NCBI GenBank assembly: GCA_009746045.1
Contig: RPFO01000348.1
Coordinates: 1,672,801-1,736,800, forward strand
From: Mesostigma viride
Lineage: Eukaryota > Streptophyta > Mesostigmatophyceae > Mesostigmatales > Mesostigmataceae
Direction of reading: 5' to 3'
DNA length: 64,000 nt
This document shows positions 1 through 64,000 of this stretch, piece by piece. A model generated the notes under the pieces. That model saw only the letters and a program-made list of their open reading frames with translations. It ran no database searches and had not been told where the DNA came from. The first letter of the stretch is position 1. Every line of letters begins with the position of its first letter. The translations under genes were made by a program, and so were the position numbers.

Positions 1-118
1 TTGTTTGGGGAACCGATTGTAGGAGGCTGAGCCCGCAGCCGCCACTGATTAATTGCTATTGAACCCTTGCGGCTGGCCAGGCCGCAAGGAGCTCAGCGGC
101 GCGGCGCTGACGGATAAG

Positions 119-196
119 GCATGCTCGAGCCTCTAACCCAAGACTACCGGTAGGCTACCCGATAGTGCATGCTCGAGCCTCTAACCCGAGACTACC
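119..196. repeat. Short direct repeat, two 30-bp copies
   Basis: Two near-identical 30-bp copies beginning GCATGCTCGAGCC lie at 119-148 and 167-196, differing at one position. They are separated by 18 bp. No coding content is associated with them. The copies could be remnants of a local duplication; no function is proposed. Confidence 0.7.
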
Positions 197-1382
197 AGTA
201 CTCAGCGGATCTGTGCTACCGAGGGCGACGGTTCTCTGACCGTCCCGGCGCGCACTGGCTTCCGTACCTTGCTTAGGCACCGACTAGCATCTAGACACCA
301 AGCTTTGATGCCCACCTAACTAGGCGTCCGGGCCGGCGACTACCGGCCGGCGGATAGATGCCACTCGGGAGCACAACTCGGATGGTGTGGAGTTTCTGTG
401 TCTATGACATGACAGTGTTGCTTTCCATAATATGGCTGTATGGACCTCACACCATCGCTGAACGAACAATAGGTTTACTGCCGGCTCTGTTGCCTGTCTT
501 TACGAGCAGGCTGGGCTGATGCGCGGTACTATTGTGCAGGTCGGGATGGCACTTTTGGCTAGTGTATGATGTCCGCAATGCCGCATGCAAGCGCGCGCAA
601 CCCGCCATCTTGGTGCCCTTGTCAACGTGGCTGTTGAGAACACTCTAGAGACAACACTGTAGCTGCACATCAACGCATGCAGCCAATGTTTAGCACTGGG
701 AGGGTGATGAGGGTGCCCAGTTCTGCATAAGATTCATGGTGACAGTGGGTCTGGAGGGTCCTGAGTGTAAGCTTTATTACGGTGCTTGCTACCTGCGTGT
801 GCGTCAATTTGGGCAGGTTTTGAGCAGAGGCTCTGGGGTAGCATGGTGGAGGTTATGCCCTTATTAATAGATCGAATTTTCTTGGTATCATAGTGCTGGA
901 AACGATTGATGTTGCATGGTAATCGGATGAGCGTGTACAGAGGCCAACTCATTTTTGTGCCCTTCCTGTTGCTTGCTGCGTCGTGCGCAGCTTGGCTTTT
1001 TCTCCTTCATAGCTCTGCCTCTGTTTGAGGCATGGGTAGTAACTTTCCCCAGCTCAAAAGAAATTTTGGAGGAGATGTTGGCCAACATAAAGTATTGGGA
1101 GCAGCACGGGGAGGGAAGCCTCCGAGTAAGTTGTTCAGGGCGGAACTGAGAGATCACCAAAACAGTCTGATGTCGAGCGAAAGGATATGTTGGTTCCAGC
1201 TCGGGTTTGGGGCTGGCTGCAGCAAGTTAACCCACTACCCCGCCACAAATGGATGATAGACGGTGTTGGTACCGGGATTTATATACGCCTGAGAATAGAA
1301 GATATTCACTATGCTAACGGCTACTTGCTGTAATCACAGCGTAGGACCTGTCCAGAGCTTTATAAGTACCTTCTTGAATACT
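197..1382. other. No recognisable gene
   Basis: Only short open frames, none longer than about 90 codons, are present. I recognise no domain, no exon with consistent splice signals and no RNA gene. The stretch is probably intergenic or old repeat sequence. Confidence 0.5.
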
Positions 1383-1990
1383 TCAGCATGTAAGTAACGA
1401 ACTAAGTAAGTAAGTACTTGCGTGTCATGCGCATGGGCATGCCACGGAGTGCTATGCTAATCTCATTAGAAAGTAACTACACGAAAGTTACAATTATCGT
1501 CTGCATAATGCCCCAACCATATAGTCACTAGTAGAGGGGGATATAATCTTCATCTGAGCTGTCCTAGTCTACTGTAATAGCAGACGAGGCGGTAGTGTAG
1601 CGGCTATCCTCAGGGGCAACTTAGCCTCCACCTGCATGCGGACTTCTACCCTGCATTCTACCCGTGAATGGGCCGCGGGGCTTGTGGGTGATCCCTGGGT
1701 ATGCCCCCAAAAAACCTCAGGCTCCGGGAGAAGCCTTAATATTCTACTGGGCTATCGGGGGTTAGAATGCAACCTACCCCCACACCCGTCAGCATGGCCG
1801 AGCGTGCAGTCGTCTTGGATAGCCTGGATGACGCGGAGTTGCTAGCTAGCTGCGACTCCAGACCTGGGCGAGTGAGTCGCGCCACGCACTTGCCTTCGCG
1901 GGTGAATTATCCGCGTAGAAAAGTACCTCATCGGGTACTCCGTGGCATGCCATCAGTGCATGTTCACGCACGCACACACTTACTTACCGT
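1383..1990. repeat. Composite interspersed repeat with TAAG/TTAC microsatellite edges
   Basis: The left part (about 1383-1660) is the reverse complement of about 62905-63190, including the AAGTAAGTAAGTAC run and the sequence around GCAGACGAGGCGGTAGTG. The right part (about 1785-1975) matches about 35462-35640 in the same orientation, sharing ATGGCCGAGCGT and GACGCGGAGTTGCTAGCT. Both ends lie near runs of ACTT/TTAC. Another related copy is at about 6700-6960. This looks like a dispersed retroelement family, perhaps LINE 3' ends with tetranucleotide tails, but I cannot set the element boundaries. Confidence 0.6.
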
Positions 1991-2007
1991 GTTTTTTAAA
2001 TTAGAAC

Positions 2008-2043
2008 GCGATATATCGCGTTGTAAGCTTTTTTTAGAACGCG
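2008..2043. repeat. AACGCGATATATCGCGTT palindrome and partial copy
   Basis: A perfect 18-bp palindrome, AACGCGATATATCGCGTT, is followed within a few bases by another AGAACGCG. Closely related palindromes with ATACAT or ATGTAT cores occur at 5620-5672. The repeat looks like the tip of a small inverted-repeat element. Confidence 0.6.
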
Positions 2044-3050
2044 TATAGCACCTAAGGAAATTTTTTTTTCATGGTCATGTATATACTTTCTTGAAAGCCC
2101 ATAAATCAAAGGATTTTTTGAGCTACTCAGACCTACAAAATGCTTATTCATTAGAGATATACACTGGTTTGAATACAGGGGGGTCTGACCATGACCGCGA
2201 TTTCTTGACCCTAGGTCACAAGTCATGTGCTTATTCACAAATGGTTCATGAAAAAAATCTGGCTTCTTGCACGAGCTATGGGCAACATATGCAGGCTCTG
2301 TGAAACAAAACTCAGGCCCATTGGGCCACTGGAGCTATTTTTCATTAGCATCACAATTACAACGCAGTACAACGCAGTGGGAAACATGAGAGCCCTTCAC
2401 AACATTATGCAACGACACGAGCCCCATAAACGGGGCCATAGTGAGCTTGGAGGGTCAAAACGTTGAAAATAGGTGTTGTATAAGTTATACAGCATCAAAC
2501 ATGCATCAAACATCATGACTGGATGACCTAATATGACTGAATCAGGCAGCCATAGCCAAAGCATCATCCACTCTCACAACGTGTTGAGCACATGCCTCGT
2601 GGGAACGGAGGTGCTGGGTTTTCATTCCATAACGCGTGCAATACTGAAAGAAAGAGGCACGTGTAATGCAAGGCTTGGATAGGTTGAGTGATCCATGAGC
2701 TTACATGCAGGCAAAGATGACGCTGGAATGCATGCTAGTAGCAAGTGGTGGCAAGATGCTAACATGTACAACATATCAGATCAAATGTACAACATATGAT
2801 TATACACCATGATTATGGGCACCTAGCTGATCTTCTTGCACAATCAACGCAGTATAAACCATCAACATCCGATCCTCACGATATATGCACGGCTTGACGA
2901 CGTATACAGCACCTAAATACTGCACAACTGCAACCTGCTATGGCTGACATGCAAGCAACGTCGAGTAGGATGGCGGTCTTAGAGAGGCTGGGCAGAGGTC
3001 GGTAGAAATAAGTGGAAAACTGGCAGAAACTAGGTAGAAACACGAAGGAG
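2044..3050. other. No recognisable gene
   Basis: AT-richer sequence with short frames only. I see no domain, splice-consistent exon or structured RNA. Confidence 0.45.
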
Positions 3051-3059
3051 CCACCACGC

Positions 3060-5042
3060 ATGCACGCAAATGGCTGACGGCGGTATGGCTGACGGCGGAG
3101 TTCAGATCTTTTGCGTCTGAGCCCCAAATTCGGTCAGACCACTTGCATTCGATGCGCCTTTCTAAGACGCACTTGCCAGTATAAACGGTTACGGCTGCCA
3201 CGCAGTATAGACAAAGTTACGCACGTGACCAGCTATGACGACTACCAAAGCAAAACGAGGGCTGGAAAAGGAGCTGGCACAGCTTCCCAGCGCCCAGCCC
3301 AACCCTCTCGCCCTCGCCATTGTTCCGCCGCCAGGCTTACCCGCCAACCAGCCGTCTGGGCCTGCCAACCCACCGCCAGCAGCCCCATCTCCCAGCGCCT
3401 CGCCTGAGCCCAAGAAACCCTGCCACGCTCGCAAATGGCGCCAGTTCCTCCCCGGCGACCGAGGATTCTCCCTCACCGGGTGGCAAGAATTGTCGCCGCA
3501 GGAATGCATTGAGGTTCTCCAGTTCCTCGAACAGGAGCGGAAGCTCTTCGTGAAGGGGGCTATTGACTACGATGGAGACATGTCCTGGCTCTATGCTATG
3601 AACGAAGCACTGAACAACGCCTGGCTATCTTGACCAGCCATTTCCAGCTCCGCCTCATCGACATCACCCGCACGCTCCGCACCCCAGCCCCCGCACAGCC
3701 GGCAGCCCCCTCGGCTTCCTCCCTCTGCAAGGATGACATCCGCGCAGTGCTGGAGGAGCACGTGACCTGGCCGCTGGCCGAGCAGCTGACATCGCTGAAC
3801 ACCACGCTCAACACGGTCGAGGCCCGGGTCTCCAACGTGGAAACCAAGGTCGTCCACAAGCTCCAGCCCCAGTTCACGACGCTGCACACCGCGGCACAAG
3901 CTTCGGAAACGCATGCGGCACTTGTCTCTCGCCTTAACCAGGTGGAGGGCAAGTGTGGCGTGCTCCTGAAGAAGCTTGAGGCCATCACCGCCCACACCGA
4001 GGCCCTGGCCACACAGGTCCCCAAGATAGCGGAGCAGACGGCCACCATTGCATCCCAGCCACCCCGGCAGGATGCTGGCGACCTCCCGCCGCTCTCCTAC
4101 GCGGACCTGCTGCGGTCAGCGACCGCCTCCACCACCGACGCCATCGCCACAAAGCTCCAGGAGCTGGAGGACCACCGCCAGGCCCAGCAACGGGAGGTCA
4201 CCGATCGCGCTCGCCGCGAGTGCCGAGTGGTGCTACGTCGCTTCCCCCAGAAGCCAGGTGAGACGTCAACCTCTCTTGCTGACGAGCTCAAGAACCAGCT
4301 TCTTACCCTCATGGGCCTGGTAGGTGAGGTAGAACTGCGTGGGTGCCACCGCCTTCCCCACTCACGGGATGTCCAAGGCGGCTCCCCCACCAGTCCTACT
4401 CACCTTCTCCTCCCCTGAGGATAAGCAGCGGTTCCTCTCTCGTCGCAAGCGGTTGCACGACCTCACCTGGACGCTGGATGACGACCTCACCCCCGCTCAG
4501 CAACAGCAGCGACGCGACCTGTGGCCGGAATACCTCCGCCATAAGCAGGACCCCCAGAAGCCCAAGGTGTACTGGAGGGGCGGGGACCTGATGATCAACC
4601 ACAAGATGTGGACGCCCCCAGCGGGCTAGAATAGCAATAGCCCTAGCTTGTAACCATTGGCGTCACTGCCGCTAAGGCAGCCATGCCTAGAATGTTGCCT
4701 AGCTGTGCCAACACACCTAGTCACGTGCCGCCAACGCACGGTACACAACCAGCCATAGCCTAGTCCTAGTACAGCCATGCTACGCCCTGGCTATGTTCAG
4801 ATTACTTGCCCACGCTCCTTGCTATGATATGCTCACATGGGTCTTATTGCACCCACAGTTTGCCGGATCGTTAGCCTGTCCTTTTAGCTAGCCGCGCCCG
4901 ATTGCAGCTGTGGCATGCCTTTGGCATGAAGGAGACTGGGGGTCTCTGCCCTTTCTCCTGTAGTGCACACACAGGGATTAAAAGCACTTCGGTGCTCCGT
5001 GACTCCCCAACGGGAGCACGAGTTTAATTAATTAATTAATTA
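3060..5042 (+). mobile_element. LINE relative carrying only ORF1 (HAL1-like), plus copy
   Basis: The 5' end has two partial copies of ATGGCTGACGGCGG, followed by a leader that is shared, reverse-complemented, with about 52800-52960 and 8860-8930. One ORF1-type gene follows (3235-4629). Roughly 400 bp of 3' sequence ends in a (TTAA)n run at about 5023-5042. No reverse transcriptase or endonuclease frame follows before the tail, so the copy must be moved by another LINE's machinery or is an internal deletion. A second copy with the same architecture lies on the minus strand at about 51007-52960, so the ORF1-only form is a family trait rather than a local accident. I did not identify target-site duplications. 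Confidence 0.65.
3235..4629 (+). pseudogene. L1-ORF1-like RNA-binding protein, two frameshifts
   Basis: The frame runs 3235-3633, then continues in other frames at about 3630-4418 and 4339-4629, so two indels break it. The amino part is Pro/Ala-rich with a TAQPNPLALA-like low-complexity stretch and a PSASPEPKK segment also present in the 51.4-52.8 kb copy. A long region rich in heptad-like Leu/Val/Ala (around VEARVSNVETKV) suggests a coiled coil. It is followed by RRECRVVLRRFPQK, which aligns in spirit with the RRM start of L1 ORF1p. The end has LTFSSPEDKQRFLSRRKRLH and LDDDLTPAQQQQRRDLWPEY, resembling the ORF1p C-terminal domain. Such proteins coat LINE RNA as trimers. Both copies here are broken. 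Confidence 0.6.
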
Positions 5043-5616
5043 ATAGCCACGGTCACGCCTTACGCTATTTGCAGGCACCATCATGCCCGGAGCTACCCAA
5101 TAAAAGTCTGCACAAATCTCGGTTTAGCCGAGAGTCCGGGCGTTCGGAATGAATAAACATGTGTTAAGAAGTCGACACACCATGGAAATACCAAGCATGG
5201 TGCCGCAGCAGACCCGAGTCTTGACGTAATAATATGTATATGCCGGTTTCCAGGGTTTCCGCATGAAAGTTGGGTGAGAAACTGGAAAAAACTACGTTTC
5301 CTTTGCCCCAGTACCTCAACAAACTCGTAGAAACCTAATTATCAACCTTTGAACACATCATCATGGTCATGCCACCCAACAGCCACTGAAATTCGCGCGA
5401 AAACTGGCGAGATCTACCTGCCGCCATCGATCGCCGTCGTCTTCACCTTCGTCCCGCAAAAATTCCTGATTTCAGTGGTACATATTTGTAATTGCAGCTG
5501 TCACCAAAAAAATACCAAAAATACCAGGATTTTTTTCTTGAATTCTATGAGATGCTTCTGACCTATTTTGAAAGTTTCAGACCAAAAATCGCATGTTTAA
5601 TAGGTTTGCCACGTGT
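5043..5616. other. No recognisable gene
   Basis: Follows the LINE tail. It contains only short frames and a run of A/T-rich sequence. I see no gene. Confidence 0.4.
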
Positions 5617-5672
5617 CAGATTACAACGCGATACATCGCGTTCTAACCCTACAACGCGATGTATTGCGTTGT
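5617..5672. repeat. Inverted repeat built from TTACAACGCGAT/ATCGCGTT
   Basis: TTACAACGCGATACATCGCG and, 10 bases later, CAACGCGATGTATTGCGTTGTAA-type sequence form nested palindromes. The two outer arms, TTACAACGCGAT and its complement, can pair into a hairpin. The same motif occurs at 2008-2043. A (TTAA)n run follows at about 5684-5706. Confidence 0.6.
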
Positions 5673-6185
5673 AAAAAAACACGGGTTAATTAATTAATTA
5701 ATTAATTGACACGTGACCGCGTCACGTGAGCATAAGTCCTCAGTGGGAGGGGAACATGGGATGGAATGGAGGGTGTAAGCTATCTAGGTCCTAGTTACAG
5801 GGGTGTGGGCACCGCGGCCCGAATCGCTATGAATGCCATACTTGGTCACACGCGGAGCCCCCACAGGCTTGGGGGTGCATGGTCTCCTTCATCACGACTT
5901 GCCATCTATCCTTGCGCACCATCTGCCTCCATATTACAGACAAACCAGGAGGCTGCCCGGGTGTGAGCCCGTCACGTCTAGTGTAGCACATGTCCATGCC
6001 GAGTCTATCACGAAAAGTCCACGAACTCGTGGCGGCCCTGCCGCGCGTGGCCGGGGGCACGCCAGGTGAGGACATATCGCCCAGGCTGGGCGGGCTTGGT
6101 GCCAGCTAGTCTATAGATCTGATGTACATATCTACCTGATCTGTGCGGGCCAGGTGCCCGGCTAGCCAGGCCCAGGCGCCTGTGC
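5673..6185. other. Repeat-like sequence, no gene
   Basis: Begins with a (TTAA)n tract that resembles a LINE tail, then the motif GTGAGCATAA-GTCCTC, which recurs with changes near 27490, 28515 and 35340. No coding region is recognised. Confidence 0.4.
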
Positions 6186-6480
6186 CTAATAATGTGGGAA
6201 ACATAGTAGGGCAAATTGATCAGCGTACAAATCCTCATTACTAATGTGCAAACCAAAGGGGATGTTAAGGGCCTTGCGCAGCATCTTGGTGACGGCGCCG
6301 TCGAGCCGTTGCTCCAGCTCCTGCGTCAGTGTCCAGGTCTCGGCGCCGTAGGTCAGGATCGTCAGAATGACGACCTTGAAGAGGTCACGCTTGACGATCC
6401 GGGGTAGGGCGGGGTTGCTCCACCAGCGGCGGTGGTCATGGAGGTGCGCCCACGCCATGCCGATCCGTGTCGTCATGTCG
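6186..6480 (-). pseudogene. LINE reverse transcriptase C-terminal fragment
   Basis: The minus-strand frame contains MAWAHLHDHRRWWSNPALP, then a TILTYGAETWTLTQELEQRL segment and a MLRKALNIPFG segment. The YGAETW-type signature is typical of the thumb region after the palm in non-LTR reverse transcriptases, where YGSE.W is common. The same three blocks recur on the plus strand at about 7780-8030, so this is an inverted partial copy of the same LINE. The catalytic palm motifs are absent, so the fragment cannot be active. Upstream (6480-6800, minus) continues with degenerate sequence. Confidence 0.65.
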
Positions 6481-6689
6481 TCCTCGCAGTCGGGAAGCCA
6501 ACTGCCGAGCAGCTTGAAGCGGCCTGAAGGAGGGTAGTTGACCTCGGCATCGTCTAAGAGGCGGACTCAGTGTGGGTGGGGGCCCTGCCATGCCGAGGGC
6601 CAGGGCCTCCGTTTTGGGGCTGATTTCTAGACCGCAACCGCCCGAGCCTCGAGCGCCAGGCAGTCCTGGCAGCCAAAGTTGGGCAGACT

Positions 6690-6960
6690 CCGGCTTACAT
6701 ACATACTCCGACTTACTTACATACTTACTTACATACTTACTTATCCTCAGGGGCAATAATCTCCACCTGCGGACTTCCACCCTGCAATCTAGCAAATATG
6801 GGCGCCGCGGGGCCCGTGGGGATAAAACAGGAGCATGCCCCTCATGCAGGAAGGTGCTTATCGCAGACAGCAGCCCGTTTCTTGTTGTCTATCACTGCGG
6901 GCGCGGTGCATCCCGGCAAAGCGCCGCACTCAAGTAATTGTTCATGCGCATGATCCTCAA
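6690..6960 (+). repeat. Interspersed repeat related to 62735-63010
   Basis: Starts with ACTTACTTACATACTTAC microsatellite-like sequence, then TCCTCAGGGGCAATAATCTC and a GGGGATAAAACAGGAGCATG segment. These match the complement of about 62735-62995 and part of 1600-1690. The block sits directly upstream of the plus-strand LINE fragment, so it may be part of the same element family. Confidence 0.6.
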
Positions 6961-8260
6961 CCGCCGGTTCGTTCTGCTCTCGACCGTCACCTTGGGGGGA
7001 GTCACATGGGCCCGCTTTCGTCCTCAGTGGGCGCAACACCGTAATGGCCATCTTCGTCGCGCGTCGCCTCTTCGAGGAAATCACGCTCCTGCAACCTGGT
7101 GAGTTTCCCGCCATCCTGATCTTCGTCGACTTCATCAAGGCTTTGGCTTCTGTCCTCTGCCGGGGCAGCTCTATGGGCTGTCCTTGCTCGTGCTCGCGTC
7201 CCCACTCCCCTGATTAATTACTGTCCTCCGCACGCTGTATGAGGGGCCGACGTACCTCCTCGGCCGGTGCGCACTACACGCATTTGACCCCGCCATGTCC
7301 ATTGCCCAGACCGGCGTCTGGCAGGGTTGCGTCCTGTCGCCGTACCTGTTTCTTATTGTAGTGGATTACGTGTTATGCGCCGGGCACGTGCCCGCTTTGC
7401 TCAGCTGGCTGGCCATGCCCCTGGCATAGTAGTGATCACAAACGAGCTTGGGGAAGGGGAGCTGACCAACAAGCAGAATTTACTAGCTGACCTCATTTAT
7501 GTCGACGACATCACGCTCATATTGAGAAGCTGGAGTCTGCCCCAACTTTGCATGCCGGGCTGGACTCGGCCTGGCGCTCGAGGCATGGACTGTCTGTGAC
7601 TCTAGAAAGCAGCTCCAAAACGGAGGCCCTGGGTGCTCTCGGCCTGGCCGGGCCCGGGCCGCCCCCACTCCGCCTCTTACACGACACCGAGGTCAATTTC
7701 TCTACTTCAGGCCGCTTCAAGTTGCTCGGCAGTTTGCTTCCCGACTGCGAGGACGTCAACTGACGACCCGGATAGGCATGCATGGCGTGGGCGCAACTCC
7801 ATGACCACCGCCGCTGGTGGAGCAACCTGGCCGCCGCCCTACCCGGCCCGGATCGTCAAGCGTGACCTCTTCAAGGTGATCAATCGTCATTCTGACGATC
7901 CTGACCTAGTCGGTAACGGCGCCGAGACCTGGACATTGACGCAGGAGCTGGAGAAACTGAACGACTCGACGGCAACGTCATCAAGATGCTGCGCAAGGGC
8001 CTTAATATCCCCTTTGGTTAATTGCACATTAGTAGACTGTGAGGATTTGTACGCTGATTTGCCATATACTGTGTTAAGTGTCATTTCCCGCATTCTTAGG
8101 CCGGCACAGCTAGCCGCCTGCCGGTTCCAGGAGCGCATCGCCTTTGGCGCATTCAGACAGGGTGACATGCCCTACTGCGAGTTTGAGATGGGGTTTGACG
8201 AGATGGCGAACCGCCTATTGGATGTGTCGGGCCACGAGTACCGAACTTAGATCCGCCTCA
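6960..8260 (+). pseudogene. Decayed LINE reverse transcriptase
   Basis: Reading through several frameshifts, the plus strand shows non-LTR RT blocks in the right order: ARRLFEEITLLQPGEFPA then IFVDFIKALASV (block 2, DF-KAFDSV type) at about 7055-7150, GVWQGCVLSPYLF at 7313-7351, LADLIYVDDITLI with the catalytic YVDD at about 7486-7524, then RRWWSN and the AETWTLTQELE thumb block around 7815-7950. Frame changes between blocks and several stop codons make it a pseudogene. The order and motifs place it in the LINE RT family; the clade is not determined. The C-terminal blocks are repeated in inverted orientation at 6186-6480. Confidence 0.7.
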
Positions 8261-8427
8261 TGGAGGCCATCCACCCTGAGCAGCAGCTGCATGGAGGCTA
8301 GGAAGAAGTTTGCAGACACCCCGTGGCATCTGTGGGACATATGTCCAAGGTCAAAGCGTATCTCCTCACTACAGTGGATTAACATGGCTAGTAGGACTGC
8401 ACGCTCGCCGACACGGCGCGGTACTGC

Positions 8428-8720
8428 ATGACGCGTCGAATCCTGCAGACGAAGGCGAACACGCGGAGGAATCCCCAGTTGATGAGGAGCAAGATGGGGA
8501 AGAGCTCGGCGACACGCAGAATGCTCTACCCCAGGTCAATGCTTTACTCGACACCCGCACTCTGGCACATACGGTGCTTCTATTGCCAGGAGATCGGTCA
8601 CATGAAGCGCAACTGCCTGAAGTTGAGGAGAGGAGCAGACACCAGCCCGGTGACACGTCGACAACCTATACTGACCATGATCGTGTGGACCCCGAGCTTC
8701 GCATTGCGGTTTGATAAGCT
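8428..8720 (+). pseudogene. Gag-type CCHC zinc-knuckle fragment
   Basis: The frame at 8428 contains CFYCQEIGHMKRNC at 8575-8616, an exact CX2CX4HX4C zinc knuckle. It is preceded by basic sequence and followed by LRRGAD. Such knuckles bind nucleic acid in retroelement Gag or LINE ORF1 proteins. No matching longer Gag domain is recognised around it, so it is treated as a remnant. It lies just downstream of the RT pseudogene and could belong to a different element. Confidence 0.6.
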
Positions 8721-8859
8721 CAGTCAACTATTCATCTTTGGGAACGAACCAACCTGTTCCCTTCTTCCCTGGCAGGCTGCTGCCAGGCTACGGGCCGGGC
8801 ATGCAGGTCTGCCGCATAGTCGGCGACTGATTCCGAAATGTTACGGCAGGGAGGTCTGA

Positions 8860-8930
8860 CACTGTGATCTGACGGGATTTGGGGCTCAGACGCGAAAGTT
8901 CTGAGCTCCGCCGTCAGCCATGGCTACCTC
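8860..8930 (-). mobile_element. Isolated 5' end of the ORF1-only LINE family
   Basis: The block GGGGCTCAGACGCGAAAGTT followed by TGAGCTCCGCCGTCAGCCAT matches, reverse-complemented, the leader at about 3080-3130. It also matches 52905-52950 in the same orientation. No ORF1 is attached. A 5' end without the rest is unexpected for a LINE and suggests a rearranged or internally deleted copy. GCATGCAT microsatellite follows at 8939-8985. Confidence 0.5.
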
Positions 8931-9139
8931 GTGGCTCGTTGCATGCATGCTATGCTGTGGCTCGTTGCATGCATGCATGCATGCAAGCGGTCATACCTGC
9001 TCATAATGGTTAAAGAGTTGGTGGTTGTTTTCTTCAAGCATCTAGCATTTGTTTTTCGTGGTTCTGCCCCATTTGCAGGGGGCAAGCTTAGGAATGTGCT
9101 CATGGTATCGCCTCATGTCATGGTGCACTGGTCAAGCAT

Positions 9140-9576
9140 GCAGGCTGGCAGCTATAACAAGATGTAATATGGGCAAACTAGGTCAGAATGACCTGTAATT
9201 TGGTGGCAAGCTTCGTGAAACATGAATATAATTACTTGCACTTGTTTTGGCCCAGTTTGTGGTGGGCAAGGGTGTCTTTGTGGTAGTGTTTGAGCTCCAA
9301 ACCACAAAAAGCGATCATTTTGTTCTTGCAGATGACCATATTTCAATGTGGGTAAACGTGGTCAGAATGAGCTGAAACTTTGGGGCTGTGTGATTGCAAC
9401 CCAGCTGGGCCAATTTTGAATATAAGATTTGCCCCCATGGCATGTGTCTATGATTTGATATATTTTTTTAGGCACCAAAAAATACGTGTTTTGGGCTAAA
9501 TTATTTCAATGTGTCTAAACATGCTTATTCTGACCTGCAAACTAGCTGGAATTAATGGCAAGGGTTGCAATTAGAT
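9140..9576. repeat. Degenerate tandem repeat, period roughly 165-177 bp
   Basis: Three related segments start with GGGCAAACTAGGTCAGAATG (about 9170), GGGTAAACGTGGTCAGAATG (about 9349) and a GTCTAAACATGCTTATTCTG version (about 9513). Each is followed by similar text. The spacing is about 177 and 165 bp. This is an old satellite-like array with no coding content. Confidence 0.5.
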
Positions 9577-9975
9577 GGGAATATATGATTTGGCCACATT
9601 GGGTTTGCCCATTGTCCTAGGGAAAATCGGCCAAAAATAGCGTCTTTTTCTATTTTTAGCACATGACTGTCACATGGTGGGGGGTAGTACCCCCCCAAGT
9701 GGTTGGAATTTTTTTTTTTTAAGGGGAGGGGACACCCCTAAAGGGCACTTTTCTGGAAGCCATACCTATGCATGTGCTAAAAATCCAATGATGATTGGGG
9801 ACCATAAATATGATAAAAAAAAATTTTTCCAGCCACTTGGGGGTCACCCCCAAGTGGTGGTACTAGCCCCCACCATACACCGGTTACGCGCTAAAAATAG
9901 AAAAGACGCTATTTTAGTCACATTTTTCCTAGGACAATGGGCAAACATATTGCCAGGACCAAATCATATATTCCC
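9577..9975. mobile_element. Foldback element with ~130-bp inverted arms
   Basis: Left arm from 9577 (GGGAATATATGATTTGG, TTTGCCCATTGTCCTAGG, AAAATAGCGTCTTTT, GGTGGGGG, CCCAAGTGG) recurs in reverse complement ending at 9975, with the same order of blocks and some divergence. The centre contains GGGGACACCCCTAAAGGGCA. A copy of the central part is at about 27190-27310. Long arms and no coding capacity point to a non-autonomous foldback/MITE-type DNA element. I could not assign target-site duplications. Confidence 0.6.
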
Positions 9976-10190
9976 GCATAGTTCCCCCACTTTTGAGAAA
10001 GCCTGCCTAATTTTGAGCACTTGTAAAATAATGAATTAATGATGTTTAGACACATTGATGGATTTTCCCGCAAAAAGGGTCCTTTTTTAAACAAAAAAAA
10101 TAAAACAAATCATAAACACATGCAATAGTGCCAAATCATATATTCCCAAATACTAGAGAGGGGGGGGCATGCAGCCCCAAATTTTCAGGT

Positions 10191-10622
10191 CATTCTGACA
10201 AGCGCTGCCAGCCCTATTTGATGGATATTCCTAGATTGCCACCTGTGACGAAGCTAAGGGAGGCTTTAGCTAGTATTTAACCACACTAACACCCCTTTAT
10301 ACATCTAAGCCTCATGAAAACTGGCCAAACCACATACTACCATTCTCTGCACATATGGTACCTCCTATGTTCAAGGTTTGACGCCATTCTGACAAGAACT
10401 GCCTAAGTTACAACCATTCCAAGACGGCCACCCATGTAGACGCTACAAGGAAATTAGAGTAACCATTAAGCCACACTAGCACCTCCTTCTTCATCAAAGA
10501 CATCTGCAAACTGACCAAAGCACACATAATCAACTCTTGCACGCTGACGGCAACGCATGCTCAATGTGGGGGGTCATTGCGACAAGAACTGCTCAAGTTG
10601 ATGGGTTTCCTATATTAAGGAC
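10191..10622. repeat. Satellite-like tandem array, ~192-bp period
   Basis: CATTCTGACAAG-type starts occur at 10191, 10384 and 10575 (the last with one change), giving periods of 193 and 191 bp. Each is followed by related sequence (GACAAGAACTGC, CCACACTA-CACC). The array is interrupted at 10622 by the LTR retrotransposon. Confidence 0.6.
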
Positions 10623-11001
10623 AGTTAGTCTAAGTCTCCCGCCTGTAGCCTAAGTGGACACGTGCCAGCACCGCCGGCGCCCAATTGGGTGCTGGGACGG
10701 TGCTGGACTAGATCAGTCGTGGCATGGACACGTGGCTAGACTCAGTATGTGATGAGCCGGTACCTCAGTACCGGGACTGTAGTTGTCATGTTAGGACTGA
10801 CTAGATCAGGTTGTAACTGATAGGTTAGTCCGTCCAGGATCAGTAAGTTAGTTTAACTTACGCAAAGTCTGGCCAGCCATCGTTGACGGCTGGCCAGCAG
10901 TATATGTTCCATTCTATCCTAATGCCAAGGTGTCTCGTCGTTCACGCACACACACGCCATTTGGCAGTGCCCAAGCATTCCAAGCTTTGTGTTGCATAAC
11001 T
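10623..11001 (+). repeat. Left LTR (379 bp)
   Basis: Starts AGTTAGTCTAAG and ends GTTGCATAACT. It contains hairpin-prone blocks: CCGGTACCTCAGTACCGG, and GGCCAGCC-N-GGCTGGCC followed by TATATG, which could be the promoter TATA. It differs from the right LTR at one noticed base in the TATATGTTCC/TATATGTGCC segment. A conventional tRNA primer site directly after it was not recognised. Confidence 0.9.
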
Positions 11002-11106
11002 TGCATTAAAAACTCCAAAAACAATACACACAACAGGACGACGAGCGTTCATTTCGCGAACAAAACAACCCATTCCATTTTTCTACCTCCAGTTTTTTTT
11101 TGAAAA

Positions 11107-13900
11107 ATGTCTAACCCAAATGCGAACAAGGGTAAGGCTCCAATGCGCCCAAGGAGCCGGTCCAGCACTCCGACGTCTTCATCGTCGGGGACGTCCGACT
11201 CGGAGCTTGCCGCCCAGGCAGAGATTGAGCGGGCGGCGAGGAGCTTCAATCAGTCTATATGGAGGCTGACCCGACGACGTCGGAAACGTCTTCATCGGGC
11301 CACTTGTCCGATGGTTCGTACAGCAGCGTGGTGCTGCGAGTGCCCCTGTATCCGCAGGGGAGGGGATCCACGCCTGTGGTCAACAGGCCGAGGGGTCCTC
11401 CTTACGCCCCGACAGCTGAAGCGGCGGGGGCTGGACCTTCGGCACCTCCTGCAGAGGAGGAGTCCATGGAGCTGTATGGGCTTCAGCCTGGTTCCTCAGC
11501 CGAGGAGCAGGACGACGCACGCTCGCGACAGGTGGCTGCAGACGAAGGCTTCGCCAGGGCGATGGCTGAGCGCGAGGAGAGGGAGTTTCGGCGCGCGGAC
11601 ACGCACGCTCGTGCTCGCGCCCAGCAGAGGGCGGATGCTGAGAACGTGCGCCGGGCGTTGCTTCGCAGCAGTGAGGTGGCTTCTGGCGAGGAGCAGTTTG
11701 AGGTGATGCGTCGGGGGGACCTTGCATGTTTTAAAAGTTTGCGTCGGTCTCGTGAGCCGAAGGTACACCTAGGTGTGCATCAGGAGTCGGAGTTCTCTTT
11801 GACAGGTCCGTCGGGGGCATCTGCTGAGGACGAGATCCTCATGACCCCGGCAATGACGGCGCGGGAGCGTGAAGCGCAGAAGCGCATGGCGACGTTCACC
11901 GCCGACAAGCAGCGTCGGCAGGCGCGGAGGGCCGCGGCAGAGGCCAAGAAGGAGCGCGAGCAGGCGGAGCGGGTGAGGCAAATCGCGCTGGCGGAGCGCA
12001 TCAAGCTCAAAATGTCGATCACCCAGGTGCGCCGGGACCGGATGGTCCGCGAACTCAGGGTATGGAAAAAGGCGCAGGCGATGAAGCTGCAGCATATGGC
12101 TGAGATGGAGGCGCCTGGCAGGCCGGAGGCGCAGGAGCGTTACAGACGCTCGCTGGCACGGTGGGAAGCCAACGTGGGCAGGATGGAGGAGCGTATCCTG
12201 AAGCAGCGACGACGCATGATCAAGCATGCACGTAAGACAGCGGTGAGGGGACCGCTTGGTGAAGCGGTGAGAGCCGAGTTTGGCCTTGGGCCGGATGAGG
12301 ATGTTTCTGCAAGCCAAATGTTTTATTATTTGTCGCAGCCCAAGAAGACCATCACCAACCGTGATGGCACTGCCGCACGCACGCGTGTTTACAGGCAGCC
12401 TGGTGAAGCCGGACCGTCTAACCTGTCTAACAGGGAGGACATCATCGAGCAGCTTCAGCTGGCGCAGGCCATGCTGGAAGGCGACCACCCGCTGTCTCCC
12501 GGCGAGCAGGAGAGGTTGGCCGACACTGTCACCAGGCTGGTGGCATCGCTGAAGCCGGTCAAGCGCAGGGCGCAGGCAGAGGCATGCGCACCGCAGCCAA
12601 AGCGGAGGAGGGACGAGGGGGCGGATGACGGGGAGAGGGGGGGCAACCAGGGCAGGGCAGGACACGGCACGCAGGAGTCTGCACCAACACGGCACGAGGG
12701 CGGGGAGCGGCAGCAGCAGCAGCAGCGACAGCAGCAGCAGCAGCAGCAGCAACCGCCAACTGCAGGAACGACAACAACCTCCAACATGGCCTTGACTAGG
12801 CCCAGGTTTGATCCAAAAAAGAAAGAGGACAAGCTAGTGTTTCCGGGTTTGCCAGAGGGCCACACCCAGGACGAAGCTAGGGAGTGGTTGTTTAAGTTGT
12901 CACATGCATATGCTAGCGACAATGTCCGTGATTGGTTTGCCTCTTTACGTGCGTCCACACCCATCCATCAATCTGCCAAGCCTATCCAGCAGTTGGTCAC
13001 AATTGTACCAAAAGCGTGCCAGCAGCGGGGTAGACGTGGCAGAAAATGTGTTGTGGGCGCAGTTCATGGTTGATCTTAGGGCACTTGTTACCACGGGGGA
13101 GCACTTAGAAGTGCTTAAGGGCTTCCAGTGGATAGAGGCCTATAAGGTCAATAAGCGTGACTATGTGAGTGACAACAAAAAGTATGTCATGTACATAGAG
13201 GGGGATGAGGAGCTGAAGAAGCTCAATGCCAAGTACCTAGTACACCTATGGCTACAAAAGGCAGAACTGGACCCTACCACCCTGTCAGTAATCCTGGCAT
13301 GCAGGTCTGAAGGATAAGTGGGAGGACTTCAGGAAGGCAATGGCCTACGTGCAGCAATGCCTAGAGCCGTTTGCTGCTGCAGCCAAGGATGTAAAGGTGA
13401 AGCAGGTAAAGGGGGAGGAAGCCTCAGGTACGGGGCTCTCCAAGAAGCAAATGCAGTCGCTGGTGGCCCAGGTAAAGGCGGTAATGGGGGGGGATAAAAA
13501 CAAAAACAACAAAAGTGGGGGAGGTGGAAACAAGGGGGGGGGGAAGAACCATAACAATAAAAACAGAAAACAAAGTGGGGGAGCTAGCAAGCCAGGGGGT
13601 GCTAAGCCAGCAGGGGGGGACAAGAGGTTACCTCATCAGACCCCACCAAACATTGCACTAGGTGCCTTTGTAAGGGGCACCTAAAAGATGATTGCTGGAA
13701 GGGCAAACCCGACTATGGTTCTGACGTTGATGTGTGTCCTGGATGCTGGAAAACACGTCACCCCATTGCAGCAGGAGCGCGCTGCACGGCTCCCAGGCAC
13801 AACAAGCCCACGCCAGGGCGCTACAACCGCGCGGGGGCGGCAGACCAGGGAGACTCCTGTAAGCTACCCTCACCATTTTTCACAAATGGTTTCCTGTTAC
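11107..13900 (+). pseudogene. Gag of the LTR retrotransposon, frameshifted
   Basis: A start at 11107 (MSNPNANKGKAPMR) reads into a second frame at about 11259, which stays open to 13073. The next part lies in another frame to 13317, then 13340-13680, then a last frame from about 13656. The middle contains long Glu/Arg/Ala-rich helices (around residues 180-330 of the 11259 frame), a polyGln run encoded near 12712-12750, and a typical Gag-like block LVFPGLPEGHTQDEAREWL. The end is Lys/Gly/Asn-rich and carries the zinc knuckle CTRCLCKGHLKDDC (CX2CX4HX4C) at about 13659-13700. Gag packages the element RNA. At least three frame changes, some at homopolymers, break it; some could be assembly errors. 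Confidence 0.75.
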
Positions 13901-14182
13901 CTTCTGTCTGCCAAGTGTTGCCTGAGTGTGATGATGTGGATTGGGAAGTGGCATATGACATGACACTGTCACACATGATGCGTGACCCCACCATAGCTTC
14001 CCTTAGTGCAGCAGCAGAAAAGGTAATCACGTATGGTGCTCTAGCAGAGCAACTGCACAAGGTTATGGGCCATGAGGCTGTGGCTGAAAGGCTAGCCAAT
14101 AAAATACAAGGCCATGACCTGGAACAGATGTGCAGGCACGTACGTACGTAAGCACTGTGAGCAATGTCAGCTATATGCTCCT
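13862..14182 (+). pseudogene. Integrase amino part with H2C2 zinc finger
   Basis: The frame opening after the zinc knuckle contains LHKVMGHEAVAERL, then GHDLEQMCRHV, and after a short frame change KHCEQCQLYAP. The pattern H-x4-H ... C-x2-C with YV-x-C-x2-CQ resembles the H2C2 finger of Ty3/Gypsy integrases. It binds zinc at the amino end of integrase. The reading is cut at 14183-14184 (AA) by a 480-bp insertion and resumes in the same frame at 14665, giving a continuous integrase if the insert and one AA are removed. Confidence 0.65.
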
Positions 14183-14184
14183 AA

Positions 14185-14664
14185 CACTACAATACGGTTC
14201 ATAGGAGACGCGAAATGAGTGAGAATGTTACCCGAAGTGTACCGAGGATTCGCACCGTTGATTCAACAATTGTTGGTTTGTTTTGCGCCATTTGGCGAGC
14301 ATCGACTGGAGCCTGAACCTAGCGGGGGGAATCATGCGCGGGAATCTTGCGGGAGAATCTTGCGGGGAAAAATTCGAACGTGACTTTAGCGAAGTCCTAC
14401 TCCCATTTTGATTGGTTACATGGTACTACATTTTCGTCACTGAAAATTTTCTCTAGTTGCGTTTGTGGATAGTGCGTTCCGCTGAAATTTTCGTGTTCAG
14501 TGACCAGATCACAATTTGATCCGGGCGCAAAATGATTGGCTGTACGGTACGAACCAAAAACGAAATTTTAGTATCTAAGTTCCGCAGCGCTTGCTGAATT
14601 TGCCCCGGAAGCCCGGGGGCACTTTCCCCGCTGAAAAAGGTGTCCGCGAAAGCGTATTGTAGTG
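14185..14664. mobile_element. 480-bp CACTA-type miniature element
   Basis: Terminal inverted repeats are CACTACAATACG at 14185-14196 and its exact complement CGTATTGTAGTG at 14653-14664. A 2-bp AA duplication flanks it (14183-14184 and 14665-14666). Removing the element and one AA restores the integrase reading frame. No coding capacity is present, so it must be mobilised in trans. The CACTA start is characteristic of the EnSpm/CACTA superfamily, although that group more often makes 3-bp duplications. Confidence 0.8.
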
Positions 14665-15996
14665 AAGCCCAGAAAATGGCATGTGGCCACACCACCACTG
14701 GCTAGAGGCAAACTGGTTGGGGATGTTATACACGTGGTGAAGGACACGGTATACTACCTAGTCATAAAGGATGCCTGGTCAAGGTTTGTGGTAGTGGAGC
14801 CTCTGCCTGGGATGGATAAAGAGCAGCTGCACAGAGCTTTGCAGATAGCCTTGGCACGTTTTCACCCCATTGAAAAAGTAATGCTGGATCAGCAGTTCCT
14901 CTGCATCCAGGACAGGAATGACCTGCCCAAGATAGAAGTGTCTGGGGCTCAAGATCATGAACGTCAGGGGTTGGTAGAACGTACCATGAGAGCCATCAGG
15001 GATGTGATAAGAAAAATGCCATCCAGGTTGGCTGACTCTGGTAGCTATGCTGACAGGGCATCTTGGGCAGCAGGGGTGACTACCCAGCTAAACGCCAAAC
15101 CAATAATGTCCTCACCTTTTGGGGAAATCACCCCAACTGGCCTTCAGTCAGGCAGCTATGCTTCAGAGGTACACACTCACTACAACACACAAAGGCAGCA
15201 CTTAGCCAAGTTGCTGGCAAAGAAAGACAAAAATAATGCCAGGCCTGTGTTTGAAGTGGGGGACCATGTGTTGTTTTTCAGAGAGGGTGACAGAGGAAGA
15301 GCACACTCTGCCAGATGGCACGGTCCAGCTGTAGTCACCAAAATTCATGAAGAAGGGACTGCAGTCACTATACAACATGACAGAGAGCGTGTGGTCAGCA
15401 AGCATAGACTCAAGCTTTATTACCCGCCACTGGCAGACGTGTCAGGGGTAGAATTCTTGGACATGGATTCAGAGCAGGAGTCTGGTGGATTAATCTCACC
15501 CAATGAATTGGCTAAGGACGTCATTGATGCAAGCACTAGTACCACAGTAGAAGCTCCTGTGTTCCTCAGTAGTGCAGCCCCACTACAACCCAATAGTCCA
15601 CCTGGGCAGGAGGACGGTGCACAGGGTGAGCAGCAGGTAGCACCTCCCTCTCACCTGGAGGAGTCACAAGAAAAAGCAGATCCTGTCGTTCCCAGGAAGT
15701 CATTTGCTGAGATTCTTAAGGCCTTGCACAAGGCACACAACACTAAAGCAGTTGTGGCAACAGGTACAGCACAGGTCAATGCTGTAGGGGATGCAGGTCA
15801 AGATCCTAGTATTTTGGCTGTAGACACCCAAGCACAGGTGAGTATCATCAGTGCAGAAGCTGTATCTGGTCTGAAAATGAAGGCCTCACCATGGGCTAGA
15901 GTGTCAGATCGATTTTTCAGGCAAAACCAAAATGCAGGTCAAAGGTCAGGTGAGCATTCAAATCTTGGGTATGCCCACTCCATTTCAGGTGGTTGA
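14665..15996 (+). pseudogene. Integrase catalytic core and GPY/F-like tail
   Basis: The frame starts KPRKWHVATPPLARGKLVGD and continues IHVVKDTVYYLVIKDAWSRF, the usual integrase core fold opening. A candidate second Asp is in KVMLDQQF, and a candidate Glu in ERQGLVERTMR, like the DG-x-ER-N block of other integrases. WAAGVTTQLN and SPFGEITPTG follow. From about 15250, VGDHVLFFR and RWHGPAVVTKI resemble the GPY/F module that follows Ty3/Gypsy integrases. Integrase inserts cDNA ends into the host genome. The tail (about 15480-15770) is Pro/Gln/Glu-rich linker. Residue assignments are by eye. Confidence 0.7.
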
Positions 15997-16538
15997 GGGT
16001 TACTCAGGGAATGCCCTGTTAGGGGAACCTTTTGTATCTTACCCTGGTGTTGTCATCTCAGCTGGGAGGTTGAGTGTGGCAGGGGTAGGACAGGTGCCTC
16101 TAGATCATTTTAAAATCCCTTTGAGCCAGATTAGCACTGGGTTGGATGCTGCCATCAATGCAGTTAAGCCCAAGTACCTCCCAGGTCAAGAACCGTGTGT
16201 GGAGGAACTCATACACTCTCAAAAGCTACACCCTTCAGCGTTTGGGCTTGGTAGATGGGATGTTGCATCCATGTCTCCCCTGTCCTATGATGATATTGTA
16301 CGGGACTGCCAGACGCAGATTGGGTTTCTTAAGTGGCTGGAGGCTTTTACCAAAGCCAGGGAGGAGTGGGTTGTTCCAGATGCACGTAGTCCCACACACA
16401 CACCACCGGTGACTCCTCTTGATGCTATGCCAGCTGGAGCCAAGAAGCTAAGGTTAAAGTTTGTGTGCAAGCATAAACCTCAGGCTGATGGGGGACCACC
16501 CATTTTCCATGCTAGGCCATGTGTCACTGAGTTCAGGG
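15800..16538 (+). pseudogene. Possible displaced retropepsin-like segment and RT amino part
   Basis: Downstream of integrase the frame shows ILAVDTQAQVSIISAEAV, which resembles the retropepsin start (hydrophobic-D-T/S-G-A) with Gln replacing Gly. After a frame change come QVSIQILGMPTPFQVV and NALLGEPFV, which could be the later ILG block. From about 16420 KKLRLKFVCKHKPQADGG and FHARPCVTEFR resemble the Copia RT lead-in (KARLVAKG-F-Q). If the protease call is right, the order is Gag-IN-PR-RT, unlike canonical Copia (Gag-PR-IN-RT). The missing Gly makes activity doubtful. The frame is interrupted at 16538 by the 6.8-kb insertion. Confidence 0.4.
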
Positions 16539-16554
16539 CACCGGGAAGGGGTCT

Positions 16555-16790
16555 GTGACATTTTGTGATATTTTTTTATCACAAAATGTCACTTTTGTGA
16601 CATTTTGTGATAAAAAAATGATAAAACGTGACAAAATGTGACAAAATGTGATAAAACTGTGACAAATTGTGATCGAGACATGTCATGATTGTGACAAAAC
16701 GTGACAAACGTGATAAAACCAGCATATTTTGTGATAACGTCACTATCACAAAATGTCAAAGTGTCACAAAATGTCACAAACCCACAGAAA
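16555..16790. repeat. Left subterminal array of TGTGACAAAATGTGA motifs
   Basis: Many copies of TGTGACAAA, TGTGATAAA and their complements are packed here, including a near-perfect hairpin around 16557-16622. The right end carries the complementary array. Likely transposase-binding sites in the subterminal region. Confidence 0.7.
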
Positions 16791-19700
16791 AACAAAATGT
16801 GACAAGATGATAAATCACAACCACTCAGGGGAAGTGATATATCACAAAGCACGCATAATGCACATCCGCAGCAAGGAAGTGCGTGCCGCAGCAGAGACGG
16901 AGAAGGAAAAGGCCAAGGTGGGACACGACACGGTGGCAATGCCAGGAGAGACAACACGTGCAGCGGTACGGGGCAAGCGTACTGAAAGGAACTGACAAAA
17001 CAAGCTGGAAACACTCTCAGGTGCATGATAAAATGCACCACAATGTCATGAGCCATGGGAGACATGGTTTATTGCAAAAATATCGACTGGGATGTTAAGA
17101 AAAACACCAATATTGAACATTCAGGGCAATGATCATCACGGTCATCAAGTGTCAACCTCCGACCCATCGCTGGCCAAGCATCCATCGTGCTGATCAAAGG
17201 TAAAATCGTCAATATCTACACTGAATCACAACACTGCATCATGCATCCATTGCTCTGAGCTCACAACACTAGTATGATAAAATGGCAACGGGGAGTGAAC
17301 ATATTCAGATGGCATGCAACAACCCGATGAAATGGCACAACTGATCAAATACGAACACAAACTGTATTGATACACACACAAGGAACGGTGCACTCAAGCA
17401 TGGCTGTGGGTGGTGTGCAAAATGGACACCCACAATCATCTCACAAATGCAATATAAAATCTGTTGACCGAGAAGTACAACGGGGCTCAACAGTCCTCGT
17501 CATCAAAGTCATCATCCTCATCATCACCGAAACCATCACGAGGGCTGTCCCAGCCACCATTGCTGAAGTAACTGGATGACTCTCTAGAAACAATCACAGG
17601 ACACTGTCGAGTGCTACGGCAATGTGACCATTGAAGGCTCAGAGCCTACAAAATCTGCATCCGCATGTGGCCTCTCGCCGTGTTGGACTGACGGATGTGC
17701 CCGGCCCGACTGTGTTAGGTATATTGCCTGCATGCAAGACAAAAATACATCATCCGGCAAAGCACGCATCGGTACACACAAAAATTTGTTAGTGAGATGA
17801 ACGCTACGCGCTGGACGTGCCAACAACTTTGCATGACTTCAGTTCACTTGTATGTAAGGATGCGGGGGAGATCGCAGCAGTTGCGTGGCTATCTATGAGT
17901 ACCGGCCTAATTTTAGGACAAAGAAAGGTGAGATACTGGGCCAAGAGAGAGACAGGGGTGCTCGAGAAAAAAAATTGGCCATAGATGTTCACCTAAATTG
18001 TATCTACATGCCTCACAAGTTGTAGGGAACTGCACACCCAGAAATCCTGGAGTCGCAAAGGTTCCCTAACATGCCAAGAGGCCTCACAATCTACTTCATT
18101 GCAATCTCTGTATGGTTAATACGGCAATAAGAAAGAAACGCCTGAATAGTGCCAAGAAAATGCAAGGCCAATCAACCAACAATATGCCCCGTTACAGGTA
18201 GGATGAACTCTAACGAGGCTGAAGGCTCTACGTCTGCAGTTGACACTAGCAGGAGTCGTTCAGGGTGGGGAGCGGGGGGGAGGGAATGAAAAAAAGCTGT
18301 GATCTGAGCAAAAAGGATAAATATGCAAAGATGCTACCCATGCAAGGAAGCGAGATATAGTCCAGCAATGCATGAATGTCAACCAAGGCTACTGGATTGC
18401 AAAGAAGATTCTACCGACAGCGAAGGAATTGGTACAAATAATGCAAACTATTTGTAGCTCAGAGCATCACCAGCGGGCTACAAAAAAATCATGCACTGAA
18501 GCTGGAAGAACAAGGCCAATGGTGGCTGACACGCACAGCACGTTGATAATTTGAGGAATGAGCACTACATAAAGAATGATCACCGTTGCTCACCATCAAG
18601 AATTCGCCGCGCTGGACAGGTGACCAAGAGCTTGTCGCTGCCACATGCGATGGGGCCGCGTGCAAGTCCAACGGTATCAGGCATCACAAGTACACGCGCA
18701 AAATCGACACCACAATGGCAACACAGATGCACACATACGAATGTATAACGACCGAAAGCATAAACAGAGAATCAGTAGGTTAAGACAAGGAAAGTGGCGC
18801 AAGAGCAGCCCATGTCATGCAACTCTCAATCTGAACAAGGTTATGCCCTTCATGAAAACTAAATCGGATGTCGTTTGCATAGTCTATTGACCTTGTACGA
18901 ATGAGATAGTGAAACTGCTGCAGCATTCATGGCAAGCACGGCTAACTTGGCATGAAACCGAGCGGCCCATAGCAGCCTTGGCCCTAGGGCGATACGTGAG
19001 AATGCCACGTGCGTACGGCATGCATGTTAAAGTCGATGCAAACTTATTAGAATTTCAGGCGAGGAATTCCTTGCTCACCTCACTGGTAAAGAGTGGGCAG
19101 CTTCTGGATGTCCGAATGTGCTGTGCCTACCACTGAGCGAACAGATCGATTAAAGCTTTATTCCAGACCATGCCTATGTTTCTCCCCCGATGGCTGCTTG
19201 TAGCCTTGTCCGAGCTCGCTCCTGAATTCATTTAAGACGACGCCCTAATGGCTACATAAATCACGACGGTCATCAGTGAGCCTATGCTCCTATTCCAACC
19301 ACCACGTGCGTTCATACAGAAGCGACATTGCTGGAAATCAAAAGGCACATAATCCCGCCTTGGCTGCGAGCCGATCGCAGCTCCCTTCCACCTTTCCCAC
19401 CTGTGCAGCGTGGATAGATGTTCAAGTCAAGTAATTTTTTTTTTCGCGTCGTCTTAACTTCAACTTCAACGGTAACACCCGCGCAACCACTGGAATGAGG
19501 GCTCGCAATTCGCTAAGTCTCATCAACGTCGCAAAGTCTGGTAACTTGGGGTCATCGCTCTTCCTGTCATCACTCATCAGTGCCAAATACTATCGTCATC
19601 ACTGTCGTCATTAGAGGCCCTTTACTATCGTCAGTCACTCGCTTTGTGACGATAACTAACGTACGGTATATTGCATCAGTCGTACTTCCCGCCCCCCCCC

Positions 19701-21507
19701 TGCCCACGTCCCCTTCCGATTTCGCCGCTACTACATATCTCTCCGAGTAGAAGTAGTTTGACATACATGAGGAATAACTGACTGACGAAACCAGTAAAAA
19801 GACGACTGACATGACTCTCTAGTATCGCTTGGTTTTGACCGCTTGCTGCTGGCCTGGCATCGTAACTGTTAGCCGTACCGTTCAGACTACAGTCGACGGC
19901 GGCCCCTAGCTTGGGAGTCTGGAATGAATGGACAATAAATCAATAATCTTTCGCAACAAGCGCAAGTCTGGAATCAACCCGTCAGGATCCTTGCGCAAAA
20001 TTCAAATATTGCGCCGAAACCGATGGCGAACGACTAGGTGCATGGACTGAGGCGCACGCAAATCCATTTGGCTACTGTAAGGCTAGGCAGTATATCCCAT
20101 GGAAAGCGGGAAAATTTTTTAAATGGCGGCTATGGCGGATTTACGATTTTCACCCGCCTAATCTTCGAGGACTGAGAAAAATTTTAGCCTATCGAAACCT
20201 CCTGCGCGAGACCTTCCTAATGAGCTCTCATTGCGCCACCCATGCGCAGCTTTGACAGACTTATCGTCGCCCTGCCAACTGAGCCGACGCCTCGACTCCT
20301 TCTGAGGCCCAGCACTGTAAACAGGCCATCTTTCCTCAACCGCTGGCGCAATGTTTCCCTCTTTTACCTTGCCTGCCCATGCCCGCGATTCGAGCTTTCT
20401 TGGGTCAATTCTGTGCAGTTACCAGAATTCTAGCCCCACCGCCAATGCAGCCGCCCCTTTGGCTGTTGAGTGATGTCCAACTGGCACGATGGAAAGGCCT
20501 CCATCACATTGGCGCCCTCTCCAGTGGCCCACATGTACCGACGAGACCTGCATCTCGAGCTCCTCGGCCCACACGCTGCAGCTGTCACCACGCGAGACGC
20601 CCTGAGACTCTCGGCATCATTTTCCCATGCAATATCACGCCCTCGATTCGCAGCAAGGTCTTCACCTACCGGCTACCACCATACCGGCCATGAGCCCTTG
20701 CTGCACCACTGCACCACACGAAGTGTGCGGCCCTGAATTAAGTTAAGTACACGGCAGGACTAGGAACCCCCCGAAATTACATCAGGATCTCCAATGGCCT
20801 TGGCGTCACATCTTGCGAACGTTGTCACTGTTGGCAGTTGCTGGTTGCTGTTGGTTGTTGCATGGTGAGGGTTTCAGATGTTCTCGGAACAGCTGGTCCC
20901 ATGTTGCTATGCATGCAGTTACTCTTGCCATTATGTGTGTCCATGTGCCTCCAACCATCCCGCCACAATGCCAGCACCCTCCACCCTGCTAATCCCCACT
21001 CGCCCCACTCCCCTGCCTGTTCCATACCCACCCCACCCACAAAGATACATTACGGACATCCACATGCCGCTATCCATCCCCCCCTGACTACGGACCACTC
21101 TCGCCCCCACCCTGAGGTCCCCCACAACACCGTAACACCGCCCTCCTCCCCAAACCATACACTGCCCTCCTCCCCAAACCATACGCTGACCCACCCGACC
21201 ATCCACCTTGAGTCCCCCTAGCCAACCTATGTGACTACCACCCTTCCGTATTACCTCCACCACATTCCACACCAACATCGCAAACCATCCACTAAACCAA
21301 CCACCCGCCCCACAACGAGGTTCCCCTACACCACTGCACCCCGCCCAGTGACCCCACCCCCCGCTGCCCTAATATACGATGACTCCACCCCACCATCCAC
21401 ATGAACCATAACCAACCCCGCCCACCCCGGCCTCCGGGGCAACCAACCCCTTGTCCACTCAACCATAACTGACCCTGCTGCATAGACCATCGCCAAGCCC
21501 GCCTACG
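16791..21507. other. Interior of the 6.8-kb transposon, no recognised gene
   Basis: Short frames only (at most about 130 codons) with no transposase signature. 20930-21510 is unusually C-rich on the plus strand, with many CCCACCC and TCCCC words. I cannot assign a source for this cargo-like interior. Confidence 0.5.
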
Positions 21508-21700
21508 TACCATTAATTAATTAATTAATTAGGAACATAACTCCGTTGGGAGTATATGTAGCACATAGCCCTGAGAAGGGGCATATGGCCTTTAATACAC
21601 TCTTGGCTACTTCTTGCAGGTGGGGGAATGTAAACTGCCACCTGCTCTGGGTGCACGAAGTGCACCTGCCCACCACTGTATTCAGGCACCTACGTACCAT
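21508..21700 (-). mobile_element. LINE 3'-end fragment, 5'-truncated
   Basis: A (TTAA)n tract at about 21512-21530 is followed by GAACATAACTCCGTTGGGAG, TATATGTAGCACATAGCCCT and GGGGCATATGGCC. The same text occurs at 51007-51075. The orientation is minus, with the TTAA tract as the tail. Strong 5' truncation is typical of LINE insertion. The fragment lies inside the 6.8-kb transposon and is therefore a third nesting level. Confidence 0.7.
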
Positions 21701-22859
21701 AGGCAAGCCACCACGGCAACCCAAGCATCCCCACCCCTCACACGAACCTGTGACCTACGCACGAGCTACCCACATTTACAACTGCGTTCCACAACTACTA
21801 AATCATCAACCCCTACCAATGTCCCCCTTGACACCCGCCAAAGGAGGGGGAACCCCCCCCCCCTTCCCCCACCCACCCACCCACCCACCCCACTACACTA
21901 CATCGGACCGGTATTGTAATCTAGCGCCGCACCGGCTGTGACTGACCTGACTGACCCCAGGTTGCGCGGTTTCTCAGGTGACTGTGGGAAACTGGGCTTA
22001 TTCATGAGAGGGGGTGTCTAAACTGGGGTGGTTAATGTCAGAGTGGGCTGAGTGGGGGCTGTGGGAAACTGGGATAGTGTATGAGTGGGGGGGTCTAAAC
22101 TGGGTTGTTCATGAGTGGGCTGAGCGGGGGCTGTCAGAAACTGGGATTATTTATGAGTGGGCAGTGTGTGAAACTGGGATTTTTTTTTTTTTTTTAATGA
22201 CTGATTGCAATTTTACAACCCCCTCATGAGGGGGTTGTAAACACTGGGATTATGAGTTTGCGGGCGGGGGAGGCCGCCTTGCTGTTCTTGAAACCCATTC
22301 AAGGATGTTCTAGGCAACACATTGATTTTGATGTGCATTTCTATTGATCGAGGCTGTGAAAGGCTATGACAAATCTTGAGTGTTCAAACTTGCCTTTTTT
22401 TTTCTGCTCACAGGGAGACAAGGTGCCGGCCTCCTCGTCGTCGTCCACTTAACATCGTCATCTAGGCGCCATGACTGTGCAGGTTTGTTTTTGTTTTCTT
22501 GATCTATATCGAGCGCTTTCTTGTTCATGAATTGGTTTTCTAGGGTGCGGTGGCAGATGAGACAACTGACACCAACCATCCGTTAATGTTTCTTGCGCAT
22601 GTGCGTTTTTTAATGCATTCCAGGAACATTCTGAGATTTCTGTCACGCAACGACAAGCGCCAAGCCGGCGTTTGCAAATTGTCACTGATCGATAATCACT
22701 GTTGAAGAATGAAGAATCAAGAATGAAGAATGAAGATCTGTTACATTTATCTTTATATTTGTAATAAAGAAATCGCGAGCTGTGCTTTTCATCCGTTTTG
22801 CTTTGGAATGTGTTCTGATATATCTGTGTGATATGTCATGATCGCCCGTGGTTTTATGT

Positions 22860-23330
22860 CACTGTTTTCTCCCTAGATTTATCAGTGACATTGTCACGGC
22901 TTTGTCACCCTTTTTTTCCTGATATATCAGTGACAATGTCACGGATTTCGTCACCCTTTTTTTCCTGATATATCAGTGATAATGTCACGGATTTGTCACC
23001 CTTTTTTCGTGATAATGTCACGGATTTGTCACCCTTTTTTTTGTGATAATGTCACGGATTTGTCACCCTTTTTTCGTGATATATCAGTGATAATGTCACG
23101 GATTTTGTCAGTGCGTTTTATCAAGTCGTGACATTGATATTTTGTGATAATTTCCTTGTTTTTGTCACAAAGATAATCACAGAATATGCTGGTTTTATCA
23201 CATGATTTGTCACGAAATGTCACAGAATATCACACTTTTGTCACAAAAAATCACAAAATGTCACATTTTGTCACATCCACATCACAAAATGTCACGTGAT
23301 ATGTCACAAAATATCACAAAATGTCACACC
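22860..23330. repeat. Right subterminal tandem array
   Basis: At least five units share GTCACGGATTTGTCACCC, TTTTTTTC and TGATATATCAGTGA. They are followed by dense TGTCACAAA motifs to the terminal repeat. The layout mirrors the left end and supports a single transposon. Confidence 0.7.
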
Positions 23331-23343
23331 CCCCTTCCCGGTG

Positions 23344-24663
23344 GGGCTCTACAGAGCTGACAGAGGCTGAGCTTTATACTCCTGGTATTCAGCAAACGTC
23401 TCTCAAGGTGTTGCTTTCCTTGTTTTTGCATCAGCTTAATACAGGGAAGGATTATGTGTGTAAAGCCACAGATATCAAAAGAGCCTTTCTAAAGGGGGAC
23501 CCTGCCATAGCACAGCAGGTCTGGAGAGGTCAGGTATACGTGGTGAATACTCCTAAGGTGTGGCACAGGGATATTGTTCAACCCTTGTTGAGGCCAAACC
23601 TGGGGGTTGAAGGGTTGCAGTCAGCTCCAAAAATTTTTAGGCTGTCTGCACAGGAGGTATTCATGAAGCTAGGGGCCACCTATGATGACATTGACCCTTG
23701 CTTGTTTGTCATCCCACACCCTGATGGAATGATGATGTTTGTCTGGCATGGGGATGATCAGTTAATCTCAGGTCCTAGAGCTGCAGTGGATGCTTTCATA
23801 GCTCAGGTGTCTGCCAGTTTTGAGATTGGCAAGCAGCTAGAGCTGGGCAAGGAGCCAGTCAAGTTCTGTGGCATGATGCTTGAGTTGCTGCAGCAGCAGG
23901 GCAGCTGGGTTTGTTCCATGCAGGCCTCTGCTGAATACATTAAGTCTTGTCTGGATGTCCTGCCTGTTCACATCACCCCTGACATGTGCCCTACCATTAG
24001 AGGCAAGCTTGGTTGGCTATGTGCTACATGTGCACCCCACCTGGCTTTTGTGAGCAGGGTAGATGATGAGGTACTACAGGAGGTAGGAGCACGGGCAATC
24101 AAGCAGTTGTTGCATGATGGTCCACCTTTGATGCTTCACTCACTGGACCTGTTTACTCCCATTCACATCACGTGCATGATGGATAGTTCAATGGAGTCCA
24201 GGGTAGTTACCAAGGTTCAAGCCAGAGAGGCTGGATTGTTTTTCCTGCATAACCAAGGTGGGAAGAAGTCACTAGTCTCCTGGTTCAGTAGATTGCACAA
24301 GAGGAAAGCTGTGAGTAGCAATGTAGCTGAATGCAGGGCTGTGGTATCTTCTGTCTTGCATGCAAGGTATCTCAATCACTTGCTGGTCTGGCTTCAACAC
24401 CAGGCTGGTAGCTCTGCAGGAGTGAAAGCACATTTGCTGACTCACTCTCAATCTATCATCTCCTTCCTTGCCAATCCTTTGGCTGTACACTCGGACCTGG
24501 ATTGGATTGTGCTAAAACAGGAATGTGCAAGTACCTGGAGTCTAAAGCCCACGTCAGGGACAAAGACAATGCTGCAGATGCACTGACCAAGGTGCCACAA
24601 GCAGCAGGACCACAATACCAGGTCTTGTATGGGTTGATGAACCCTGGTTACAGTCTGAAGTGA
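23344..24663 (+). pseudogene. Copia-type reverse transcriptase and RNase H
   Basis: The frame opens through RWGSTELTEAELYTPG and contains KATDIKRAFLKGD (Copia -DVK-AFL-G), SAPKIFRLSAQEVFMKLG, DIDPCLFV (the DPCLF hallmark) and MFVWHGDDQLI in place of YVDDLLI. Then come FEIGKQLELGKE and RNase H blocks ITCMMDSS and SWFSRLHKRKAVSSNVAECR. A frameshift near 24515 moves the end to KYLESKAHVRDKDNAADALT, like Copia's ADILTK, and a TGA at 24661-24663. RT and RNase H copy the element RNA. The GDD-type active site with His-Gly before it is unusual for Copia. The 5' side is cut by the 6.8-kb insert. Confidence 0.8.
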
Positions 24664-25038
24664 CTGGCACATTGTACATGTTAGCCCATGACCCCCTGCC
24701 TAATACTGCAGCTGCAAGGCTGCAGTGGCAGCTGGGTAGTTTTCTGACAGTGAGAAGCACTGGTCTAGAAAGTTGGGACATGATGAATGTGTTATTTATT
24801 GAATAAAATTTTGTGAGACACTTGTTTGGATGACCATGACATGCTGGGGCCTGGAGCACCCATCTCACTCAGTTAAGAAACCATGCTTGAGACATGGGGC
24901 CTTTTTAATGCATCTCTTGTACATGTGTGAGGTGACCTTTGGGTCCTAGTAGGTTATCTGACAGTTTTTTAAGGCATTGGGAATGGCTGCGTCCATTTAA
25001 TGGCTATGTGAGTTTCTGTTGAAACCCAAAGAAAACTT

Positions 25039-25046
25039 AAAGTGGG
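25039..25046 (+). promoter_or_regulatory. Polypurine tract
   Basis: AAAGTGGG directly precedes the right LTR. It is the expected plus-strand primer position for reverse transcription and supports the strand assignment. Confidence 0.7.
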
Positions 25047-25425
25047 AGTTAGTCTAAGTCTCCCGCCTGTAGCCTAAGTGGACACGTGCCAGCACCGCCG
25101 GCGCCCAATTGGGTGCTGGGACGGTGCTGGACTAGATCAGTCGTGGCATGGACACGTGGCTAGACTCAGTATGTGATGAGCCGGTACCTCAGTACCGGGA
25201 CTGTAGTTGTCATGTTAGGACTGACTAGATCAGGTTGTAACTGATAGGTTAGTCCGTCCAGGATCAGTAAGTTAGTTTAACTTACGCAAAGTCTGGCCAG
25301 CCATCGTTGACGGCTGGCCAGCAGTATATGTGCCATTCTATCCTAATGCCAAGGTGTCTCGTCGTTCACGCACACACACGCCATTTGGCAGTGCCCAAGC
25401 ATTCCAAGCTTTGTGTTGCATAACT
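25047..25425 (+). repeat. Right LTR (379 bp)
   Basis: Same length and text as the left LTR, apart from one base noticed in TATATGTGCC. Followed at 25426-25430 by the AGGAC duplication. Confidence 0.9.
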
Positions 25426-25430
25426 AGGAC

Positions 25431-25970
25431 CACTCAGTAAGTTAGTAACCCCACAGTGCCATCCAACATGCACAAAAACCATGCTGCAGAGTATTCTGAT
25501 CAGAACCATGCTGCAGAGTATGTTTACAAAGTACAAAGGGGTGGCCACGCACCTCATACGTCTTCATCATCCCTCCAGCATGGCCAGCCTTGTAAATATG
25601 TGCATAGCCTTGACGATGGTATCCCTAACATGCCTAAGCAGCATTTCCTATGTTTCTCCCAGGTTAGAGTGTAAGGTTGATGCCAACCAAGCTAATCAAC
25701 ACAACAACACCTCCTAAACTGTCCTCCCCGGCATGGATGACAAACTGGGACTATGGAGGGCAAGGAACCAAGTAAGAACATGGTATATATAGCTTGCATG
25801 CAGTCATGCATGTCAACCATGGTTGGCTCAGCACATTGTAGTCTTGCGATCACATCATCATAACAAAGGAAAGCTCAAACAACCATTGGTGCCAGCTATC
25901 TACATGCAGTCACACAAATGCAATATCTCCAACATCATCATCACTATAACACTTCCATCCCTGCCGTAGC
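25431..25970. other. No recognisable gene
   Basis: The sequence resumes after the retrotransposon insertion with short frames and a local duplication (ACCATGCTGCAGAGTAT twice at about 25480-25520). No gene is seen. Confidence 0.4.
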
Positions 25971-25974
25971 AATT

Positions 25975-26312
25975 TCGAGTCATGCTTTGCCCATGCAGGG
26001 AGTTACTCCCTGCTGAGAGGCCATGTGTACCCTAGCCATAGCCTAGCCACATACCTTCCACCCCATATGTCATGCAGGCCTTCTAGGCCCTCTCCTCAAG
26101 CCCCCCCTGGGTGCCTGTGCTTGTTTAGGAGGCATGAACCATCATGGAGGTGCAGGTGCACCTAGTGCACCCAGAGCAGGTGATAGTCGAGTACATCCTA
26201 CACCTGCAGGTTGTCGCCCTGATTGTATTACAAACCCATAGATGCCCCTTTCTCAGGGCTATGGGTTACATATGCTCCCCACGGAGCTATGATTTTAATT
26301 AATTAATTAATC
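25975..26312 (+). mobile_element. LINE 3'-end fragment (ORF1-only family)
   Basis: GCAGGGAGTTACTCCCTGCT, the GGTGCACCTAGTGCACCC segment and GGGCTATGGGTTACATATGC followed by TCCCCACGGAGC lead to a (TTAA)n tail at about 26295-26312. The same blocks, reverse-complemented, form the 3' region of the copy at 51007-51430. The fragment lacks ORF1 and is 5'-truncated. Confidence 0.7.
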
Positions 26313-27185
26313 CCTGCACGATAAAATGCAAAGAAACCATTGGCGGCCCTTCACCGCATGAGCGCTGTGATGCCGCTGCGGCCTGTGAGGAGCTCTAGGG
26401 TGCGTCACTCTCAAACAACAAGAAGCGTCCATACGCACAACATGCTTGCCAGAACACGTTTTATGAAATGCCTTATACCTTCCCGAAGAGCTATAGGCTG
26501 CGACTGAAGCGGCCCTGATCACGACATCAACGAAAACAATCTAAAGCTGCCAGGTATTCGACAACACAACGGCAAGCGACGGCGAGCTAGCTGGCGGAAA
26601 CTGCCCAAAAAGAACGCAAAAAACCTTGAACGATGAGCTCATAGAAGAAAGCACCGATAGCAGATAACGTTCGCGACAAATCTGTACCTTGCCCTCGATC
26701 GTAAATCCCTCGCCCAGGCGCGCAACAACAGCTGTTCTTCCATGGACAGGTCAGACACGCACTGCGCAGGTCTGAACAATTACTTACCGATAATGGCCGA
26801 AAATCTGGCAAAAAGCACCAGATCGGTTTAGAATTCGATGCAACCGATATTAATGCCTGCTTCAAGGTCAGAACAGCCCCCCAAACCGCTATTTTACAGC
26901 CGCTATCATGAATTCTATTTCATTCCGCGCGACCAAAAAATTCAGATTACCCCCCATGCCGATGGCATAAAAAAACAACAGCGATATTGTAAACCAGCTG
27001 ATTTCCGCCACAAACTAACATCATAAACTCATCTCCTTTTAGATTCGAGTAAAATTTTTGCATTTCGCCTGCCCTAGTGTGGTAGTTTCGCCTGAACGCA
27101 GTCGCCATGGCCACTTCAGCAAGGGGTGCGCGCACCGTGCACGTGAAATTTGTGACCTTCGGCTCCGGCGCGAATTTTTTGGCGC
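26313..27185. other. No recognisable gene
   Basis: AT-rich sequence with short frames on both strands. I recognise no domain or RNA. Confidence 0.4.
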
Positions 27186-27189
27186 CAAA

Positions 27190-27310
27190 AAATTCGGGGG
27201 TGTCCCGTCCCCTTAATCATATTTATGGTCCCCCATCATAACTGGATTTTTATCACATGCCTAGGTATGGTTTCCAGAAAAGTGCCCTTTTGGGGTGTCA
27301 TGTCCCCTTA
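27190..27310 (-). repeat. Copy of the foldback-element core
   Basis: GTCCCCTTAATCATATTTATGG and TCCAGAAAAGTGCCCTTTTG match the complement of about 9715-9830. Only the central part of the foldback element is present. Confidence 0.6.
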
Positions 27311-27314
27311 ATCC

Positions 27315-27455
27315 TGCTCCTGGAGCTCCTGAACCTTGGTGGTGATGGCGGCGGTGGTAGAGGTTGCCTGGCTCTAGAGCAGGTCCGCCTAGGAGGCGCG
27401 AGTCTCGAGGGGTCATCGCCATGCAGCCCTACCGGCAGGTTGGGCGGCGATGGCG
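27315..27455 (-). pseudogene. ORF1 fragment of the ORF1-only LINE
   Basis: Read on the minus strand, the block around CCAGGAGC...CACC and GGCGGACCTGCTC aligns with about 4095-4185 of the plus-strand copy (the ADLLRS ... KLQELEDH region). It covers only about 45 codons, is degenerate, and has no element ends. Confidence 0.5.
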
Positions 27456-27459
27456 GTGA

Positions 27460-28070
27460 TTTCATGTAATTAATTGTAAAGCTAAGTCACATCAGCATAA
27501 ATCCTCAATGAATGGTGGAATGAAATGGGAGTGCCTAACCGCCGCGAGTAAGTACTGATACACTTGACAAGCAGTCACCCTCGGGCTCCGGGAGAGGCCT
27601 TCATATTCTCCCAAACCGGCGCCCTAGAAATGCGTTCCAAGCCTGTCCGTGGGCCCGGCCTCTGTTCCATGGGGCAGCCTTACAGAGCACATCCGCTATG
27701 CTTTTGCTATATGTCGCTAGCATTACTGCACCCACAGTTGGGCCTGCACCATGATACAGAGAGAGTCCTTTGTGGCCTGCCCACTTGAGGAAGCGAGAGA
27801 TGCTAGGGCGCCCTCCCTCCTCGTTGTGTATAGGGGTTGAAGGTTCCTTTATTGCCCGCAACGTGACGCAGTCACGTGCTCTTAAATGTCATGCAAATTA
27901 TGCAAAACAACCTGCACCACTTCAACTGGTGTGCTCTCCATGCATGACATGCACCTCCTCCACGGGGGGGCAAAGGGTTCATGCTCGCAATGGGACTAAG
28001 TGACTCATTGATTGGGCACACACCATGCCACGATCAAATGATCACTAACAGACAACTTTGCCTACTGCTT
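27460..28070. repeat. Mixed interspersed repeat debris
   Basis: Contains CATAAATCCTCAATG, related to text at 5725 and 28520, and CTCGGGCTCCGGGAGAGGCC, related to 1715-1735. No gene is visible before the riboflavin kinase stop codon at 28073. Confidence 0.45.
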
Positions 28071-28072
28071 GC

Positions 28073-31000
28073 CTATTCTGCAAGCAAAAATTCGTCCTTT
28101 TCGTAGTCAGCGAATGGCGGTACTGCCAGCGCGGCTTCTGCGATGCGACCGTCTTCAAGAATGCGCTCCCTCAGGGCCGCCAGCGACGGGAATGGTGCCT
28201 GCACGTGCACATCCACAACGAAGCAAAAAGACCACGAGGCAGAAGTATACACCTAGGAATCTCACTTCTTCTAGAGCAAATGTTTGCAGATCGCATGGGC
28301 ACTAGGTCAACCGCAGCACAGTGTGTGGTAAATGCCCAACCGGATCGGCAACAAAATTCAGGAAGGGGCGGGGAAACATCAAGTGCACATGCTAAGTGCT
28401 AACCCTTGCATGCTTGTCAATCTGCTGTCTCTGCAACCAGGATTGGCGCTGGCAGCTTTAGTACATGGCGGTGCTAATAGCTAAGTAATTAAGAAACACG
28501 TAGACTGCGTCCCGTGAGCATAAATCCTCCATGGTGTAGTCACGGAGATGGAGATGGGAAAGGAGATGGAGACGGTCATGGACACTATCGAACCAGCCAT
28601 GAGTGGTCAGGTTGGGGCGCCACGGCCCGTCCCGCGGTGCTTGCCGAATCTAGTTACACGCGTTTCCCCGTTCACCGACGGGGGGGGGTGCTATGCCTGT
28701 GTCAATTAGCCATATCGTGCTAATTTTCCCTTTTTAATCTCCATCAACCATGTTACAAGCAAAGATACAATTTGTCCTGATACTATCCTCGGTGGTGGCC
28801 GCCGAACGCTCATGTAATTTAATCCCATGTACAGGCAAGCATGTACGGTATGCGACCAACCCAATGATATGCTGCAGCAACGGGGGTGTGAGCCGTGAGG
28901 GAAACAAAACTTTTTCTATCGGCAAGGCATGGGGCCATACCTCTGGGCGGATATAGCCCACCACAACGAGCGCGATATCTTCACCATAAAAGTCCTCCTC
29001 AAACGTGTGGAGGATCCAAGGCTCCTGCGGGAAGAGGTTTCACAGTGCGAGGCCCATCACCGTTTTGTAGTACTGTCATTAGTCTATAGGAATGCATAGC
29101 CAGCCCACGAGCATACTTGGTACACAACTCCCCGTGCTCCTATCGTACGCACAAGGGGGCAGCGCCAGTACCAGCCTACTATTGGTACAACAAATACCAG
29201 GAAGTTGCTACCACCAAGTTGCTGCGTACAGCTATCAAAATCATCAGTATTGGTGTTTACAAGTATGTCTACGTACAAACACTGCCAAAGCATGGCAAAC
29301 CAGGGGGGAACAACCCTGGTGCCTTGTGATGGGACCTGCTCGCGGTTTGCGAGGCGTTTCCAACACGCCCGGACTTGTTTCCTGGTCAACGCAGCAACCA
29401 TACCAGTTTGAACAACCTCGGAACATTTTGGCAACAACCAGGCTGCTGAGATCCACCATCATCCACAGCATGAGCTAGCTGCCAAACGGGGAGTTGGCAT
29501 CGCTATCTAGCGCTGGCACCCTGGCAGGCCCCAGTGTCACCACGACACAAAGCTGTTGTGGCCCAGCACTCGCAAACACGAAGGGGCAATGGTACCTAAC
29601 TGCTAGCACTTGCTACCGCCTGACAAAAAAGCTAACGCCTGGTATCAACTGCTATGATCTGCCACCAACTACAATAATACCCTGGCTGAGCATTGAGTAC
29701 TACTGGACAGGGGCGTGCCACTAATCGAGGGAAACTGCTGTCAATGTGCCATGAACAGCATCCATAGCTCCACAGCAGATCGTCCAGTAGGCCAGAAGCA
29801 AGTGCATTCATTCGGTGCTAAGACGGGAAACCTCGGCAATAAAAGGCGGAGACATTTCTGCTGTCCTGCGGCACATAGGGATCGTACCAAGGTCAGCTCC
29901 CTAGTGCGTGCCACCCAAACCTGACACAAGGCGCACCACCCATACTAGCCTATGCACAAGGTGCAATACTTCTAAAAGCAAAAAAAGGCTCCGCAATGTC
30001 CAGCCAACTTAGACGTCCAGCCAACTACTTGTCGTGGTTAAAGATACTGCCAGATGTCGCTACCAATAGCATGGCCACAAGCTCCGTAAATGAGCCGCGG
30101 CATCGTACAGACACGTAGCTCCACCACAGTTCTACATTATGGCAAGCCAACCCCAAGGCCCTACAATAAATTAGTATGGTTACCCATTCAATGAACATCC
30201 CATTAACAATACCCAACCATGGCCTATCTAATAAATAACACTAAACAGCCTGCATAGGGGGGTCCCTTCCAAAGCCCTAGTATGGTTGTGACTAAACCTC
30301 TTCCATAAAACCAACGACTCAGGCCTGCAGGCAAGAAAACTTCTTACGGCCAAGTGGCAGGCCTCACCATGCTCTTCTCATCTGACATATGTACAAGTGA
30401 CAGTTAGTAGATACTGCGCGTGTGTAGCAGTAATATGAAGCACATCTCCCGGATCAACACATGTGCTGTCTCCACGAGCTGCGTGGCAGCTGGCTGGGTC
30501 ATACTGTAATTATGTGTCATCATAAGTCGCTATAGGTGAAACAGGTGCACAACTGGAGAGTCCCACCAGCTTGTCTCCGTGTTGTCAAAGCCAGGGTTCC
30601 ACCCCAATGCCAGTCGCAAGTCCCCTACCTGGTGCTAGCGAAACTGTGAATTAAGTACTGTTAACTGTAAATAAACTACTATCGATGGACCTATAATAAA
30701 CTACTATCGATGGACCTATAATAAACTACTATAGATGGACATATAACAAACTACTATAGATGGACCTATAATAAACTACTATAGATGGACCTATAACAAA
30801 CTACTATAGATGGACCTATAATAAACTACTATAGATGGACCTATAAGTCGACAGGTGTACAAGCGCGCCCTCACCACGCTCTTCTCGGTGTTTTCGAAAC
30901 AAGGATTCCACCCCACGCTCATCACCATCTTGAACACGCCCTGGTCCCCCACGCGTGCCCAGCCCAGGTAGATGCCGCAGACCGCGTGCGCCAGCACAGG

Positions 31001-34000
31001 ACCAAACGAGGACGCTGGCAGGTTGGCTGCGCGCACTCAAGCCGCCAGCAGGCAGGGGGGGGGGCTATAATCAAGTTGCGAACTGGTAGGGCGAGATGCA
31101 CCAGGAATACACCCGCCCAAGCAGTAGGTGAGGACCAAGCGAGTAGATAGTCGGTTATAAGCCCATTGGTTATGAGCCAATTCATTTAAGCTTGGCCTTG
31201 CAAAGCTACTAATTAAAAAACCTAAACTTGACCTTGCAAAACTACTCATTGAATTCGGAGGGATCCTGAACAGGAGGCAGGAGTCACACCGCACGGCGCG
31301 GGCATACTGCATGGGGCTGCATTTCAATAAAAAACAGGTCAAGGCTGAGACATCAGTCGCCGACCCCCAAACACAAAAGTGCCGGGCCACAAGCCGACTT
31401 TGGTCCACAAACGCTTTATCCTGACAAGGCATGGCCAGCGACGGTGAACGCACAAGCATGCCACCTGCCGGGATGGTCGCAAGCGCGGCACCATGTGTGC
31501 GGCACTGAATCATAGGTGTGAAAGGCAGCTCCCCCTCTGGTTGACTTGGGCTTCAAAACTACATCAGGGAAGGTAACGCTCTGTCCCATTTCATGCGATG
31601 GCTCAACGCGCTTTCATGAACATTGGCTCAAAGAGAACCATGAACATTTTCGGCAACATAATCCCGAATATAGACTCTCTGGGGCCACCGTTAACCGGTC
31701 TGGCACATGCGCTAGTACCTGTACCAGCAGTTGCAAAAGCCCATTTGAGATTGCCGATCGGCAAAATATAAATTTCGAAGACTGTTTTAGACGTACCCTC
31801 CAAAAAGAGCGTAAGGGATGCTTCATTTTGGGCCGAAAGGTTTTAGTACTTGGTGTGCACAGGGCGTGCTACGTAATGTCTCTAGATGTGTGCAGGAGGC
31901 GGAACAAATAGTACCTTGAAAAAAAACTAAACTAGCATACCCTGACCGTTTTCCTCGTAAAATGCAAAATTCAGGCAAGATTTGAGTCGGAAAAAAATCT
32001 TCAAAATTTGTTCTCAGCCACTAGAGCAGATGTTTATAAACATTTGCAAGGATGCGGTACAGCATGCAACGGTTTTGAGCCGCCGTGCCCCAGACACCAC
32101 CGCCCAAGTTCAGAGGGTCTCCCGGCATACTTGACCAAGCCCCCAGTGGGGGGATGTCCCTGTTGGAGTGCGGCTAGGCTCCACGCGGGGGAATAGTAGT
32201 GGGGTTTAAGGATCCCAAGACCTTGCATCATTAGATATCAAATAAATCGAAAGCCATTAAATAAATCGGAAGCGATGGGGGCAGCGGTTGATGATGGAGT
32301 TATTCAAAGGTCCTCACCGGTAGGGATACCAAGAACTTTGGAGCCTCTCCCAAAGCCCTTGACCACCGGACCCCGCATGCGCCACGGTTCGATGGCAAGC
32401 GCGCCACAGATTCCTGCGTGCAAACGAGGTGGTGGTTGAATGCATGTGGCCGCGTACATCGGGCATGCCGAGCGGGCATTAATAGTGCAGAAGGCGACGA
32501 CCTTTAAGGCCACCCTGGCGTGAGCATGCAACTGATTTTCGAAGGGGTGGCCCTCGCGAAGCTGTGTACAGGAACACAAGTAAACAAACACCAACAACGT
32601 GCCAACGTCATGACGGGCAGTAACCATGAAAAAAAAGAAAGCTTTTGTGGCCGTGCGGCAAACTCACGGTCGTTGATGGGCGGCAGCCCCCACCGCTCGG
32701 GTTCAAAGTCCAGCAGCGAGCTCAGCACAACGTCGGCGTGGTGGTACGCGCCGCGGAAGCTCTTGCCCGTCAAGGAGGGGATGGCGACCACACGCATGCC
32801 TGCGGCCTTGCCCGCTGCAACGCCGCTCCTGGGAGTACGCCAAATGCCAGGATGTTGGGTGCCAGCCACGTTGACAACCAGTATCATCCACAGCCAGTCA
32901 GTCAATGTTCCAATTGCCAGGGAATTCAAGTAAGTGAGGGTTCAAATGAGACAGAGTGATCGCACATCCCTGGCACATGGCCAGCCATGAGCATGTAATA
33001 TTTTGCAGCTTCGGTAGACATATCTTGACGGATGTTGTATGAAGCAACCCAGTGTAGATGACCATGGGTGTCCAGGCTAGCAAGCCGTGCACACTATTTG
33101 CCCCCGAGGGCAACACCGGGGGAAAGAACCGGCAGGTCCAGCAGGCAGAGGCAATAGTGGGATGGCCAAGCGCATGCATACATGTATGCATGCAGGCCCG
33201 ATTGGCAGAGGCAATAGTGGCAGGGCCAAGTGCACACACGCATGCATGTAGGACCAGCGAGCTGGGTGAAGAGCGGGCCGAAGGGGCCCGACTCCACTAC
33301 TTCTATCTAAAGCTCCACTCACGACTCTGTTGGCAAAAAAAGAAGACAGCAAACGGTGGGGCAAGCGTGCGCAACTGCCACTCACGGAGCATCCTCGACC
33401 ACCAGACAATTCTTGGGATCCGCGCCCAATCTCTTGGCGGCCTCCAAGTAGCTGGGAGCATTGCGTGCCAAACATGCTCCACAGGGAACCGCAGGGGAGG
33501 GACATGGGGGGGGGGGGAGACGGCAGGTTAGTTGGACTTGGATGGCGTGAGATGGGGAAAAATGGGGAGCTTCCAACAATTTCCACCACCCAGTACCCCA
33601 GTTTGAGGCAAGGATCGCCATCACTGCCGAGTTTGCACTGCGGTTACAACGGACTTGGTGGTGGAGCTCCCGGCCTCAACGGACTTGGTGGTGATGGAGC
33701 TTCCGGCCTCAACAGACTTGGTGGTGAGGGAGCTCCCGGCCTCAACGGACTTGGTAGTGATGGAGCTCCCGGCCTTAACGGACTTGGTGGTGGTGGAGCT
33801 CCTATTCAAACGAGAAATAAAGAAGCTCCCGGCCTCAACAGACTTGGTAGTGATGGAGCTCCTACTAAAAAGAGAAGCTCCAAGCCTCACAGTTTCAAGG
33901 GTTGCAGTGAGGCAGAGCATGCATGACGTCTACAAGAAAGACGGCACCACAAAGTCTCCTGTAGCGTGATGGGGGGGGGGGGAGATTCGGAAGGAGTGGG

Positions 34001-37000
34001 GTAGGAGAGGGTGGGCAATAGACCCCTTCTGAACCACAGACGTCGGCACTTCGCGCTAACCGGGTTCGGATTGCAATAAGGCGTAGCCTGGGGCCAGTTC
34101 TGTCGCGCGGCGCCCCTTCTGGCGCCCCTACGTAGAAACCGACTTACGGACGGGTGGGTACGAGGAAAAGTGGTTAGATTTCGCGCTGCGCGGCAGAATC
34201 ACATCTTGGCGCCGCGTACGTAGCGCCGACAACCCACGAGAGACCCGCACCAAACAGGCCCGCCGTATTTTTGAACTTTGCCAACTTGAAGGCTATTGAC
34301 CCGTCTTATGAACCACGCTGTCGAGGCGCGACGCCGGTTTAGTGCGGTGCATAAGACGGGTCCGGTCTCGGAGGCGGTGGTTCAGAAGTGGTTTAATCAA
34401 CCACCACCTCTTGAGAACCAAAACACAGTGTGGGCAGACCAAGCCATTATGGACCATTGTTAGCTTCCGCGCGTCATTTGGCGCAACCGCCAACTACACA
34501 TGTGTATAGTAAAATTCTGGCAACACCACTAGGTGCCTAAACCAGCGCCTGTCGTAACACGGACAATTGCGCGTCTGTAGTAGTCGCTGGTGGCCCTAAG
34601 TTATCAAACCTTTCATACGACCTGCCCTTGGGACACCAAGCTGGCGTGAAACGGGTTTGTTTCAACCCCATACCGGCTGGCTGCTCCTCCGCAGCTAGGT
34701 GCTTACAATGAGTCTGGCATGAGCTATGCCCAACGTGGCGTGATTGATAATCTCAGTACACAAGGCGCGATCCTGGCCTTCAACAATAATTGCCATGACT
34801 TGAAGAAGTTTTGCGAAACAAAGTTGAAAATTATAAGCTGCTGCTTACACAGTAGTAAACGCTTACATCTGAGCTCGCACCCAAGTTGGTGATTCCATCG
34901 CCTTTAGCGCTTGTATACAGAAATTAATGCTTACATCTCCGGCGCCGGCTTGCCATGCACCACCTCATCGCCTGCAACCACGACTGCAAACTGCTCTTTC
35001 CAGCCTGCAACGTGGCGGATGGCAGCACGCAAAATAATCATGGCGGGGGCCAGATCAGGGGACACCAAGGGGGATCGGGGAAACAGGGGGCACAGGGGGC
35101 AGTGGGGGAAGAGGGGGAAGAGGGGGAATAAGGTGACACGATCATCCAACCAAAGCAAGGCAAGAGTTTTACTAGCTGCGAGAGATCCCAGGGAGGCACC
35201 ATCCACCCCGTTATAAACCTGGTAGGCACGCCCTGTCCCCATTCGATGAACAATAGACATTTGACCCTGTCGTAAACCTGGTAGCCACGCCCTGTCCTGT
35301 CCCCATGGGATAAACAAGCCACAAAAACACGTGGCATTATCCCATGAGCAGAGATCCTAGAAGTATATTTCCTAGGTTTTTTAAAGCACATGAACATTTT
35401 TATCCATTGCATTATAGCACGCACGTTATGGGCCTAATATACCTGCACACCCAACATCATGGCCGAGCGTACAGTCGTCTTGGATAGTCCAGATGACGCG
35501 GAGTTGCTAGCTGCGACTCCAGAGCTGGGTGAGTGAGTCGCGCCACTTGCCTTCGCGGGTGAAGTATCCGCGTAGAAAAGTGCCTCATCGGGTACTCCGT
35601 GGCATGCCTTCAGTGCATGTTCATGCACCTACATACTTACTTACTTATACCTGCACACCAGACAGCCTGCAGTGCCTCTATGGCAGAGACCAATGCTAGC
35701 GCACACAGCAAATTTACCCCCCCTTTGCTCCTTCGCTCGACTCTAGGCCAGCAATCGCTTGCTTTTGGCCCTGCCCTGCACACACGCACTTAGTGATGTT
35801 AGGAGTCATGCCGATCGCTACCAGACCGCGACGAAAGGTATGAATCCTTGTCCCTGTAGGTACACTGCGATGGTTCACAGCTACACACTGCATGACATAT
35901 TGTTGCACTTCTAATTTTGCAAAGTATTCTGATTTGGCACGCCGCAAAGGTGAAAACCATTTGCGTTCAGTGCCGGTCCGCGGAAAACGCGGAAAACGCG
36001 ATCTGCAAATGAATCCGACCGGAATCGAACTGGGGACCTCTCGCACCAACTTTCGCTGACTATGATTTTGCAAAGTATTGGATGAAAGTGAGCAAAAATT
36101 GGCTCGCCAAGGAAATAGTACAACTAGCCGGCAAGGAACTAGGGCGTTTCCCTAACAGGTAGCTAGCACAGTTAATGTCGAAGAATGAGCGATCAATAAG
36201 TAATGAGCAAATGAGCACAGCATCCTGGAGTTCTGTCACCAGTAAGTAATAAACACAATCCCTCACTGGTCACTGATAACTAACCAATAAGCAACGGCCA
36301 CACGCAGCGCACGGTGCTACCACAAACGCACCATCCTGCGGCGCCAGCTTCCTCTCCAGCAGCGCCCGCGGTGTGCTGGTGGCTAGTCCCGTCGCAACCC
36401 CACACGCGCGCAGGTGGCTCAGCAGCCGCACCGCACCGGGCAGTGGGCGCACCGCGTGCAGCCTGCAGGGTTTGTGGGTGGTGGATGGGTGCGTGGGTGG
36501 GTCGGCGGGCGGGCGGGCGGGCGGGCGGGCGGGCGGGCGGGCGGGCGGGCGGGCGGGCGGGCGGGCGGGCGGGCGGGCGGGCGGGCGGGCGGGCGGGCGG
36601 GCGGGCGGGCGGGCGGGCGGGCGGGCGGCGGGCGGGCGGGCGGGCGGGCGGGCGGGCGGGCGGGCGGGCGGGCGGGCGGGCGGGCGGGCAGGCGGGCGGG
36701 TGGGTGGATGGGTGGGTGGGGGGTGGGGGGTGGGTGGACGGGTGGTGGTGGGTGGTGGGCGGTGGGGGGGTGGGTGGTGGGTGGTGGGTGGGTGGGTGGT
36801 GGGTGGTGGGTGGTGGGTGGTGGGTGGTGGGTGGTGGGTGGTGGGTGGTGGGTGGTGGGTGGTGGGTGGTGGGTGGTGGGTGGTGGGTGGTGGGTGGTGG
36901 GTGGTGGGTGGTGGGTGGTGGGTGGTGGGTGGTGGGTGGTGGGTGGTGGGTGGTGGGTGGGTGGGTGGTGGGTGGTGGGTGGTGGGTGGTGGGTGGTGGG

Positions 37001-38622
37001 TGGTGGGTGGTGGGTGGACGGGTGGGTGGTGGGTGGTGGATGGTGGGTGGGTGGGTGGTGGGTGGTGGGTGGTGGGTGGTGGGTGGTGGGTGGTGGGTGG
37101 TGGGTGGTGGGTGGACGGGTGGGTGGTGGGTGGTGGATGGTGGGTGGGTGGGTGGTGGGTGGTGGGTGGTGGGTGGTGGGTGGTGGGTGGTGGGTGGTGG
37201 GTGGTGGGTGGTGGGTGGTGGGTGGTGGGTGGTGGGTGGTGGGTGGTGGGTGGTGGGTGGTGGGTGGTGGGTGGGTGGGTGGTGGGTGGTGGGTGGTGGG
37301 TGGTGGGTGGGGGGTGGGGGCATGAGTCATGAGTCGTGAGTCATGAGTCATGGGCCATGGATGGGGTAGGTGTGCGTCAGGGGGCCGATGGCGGTTTTTA
37401 GAAGAGTCGAGGGAAACCTCTTTCGAATCGCCTGCAATGTGCAGACTTGAACAGGAGGAATGGCATCCAGCCAAGGGTCCCCGGTCCACAAAACCACAAA
37501 AGGGCCCGTGGTCCAACCATGCGGCTAGGACCGCAACCAGCACCCAAAGCAGCTGGCACCACTGTGGTGTCCAGTACCGCGGGGCCCACAGCCAGCAAGC
37601 TCGAGAGCTGGCCCCTTGGTTACCTGGCAGTGCGAGGGAGCATTCCTACTGCCTACAGCAGGCCGTATATTACCACTCCTACTAATACTTACAATTCTCC
37701 GTACTCCATTATTCTGCCACGTGGCAACAACCCTCAAACCAAACCCACATGCACACGTGGCATGCGCCTGATGGTTCAAGTGACTTTGCACGTGGCGTCC
37801 AGGCAAAGCCACGTGGCAGGCACAGGTACAGTACATCCAACATCGTCCACGTGGCGTAGTTCTTCTGGGCCATGGGCTACCACCGTCCTGAGCCGACCCG
37901 GAGTGACGTACAGACCTAGTCTAACGCACTACACGTGGCAGATTTCTACTGGTCTGCAGGCAACCACGGCACTGATCACCAAGGGGCCAGGGGCAGCAAC
38001 CGGCAAGTCTTGGACCCCCAAACCCCGCAGTTCATCCCGGGCCCCGCAAATGTCCACCACCGCTAGCCCCTGGGGCACCCCTCTCAAGTACCGCGTTCCT
38101 TATAGATTTTGCCTGGGCATGCCACCCCTCCTACTTGAACCAGCATTCCGGTCAGCACACGTGCGCTGCAACATGATGCCCACCTGGACTCGAGGAGCGG
38201 CTGGGATTGAGCCAGGTATTCCTCGGCCGTGCATGGCAAGGAGAGGATCCGCACGAGACCCCGGACGGCCTCCAACGGCCGGCGGCCCAGCCCGTCCTCC
38301 TTGATGTTTTGAGTGAATTCGTGGCCGTAATTCGAGAGCATCTCCTTGGTAATCTCATCCACCACACTCTCGCTGCAGGGCATCGGCAATGCACGCGAGG
38401 TGGCGGCAAAGTATACCAAAGGCAAGGAAACTGAGATGAGGTACCAAGACGTTTCCCTAGACAGCCATTTTGCGCCTGCAGAAATGAGCATCGTTGACGG
38501 GCTAGCAAGCAGAATCAAGAAAAAAGGACGGCCTGCTGATTTCCTTACGTGTCCAACAGAGTCCCATCGAGATCGAAGAGAACGTGTGTCACAGGAGTGA
38601 CGTCACTGCCTGGATTCGCCAT
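28073..38622 (-). CDS. FHY/RFK (AtFMN/FHy-like): Bifunctional FMN hydrolase / riboflavin kinase, 10 exons, 382 aa
   Basis: Ten minus-strand exons splice in frame with GT-AG sites: 38549-38622, 38184-38372, 36332-36462, 34935-35004, 33386-33451, 32668-32828, 32318-32413, 30875-31026, 28941-29024, 28073-28198. The sum is 1149 nt, 382 codons plus stop; Arabidopsis AtFMN/FHy has nearly the same length. Residues 1-225 are a HAD phosphatase: FDLDGT (Asp17 nucleophile, Asp19), LATSTP (116-118), GKPAPE (Lys150), VVEDAPSG (Glu174, Asp175). From about 240, GPVVKGFGRGSKVLGIPTAN, IYLGWARV, KMVMSVGWNP, WILHTFEEDFYGE and VVGYIRPE are riboflavin kinase blocks. The kinase makes FMN from riboflavin with ATP; the hydrolase reverses it. 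No transit peptide is evident. The start is the only upstream ATG fitting the DLDGT frame. Confidence 0.93.
30541..30640 (-). pseudogene. Decayed duplicate of riboflavin kinase exon 8 3' end
   Basis: In the intron downstream of exon 8 (30875-31026), the minus strand reads LALGWNPGFDNTETSWWDS, clearly related to VMSVGWNPCFENTEKSV of the real exon. Homology continues into the intron (CACCTGT...ATAG). The GT donor position is altered (GTGGGA), so use as an exon is unlikely. The duplicate and the real exon flank a 25-bp tandem array. Confidence 0.65.
30668..30848. repeat. 25-bp tandem repeat, about 7 copies
   Basis: The unit is ATAAACTACTATCGATGGAC plus CTATA, with copies alternating a C/A change (ATCGAT to ATAGAT). 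It lies in the intron between exons 8 and 9 of the riboflavin kinase gene, ending about 25 bp from the exon 8 donor. Confidence 0.9.
31027..32317. other. Riboflavin kinase intron 7, no other gene
   Basis: The intron between exons 7 and 8 contains a run of ten C in the transcript strand (31054-31063) close to the 3' splice site, an AT-rich middle and no recognised coding sequence. Confidence 0.5.
33500..33520 (-). repeat. C-homopolymer near a 3' splice site
   Basis: On the transcript strand a run of about 13 C lies about 60 nt upstream of the exon 5 acceptor (33452). A similar run is at 33969-33981 farther up the same intron. Confidence 0.7.
33646..33880. repeat. 33-bp minisatellite in riboflavin kinase intron 4
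   Basis: The unit, around GGACTTGGTGGTGATGGAGC plus TCCCGGCCTCAAC, repeats about seven times with small changes. One plus-strand reading gives an NGLGGDGAPGL-type 11-residue repeat because 33 is divisible by three. It lies inside an intron and opposite the gene's strand, so no protein is inferred. Confidence 0.8.
35040..35130 (-). repeat. C-rich tract before riboflavin kinase exon 4
   Basis: The transcript strand has repeated CCCCCTCTT and CCCCCTGTG words ending about 35 nt before the exon 4 acceptor. It is part of the general pattern of C-rich arrays at 3' splice sites of this locus. Confidence 0.6.
35462..35650 (+). repeat. Interspersed repeat related to 1785-1975
   Basis: Shares ATGGCCGAGCGT, GACGCGGAGTTGCTAGCT, GTATCCGCGTAGAAAAGT and CGGGTACTCCGTGGCATGCC with the 1.8-kb copy and ends in ACTTACTTACTTA. 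It lies inside riboflavin kinase intron 3. Confidence 0.7.
35929..36064 (-). mobile_element. tRNA-related SINE copy with 15-bp target duplication
   Basis: A 136-bp unit is flanked by perfect 15-bp direct repeats ATTTTGCAAAGTATT at 35914-35928 and 36065-36079. Read on minus it has CAGCGAAAGTTGG (A-box-like) and AGTTCGATTCC (B box of RNA polymerase III promoters), followed by a CCGCG-rich body. A second copy is on the plus strand at 50791-50923. The A-to-B spacing is shorter than in a normal tRNA, so it is not a functional tRNA gene. No poly(A) tail is present. Confidence 0.7.
36490..36690 (-). repeat. (GGGC)n tetranucleotide array
   Basis: About 200 bp of nearly uninterrupted GGGC on the plus strand, that is GCCC on the riboflavin kinase transcript. 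It ends about 28 nt upstream of the exon 3 acceptor (36463) and has a single phase slip near 36625. Confidence 0.95.
36691..37322 (-). repeat. GGTGGGT heptamer minisatellite with higher-order variants
   Basis: About 630 bp built of GGTGGGT units, with interspersed GGGTGGACGGGTGGG and GGTGGATGGTGGG variants that recur at about 37010-37050 and 37110-37145. This suggests block duplication. It adjoins the GGGC array within riboflavin kinase intron 2. All six frames are open over long stretches only because of the repeat. Confidence 0.95.
37716..37940. promoter_or_regulatory. Cluster of six CACGTGGC (G-box/ABRE-like) motifs
   Basis: CACGTGGC cores occur at about 37718, 37753, 37789, 37810, 37848 and 37932, all in the same orientation, within riboflavin kinase intron 2. 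CACGTG G-boxes are bZIP/bHLH sites in the green lineage. They could act as an intronic enhancer or mark an old tandem repeat. The flanks do not align well, so duplication alone does not explain the shared core. Confidence 0.45.
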
Positions 38623-39811
38623 GGAGCTCTACCCAAGAATAAGATTGACGTTACACAGAAGATTAATTACGTTGCAGCTGCCATGTACAGGCCTTAGCAC
38701 TGCAGAATTGCACGAAATTCGAGTAACTTGTGGGGATGTGAAACGTGATTCCAGGGTGATTTTCCTGGGCGCATGCCACCAATTTCGTATTGGAACGTCC
38801 GGAACGCCTACTTTTTCACCATTTAATTACTAAGCCCGAATTCCGCCGTAGAAAATGATAACCTGTGTGAGGCGAACGACGCAGCCATATGTATCGCGGG
38901 GGTATGTCATATCAATTATTAACAAAATATTGAGACAAACAGAATAGAGGCGAGCACTGAGCAGTGCCCGCTGCCCAGTGGCTAGTGTACTCATCCCTAC
39001 TGACCTGTGGCACTGGCAACTGGCAGCCCAGAAAACCGGCAACTGGCAACTGCCAGCGACGACGTTACACTGGGTACTGGCAAACCCACGAGGCAATTCG
39101 CATCAGCAAACTACACTCGCTGACGTGGCGGGCAGGGCCGGGGACCAGCTTTCAGTACAACATCTCCTCACCTGAGGTTCTATTTACCGTACCGAGCGCG
39201 TCGCAGTCGCGACTAGCAAGCTGCCTCCGGCAGTTGCGGCCCGATCCCTGGATCTGGCCGAACGGCCCTCTACCCAGCCCACCCTCGGAGCACAGGCGCG
39301 CGCGCACTGCGCAGGCCCGCGCGGTTTGGCATAGAGAAGCTCTTCTCTCCCTAGCTTTTTGGCGTCATCGTTCGGAGTTTCTTGCTGGTGTTGGATCCTA
39401 CACTACGTCGTGCCTGTTTCCTCCCTCGCCGGCTTTGTACGTTGGCCAATTGGGCCGCATACAGTGAAGAAGCTCTTCCCGGGCGTGGCGTTTTGGTAGG
39501 GAATGTTGGTGCTCGCGCACGGGGTCTCGTAGCGGCCTAGTGTTGATCGCCGACATACAGATCTTCCAGATTTCTGGCCTGCGCTGGTTGTCTCTTTGAT
39601 ACAGACGATGAAGTGTGGCAGCGTGGCAGTGGTTGGGCCTTTGAAACCTGCGTAGCCGAAGCGCGGCTTACAATGTGGAGCCATAATACAGCATCCTGAG
39701 TGTTTTTGCCGGGAGAAGCTAGTCGAGGACAGCATCTACTGCTGGCATTCAGTCAGTGCTGCTGTCGTCATTGAAAAATCTGATTTCCTTCATTAGCAAG
39801 CAGCCGAGGCG
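38623..39811. promoter_or_regulatory. Shared intergenic region of two divergent genes
   Basis: The start codons of the riboflavin kinase gene (38622, minus) and the PP2C gene (39812, plus) point away from each other across about 1.19 kb. The region must hold both promoters and 5' leaders. A short duplication, GGCAACTGGCA, appears at about 39015-39055. I see no clear TATA box for either gene. Longer frames here (for example 38964-39467) have no recognisable content. Confidence 0.55.
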
Positions 39812-42800
39812 ATGGGGGCTTATCTGAGTACTCCGAATACAACCAAATTTTCACATAACGGCGACAGCGAAGAGTTCAGTTATGGTGTCTCTGCCATGCA
39901 AGGGTGGCGGTTGGGCATGGAGGATGCTGTACGTCGTTGCTGTGACAGCCTGCGCATTTCCGAATCTGCGTCGTTTTGCGAGTCTTAGTGCCGGTTAGCG
40001 TTGTCATGGCTGTACTGAGTCTGTGAGCCCTACAGCTCGGGCGCCACATTAGATATTCCTTTTTGACAGTGCAATTGCCCCCTGGTTTCGCTTGTGGCAC
40101 CGTGTATATGCACATCCCCGCAGCATGTTGCGAGGATAGACATAGACGGCGACAAGACAGCCTTCTTTGGTGTATTCGACGGCCATGGAGGTAATTCTTG
40201 CTCTCCCGTGCCCAGGAGACGGCATGAGGTGGGAGAGGTCCACCCTTTCATGGGAAGGCATGCTATTTGTGATATTGCGGCCTTTAGCCATAGTGAATGG
40301 CAAGGCCTGCAGAGTGAAGTGTCTGCTGGTTGTGCGTTGTGGCGACAAAAGCTTGCACTGTGACGCATGAATAGGCTGTCCTCGGCTATCTGCCTGAGAA
40401 TTCCCTGCTAGAAGATCTTCTCACGGCATCATGCCCTGGCAGTGTGTGTGAGGGCCGTTCCATTCAATGCTTAAATTCCCCCCTGCATGGACACAACAGC
40501 ACAAGTCACAGTAGCACCAGCACAGCAGCAGTTCGTCGCTACTACCCCGCGAAAAGTGGCACGACGATCCCTACCGAAATGGGGCGTTGACTCGATCTTA
40601 CTATCTAAAATCTGATGACGCGTTCAACGGCACCATTTCATCATGGGAGTCAAGGTCACTCTTAAGGTCTTAGACCAGGCGTGCATAGAACATGAACTAT
40701 CCTATCCTAGGAGGAACTGGCTGTGCTGTTGTCTGTACGCACGAATGGGCACGTCCGAGCTGGCACAAGCATGGGTTGACAAATTTCCGTACTAGTAAGC
40801 AAACTAAAACTAGTTTGCAAAGTAATCACTAGTTACCAAAGAAAATATTTGTTTGCGAAGTGAGTGCTAATCTTATTTTTGTACAAGTTTCATTATTTAC
40901 TTATTTTTGCAACGTAGCTGGAGCGCTAGGTTGCTGGCGCCAGTATACGCCAGGAGCTGCTTGGCATCTTTCCTTCTTTTACGGTTGGTTGGATGGTTGG
41001 CATGTGGGTCGTGTGTATGGGTTGCTTGTGTAATTGGCATCCATTGCTGACATCTTTTCTTCTTTTCCGAAAGCATCCGGCAATCTCCACCCCACCTCTG
41101 TCATCCATCCATCCACATGAATATCTATTTGGGCCTTATGGCTACATGCGGCAGCAGTGCTATGACACGCCAGCCGCAGCCGCCGCTTGTCGCTGGTTTT
41201 GCACGGCCTGTGAGGCCCCAGCGGGGTATCCAGCATCCCCTTCATCCCAATCTCGTTCCTGGCACATTGCGGTCCTGTGTCTGAGTGAGCAAGAACATCC
41301 TCCCTAGGCCACCCAAACCAACCCAACCCAAACCAAACCAAACCAAACCAAACCAAATCAAACCAAACCAACCCAACCCAAATCAACCCAAACCAAAACA
41401 GACCAAACCAAACCAAACCAAACCAAACCAAACCAAACCAAACCAAACCAAACCAAACAAGCCAAGCCAGGCCAGGCCAAGCCAAGCCAAGCCAAGCCAA
41501 GCCAAGCCAAGCCAAGCCAAGCCAAGCCAAGCCAAGCCAAGCCAAGCCAAGCCAAGCCAAGCCAAGCCAAGCCAAGCCAAGCCAAGCCAAGCCAAGCCAA
41601 GCCAAGCCAAGCCAAGCCAAGCCAAGCCAAGCCAAACCAAACCAAACCAAACCAAACCAAACCAAACCAAACCAAACCAAACCAAACCAAACCAAACCAA
41701 ACCAAACCATACCATATGGAGTAGAAAGGAACTTCCCAATTCCACCTGGCCCCACCCAAATCTCTCCCATACCATCTTAATTTCCCTAGCCCTCAACCCT
41801 GCCCACCCACCGCGGTCTTCCGGCTTCATATCGTGTAGTTGCTTTGCTCTTTTTTCTTTGTATTTGTCTTTGCTCCCCCCCCTGTTGCAGGCAAGGAGGT
41901 GGCCCAGTTCTGCGCGCGGCACATGCAGCCCTCGTTGGTGCGCTCCAAGAGCTATCGGGAGAACCGCATTCAGGAGGCGCTCGAGGTGGCTTTCCTGCGG
42001 TGAGCGTGGGTACAGTGTGGTGGCGTCTATATTCAATAACATACCGGCATAGAGGGGGTGGTCGGAGTGTCCCAGGGCATTCGAGGGAACCGCACTCAGG
42101 AGGCGCTCGAGGTGGCGTTCCTGCAGTGAGTGTGGGGACAGGGGTTTAAGACTGGCGGCTTTCCCGTGGCATTGGGTTCATGAAGGTGTAAATGGCCTTC
42201 CGCAGTCAGCTTGGCCTTCCGCAGTCAGCCAGTGGAGATTGTTTTCCCTAGGTTTGGATTCACGTTCCTGCGATGAGCATTTGATGGCATTTATGGATCA
42301 TGCAGTGACGGAGGTGATACCTGGGGTCCCTGGGGTTGGCTTTCGGATAGGGTGGTACAGCGTGGCCTGTGGTGTGGGGAGTGCCTGCAGGTGAGGTTTG
42401 TACATGGCATACCCTGCAACGGTAGATCTTCCATCAATTATATGCTTGCTCTGCATCAATTCATCAAAGGCCTGATCTCTAGCCGTGATTTAGTGAGGGG
42501 TTAAGGGGTTATTGCTATCCGAGATGATTGTTATTAGATGAGTGAGTAGATGAGTGTCATTGGATGTGCGCCAGTAGAGACGATTGTTTATAGAGATGAT
42601 CGCTTTAGAGATGACTCTTTAGTTCAGATGATTGTTAGATCAGAGCCGGCCTTCTTGTTCTGAGCGTTTCGAGAGTTGTTTTATTATTAGGCCTGTTTAT
42701 GTGAGGGCTTAGCGTTGGTGGGTTGCTTGCCTGCAGTGAGGCCCTTGATGGGCGGCATCTTGCGGAAGGTGCCTGGATCCCTGGCCTTCTGCGGAGGGGC

Positions 42801-45800
42801 TCTCGAGAATTGTTTTCACACGTGTCTTCCTGCCCATCCTTACACACACAGCCCCATGTCATCCCCTCCGTACACAGCGGCCTGCTCCCTGCCCTTTCCG
42901 GCGCCCCTCGCCCTCCATTCTTCCTCCCCCCCCCCCCCGCGCCCCCCCCACTTCCACCTGTCCTTATTCCGCACCTCGTCTGGTGCCTGACCTGTCTCCC
43001 CCCGTTGCCCTCCCATTTCCGGACTGGTTGCGCCCCTTGCTTCCTTGCCACTCACGCCCCCGCTTTCGTGCCCCTTTTGGGATCTTACTAATGATATATA
43101 TAACTATATAAGGCTATATATACGATATCTTGATGTTGATATATTGCCCTCAGAGTGGACAAGGTTCCGATTGCCCCTTGGCGCCCCTCTTAGTTGCCCT
43201 TTTTTTCCTTTCATACTAACTACCCGCTCATGCCCCCCGCATGGACAAGCTGCTGACGAGCGCCGCCTAGTGCCCCTGCTTCCGTGCCCCCTTTCGTAAT
43301 CATAACCGTCATGGCAACGGTAACAGCATGGACAAGCTGCTGATGACCGAGGAAGGCCGCCGCGAGTTAGAGGACAGCATCCTGGCCGAGAGCGACCCGC
43401 TGTGGTCCGGTCCCAAGCCTGGGGAGGACGGCTATGGGCGCGCTGGGGGCGACTGCCCTGCGGGTGCCGCCAAGCCGAGCCCAGACGAGCTCATCAAGAG
43501 CATCGCCGAGCGGTCGACCGGCGGCGCGGACGCGCGCAGCAAGCTGGAGATGCTGCTCAAGAGCTCCAGCAAGGGCAGCAGCAGCAAGAAGGGGGGCGGC
43601 GACGCGGGCGGCCGCGCGGCCCGGCCCACCGTGGCCAGCCTGTACGAGCATTGTGACGACGACGACGAAGTGCGCAAGCGCATCCCGATGAGCAGCTCGG
43701 TGAGTACAGGTGGCGGCGCGGCAAGGTGCAAGAAAGTTTCTTTTCTAAGTTTGGATTATGGTGGGAGGGAAACAGCTTCGGCGGGTGTCAGCAACGGGAC
43801 GCAGCAAATGAAAGGTCGGCGAGGACCGGTGGCGGGGTGCTTGGACTAAAAAAGTCCGACCTGTTTAAACAAGGGTTTCCCCTAACCCTTTAGGCAAGGG
43901 TTTCCCCCCGCGGATTCTGGTTGCGACGCACGAAGCTTGCGGGAGGGTGATGTCGGACGAGCACGGTGTGAGGGCAGGTGCTGATGTGGCGTTGGCAGTA
44001 GCTGCACCCATGGTGTTGGTTTAGCTGTGGGAAAGACAGAAAAGGAAGCCTGGGTTGACCTGGCTGGGAGATCACTGAGACAGCCGGCAGGTGGAAAGCA
44101 GTGCAAAGACAATATGGCGAGGATTGTTGGCGCTGTGTCTTTTTGGGTTTGGTGATCAGGGTGGGTGGGTGTGTCTTCCCGATGCAGCGATGCGGTAGGT
44201 TGTGCCGATGTCATCTTTTGACAAAAAAGAAATAATAAATCCAGAATGCACGCAGCATGCGGTTGGCGCCAACCCTTTGCAAAGGGGTCGCGCTGGTTAT
44301 CAGATTGGAGAAAGAGAAAGTTCAACCAAGGGACAACAAGAATAGTCCGTTGAGCTGGACCCATGCTCCATGGCATCCTCCCGCTCCCCAACCCCTTCCT
44401 ACCCATCTCCCCCTTGCCTGCCCCCCTCCCCCCCTTTCCCCTCACATCGCTGGCTAACCTTGGCGTGTTTGCCTCCCCCCTCCCCCGTCCCCCCTCCCCC
44501 CATCTCCCCTCCCCCCTCTCGCCTCCCCTCCCCCTCCCCTCCCCCCTCCCCTCCCTCCCCCCTCCCCCTCCCCCCTCCCCCTCCCCTCCCCTCCCCTCCC
44601 CCCTCCCCCTCCCCCTCCCCCCTCCCCTCCCCTCCCCTCCCCTCCCCCCCCCTCCCCCTCCCCCTCCCTCCCCCTCCCCCCTCCCCCCTCCCCTCCCCCT
44701 CCCCTCCCCCTCCCCCTCCCCTCCCCCTCCCCCCTCCCCCCTCCCCCTCCCCCCTCCCCCTCCCCCTCCCCCCTCCCCCCTCCCCCCTCCCCCTCCCCTC
44801 CCCCTCCCCCCCCCTCCCCCTCCCCTCCCCCCCCCCTCCCCCCCCTCCCCTCCCCCCCTCCCCTCCCCCCTCCCCCCTCCCCCCTCCCCCCTCCCCCTTC
44901 CCCCCCCCTCCCCCCTCCCCCCTCCCCCTCCCCCCCTCCCCCTCCCCCCTCCCCCCTCCCCCTCCCCCCTCCCCCCCCCCCCCCCCTCCCCCCTCCCCCT
45001 CCCCCTCCCCCTCCCACCCCCTCTCCCCCTCCCCACCCCCTCTCCCCCATCGCAGGGCTACCCGGGCCCATCGGCGGGGTGCACCGCGGTGGTGGCGCTG
45101 GTGAAGAACGGGACCCTCTATGTGGCCAATGCGGGGGATTCGCGGTGTATCATCAGCCACAAGGGGAAGGTGAGCGACGCTGGCTGAGGACACATCTCGC
45201 TTAGTCTGGTGCTTTGACTGCTTGTAGTCCGTCTTCAACCCCCCCCACCCCCCCACCCCCCGTGTTCCAGGCGGAGTAACACAGCCTATCACTGTCTGCT
45301 AACTTTTCTTGGATTGCTAGTTCGTCTGTCCCCCTGTCCTGCCTCCCCCGTTCTTCCTTCCCCCCAACATACCCCAGGTGGACTTTTGCAACCTATCACT
45401 GTATGTTGGCTTGTATTGACTTGTCTCATGGCGCCGTCCAGCCCCTTCCAACCACCCTACCCCTCTCACAAACCCTCTAGAGATGAGGGAGTTGGTGCAT
45501 TCTGTTGTTAGAGTACCCTTGGCTGCTACGTAGTTTCATGCCCCCCCCTTCTCCCCTGCTCCTGTCACCCCTTGTCTTCTTTCCCACGTCTTCTCCAACC
45601 CCCAACCCCAACCCCCCACCCCACCCCACCCCCCCCACCCACCCACACACACCACCCACCACCCACCACCGCCACCACGGCGTGAAATCGATGACGTTGC
45701 CTATGGCTATGCGCTGTGTCCACATCATCCCATCTTCTAATCCCAATTCCTTCCCACCCCACCCCTTACCCCAGGTGAATGAAAGGATGATTGCCCTAGT

Positions 45801-48800
45801 ATCAACTGCTACTAGTTTTTCTGTCCCTCTGGCCTGTGTCCCCCTGTCTTCTTTCCCCCGACATACCCCAGGTGAAGGAGATGACCCACGACCACAAGCC
45901 AGACGATGCCATCGAGAAGACGCGCATCCTCAACGCGGGCGGGTTCATCGCGGATGGACGCGTCAACGGGAGCCTCAACCTGTCGCGCGCCATCGGTCTG
46001 TGCACCTTAACAATGTAGCGCACTCGCCTATAGTATGTGCCCCTGAACAATATAGCGCACTCGCCTTAAGTATGCATTGCTACGATACACATTCATTGCC
46101 TCTGTATTCCCTATTCTCCCTCTCCTATGGTATGCATGCCCGCCGATAAGATGCGATTGGTTGCTCTCGACGGGAGGGTGATGACTTGATGGTGTGGCGA
46201 GCTCTCAAGTCTCTTCGTGCGTACTTGTATGTGCATGCTCGTGCGTGCGTGTGCGTGCCGGCGCGCAGGCGACATGGAGTATAAGCGCAACCCCAAGCTG
46301 CCGCCTGCTGACCAGATCGTGGTGGCGATGCCAGAAGTCCGCATGGTCAGTGGGCACACACACACGCACATGCCAGTCTCGTCCAACAGGATGGATTGTT
46401 TCTCATGATGTATTTGCGAGTGGTTATAAAGTTTCGTAACGTAATCAGGTGTGCAGACATGTCCAGCTCGGGGGGTCATGCTCACGGCGGGCATGCTCAT
46501 CCCCCCTTTCTTAGGTTTCTGCAAATGTGATGGGGCTTGATGCCTAATCAGCATTGCGTCCTATCAGCCCGCCCGCCTCCTATCAGCCCACCTCGCATCA
46601 GCATCGCTTCCTGTCAGCCCGCCTGCTATCAACCCGCCTCCTATCAGCCTGCCTCCTATCAGCATCGCCTTCTTGGAGGCGAGGGGTCGCCCTCGCGAAG
46701 CCCAGAATAATAGTCTTGGTCACTGTCAGGGTCACTGTCATGGTGACCATCAGACGAGGGGTCGCCTCCGCGTGGCCCCGTGCTCTGTGTGTTTTTTTCA
46801 ATCAAGCATCGCCTTGCTACCGGGTGTGCATTTTTCGCAGCTTTCCAACCTGGTTACAGGATTGCCCGCGCGGTTTGATGGATATGGCCCTTAAGACGAG
46901 AGGTCGAGCGGTTGCCCCTGCGAAGCCTGGGTGCTTTGTGGCACGGGGGGGAAAGTAGAATTTTTTTTTGTTTTCCTTCTTTTTCCCCCCAAGCCTGCGC
47001 TGCGCCAACCTGCCCTGTTGACGAGGCAGCCTGCATGGCCGGGCCTGGCCACTTCTCGCTTCTCTGACCCTGGGCCGCTGCTACGCGCGTGCAATGCGGC
47101 GTCTAGGGTGCAGCACGCATGCATGAGATGCATGGCCTTTGCATGAGCTGCTCGTCTTGTCGATGGCGGGTGCTCTATCTATGCTCGACTGTCCCTGGCG
47201 CGTGCGTGCGAAGCATGCCCTGACCTCGTGCTGCTCATCTGTCTATGATTATGGCCGTGTGCTGGTTTCCGCGTCGCTGGCGCGTGCGTGCCGCGGGACA
47301 GGAGAAGCTCAAGGAGGGCGACGAGTTTGCGGTGCTCGCCTGCGACGGCGTGTGGTGAGTGCTGTCGTCTGCAACATAGTAGCCTAGGGCATGGGAACCT
47401 TGGTTGCGCCCTGGTGTGGCCTAGTTTATGCCCATGTAAGCATGTGGCGGTTGGTCTTTAGATTCGCAAGGCAGCCTCTCCGTAGGTGGTCCGGTTTATT
47501 CCTATTTGTGGCTACCCCCAGGAACTTTGCGGCAGCCTAGCGCTCATGGATTTCCGCTTGACCTGATTTCGCTTGACCTGTGAAATCTCTTATGCAAATT
47601 ATATAATATCTGAATAATTGCAATTTATATAATATTCTGACATGCTCGCCGTTGTGTGTTTGCCCTCCTGTGCTCGCCGTCGTGGCCTCTTCCTTGGCTC
47701 CCCCCCCCCCCCCCCTGCCGTGCAGGGACGTCATGAGCTGCCAGGAGGTGGTCAACTTTGTCAGGGAGCGCCTGGTGGAGGTGCGTGCAGTCTCGCGCTC
47801 GTGCAGCTTTGCTCCACCTTGGTAGAGAGAAATAATAATATAACAAATACAGTATAAACAGCTATATATTCTTGTCTTATATATTATGTTCTCGTCTTAG
47901 ACTCTTTAGGTTATACTCTAGTGTCGTGCTCTCTACTCCGTTACATCTTGTCTTGTATTTTCTGTCTTATACCTGCCCACCTAATAATTTTGGCATGTTG
48001 CGGCAGCCTTGCTGGCTCGCTGCACTTGTGATTGCCAGTCTCTCGATGCCGGTGTCATCGTGCATTTCCATGGCACTGGGTGATGGCTAGCCCCCCCGCC
48101 ACACAACAGTGGTTGGGTCTCACGACAGCGTCCCGCGGTGACAAGTGGCGTCGCCGTCTTGTAGTGGACGGGGACAGATGGGCCGTTGCAGTTGGAGGTT
48201 TTGCGAGGCAAGGGGACGGATTCCCTTAATTTCAGTCCACGGGCTCACACGCCCATTACCATTGCACTGCTCATGTGGCACTTTTGGTCGTACACTAGAG
48301 TGACCCGCTGACTTGGCCCGGAATGTCCTCCCACCCACGTGCATCCCCCCAATGGTGCCCGGGGCTTATCCGTACCTGCACCTACACTTTTGATCTGGGG
48401 ATCAGTCCCTTGCTCTGGGACTCGAAATCCTTCTTGGTCGACGTCTGGTTGCTCTCCTTCTTCCCCTTGTGGCCCCTTCACTCAGCTTGTGAAACAGATA
48501 GGAGTATCCTTTTGCCTGCGCCCCCCCGCTGGCACTACCCACCCGCGAGCCCATACTTTTTCGCCCTACCTGTTTGATGTCAACCCCGGACGACAGGGCA
48601 AGCCGCTGTCGAGCATATGTGAGGAGATCTTCAACCACTGCCTGGCCCCTGACACCGGCGGCCAGGGACTGGGCTGCGACAACATGAGCGCGGTGATCGT
48701 CCTGTTCAAGAACTACATGGGCAAAGGGCTGGTGCGGCCGGCCGGCAGCAAAATCCCGCCCCCGCCGCCCATCGGCGCCGGGATCCTGAAGAACCAGCAG

Positions 48801-48821
48801 CCGGAAAACCAGCGGGTGTGA
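39812..48821 (+). CDS. PP2C-family Ser/Thr phosphatase, 10 exons, 437 aa
   Basis: Exons 39812-39928, 40124-40190, 41891-41999, 43327-43699, 45056-45169, 45872-45995, 46269-46345, 47302-47354, 47726-47780 and 48597-48821 join in frame with GT-AG introns (1314 nt). The product starts MGAYLSTP, as in plant PP2Cs, with Gly2 placed for N-myristoylation. Metal-site motifs are [10 protein letters not shown] (Asp38), VFDGHGG (Asp58, Gly59), ANAGDSR (246-252), ACDGVWD (Asp342) and GCDNM (Asp391). DHKPDD and [17 protein letters not shown] are also family blocks. These enzymes use two Mn/Mg ions to dephosphorylate Ser/Thr. Exon 4 inserts an acidic, then Ser/Lys/Gly-rich stretch between the DGHGG and AGCTAV blocks, reminiscent of PPM1G/PTC-type proteins. 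The tail is Pro-rich. Substrate unknown. Confidence 0.93.
41318..41707 (+). repeat. (CCAAA)n(CCAAG)n(CCAAA)n pentamer array
   Basis: Nearly 390 bp of pentamers in PP2C intron 2: CCAAA/CCCAA variants to about 41459, CCAAG from about 41460 to 41633, then CCAAA to 41707. The symmetric block layout suggests expansion of a variant inside an older array. It ends about 180 nt before the exon 3 acceptor. Confidence 0.95.
42082..42139 (+). pseudogene. Duplicate of PP2C exon 3 3' end with a GTGAGT site
   Basis: AACCGCACTCAGGAGGCGCT plus CGAGGTGGCGTTCCTGCA repeats the end of exon 3 (41955-41999) 127 bp downstream. It continues through a splice-donor-like GTGAGT into intron sequence. Reading exon 3 through to this donor meets an in-frame TGA at the first donor, so use would truncate the protein. 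It could act as a decoy or nonsense-mediated switch. Confidence 0.75.
42909..42960 (+). repeat. C-rich run in PP2C intron 3
   Basis: A run of about 14 C, then CGCGCCCCCCCC, lies within a C/T-rich stretch of intron 3 (about 42840-43060). Confidence 0.7.
43239..43256 (+). repeat. 18-bp copy of PP2C exon 4 start
   Basis: GCATGGACAAGCTGCTGA is identical to 43326-43343, the start of exon 4, and lies 87 bp upstream. Similar flanking text (GCCCC-GCTT-CGTGCCCC) also repeats. It lacks an AG in the matching acceptor position (CGC instead of CAG), so it is probably not used. Confidence 0.75.
44395..45050 (+). repeat. 650-bp CCCCTCC polypyrimidine array
   Basis: The array consists almost only of C and T, built of CCCCTCC and CCCCCTCC words, and ends six bases before the exon 5 acceptor CGCAG (45055). 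It therefore acts in place as the polypyrimidine tract of PP2C intron 4. Long open frames on both strands are by-products of the repeat. Confidence 0.95.
45255..45780 (+). repeat. Serial copies of a 3' splice-site segment in PP2C intron 5
   Basis: The true acceptor ACATACCCCAG|GTGAAGG at 45871 is preceded by look-alikes: ACATACCCCAG|GTGGAC ending at 45377, CTTACCCCAG|GTGAATG ending at 45774, and GTGTTCCAG|GCGGAG ending at 45270. The first two share CCTATCACTGT about 15 nt after the AG. The intron therefore seems to have grown by repeated copying of its own end. Confidence 0.7.
46003..46076 (+). repeat. Short tandem duplication at start of PP2C intron 6
   Basis: Two copies of AACAATRTAGCGCACTCGCC with similar flanks follow the exon 6 donor directly. 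Only two copies are seen. Confidence 0.7.
46553..46676 (+). repeat. Degenerate CCTCCTATCAGCCCG tandem repeat
   Basis: About seven short units of CCTCCTATCAGCCCG/CATCAG text in PP2C intron 7. They are followed by two or three copies of an AGACGAGGGGTCGCC-type block at about 46675, 46752 and 46893. Confidence 0.7.
47701..47716 (+). repeat. C homopolymer before PP2C exon 9
   Basis: About 15 C precede TGCCGTGCAG|GGACG. The run is the polypyrimidine tract of intron 8. Confidence 0.8.
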
Positions 48822-49920
48822 CGGATGCAAGTGAGGAGACACGCCCGGGGTGTGCAGGAGAGTAGGGTACGTCAAGGGAGGGGGGGGGGGGGGGGGGGGG
48901 TGAAATGATAAGAAGGTGGGTTGACATTATTATAATTAATGTCAAGGTTCAGGGGAGCCTGGGCGTAGGTGCCCTACCCCGGGGGGAGGAGTTGCCTCTG
49001 TCCATTAGTCTTTGGTGCAGCAAGCGAGTAAAGTGATTAATGTCAAGGGTGCCCTGTGCCCAGGGGGTTGTGTGTGGGAAGCTCTTGTTGCAGGTCTTGG
49101 TGCACATGATAGGATAACGGGGTTGTAGAAATCGAGCATTTGTGGCATGGGGCTCACTTGAATGTCCAGTTGTCTATCGGAAGTGGAAGCTGACCTTTGG
49201 ATGCTCTCTTTTGCTGTGGTTTTTGTGTTGGCTTTGGTGGTTGCAGGCCGATGCGACTCAAGTGTAGAGCAAACTGGTCGCTTGTGCTGCTTGGAGGTCA
49301 ACTGGAAAGAATTGAGGCATGCTGCATTCACTAGTGGCATTGCCCCTAGTTTTACAAAGTCATGGCACACTCTCCCTGTATATTTTGTGTAAAGCCACGC
49401 CCCCACATGGATATTAAGTAAGACATTGATTCCTGTTCGTGGCATGCGCGAGAACGGTGGGAACCAAGCAATAGGTGTGTGGGATTGGAACCACGACGTC
49501 GCAGGTTTGCCTTGCTTTCTCTGCGCACTTGCCATGCCCCATAACTTTGTATCTACTGCCATGGTGCCGTGAGGCTTTTTATGTCGATCGATCTCGAGGA
49601 AATAGACCGTGGAGTGGTACATATTTACTTTGATTTCTTGCACCCTGGAATGACCCCGGCAGGCTACTGGCTTGCTGGATGGTCAAGGGTCAAGTCCGTA
49701 GGGAACCTATGGAGCGAGCCTTTGAGTTTGGAAGATCCAATGATCTAGACTCAGGCCTTGCTTGCGTTCCCCATTCAGCACTGCCAATAATTAGCTCATA
49801 TTGCTCTTTGTAAATTGCGTTGTATGACGTGTTCTTTGGTCAACGAGGCAATTCTTGTTGATAACGGGATGATCTGCTGTTCATTAAATATTATAAGCAA
49901 TATTCCCGTAATAGACAGAG
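48822..49920. other. PP2C 3' flank, no further gene recognised
   Basis: Contains a run of about 20 G at 48881-48900 just after the stop codon and ordinary sequence beyond. A minus-strand frame of 212 codons (49005-49643) has no recognisable domain and overlaps the likely 3' UTR. I regard it as chance. Confidence 0.45.
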
Positions 49921-49924
49921 ACTA

Positions 49925-50335
49925 GTGGGACCTGCTGGCTTTGCCCAGCCAAAAAAGGTCACTTTTGGGCGGCAGAGAGTGGTTTTGGGCGGTAGAGGGA
50001 CTGCCCGCTACGCGTAGTTCGTGGTATCGTGCTCCTTTGCTTCGCTCCGGAGTAACGTGCAGTTTGTAGTACGTGGTCCTTCGCCGCGCTCCGCAGAGGG
50101 GAGCAGTACGGTGCTCGCTTCGCTCGCCGCCCGCTGAACAGTACGGTGCTCGCTTCACTCGCGGCCCGCGGAACAGTACGGTGCTCTTGGTGCGCTTTCA
50201 GCGCAGCTCGCTTCGCTCGCTGGGCGCTTCGCGCACGGGTTGGTGGTCAGTAGGTCCTCTTCTTTCGTATTGGCGTTCAGTACTTCCAGGCTTTTTTGAT
50301 TGGCGGGGAAGTCGCGATGCCCTGGATAGTGGCGG
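49925..50335. repeat. Organelle-like GC palindrome cluster
   Basis: Many short GC palindromes of the GCTCGCTTCGCTCGC and GCGCTTCGCGC type, with repeats of GAACAGTACGGTGCTCGCTT (three times) and GGCTTTGCCCAGCC, lie in a 400-bp block. Such hairpins are characteristic of intergenic DNA in chlorophyte chloroplast and mitochondrial genomes. No organelle gene is present, so the origin is an inference. Confidence 0.5.
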
Positions 50336-50790
50336 ATGAGCGACAAATGCTAAATTAGAAATAAAGATCAACTTGGACACTCAGGAAAGGTACACGTTCA
50401 CATTCCATGCAGCAAATGGGTGCATCTTGCTTGTAGTACGTGCATCTGCTCATCGCTACTAGATAATCATTATATTGCATGATGAACGGGAACTTAGTAT
50501 TGTCTAGCATGCATAGTGTTGTTGATCGATCATTAATCATCAGTTTTATTTTAAGTGAGACAATTAGTGTACGTATACATTCAGCCGTGTTCAGCCCGTC
50601 TCACGGTGCGAGACTGAACAAGTCTCGCGTGCAGACACGTGTGTAGTACTCCTACACACAGATCTCGCTCGAGTGATTTATCTAGTACCAAATCCGAAAG
50701 GCTTGCATCACTCCCCGGACAGGAGAACTTTTGCGGATGACTGTAGGTGTAAGTTGGCGATGCCATGGTAACCGGACACGTCCGTCCTAA

Positions 50791-50923
50791 AGTCAGCAAA
50801 ATTGGTGCGAGAGGTCCCCAGTTCGATTCCGGTCGGATTCATTTGCAGATCGCGTTTTTCCGCGTTTTCCGCGGCCCGGCACTGAACGCAAATGTTTTTC
50901 ACCTTTGCGGAGTGCCTGATCAG
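50791..50923 (+). mobile_element. tRNA-related SINE, second copy
   Basis: Nearly identical to the complement of 35929-36064: AGTCAGCAAAATTGGTGCGA, then AGTTCGATTCC (B box), GGATTCATTTGCAGATCGCG and ACTGAACGCAAATG. It ends GCCTGATCAG. The target duplication is not clear here. Confidence 0.65.
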
Positions 50924-51006
50924 AGTATACATTCATTAGTTGTCTCATGCATTCACAGTGTTGTCTTATTCATCAGTGTTCAATTAGTTTGAATTGAATT
51001 GAATTG

Positions 51007-52960
51007 TAACATAACTCCGTTGGGAGTATATGTAGCACATAGCCCTTGAGAGGGGGCATATGGCCTATCATACATCCTAAGCTACTTCCTGCAAGGGTGG
51101 GGATGTAAAGGACCCTTGCTCTAGAGGTGCACCAGGGCACTTGCATCCCCATGATCTTCAAGCTATGCCCAGCGAAGGGGGAGCCTGTCATGGGGGGGAA
51201 GATCAGCATAGCTATACAAAAAGGCTAGGGCATGGCGTCTCAGCAGAGAGTTACTCCCTGCATGGGCACAACATAGCTAAATAAAGCTAGGCATCATCTG
51301 GAGTGTGGCACATCATAGGCACACATGTACATGATTAAATAAAGCGTGTGGCTTAGCTAGGGTAGTGCCTCTAGGAGGCGTACATGTACATGGCCACGGT
51401 CTATCTATTCTACACTACTACTGCTGTATTCCCCTAAGCTGGGGCGTCTGGAGTCGTTGGGGCCGCGGGGGTCGCCTGCCAGGGCTTGTGGCCGACGTAG
51501 ATGGCCGCCCCCTTCCAGTACACCGGCTGCCCCGCCTTGGTCTGCCGGAGCTGGAGGTAGATGGGCCATAGCTCCCGTCGCCGTTGTTGCTGCGCCAGGG
51601 TCAAGTCGTCGTCAAGGGTGAAGAGAGTCTTCTCGAGCCGCTTGCGGCGTCGGAGAAAAGAAATCTTGTCCGCCGGGGTCTTAAAGGTGAGAAGGAGCGG
51701 GGGCGGCCCTGCCTTACCCCGCGCGCGGGGAAGGCGGTGGGCGACCAGGTCGATCTCACCAGTAAGGCCCATGCGACTAAGAATTTCTCTCTCAAACGCA
51801 CGTGCAAGCTTCTCGGAATTCTCACCTTCCTCCATGTCGAGGTTCTTGACAATGACGTTAAGGCTGCGCTTGGCAAGCTCGGCCTCCTCGCGGAGGTCAA
51901 GCGTCTGCCGCTGGAGCTGGGCTGCGACGGCGGAGGTGGTGGAGGTGGTGTGCTGCTTAAGCATGTCCGCCCAGGTCGTGATGGGAGGAGCATCGCCGGC
52001 CAGGCCAGCAGAGGCTGGCTTGGCGGCAATGTCCTTCACCGCCTGGGCGGTGAGGCCCGCGGTGTTCTGCAGGACCTCGATAGCGATGGCATTATCCTTA
52101 AGACGTTGGTCAATGTCGCGGAGCTGGGCGGTGATGGAGTCGGTGGAGGCGGAGGGGGGGGGTGGAGGCGAGGAGGGTGGCGGTGGCGGTGGGGATGGTG
52201 GGGAGCTCAGCAGCCAGCGTGCGACCCACAGCTGCCACATCTGCAGCTAGGGGCGTCACGTGCTGTGAGATGGTTTCTTGGAGGTGGAGGAGGAAGGTGG
52301 ATTCGGTCAAGGGGGAGGGGGTCCAGAGGTCCGTGACAGAGCGGTCAAGGATGGAAAAGAGGGCGGCGAGCTGAAGACGGGGGCGAGACCAGCGGGCCAG
52401 GTTCTCAGGTCGGTGAGTAAACCGGCCGTCAGGTCCAGGGCGGAGGCGGTAATGGCTGTGAAGGCGCTGGCACAGGTCGAAAATGGAGGCGTATGACCCA
52501 TAAAACACGAGCTCCAGTATCTTGATGGGTGGCATGTCGAAAAAGCCGGGTCTGGCACCGTCGAAGGTGGAAAATAACCCGTCAACGTCAAAGTCGCGCT
52601 CAGACCAGCTTGGTTCGGTTGGGCGGCTGCGTTTTGGCTCGGGCGAGGCTGAGGGCGAGGCAGGAAGCCCGGGAGGGTGCTGGGCGACAACCAGTGCGCG
52701 ACTAGGGTCACCACCGCCTTCCGGCCCTGATGGCGAAGCTGCAGCCGGAGCTGCAGACGTATTTTCATTGCCGAGCGCAGCCGTCAGGCTGCGTTGCGTC
52801 GATGGGCGTTTGCTCATCGTATATTGCGTAATAGCGTCGGAAAATTATATCAGCATGTGCGTCGTAGAAAGACGCGTCGATTGTGATATTCACGGCTAAA
52901 TTCGGTGCTCAAACGTGAAAGTTATGAGCTCCGCCGTCAGCCATGGCTACCTCGGGGTGG
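51007..52960 (-). mobile_element. ORF1-only LINE, minus copy
   Basis: On the minus strand a leader shared with 3080-3235 is followed by one ORF1-type gene, then a 3' region ending in repeats of ATTCA (plus-strand GAATT repeats at about 50990-51006). There is no RT gene. The 3' region matches fragments at 21508-21700 and 25975-26312. The tail unit (ATTCA) differs from the TTAA tails of the other copies, which suggests tails are copied at the insertion site. Confidence 0.65.
51434..52817 (-). pseudogene. L1-ORF1-like protein, one frameshift
   Basis: Minus-strand frame from 52817 (MSKRPSTQRSLTAALGN) ends at 52110, while the rest is open in another frame to 51434; one indel near 52190-52240, in a Pro-coding homopurine run, separates them. 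Shared with the 3.2-kb copy are PSASPEPK and an LDDDLT-AQQQ-RRELWP block. The middle is helical (SITAQLRDIDQRLKDNAIAI), then NVIVKNLDMEEGE (RRM-like start), PPPLLLTFKTPADKISFLRR and KRLEKTLFTLDDDL. It is the better preserved copy. Function as for LINE RNA-binding ORF1p is inferred. Confidence 0.6.
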
Positions 52961-53760
52961 TTTTACCGGATTAGGATACATTTGCACGGCTTCAAATGTA
53001 TCCTAAATGCACCATTGGCAAACATGGTTTCTGGACATGGTCGATATCATTAATATGTTTGGCAAGCATGATATGATCATGCTTGCCAAAGATGTTGTCT
53101 CTTTTCATATTTCACACATATATTATCGGCCTCGGCGTGCCATGCTTCCACGTTTGTTGTCTCTTTTCATATATTGTAAGTATGATCAATAAAATTCCAA
53201 ACATGACCATGTTGGAGACTTCAAGTGGAGCATCATGATTACTGTTTTCACTATTACGTAACCCATGGTTCATGTTAACATGGCATAATGAGCAATCCTA
53301 TTGACCCCATGACTAATGGTGAAGTTAATAAAGTTACATCGTGGCACGTCACTATAGCATCAAGTTGCATCATTGTGCATAAAGTAGTTTAGCACTGAGT
53401 TGGCATGCCAACACCAGGTACACTAAATAAATTAAAACCAGAATTGATAAACAACCCAGTATCCAAATACAGTATCCATATATATGCAGGTCGTACTACA
53501 GGTGCAGCCACGGCTGCCACGCGGCTTCTGCAGCGATCACGCTCTTTCTCCTAGACAATTGCTCTACTGGTCCCTACAGGTCGGTCGACTTGGACCATGA
53601 TGCGTCAAGAACAGTTAATTGACCGACTTAAACAAGATGTTTGTCTACATGCAGCTGTCTGCACCTAACTAACGCGAAACCGCGTGCTACCAAATATAGG
53701 GGGAAATGCATGAGTAACACATGTCAACGCACAACCGGTGGAAATCACGCGATACCAACC
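52961..53760. other. No recognisable gene
   Basis: Begins with CGGGGTGGTTTTACCGGATT and GGATACATTT, a block that recurs reverse-complemented at about 62195-62215. The rest is AT-rich with short frames only. Confidence 0.45.
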
Positions 53761-53779
53761 GCGGCAACAGTGGTGTGAA

Positions 53780-54256
53780 CATAGCGGGCACTGACATGCA
53801 AAAAAGCACCAGCAGCGGCATCAGTAGCAAATTGTAGTAGCGGAACAATAGCCACTACATCAATGCAACAACACATCAGCCCAGCAACACAGCAGCAGCA
53901 TGACCGTAGCACAGCAGCAGCACAACTGTAGCACATCAACACGGCCGCATAGCAGGAGCACAAGTCAGCGCAGCAGCAACTTAGTATGCCGATTCCTGAA
54001 TTTCCTATCAGTGGACTATAGTCCATTGATAGGAAATTCACTAATAGGCAGTACTAGCTCAGCAGCACGGCAGCAATGCAGCAGTGCATCAACACAGCAG
54101 CACGACAGCAATACATCAGCGGCACGGCAGCAATGCAGCAACACATCAGCACAATAGCACAGCAGCAGCACGGCAGCAATGCAGCAGCAGTAGCATGGCA
54201 GCACAGCAGCAGCAGCAGCACATGAGCAGCTCAATGACAACAACGCTGCTTGCGCT
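53780..54256. repeat. Degenerate CAGCA/ACAGCAGCA trinucleotide-like tract
   Basis: Imperfect runs of AGCAGCACGGCAGCAATGCA and AACACAGCAGCAC fill the downstream flank of the gene ending at 54257. A short inverted repeat is embedded at 53995-54030 (ATTTCCTATCA, GTGGACTATAGTCCATTGAT). Confidence 0.7.
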
Positions 54257-55787
54257 TCAGCAGTCGTCGTCGTCGTCATCGTCATCGGCAAGGATGAGCG
54301 CTCGCTTCCGACGCCGGGAGGCGCCTGCGTTGTTGTTCTCCGCCACAACGTCGCTGGGTGGAACCATCTCGCGCAATCGAGCCTCGGCCAGGGTGATATC
54401 CGGCGCTTGCAACGCAGGGACGACCACACCGGGGCACCCGCAGATCTGTGCCTCCAGCTCGTGGAGAGGCACGCAAGAAACCGCGTCCTCCTCCCAACGG
54501 GCACCCCAGTACATGGCTACCATGTCGTTTTGCGTGTCGACAACAGCGACACGACCATGGTACCTGCCGTCCCGGCTTTCGGTGCGACCGTCCGCGGATG
54601 TCACACGCTCCGACGCCCAATGACACACGACTTGCCCTACGAGGTTGCGGCTGCCACTCTTGACCTGCAGCGTTACGCCTTCCCAGCATGCCTTCGCCAT
54701 GCCGACGATGCCCTTTGAGCATTCAGCATCTTGCCACTTCACGACCGGGTGTTCCGCGTCATAGGGCACCTCCTTCAGCGCCTTTAGGCACTCCTTGGTG
54801 AGCTTTTTGTTCGCACCCAAGGAGACTCCATGGGGCGGCTGACCTCGCTTGCCCACCACTTGTGTCAAGACGAGGTCTGAGGCGGTGATGATCACCGTGT
54901 GCGCCGCAGTGGTTGGCGGATGGGGCCATTGCGCAATGTCTGTATTCCACGGGTGCCACGTGTCATGCAAATGCTTAGCGCGGTATACAAAGAGCTCAAT
55001 AGAAGGTTGGCCGCCATCCTCCTTCGCAACCACCTCCTTGATGATGCCAACGAGGACTGGAGTCCACGTGAGCTTCGAGTTGCAGAGAATACCAGCTGAA
55101 GGGTGCCAGTATAGAACAGCGGAGCCTTTCTCAACGCCTTGCATGCGCTTCAAGTAAGCGACCTTGGCTGCCATGGCCCTGTCTTCTGCCGCCCATTCCT
55201 GCTGTGTGTGGCCATCATGACGAACTCGGTCTACCAGCGGGGTGACGCGCACCGCCTCTGCGTCGACCAACGCCATGAAGTGCTCTTCTTGCGTCGGTGG
55301 TGGTTCAGGCGCTGCATCGTGCTCACGCAGGGCGGAGATGTCCGCGCGAGATGGCCACGGCAAAGGGCGCCACTCCTCAGGCACCTCCTCAGGGGCATGT
55401 GGGACTTGACTTGCGAAAAAAGGCCTTGTTTGGCTTGATGGTGTCGGGCGGAAAGTACCACTGCCAGATGCCATGGGGCAACTTCTCGACCCTTGTTTTG
55501 ATCGACTCCAGCTCCTTCCCCAGAAACTCCATGTTCAATGGTGCGAAGGCTGGGGTGTCCTGCAACATCGGAATGCGGTCTGGATCCACAAGTCGGACGC
55601 CAAACAGCGGCCGCCCCTCCGCATCAAACCTGTATGGCTGTGTCATCGCCTTCCCGCACCGTGGCGCGCCTTCCTGTCGAGTCCCCGCGGGCTGCCACGG
55701 CGTCTTTTGGGACTCCGTGGTCCGGTAGGACAACCAGGTCTCTGTGTTGCCCTGTACCTGGAAGAAGACGGCGTGGTGCACCTTCAT
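54257..55787 (-). CDS. Unrecognised protein, about 509 aa, one homopolymer frameshift
   Basis: A minus-strand reading starts at ATG 55787 (MKVHHAVFFQVQGNTETWL), runs to about 55420, and continues in another frame to TGA at 54257. The shift falls on a six-A run (plus strand, 55417-55422), and loss of one base gives exactly 510 codons. The protein is balanced in composition, without signal peptide or membrane segments. Notable segments are FGVRLVDPDRIPML, GIWQWYFPPDT, GSAVLYWHPSAGIL, RYHGRVAVVDTQNDMVAMYW and GARWEEDAV, the last two vaguely Tudor/chromo-like, and an acidic end ILADDDDDDDDC. I do not recognise the family. It could be a host gene or the accessory gene of a transposon. Confidence 0.55.
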
Positions 55788-55799
55788 TGAGCGACCGCG

Positions 55800-56812
55800 T
55801 TTTTCAGGCACCGGCTGTGCCGCTCCGCCGCTCCGCTGCCCGCCGGCTGCGCCGCCGGCCCGCCGCGCGCCGGCTGCCCCGCCCCGTAGCCCGTCGACAG
55901 GCTGCCCCGCCCCGCCGCATGCCAGCTGCGCCGGCCCGCCGCCCACGCGCGCCGGCAGCGCCGTTGGCCCCCCGCGTGCCGACGGCCCTGCCCCGCCGCC
56001 CGTTGACAGCCCCGCCCCGCCGCATGCCAGCTGCGCCGGCCCGCCGCCCATGCGCGCCGGCAGCGCCGCTGGCCCCCGCGCGCCGACGGCCCTGCCCCGC
56101 CGCCCGTCGACTGCCCCGCCCCGCCGCCCGTCGACAGCCCTGCCCCGCCGCATGCAGGCTGCGCCGCCGCTGCCACCTCGCTGCGCGCTGGCTGCGCCAC
56201 CTCGCCGCCCGCCGACGGCGCCGCCCCGCCGCGCACCGGCTGCCCCGCCCCGCCGCCCGTCGACTGCCCCGCCCCGCCGCATGCCAGCTGCGCCGGCCCG
56301 CCGCCCACGCGCGCCGGCAGCGCCGCTGGCCCCCGCGCGCTGACGGCCCTGCCCCGCCGCCCGTCGACTGCCCCGCCCCGCCGCCCGTCGACAGCCCCGA
56401 CCCACCGCATGCCAGGTGCGCCGGCCCGCCGCCCGCGCGCGCCGGCAGCGCCGCTGGCCCCCCGCGCGCCGACGGCCCTGCCCCGCCGCCCGTCGACAGC
56501 CCTGCCCCGCCGCCCGTCGACAGCCCCGCCCCGCCGCATGCCAGCTGCGCCGGCCCGCCGCCCACGCGCGCCGGCAGCGCCGCTGGCCCTGCCCCGCCGC
56601 CCGTCGACTGCCCCGCCCCGCCGCCCGTCGACAGCCCTGCCCCGCCGCATGCCAGGTGCGCCGGCCCGCCGCCCGCGCGCACCGGCAGCGCCGCTGGCCC
56701 CCCGTGCGCCGACGGCCCTGCCCCGCCGCCCGTCGACAGCCCCGCCCCGCCGCATGCCAGCTGCGCCGGCCGGCCGCCCATGCGCGCCATGCGCTTCGCA
56801 GGTCCATTGGGA
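55800..56812. repeat. 1-kb GC-rich minisatellite
   Basis: Units of roughly 95-130 bp contain CCGCCGCATGCCAGCTGCGC, CGGCCCGCCGCCCACGCG and GCCCCGCCGCCCGTCGAC. At least seven units are visible from GCATGCCA anchors (about 55917-56752). The array abuts the start of the 54257-55787 gene and keeps long frames open in four or more phases, so extended proteins read through it are not trustworthy. Confidence 0.9.
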
Positions 56813-56967
56813 TCATGAGGCCTGCGCAAAATCTCACCTCGGAGGCCCGTGCTACTTCTAGTAAGATGCTTGCATTTTCAATGCGTCACCTATATGCAGG
56901 CATAGAGGGTGGTACATGGCGCTAGACTCATCAGGGGATAGGAGCCATGCCCTCAGCAATTACTCAC

Positions 56968-57743
56968 CTCCTGGCCCTTGCTGTTGCGGTCTCGGATGAA
57001 GATGATGGTCTACACGCCGCCGCATGCAAACAAGGAATGAGAGACAAAGCCGTGCGAGGCCAATATGGGCACAGTGAGAGAAACAAGTCGACGCGAACCT
57101 ACATCACGAGTGTCAGCGAAGGGGACCCATGGGAGAAGTCTCCCTCCCATGGTATCATTCACGGACACACGCAGCGGCCATGGGAACAGCCAAAACAGCA
57201 GGTTCACACACGCAAGGGCAACGACCTGCAGTGCCTGACCAGCATGTCGGTCAGTTGTGATTGGCAAGGCAGAGCCACACACACCAGGTACACGCTGCAT
57301 GGGCAGGGAAGACGCTCTTACATGAGAAAAAGCGAGGAAACGTGCGCGAGAAGGATATTAAGAGCGATCCGCGCTAGAAGGATGCTACAATAGCATCATA
57401 TATTCAAGAATTAGCAAAGAAAGATGTAGAAAAGAGACAAAAGAAAGAAATACGAGAGAAAGCAAAGACAGGGAGCTGCCAAACCGGGCAGACAAAAGGT
57501 TACGAGCGGCAAGAGTTGTGAACGCTGCACTTGATTGCTTTCTCTGACTTGTCAACTGCGAAGAGTGACTGACTTACCTCTCTGGAAATGGTATGCTCAG
57601 CATCCCATGGTAATGAAATGGTGAGCTATGCTGTCAGACATGCCTATATAACATAGCTACCCTAGGGTCCTAATACAAAACTAGAAATCAAACCATACCG
57701 TGAGTTTCCCGGCTCGCACGGCCTCCTCCCTTTGTGCCAACGC
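56968..57743 (-). CDS. CFAP299: CFAP299-like gene fragment, two exons
   Basis: Minus-strand exon A (57699-57743) reads ALAQREEAVRAGKLT between a GTTTGCAG acceptor and a GTATGG donor. Exon B (56968-57009) reads TIIFIRDRNSKGQE between GTGTAG and GTGAGT. Both are phase 0 and join as GKLT-TIIFIRD, matching the conserved core of CFAP299 (C4orf22), where a REE-N-x-GKL-S-IIFIRD-N-GQE block is followed by SGYIDYAHRL. I did not find that following exon in the downstream minus-strand sequence, nor the N-terminal exons. The gene is either split by very long introns or is a remnant. CFAP299 proteins are linked to cilia/flagella. Confidence 0.6.
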
Positions 57744-58240
57744 CTGCAAACACAACGGGCCGTGGAGGAGGGTGGAAAGGTGGGCAAGTGTGGAGGAGTT
57801 TGGGGGGGACCGGGTTGAGCAGCGGTGGGGGAAAGATGTGCCGGTCATGATGTTGTCAACTACAGCTGTTGTATCGTGATTCACCTTCAATAAGTCTACT
57901 GTTCTACATCCGGTGGTGGATGGACACAAGCAATAAAGGCCCCGCCCACAACTCAGATTTCTTTAGAAAATCTACTGATCTACATTCCATGGCGCCTTCA
58001 CAGAAGCAGGAAACTCCGCCCACCGGTCAAATGTGACGCCCAACAAAGCCCCAACTTATTTCTTCAAGAAGTATACTGTTTTACATCCGGTAGTGCTTGG
58101 ACAGAAGCAATATGTAAAGCCCGCCCACGAGTCGGATTTCTTTACGAAAAACATGTTTTACATTCGATGGGGTCTTGACAGATTCAAGCAGCAATACTCG
58201 TTTCTACCTGCGTGCGACTGCAGCGGCCGAGTGCTGCAAC
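57744..58240. other. No recognisable gene
   Basis: Contains two or three related segments around TCTACTGTTCTACATCCGGT, AGAAGCA and CCCGCCCACAA at about 57890, 57970 and 58075, so it is itself an imperfect tandem repeat of about 90 bp. Confidence 0.5.
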
Positions 58241-59215
58241 TTGCCTTCACGTCCCAGTCTTCACGTGACAGTCCTGGTCTTCACGTCTTCACGTCTTCAC
58301 GTCTTCACGTCTTCACGTCTTCACGTCTTCACGTCTTCACGACTTCACCTGAACTTGCGGCGTATCGTATCTTTGATACCTTGCATGCACGTCTTCACGT
58401 CTTCACGTCTTCACCGCGTCTTCACCTGTCTTCACCACGTCTTCACGGCTTCACGTCTTCACGTCTTCACGGCTTCACCTGAACACCTGAACTTCACCTG
58501 AACTTGCCGTATCGTGTCTTCACGTCTTCACGTCTTCACGTCTTCACGTCTTCACGTCTTCACCGCGTCTTCACCTGTCTTCACCACGTCTTCACGGCTT
58601 CACGGCTTCACGGCTTCACCTGAACACCTGAACTTCACCTGAACTTGCCGTATCGTGTCTTCACGTCTTCACGTCTTCACGTCTTCACGTCTTCACGTCT
58701 TCACCGCGTCTTCACCTGTCTTCACCACGTCTTCACGGCTTCACGTCTTCACGGCTTCACGGCTTCACCTGAACACCTGAACTTCACCTGAACTTGCCGT
58801 ATCGTGTCTTCACGTCTTCACGTCTTCACGTCTTCACGTCTTCACGTCTTCACCGCGTCTTCACCTGTCTTCACCACGTCTTCACGTCTTCGCGTCTTCA
58901 CGTCTTCACGGCTTCACCTGAACACCTGAACTTCACCTGAACTTGCCGTATCGTGTCTTCACGTCTTCACGTCTTCACGTCTTCACGTCTTCACGTCTTC
59001 ACCGCGTCTTCACCTGTCTTCACCACGTCTTCACGGCTTCACGTCTTCACGTCTTCACGGCTTCACCTGAACACCTGAACTTCACCTGAACTTGCCGTAT
59101 CGTGTCTTCACGTCTTCACGTCTTCACGTCTTCACGTCTTCACGTCTTCACCGCGTCTTCACCTGTCTTCACCACGTCTTCACGGCTTCACCTGAACACC
59201 TGAACTTTGCGTATC
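58240..59215. repeat. Octamer CGTCTTCA array with 149-bp higher-order unit
   Basis: The basic unit is CGTCTTCA, with CGGCTTCA and TGTCTTCA variants. The anchor CTTGCCGTATCGTG recurs at 58503, 58644, 58793, 58942 and 59091, so the higher-order period is 141 then 149, 149 and 149 bp. Recent unequal exchange of the 149-bp block is implied. The array lies upstream of the Gln-rich gene. Confidence 0.95.
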
Positions 59216-59372
59216 GTATCTTTCATACATTGCATCATTTGCATGCCTTGGAGCTGCACGTCTTCAAGGAGTGTCACCCAGTTCCCGCTTGATTCAAATG
59301 CACTTCGCGCTTGAATTCGTGACTTCGCCCCGCTCAAGGTGGAAAGAATGATGGGCACTAGCCACGGGAACT

Positions 59373-59720
59373 ATGCCCGATGCTGATAGCCGAAGCGATG
59401 ACATGGACGAATTGATTGATTTGTGTTATGCCGGGGACGATTGTAGGAAATGGGTGCTAGGAAAGAAATCTGGTGCCATGAAAGTAGATTTTTTGGCCGG
59501 TGCAAACCACCAATGCGCCGGCCGATGTGGCAAGGTCCTGCACGGCAGCCAGAGCGCACCCAGCCAGAGCGTACCCAGCCGCTGCCGCCGCCGACCCCCG
59601 TACTGGTGGGCGTGGAACAGACGATGAGAGAGATGCAACGAGCTATGGAGAACCAAAGCAAGAAGGTTGAAGAGCTTGGTTTGCAGCTGCGTCAAGAGGT
59701 GCAGAAACAAGTGGTCCAGC

Positions 59721-59759
<39 letters not shown>

Positions 59760-59796
59760 TGCAGCAGCAACTGCAGCAGCAACTGCAGCAACAACT

Positions 59797-59868
<72 letters not shown>

Positions 59869-61700
59869 CTTCAGTTCCCGCAGGCAGCGTCGGCAATGTC
59901 GCAGTTTCCACAGGCATTGTCGGCACTGCAGCAGTTTTCGCAGGGACCGTCGGCAGCAGAGCAGTTCCCGCAGGGATCATCGGTGGTGCAGCAGTTCTTT
60001 GTGAGTCATTCGTGTAGTGTTGAGTGGGTGGGGTGGGGGTGTGTGTGGGGGGGGGGTGTAGGGGGGATTTGACTGTGTGACTGCGTGGCTGCTTGGCTGG
60101 AAAGGAGGGTGCGTGGCTGTGTGGCTGCGTGGCTGCGCTGCTGCGTGGCTGCGTGGCTGCTTGGCTGGAAAGGAGGGTGCGTGGCTGTGTGGCTGCGTGG
60201 CTGCGCTGCTGCGTGGCTGCGTGGCTGCGTGGCTGCGTGGCTGCGTGGCTGCGTGGCTGCGTGGCTGCGTGGCTGCGTGGCTGCGTGGCTGCTTGGCTGG
60301 AAAGGAGGGTGCGTGGCTGTGTGGCTGCGTGGCTGCGCTGCTGCGTGGCTGCGTGGCTGCGTGGCTGCTTGGCTGGAAAGGAGGGTGCGTGGCTGTGTGG
60401 CTGCGTGGCTGCGCTGCTGCGTGGCTGCGTGGCTGCGTGGCTGCGTGGCTGCGTGGCTGGAAAGGAGGGTGCGTGGCTGTGTGGCTGCGTGGCTGCGCTG
60501 CTGCGTGGCTGCGTGGCTGCATGGCTGCGTGGCTGCGTGGCTGCGTGGCTGCGTGGCTGCGTGGCTGCGTGGCTGCGTGGCTGCGTGGCTGTGTGGCTGC
60601 GTGGCTGCGCTGCTGCGTGGCTGCGTGGCTGCGTGGCTGCGTGGCTGCGTGGCTGCGTGGCTGCTTGGCTGGAAAGGAGGGTGCGTGGCTGTGTGGCTGC
60701 GTGGCTGCGCTGCTGCGTGGCTGCGTGGCTGCGTGGCTGCGTGGCTGCGTGGCTGCGTGGCTGCGTGGCTGCGTGGCTGGAAAGGAGGGTGCGTGGCTGT
60801 GTGGCTGCGTGGCTGCGCTGCTGCGTGGCTGCGCTGCTGCGTGGCTGCGTGGCTGCGTGGCTGCGTGGCTGCGCTGCTGCGTGGCTGTGTGGCTGCGTGG
60901 CTGCGCTGCTGCGTGGCTGCGTGGCTGCGTGGCTGTGTGGCTGCGTGGCTGCGTGGCTGCTTGGCTGGAAAGGAGGGTGCGTGGCTGTGTGGCTGCGTGG
61001 CTGCGCTGCTGCGTGGCTGCGTGGCTGCGTGGCTGGAAAGGAGGGTGCGTGGCTGTGTGGCTGCGTGGCTGCGCTGCTGCGTGGCTGCGTGGCTGCGTGG
61101 CTGCTTGGCTGGAAAGGAGGGTGCGTGGCTGTGTGGCTGCGTAGCTGCGCTGCTGCGTGGCTGCGTGGCTGCGTGGCTGCGTGGCTGCGTGGCTGCGTGG
61201 CTGCGTGGCTGCGTGGCTGCGTGGCTGCGTGGCTGCGTGGCTGCGTGGCTGCGTGGCTGCGTGGCTGCGTGGCTGCGTGGCTGCGTGGCTGCGTGGCTGC
61301 GTGGCTGGAAAGGAGGGTGCGTGGCTGTGTGGCTGCGTGGCTGCGCTGCTGCGTGGCTGCGTGGCTGCGTGGCTGCGTGGCTGGCTGGGGGGGGGTGGGG
61401 TGCCGGGTGCGTGGATGCGTGGATGTGTGGCTGGGTGGGTGCGTCACTGCGTGGCTGGCTGGCTCTGTGGCTGCGTGGGCGGCTGGATGGCCGGGTCAGC
61501 GTGGCTGCGTGTTCAATGGGATGCTAATATGTTGTTGCCTTTGGATGCCACAGTTCATGGATTCTTTTGTTCACATGCAGGTGCTGCCGTCTTCCCCATC
61601 GACGTCGTCAAGACCGATGTCGCCAAGAAGGATGATGCAATCACTCTCGGCCATGTTTAACTCATGTGGGCCTTCATGGCCATACGGGAAATATTATTGA
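59373..61700 (+). CDS. Probable Gln-rich coiled-coil protein, two exons, frame uncertain
   Basis: Three pieces look coding but lie in three phases. From ATG 59373: MPDADSRSDDMDELIDLCYA to VLHGSQSAPSQS. From about 59560: TQPLPPPTPVLVGVEQTMRE and NQSKKVEELGLQLRQEVQKQ, a clear coiled coil leading into polyGln (59727-59866). After the CAG array: QFPQAASAMSQFPQALSALQ repeats ending at a GTGAGT donor (60001). The acceptor CATGCAG at 61580 leads in phase to LPSSPSTSSRPMSPRR and a stop at 61698-61700. Indels in the CAG array and near 59560, real or from assembly, would explain the phases. An alternative start is ATG 59450. No family is recognised. Confidence 0.45.
59727..59866 (+). repeat. CAG trinucleotide array (polyGln)
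   Basis: About 45 CAG/CAA units with four CTG interruptions near 59759-59798. Length change here would shift the reading of the adjoining gene if not a multiple of three. Confidence 0.95.
60075..61390 (+). repeat. Octamer GCGTGGCT array, 1.3 kb, with higher-order blocks
   Basis: GCGTGGCT repeats fill the intron of the Gln-rich gene. Blocks beginning GCTTGGCTGGAAAGGAGGGT and continuing GCGTGGCTGTGTGGCTGC with GCGCTGCTGC recur about ten times at variable distance. Because 8 is not divisible by three, every frame reads a WLRGCVA-type repeat, and open frames of 355-673 codons on both strands are artefacts of this. Confidence 0.95.
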
Positions 61701-62734
61701 ATCAGTTCTTTGACACTGAGTTGGCACTACGCAACACCTTTGATGCACATGAGTGCAGGGCGCATGTGTTGAAACCATGCAACCGTGGCGATCCCTCAAA
61801 AAGTTTGGTTATGTAATAAGTGACACAATTATTCCGGACGTATGATGGCCCAGCGTCCTGTAAGGTTGAGTTGTCTTGGAGGAGGAGCGTGATGACCGAG
61901 GAAGCCGCGTGGGTGTCTGTAGTGCTATATCTTGAAGATGTACGGTCTTGGAAGAGTTATGGTCTTGGAATCATATAATAATGAGCTTGGAATAAAGTTG
62001 CGGGCAGCCTTCAATTGGCATATGTTGTCTCATTGATGTTGTCTCATTGCGTTAATGGGTCAATTGTCTTAGTTTATATAATGTATATCTTGGGAAACTC
62101 ATTGCTTCAATAAAATGCATGCTAGGCGCAATCAACCCCCACAAACACATCTGAAAACTGCACACTGCATCAAATGTATCCTAGACAAAAAAATGTATCC
62201 TAATCCGGTAAAACCACCCTCGTGGCTCGTGGCTCGTGGCTCAATTAGTTTCATGTCTCCTTATCAGTGTTTGCTAGTTGCACGTCTCACTCCTAGTGTT
62301 GCCTCATTAATTAGTGCGCTTGAGAGCTTCTTGAGACTTTTGCCCTTGATTCCATTGCGCTACGCTGACAGCAATTAATACGTACGGTTAAAACTGAAAA
62401 CAACCACAAAATTAATAAGCACGCTGCGCTTAAAAAATGCGCTTGGAAGGGGGCTGCACTAGTCTTCTTGCCTTTCTACGGGAAGGAATCTGCACGCGTA
62501 ATTGACGCTATACGGCGGTCGCTATACGGCGCTGCGGCCGTTTTCAGTTTGTAACCGGAGGAACAACCGTACACAGACCAGGTGAATACCGATGTGGGCC
62601 CTGCGGGCGGGCTTAGGACTGGCCAATTACCAGGTAGACACCTCCTAGCTCCTATGGCAGGGTCCCCTTGTCCCGTCGCAACCCACTAGCAAACTTGCGC
62701 GCGCCGGGCCGCACTGACGCGGCGCGACCCGGAC
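61701..62734. other. No recognisable gene
   Basis: 3' flank of the Gln-rich gene with short frames. Text at 62165-62225 (AAATGTATCCTAATCCGGTA and a triple CGTGGCT) matches the complement of about 52955-53000 and suggests another shared repeat edge. Confidence 0.45.
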
Positions 62735-63190
62735 CTACGCACATGACACCATTGCTTGAGGATGCAGGGCTTCTGGGATTATGGATCATGCGGTACTCCG
62801 CATGCCCCGCATGATAGACAAGGAGAATTAATGGGCTGACGTCTGCGATAAGCACCTTCCTGTCGGGGCATGCTCCTGTTTTATCCCCACGGGCCCCGCG
62901 GCCCATCATGGCTAGAATGCAGGCCGGTAGAAGTCCGCAGGTGGAGGTTATTGCCCCTGAGGATAGCCGCTACACTACCGCCTCGTCTGCCATTACAGTA
63001 GAGGACATGCAGCTCAGATGACTGATCGAGGATGATATCCCTCTCTAGTGACTAAATGGTTGGGGCATGATGCATTCAGACGATATTTGTAACTTTTGTG
63101 TAATTATTTTCTAATGAGATTAGCATAGTACTCCGTGGCATGCATGCCCATGCGCATGACACACAAGTACTTACTTACTTAATAACCGTA
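62735..63190. repeat. Interspersed repeat, inverse copy of 1383-1690 and 6750-6960
   Basis: Contains GCATGCTCCTGTTTTATCCC, GGAGGTTATTGCCCCTGAGG and ACTACCGCCTCGTCTGCC, then GGCATGCATGCCCATGCGCA and a TACTTACTTACTTA run. This is the most complete copy in the window. Confidence 0.7.
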
Positions 63191-63386
63191 GCGCAATGGA
63201 AGGGCAAAAGTCTCCGGCATCTCTCGATTAGTCCTCGTTAGTTGTCTCATTAACATAGTGAACGTGTTATTCAACGTGTTGTCCCATTCATATCTACTGT
63301 TCAATAGTTGTCTCATGATTTACACGCACCGGGTCGCATGGCCGGACATAAGTGCCAGCCCTCACTCTGTTATCAGTAAGATGCTT

Positions 63387-64000
63387 CTATAACCCAGACT
63401 CGTCATGTCTAAAAAAGCCGGAGATGAGGGATTGTGACGGATCTGGCTTGGGTTTCTTCAACTTGGCCCCAGGCCCCCCATCGACACTACCGGGCCTCCT
63501 GCCCCTATTAGTCCCTTGGCTATGGGGTCTACCACCACTGCCAGGCCGACTTGAGGCCGGCATGGCAACAGAAAGCCCTCTCTGACCTCGACTAATCGCT
63601 TCCAAGATTCGCCGCTGTTCCTCCACATCCACATCCTCCAAACACACGTCAGCACCTGCCACGTTCCCTTCCTGGCCGTCTCTGCCAGGTACTGCTGCAT
63701 CACGCCCCTCCTCGTTCACAACCTCCCTTACAGAATCAGCCCCTCTCTCGTCCTTGTGACGATCCACCAAACGGTCACCCGGAGTGCCACTGTTCAAGTA
63801 CCCATCCGGATCCCCTGGCGTAAGAGCCCCCAGCGCTTCTAGCTTCCTGTCGTTTGGACCTCTGGCTACCACCGTGCCAATAGTTAGCTCCTCACAAGGC
63901 CCTGCGTTACCCGACCTGGCTGTTTCACAAGTACTCAACCCAGGGTATGATTTTGAGGAAACCTTTTCGCCTCCAGGAACATCCTCATCCTCAACACAGA
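63387..64000 (-). CDS. C-terminal part of a PIP-box protein (partial, runs off the window)
   Basis: The minus-strand frame is open from the window edge to a TAG at 63387-63389, about 204 codons; the 5' part lies outside. The visible protein is Gly/Arg/Asp/Glu-rich and probably disordered. One short helix-like block is LEDVDVEEQRRILEAI. The end KPDPSQSLISGFFRHDESGL contains QSLISGFF, an exact PCNA-interacting peptide (Q-x-x-I/L/M-x-x-F-F), placed at the extreme C-terminus after basic residues as in translesion polymerases, nucleases and other replication factors. The short acidic helix could be a ubiquitin-binding motif, but I cannot show that. No catalytic domain is visible in this part. Splicing within the segment is not excluded. 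Confidence 0.6.
   Translation of the reverse strand, partial: CVEDEDVPGGEKVSSKSYPGLSTCETARSGNAGPCEELTIGTVVARGPNDRKLEALGALTPGDPDGYLNSGTPGDRLVDRHKDERGADSVREVVNEEGRDAAVPGRDGQEGNVAGADVCLEDVDVEEQRRILEAISRGQRGLSVAMPASSRPGSGGRPHSQGTNRGRRPGSVDGGPGAKLKKPKPDPSQSLISGFFRHDESGL

What the first reader, a model, noticed from the sequence alone, without database searches (positions are those of the whole stretch)
13862..24663. LTR retrotransposon that looks chimeric: Gypsy-like integrase with Copia-like RT
The integrase part has an H2C2 finger of the YV-x-CE-x-CQ style and a GPY/F-like tail (VGDHVLFFR ... RWHGPAVVTKI), both associated with Ty3/Gypsy. The RT has Copia hallmarks (DIKRAFLKGD, DIDPCLFV, SSNVAECR) and the integrase lies before RT, as in Copia. 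A mixed element of this kind would be a distinct lineage.
Basis: partly seen in the sequence, partly recalled or inferred. Interest (0 to 1): 0.75.

Follow-up and report, generated by a model that had tools for sequence, protein, structure and literature searches.

The report
Algal retrotransposon with mixed enzyme parts
This is a broken copy of a virus-like jumping element, probably from a green alga, whose DNA-copying enzyme looks like one known family while the tail of its DNA-inserting enzyme looks like another; by its title a 2008 paper reported a similar mix in a red alga, and the order of the enzyme parts here may be new.

Summary
The motifs are real. They lie in the pol part of a full-length but dead LTR retrotransposon at 10623-25425: 379-nt LTRs, 1 mismatch, AGGAC target duplication, unusual AGTTA...TAACT ends. 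RT matches only the Copia-type model RVT_2 (E 1.2e-4; relative P0004 6.9e-6), below Pfam's cut-off. Integrase lies before RT, with an rve core (E 3.2e-6, below cut-off) and a GPY/F-like tail (GPA variant), a module described as absent from Ty1/Copia. So the mix is supported at motif level only: no tree could be made, and one IN relative was found (candidates capped). Recombination and retention of an ancestral tail both stay open. If confirmed, the order is Gag-IN-PR-RT-RH, which I did not meet in the paper listings and passages seen. Dead: frame changes, a lost RNase H Asp, two nested CACTA-like insertions (480 and 6,805 bp). Host: Mesostigma viride guessed. New variant of a known kind.

The parts
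10618..10622 (.). target site duplication AGGAC (left)
10623..11001 (+). 5' LTR, 379 nt, begins AGTTA and ends TAACT
   Evidence: one mismatch to the 3' LTR (10908 against 25332)
11107..13850 (+). gag region, broken into several frames; limits approximate (first ATG at 11107 read by eye)
   Evidence: codon-frame scan from 12700 on; no Pfam hit
13654..13695 (+). CCHC zinc knuckle CTRC...H...C (nucleocapsid)
   Evidence: sequence
13735..13785 (+). second Cys/His cluster CPGC...GARC, same frame
   Evidence: sequence
14056..14170 (+). integrase N-terminal HHCC: HKVMGH 14056-14073 and CEQCQ 14156-14170, with a frame change between them
14185..14664 (.). insertion 1: 480-bp CACTA-like MITE, 12-bp perfect TIR CACTACAATACG, AA on both sides
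14665..15240 (+). integrase catalytic core; likely D at 14722, D at 14887, E at 14977 (D-x54-D-x29-E)
   Evidence: PF00665 rve E 1.6e-5 / 3.2e-6, below cut-off
15250..15423 (+). GPY/F-like C-terminal module FEVGDHV...WHGPAVV...SKHRLKLYY (GPx variant)
   Evidence: no Pfam hit
15811..16060 (+). retropepsin-like region AVDTQAQVSII (D at 15823) ... ALLGEPF (G at 16022), with a frame change between; inferred
   Evidence: PF12382 Peptidase_A2_2 E 0.029 for the first half, none for the second; about 66 residues apart
16352..16538 (+). reverse transcriptase, N-terminal part
   Evidence: tblastn of P0004, 62% identity
16539..23343 (.). insertion 2: 6,805-bp CACTA-like element, 13-bp perfect TIR CACCGGGAAGGGG (34 of 36 over the first 36), GGG on both sides, subterminal repeats
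   Evidence: P0004 is uninterrupted across it
23345..24016 (+). reverse transcriptase, main part; DIKRAF 23471, HGDDQ 23747 in the place of YVDD
   Evidence: PF07727 RVT_2, below cut-off; P0004 63%
24017..24663 (+). connection and RNase H, Copia-type by eye; NVAECR 24320, LLTHSQ 24434 (Asp in P0002 and P0003), ADALTK 24574; frame change near 24526
   Evidence: no Pfam RNase H hit for P0002 or P0003
25039..25046 (+). polypurine-tract-like AAAGTGGG just before the 3' LTR
   Evidence: sequence
25047..25425 (+). 3' LTR, 379 nt
25426..25430 (.). target site duplication AGGAC (right)

Best explanation
A recently inserted but now dead copy of an LTR retrotransposon lineage, probably of a green alga (Mesostigma viride guessed). 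It has a Copia-type RT and RNase H, an integrase placed before them whose C-terminal tail is a GPY/F-type module, and probably an aspartic protease between IN and RT. Working relatives would act like other LTR retrotransposons: an LTR-driven RNA is packaged by Gag, the polyprotein is cut by the protease, RT-RNase H makes the cDNA, and IN joins it to the host with a 5-bp staggered cut. The GPY/F-type tail would help integrase multimers form, as reported for Gypsy integrases. Shown: LTRs, target duplication, RT and IN core by sub-threshold profile matches, the tail motif, the two nested insertions, the breaks in this copy. Inferred: the protease, the RNase H class (by eye), all activities, the host, and whether the tail came from a Gypsy-type integrase.
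For: LTRs 379 nt with 1 mismatch and AGGAC on both sides. RVT_2 E 1.2e-4 in the window and 6.9e-6 in P0004, no RVT_1. rve E 3.2e-6. Tail motif once in six frames of the window, 0 of 20000 shuffles, expression post hoc, unchanged in P0001. [quoted passage not shown] Copia IN has GKGY instead (PMC3601003 passage). P0001-P0004 argue for a family rather than a one-off assembly join: P0004 spans insertion 2, P0001 joins the IN tail to the DTQAQ motif.
Against: All of these profile hits lie below the Pfam gathering cut-offs. The tail hits no Pfam family, nor do P0002 and P0003 hit an RNase H family. No PDB relative of IN, RT or RH (the hits at E 0.7-1.7 are unrelated proteins). AlphaFold models are of no use (pLDDT 34.9 and 37.0). 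The protease hit is marginal (E 0.029), its triad reads DTQ, not DTG, its second half hits no Pfam family, and neither half has a PDB relative (0 hits; 4 unrelated hits, E 1.1-1.4). D-x29-E is shorter than the DD35E given for Copia in PMC5445492. No tree could be made.
Confidence: 0.6

Rival explanations
1. A deep-branching Copia lineage that kept an ancestral GPY/F-type tail; no recombination with Gypsy took place. (The anatomy of the best explanation is the same; this rival concerns the origin of the tail.)
For: Bao et al. 2010 propose that the ancestral integrase had GPY/F and that Copia and BEL may have lost it (PMC2836005 passage). Few relatives of IN and RT were found (1, 3 and 1 proteins; candidates limited by shared words and length), which fits a deep branch.
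Against: No other Copia element with such a tail was met in the passages read, apart from the Porphyra title; not tested by phylogeny.
Confidence: 0.35
2. An ordinary Copia element; the GPY/F resemblance is chance or convergence in an SH3-like tail.
For: The tail is 'GPA', hits no Pfam model, and a loose motif expression matches 49 of 20000 shuffles. Copia tails are also SH3-like (recalled).
Against: GD-V, W-GP and RLK-Y occur in the right order and spacing; the strict, post hoc expression matches 0 of 20000 shuffles.
Confidence: 0.2
3. The mixture is made by nesting or misassembly of two different elements.
For: Two insertions and several frame changes are present.
Against: Both insertions look like CACTA-type DNA transposons, not LTR elements. 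Overlapping open frames run from the IN core to the RT N-terminus with one frame change (the codon scan was trained on these same stretches, so it adds nothing here). P0001 carries the IN tail to the DTQAQ motif in one protein, and P0004 spans insertion 2. No single protein found joins IN to RT.
Confidence: 0.05
4. The protease lies in the usual place before IN (ORF 13685-13963, which reads VLDAGKHVTP), and the DTQ motif after IN is chance.
For: VLDAGKHVTP looks like a Copia protease start (recalled; found). Codon scores of the two frames are close or both negative at 13660-13899. PF12382 E 0.029 is marginal.
Against: The other frame (ORF 13606-14151) runs open from the zinc knuckle to HKVMGH and leaves only 90 residues. 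From 13840 on, outside the training stretches, codon scores favour it. After IN, DTQ and LLG lie about 66 residues apart, as in retropepsins (spacing recalled).
Confidence: 0.25

Closest known systems
Copia-like element encoding gypsy-like integrase, red alga Porphyra yezoensis (Peddigari et al. 2008, J Mol Evol 66:72; seen as a reference entry in PMC5445492 only)
   Same: By its title, the same mix of Copia-type element and Gypsy-like integrase, also in an alga
   Different: The paper is not held, so domain order, LTR ends and protease position could not be compared; PMC5445492 cites it for GalEa elements in Porphyra
Ty1/Copia (Pseudoviridae)
   Same: RVT_2-type RT, Copia-like RNase H motifs by eye, IN before RT, 5-bp target duplication
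   Different: GPY/F-like tail instead of GKGY, HGDD instead of YVDD, protease-like motif after IN, LTR ends AG...CT instead of TG...CA
Ty3/Gypsy (Metaviridae)
   Same: GPY/F-like IN tail; the protease-like motif best fits a retrotransposon peptidase model (PF12382, E 0.029)
   Different: RT is not RVT_1-type and IN is not after RNase H
rGmr1/Gmr1 Gypsy elements
   Same: IN before RT (PMC3601003 passage)
   Different: They belong to Metaviridae/Gypsy; here the RT is Copia-type
CoDi-A/CoDi-I Copia elements of diatoms
   Same: Algal Copia elements with an addition at the IN C-terminus also known from Gypsy (PMC2774666, PMC5348765 passages)
   Different: Their addition is a chromodomain; no chromodomain hit here (Pfam)

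Membership tests
Ty1/Copia | RVT_2-type reverse transcriptase | tested here: met
   Only RT model hit, E 1.2e-4 and 6.9e-6, but below the gathering score 31.6 (22.2 and 26.3 bits)
Ty1/Copia | order PR-IN-RT-RH | tested here: inconclusive
   IN-RT-RH met; PR seems to lie after IN
Ty1/Copia | IN tail without GPY/F (GKGY type) | tested here: not met
   GPY/F-like module 15250-15423 by motif only; absence in Copia from PMC2774666 and PMC3601003 passages; a GKGY motif was not searched for separately
Ty1/Copia | RT placed inside Copia in a tree | not tested
   no reference set could be obtained and few relatives
Ty3/Gypsy | RVT_1-type reverse transcriptase | tested here: not met
   no hit
Ty3/Gypsy | IN after RNase H (except Gmr1) | tested here: not met
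   IN at about 14056-15423, RNase H at about 24176-24663
Ty3/Gypsy | GPY/F module in IN | tested here: met
   motif level only, GPA variant; no Pfam support
LTR retrotransposon | LTR pair, target duplication, gag-pol inside | tested here: met
LTR retrotransposon | tRNA primer-binding site after the 5' LTR | tested here: inconclusive
   TGCATTAAAAACTCC follows the LTR; its first 20 nt share no complementary 8-mer with the LTR; no tRNA in the window to compare
CACTA/EnSpm (insertions) | TIR starting CAC and 2-3-bp duplication | tested here: met
   no transposase was looked for by profile inside the inserts, so 'CACTA-like' only

The most novel reading that the evidence does not exclude
A lineage of LTR retrotransposons with the pol order IN-PR-RT-RH, in which a Gypsy-type integrase sits between Gag and the protease in front of a Copia-type RT with an HGDD active-site box, and which uses LTR ends AGTTA...TAACT instead of TG...CA: a further arrangement of the same four enzymes.
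Probability: 0.35. Interest if true: 0.72.

Novelty: new variant of a known kind. Interest (0 to 1): 0.5.

Why it matters
The position of IN and the GPY/F tail are two traits used to separate Copia from Gypsy and retroviruses. An element that mixes them, in an early-branching streptophyte alga if the host guess is right, bears on whether IN was swapped between LTR lineages or whether Copia lost an ancestral tail. A protease after IN would add an arrangement that surveys may have thrown away: Neumann et al. 2019 removed every element with unexpected domain order as likely wrongly predicted (PMC6317226 passage).

Tried and rejected
Tried without result: relatives in viral contigs, genome contigs and phages: none. 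Protein search: 1 hit for the IN ORF at E 1e-3 (where only the 7994 candidates sharing most words were scored), the same 1 at E 10 for IN core plus tail (1787 candidates), 3 for RT-RH (3967 candidates). Only proteins of 0.55-1.75 times the query length are candidates, so full-length polyproteins were not searched. NCBIfam (4 proteins): none. PHROGs (4 proteins): three weak hits to families of unknown function (E 0.015-0.38). Rfam and tRNA scans of the window: none. PDB by sequence: nothing related. AlphaFold of IN and RT, two sequences each: pLDDT 34.9 and 37.0, so no fold search was run; the strands predicted after a long helix in IN fit an SH3-like tail but carry no weight. Reference Copia and Gypsy elements from viral contigs by motif: 1 match, a phage-like contig by its ORFs, and 0. 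Blastn of the element against the window showed no second copy beyond its own LTRs and some repeats; the gag query of the tblastn in that call was in a wrong frame and is not used, and one search printed a gag line in that same wrong frame. Alignment A3 misplaced its third row and was not used. The genome search was unreachable at all ten tries, so copies in the window's own genome were not seen.

Rejected: misassembly or nesting of two LTR elements (see rivals); dinoflagellate host as first choice (no exact 12-base spliced-leader relic; introns of the PP2C gene read as GT-AG by eye), though near-identical proteins carry a Prorocentrum lima label.
Full report
What is there. The reported stretch is the pol part of a full-length LTR retrotransposon at 10623-25425. 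The two LTRs (10623-11001, 25047-25425) are 379 nt long and differ at one position. The element is flanked by AGGAC on both sides and its ends are AGTTA...TAACT, not the TG...CA that most LTR retrotransposons have (Kojima 2025, PMC12440569, abstract passage). A purine-rich AAAGTGGG lies just before the 3' LTR. The near-identical LTRs point to a recent insertion.

The copy is dead. Frames change in gag, in the IN finger, between the IN tail and RT and in RNase H near 24526, where this copy also has His in place of the Asp of P0002 and P0003. The codon scan covered 12700-16560 and 23300-24760 only and was trained on 14677-15895, 15938-16537 and 23354-24527, so it is independent evidence only outside those stretches. 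Two DNA transposons have jumped in: a 480-bp element with TIR CACTACAATACG (14185-14664) and a 6,805-bp element with TIR CACCGGGAAGGGG, GGG on both sides and subterminal repeats (16539-23343). P0004, a relative 63% identical over the main RT part, runs through the second site without a break; none of the four relatives spans the first.

RT-RNase H. The only RT model that matches is RVT_2 (PF07727), the Copia type: 22.2 bits in the window and 26.3 bits in P0004, both below the cut-off of 31.6. RVT_1 does not appear. No RNase H family matches P0002 or P0003. By eye the anatomy is Copia throughout (recalled comparison): DIKRAFLKGD, DIDPCLFV, SSNVAECR and ADALTK. The active-site box reads HGDD in the window and in P0004 instead of YVDD; another change of this box, QTDD, is known in fungal GalEa Copia elements (PMC5445492 passage).

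Integrase. The core matches rve (PF00665) at E 3.2e-6, 27.8 bits against a cut-off of 32.6. The likely catalytic residues are D-x54-D-x29-E, shorter than the DD35E given for Copia (PMC5445492 passage). The tail FEVGDHV...WHGPAVV...SKHRLKLYY has the GPY/F layout, in the form Llorens et al. 2009 call GPx (PMC2774666 passages). [quoted passage not shown] Copia has GKGY instead (PMC3601003 passage). It is not Gypsy's alone: Bel/Pao and Ginger1 also have it. My strict motif expression finds it once in six frames of the window and in 0 of 20000 shuffles of the ORF; the loose one once and in 49 of 20000. The expressions are recalled and were written after seeing the sequence. No Pfam family matches the tail.

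Protease. Little room for a protease is left between the zinc knuckles and IN: 90 residues lie between the second Cys/His cluster and the first His of the finger. After the IN tail comes ILAVDTQAQVSII; its best Pfam match is PF12382, retrotransposon peptidase, at E 0.029 (14.9 bits, cut-off 27), and about 66 residues on, after a frame change, comes ALLGEPF, a stretch that itself matches no Pfam family. Both features and the spacing fit a retropepsin (recalled), but DTQ replaces DTG. P0001 also reads DTQAQ, at its very end. Against this, a VLDAGKHVTP string lies in another frame at 13733, before IN, and codon scores do not decide firmly between the two frames at 13660-13840. I hold Gag-IN-PR-RT-RH as likely but not shown.

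Relatives and host. Four proteins were found, all from EukProt: P0001 (99% to IN), P0002 (99-100% to RNase H) and P0004 (62-63% to RT) bear the label Prorocentrum lima; P0003 (85-87%) bears a JGI label, Mesvir1, which I read as Mesostigma viride. A PP2C gene in the window (PF00481 E 4.3e-9) has introns that read as GT-AG by eye. [quoted passage not shown] PMC6947507 passage), is my guess for the host; the near-identity to P. lima data would then be contamination or, less likely, transfer. This is not settled.

What is known. Nine paper searches (open-licence library only) and passages of eleven papers led to a likely precedent: Peddigari et al. [quoted passage not shown] I saw only the reference entry; the paper is not held, and the citing paper counts the Porphyra elements as GalEa Copia elements. 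Gmr1-type elements of Metaviridae have IN before RT. None of the listings or passages that I read described IN-PR-RT-RH, but the library is partial and I read passages, not whole papers.

Judgement. The reading 'chimera' is plausible, but rival readings (retained ancestral tail; convergence) are not excluded, because no IN or RT tree could be made. The most interesting open points are the protease position and the LTR ends.

Noticed in passing
10623-11001 and 25047-25425: LTR ends are AGTTA...TAACT instead of TG...CA, which may go with a divergent integrase.
   Followed up: partly
14185-14664 and 16539-23343: Two CACTA-like DNA transposons nested in a young LTR element; the longest stop-to-stop ORF listed in the large one is 159 aa, and it has subterminal repeats of the TGTGACAAAA kind.
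   Followed up: partly
21516-21669, 26152-26311, 50992-51144: A repeat of about 150 bp, about 80% identical, occurs three times in the window, once inside the large insertion.
   Followed up: no
23345-24663: EukProt proteins labelled Prorocentrum lima (a dinoflagellate) are up to 100% identical to parts of this element: contamination or transfer.
   Followed up: partly
44354-47783: A PP2C phosphatase gene with several introns that read as GT-AG by eye.
   Followed up: partly
3567-4418 (+), 51434-52246 (-): Two ORFs that look by eye like LINE ORF1 proteins; only Pfam hits below cut-off.
   Followed up: no
36270-37340, 44454-45104, 60062-61495: Long repetitive stretches open in several frames with strong GC skew; the tandem-repeat finder was not run there.
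   Followed up: no
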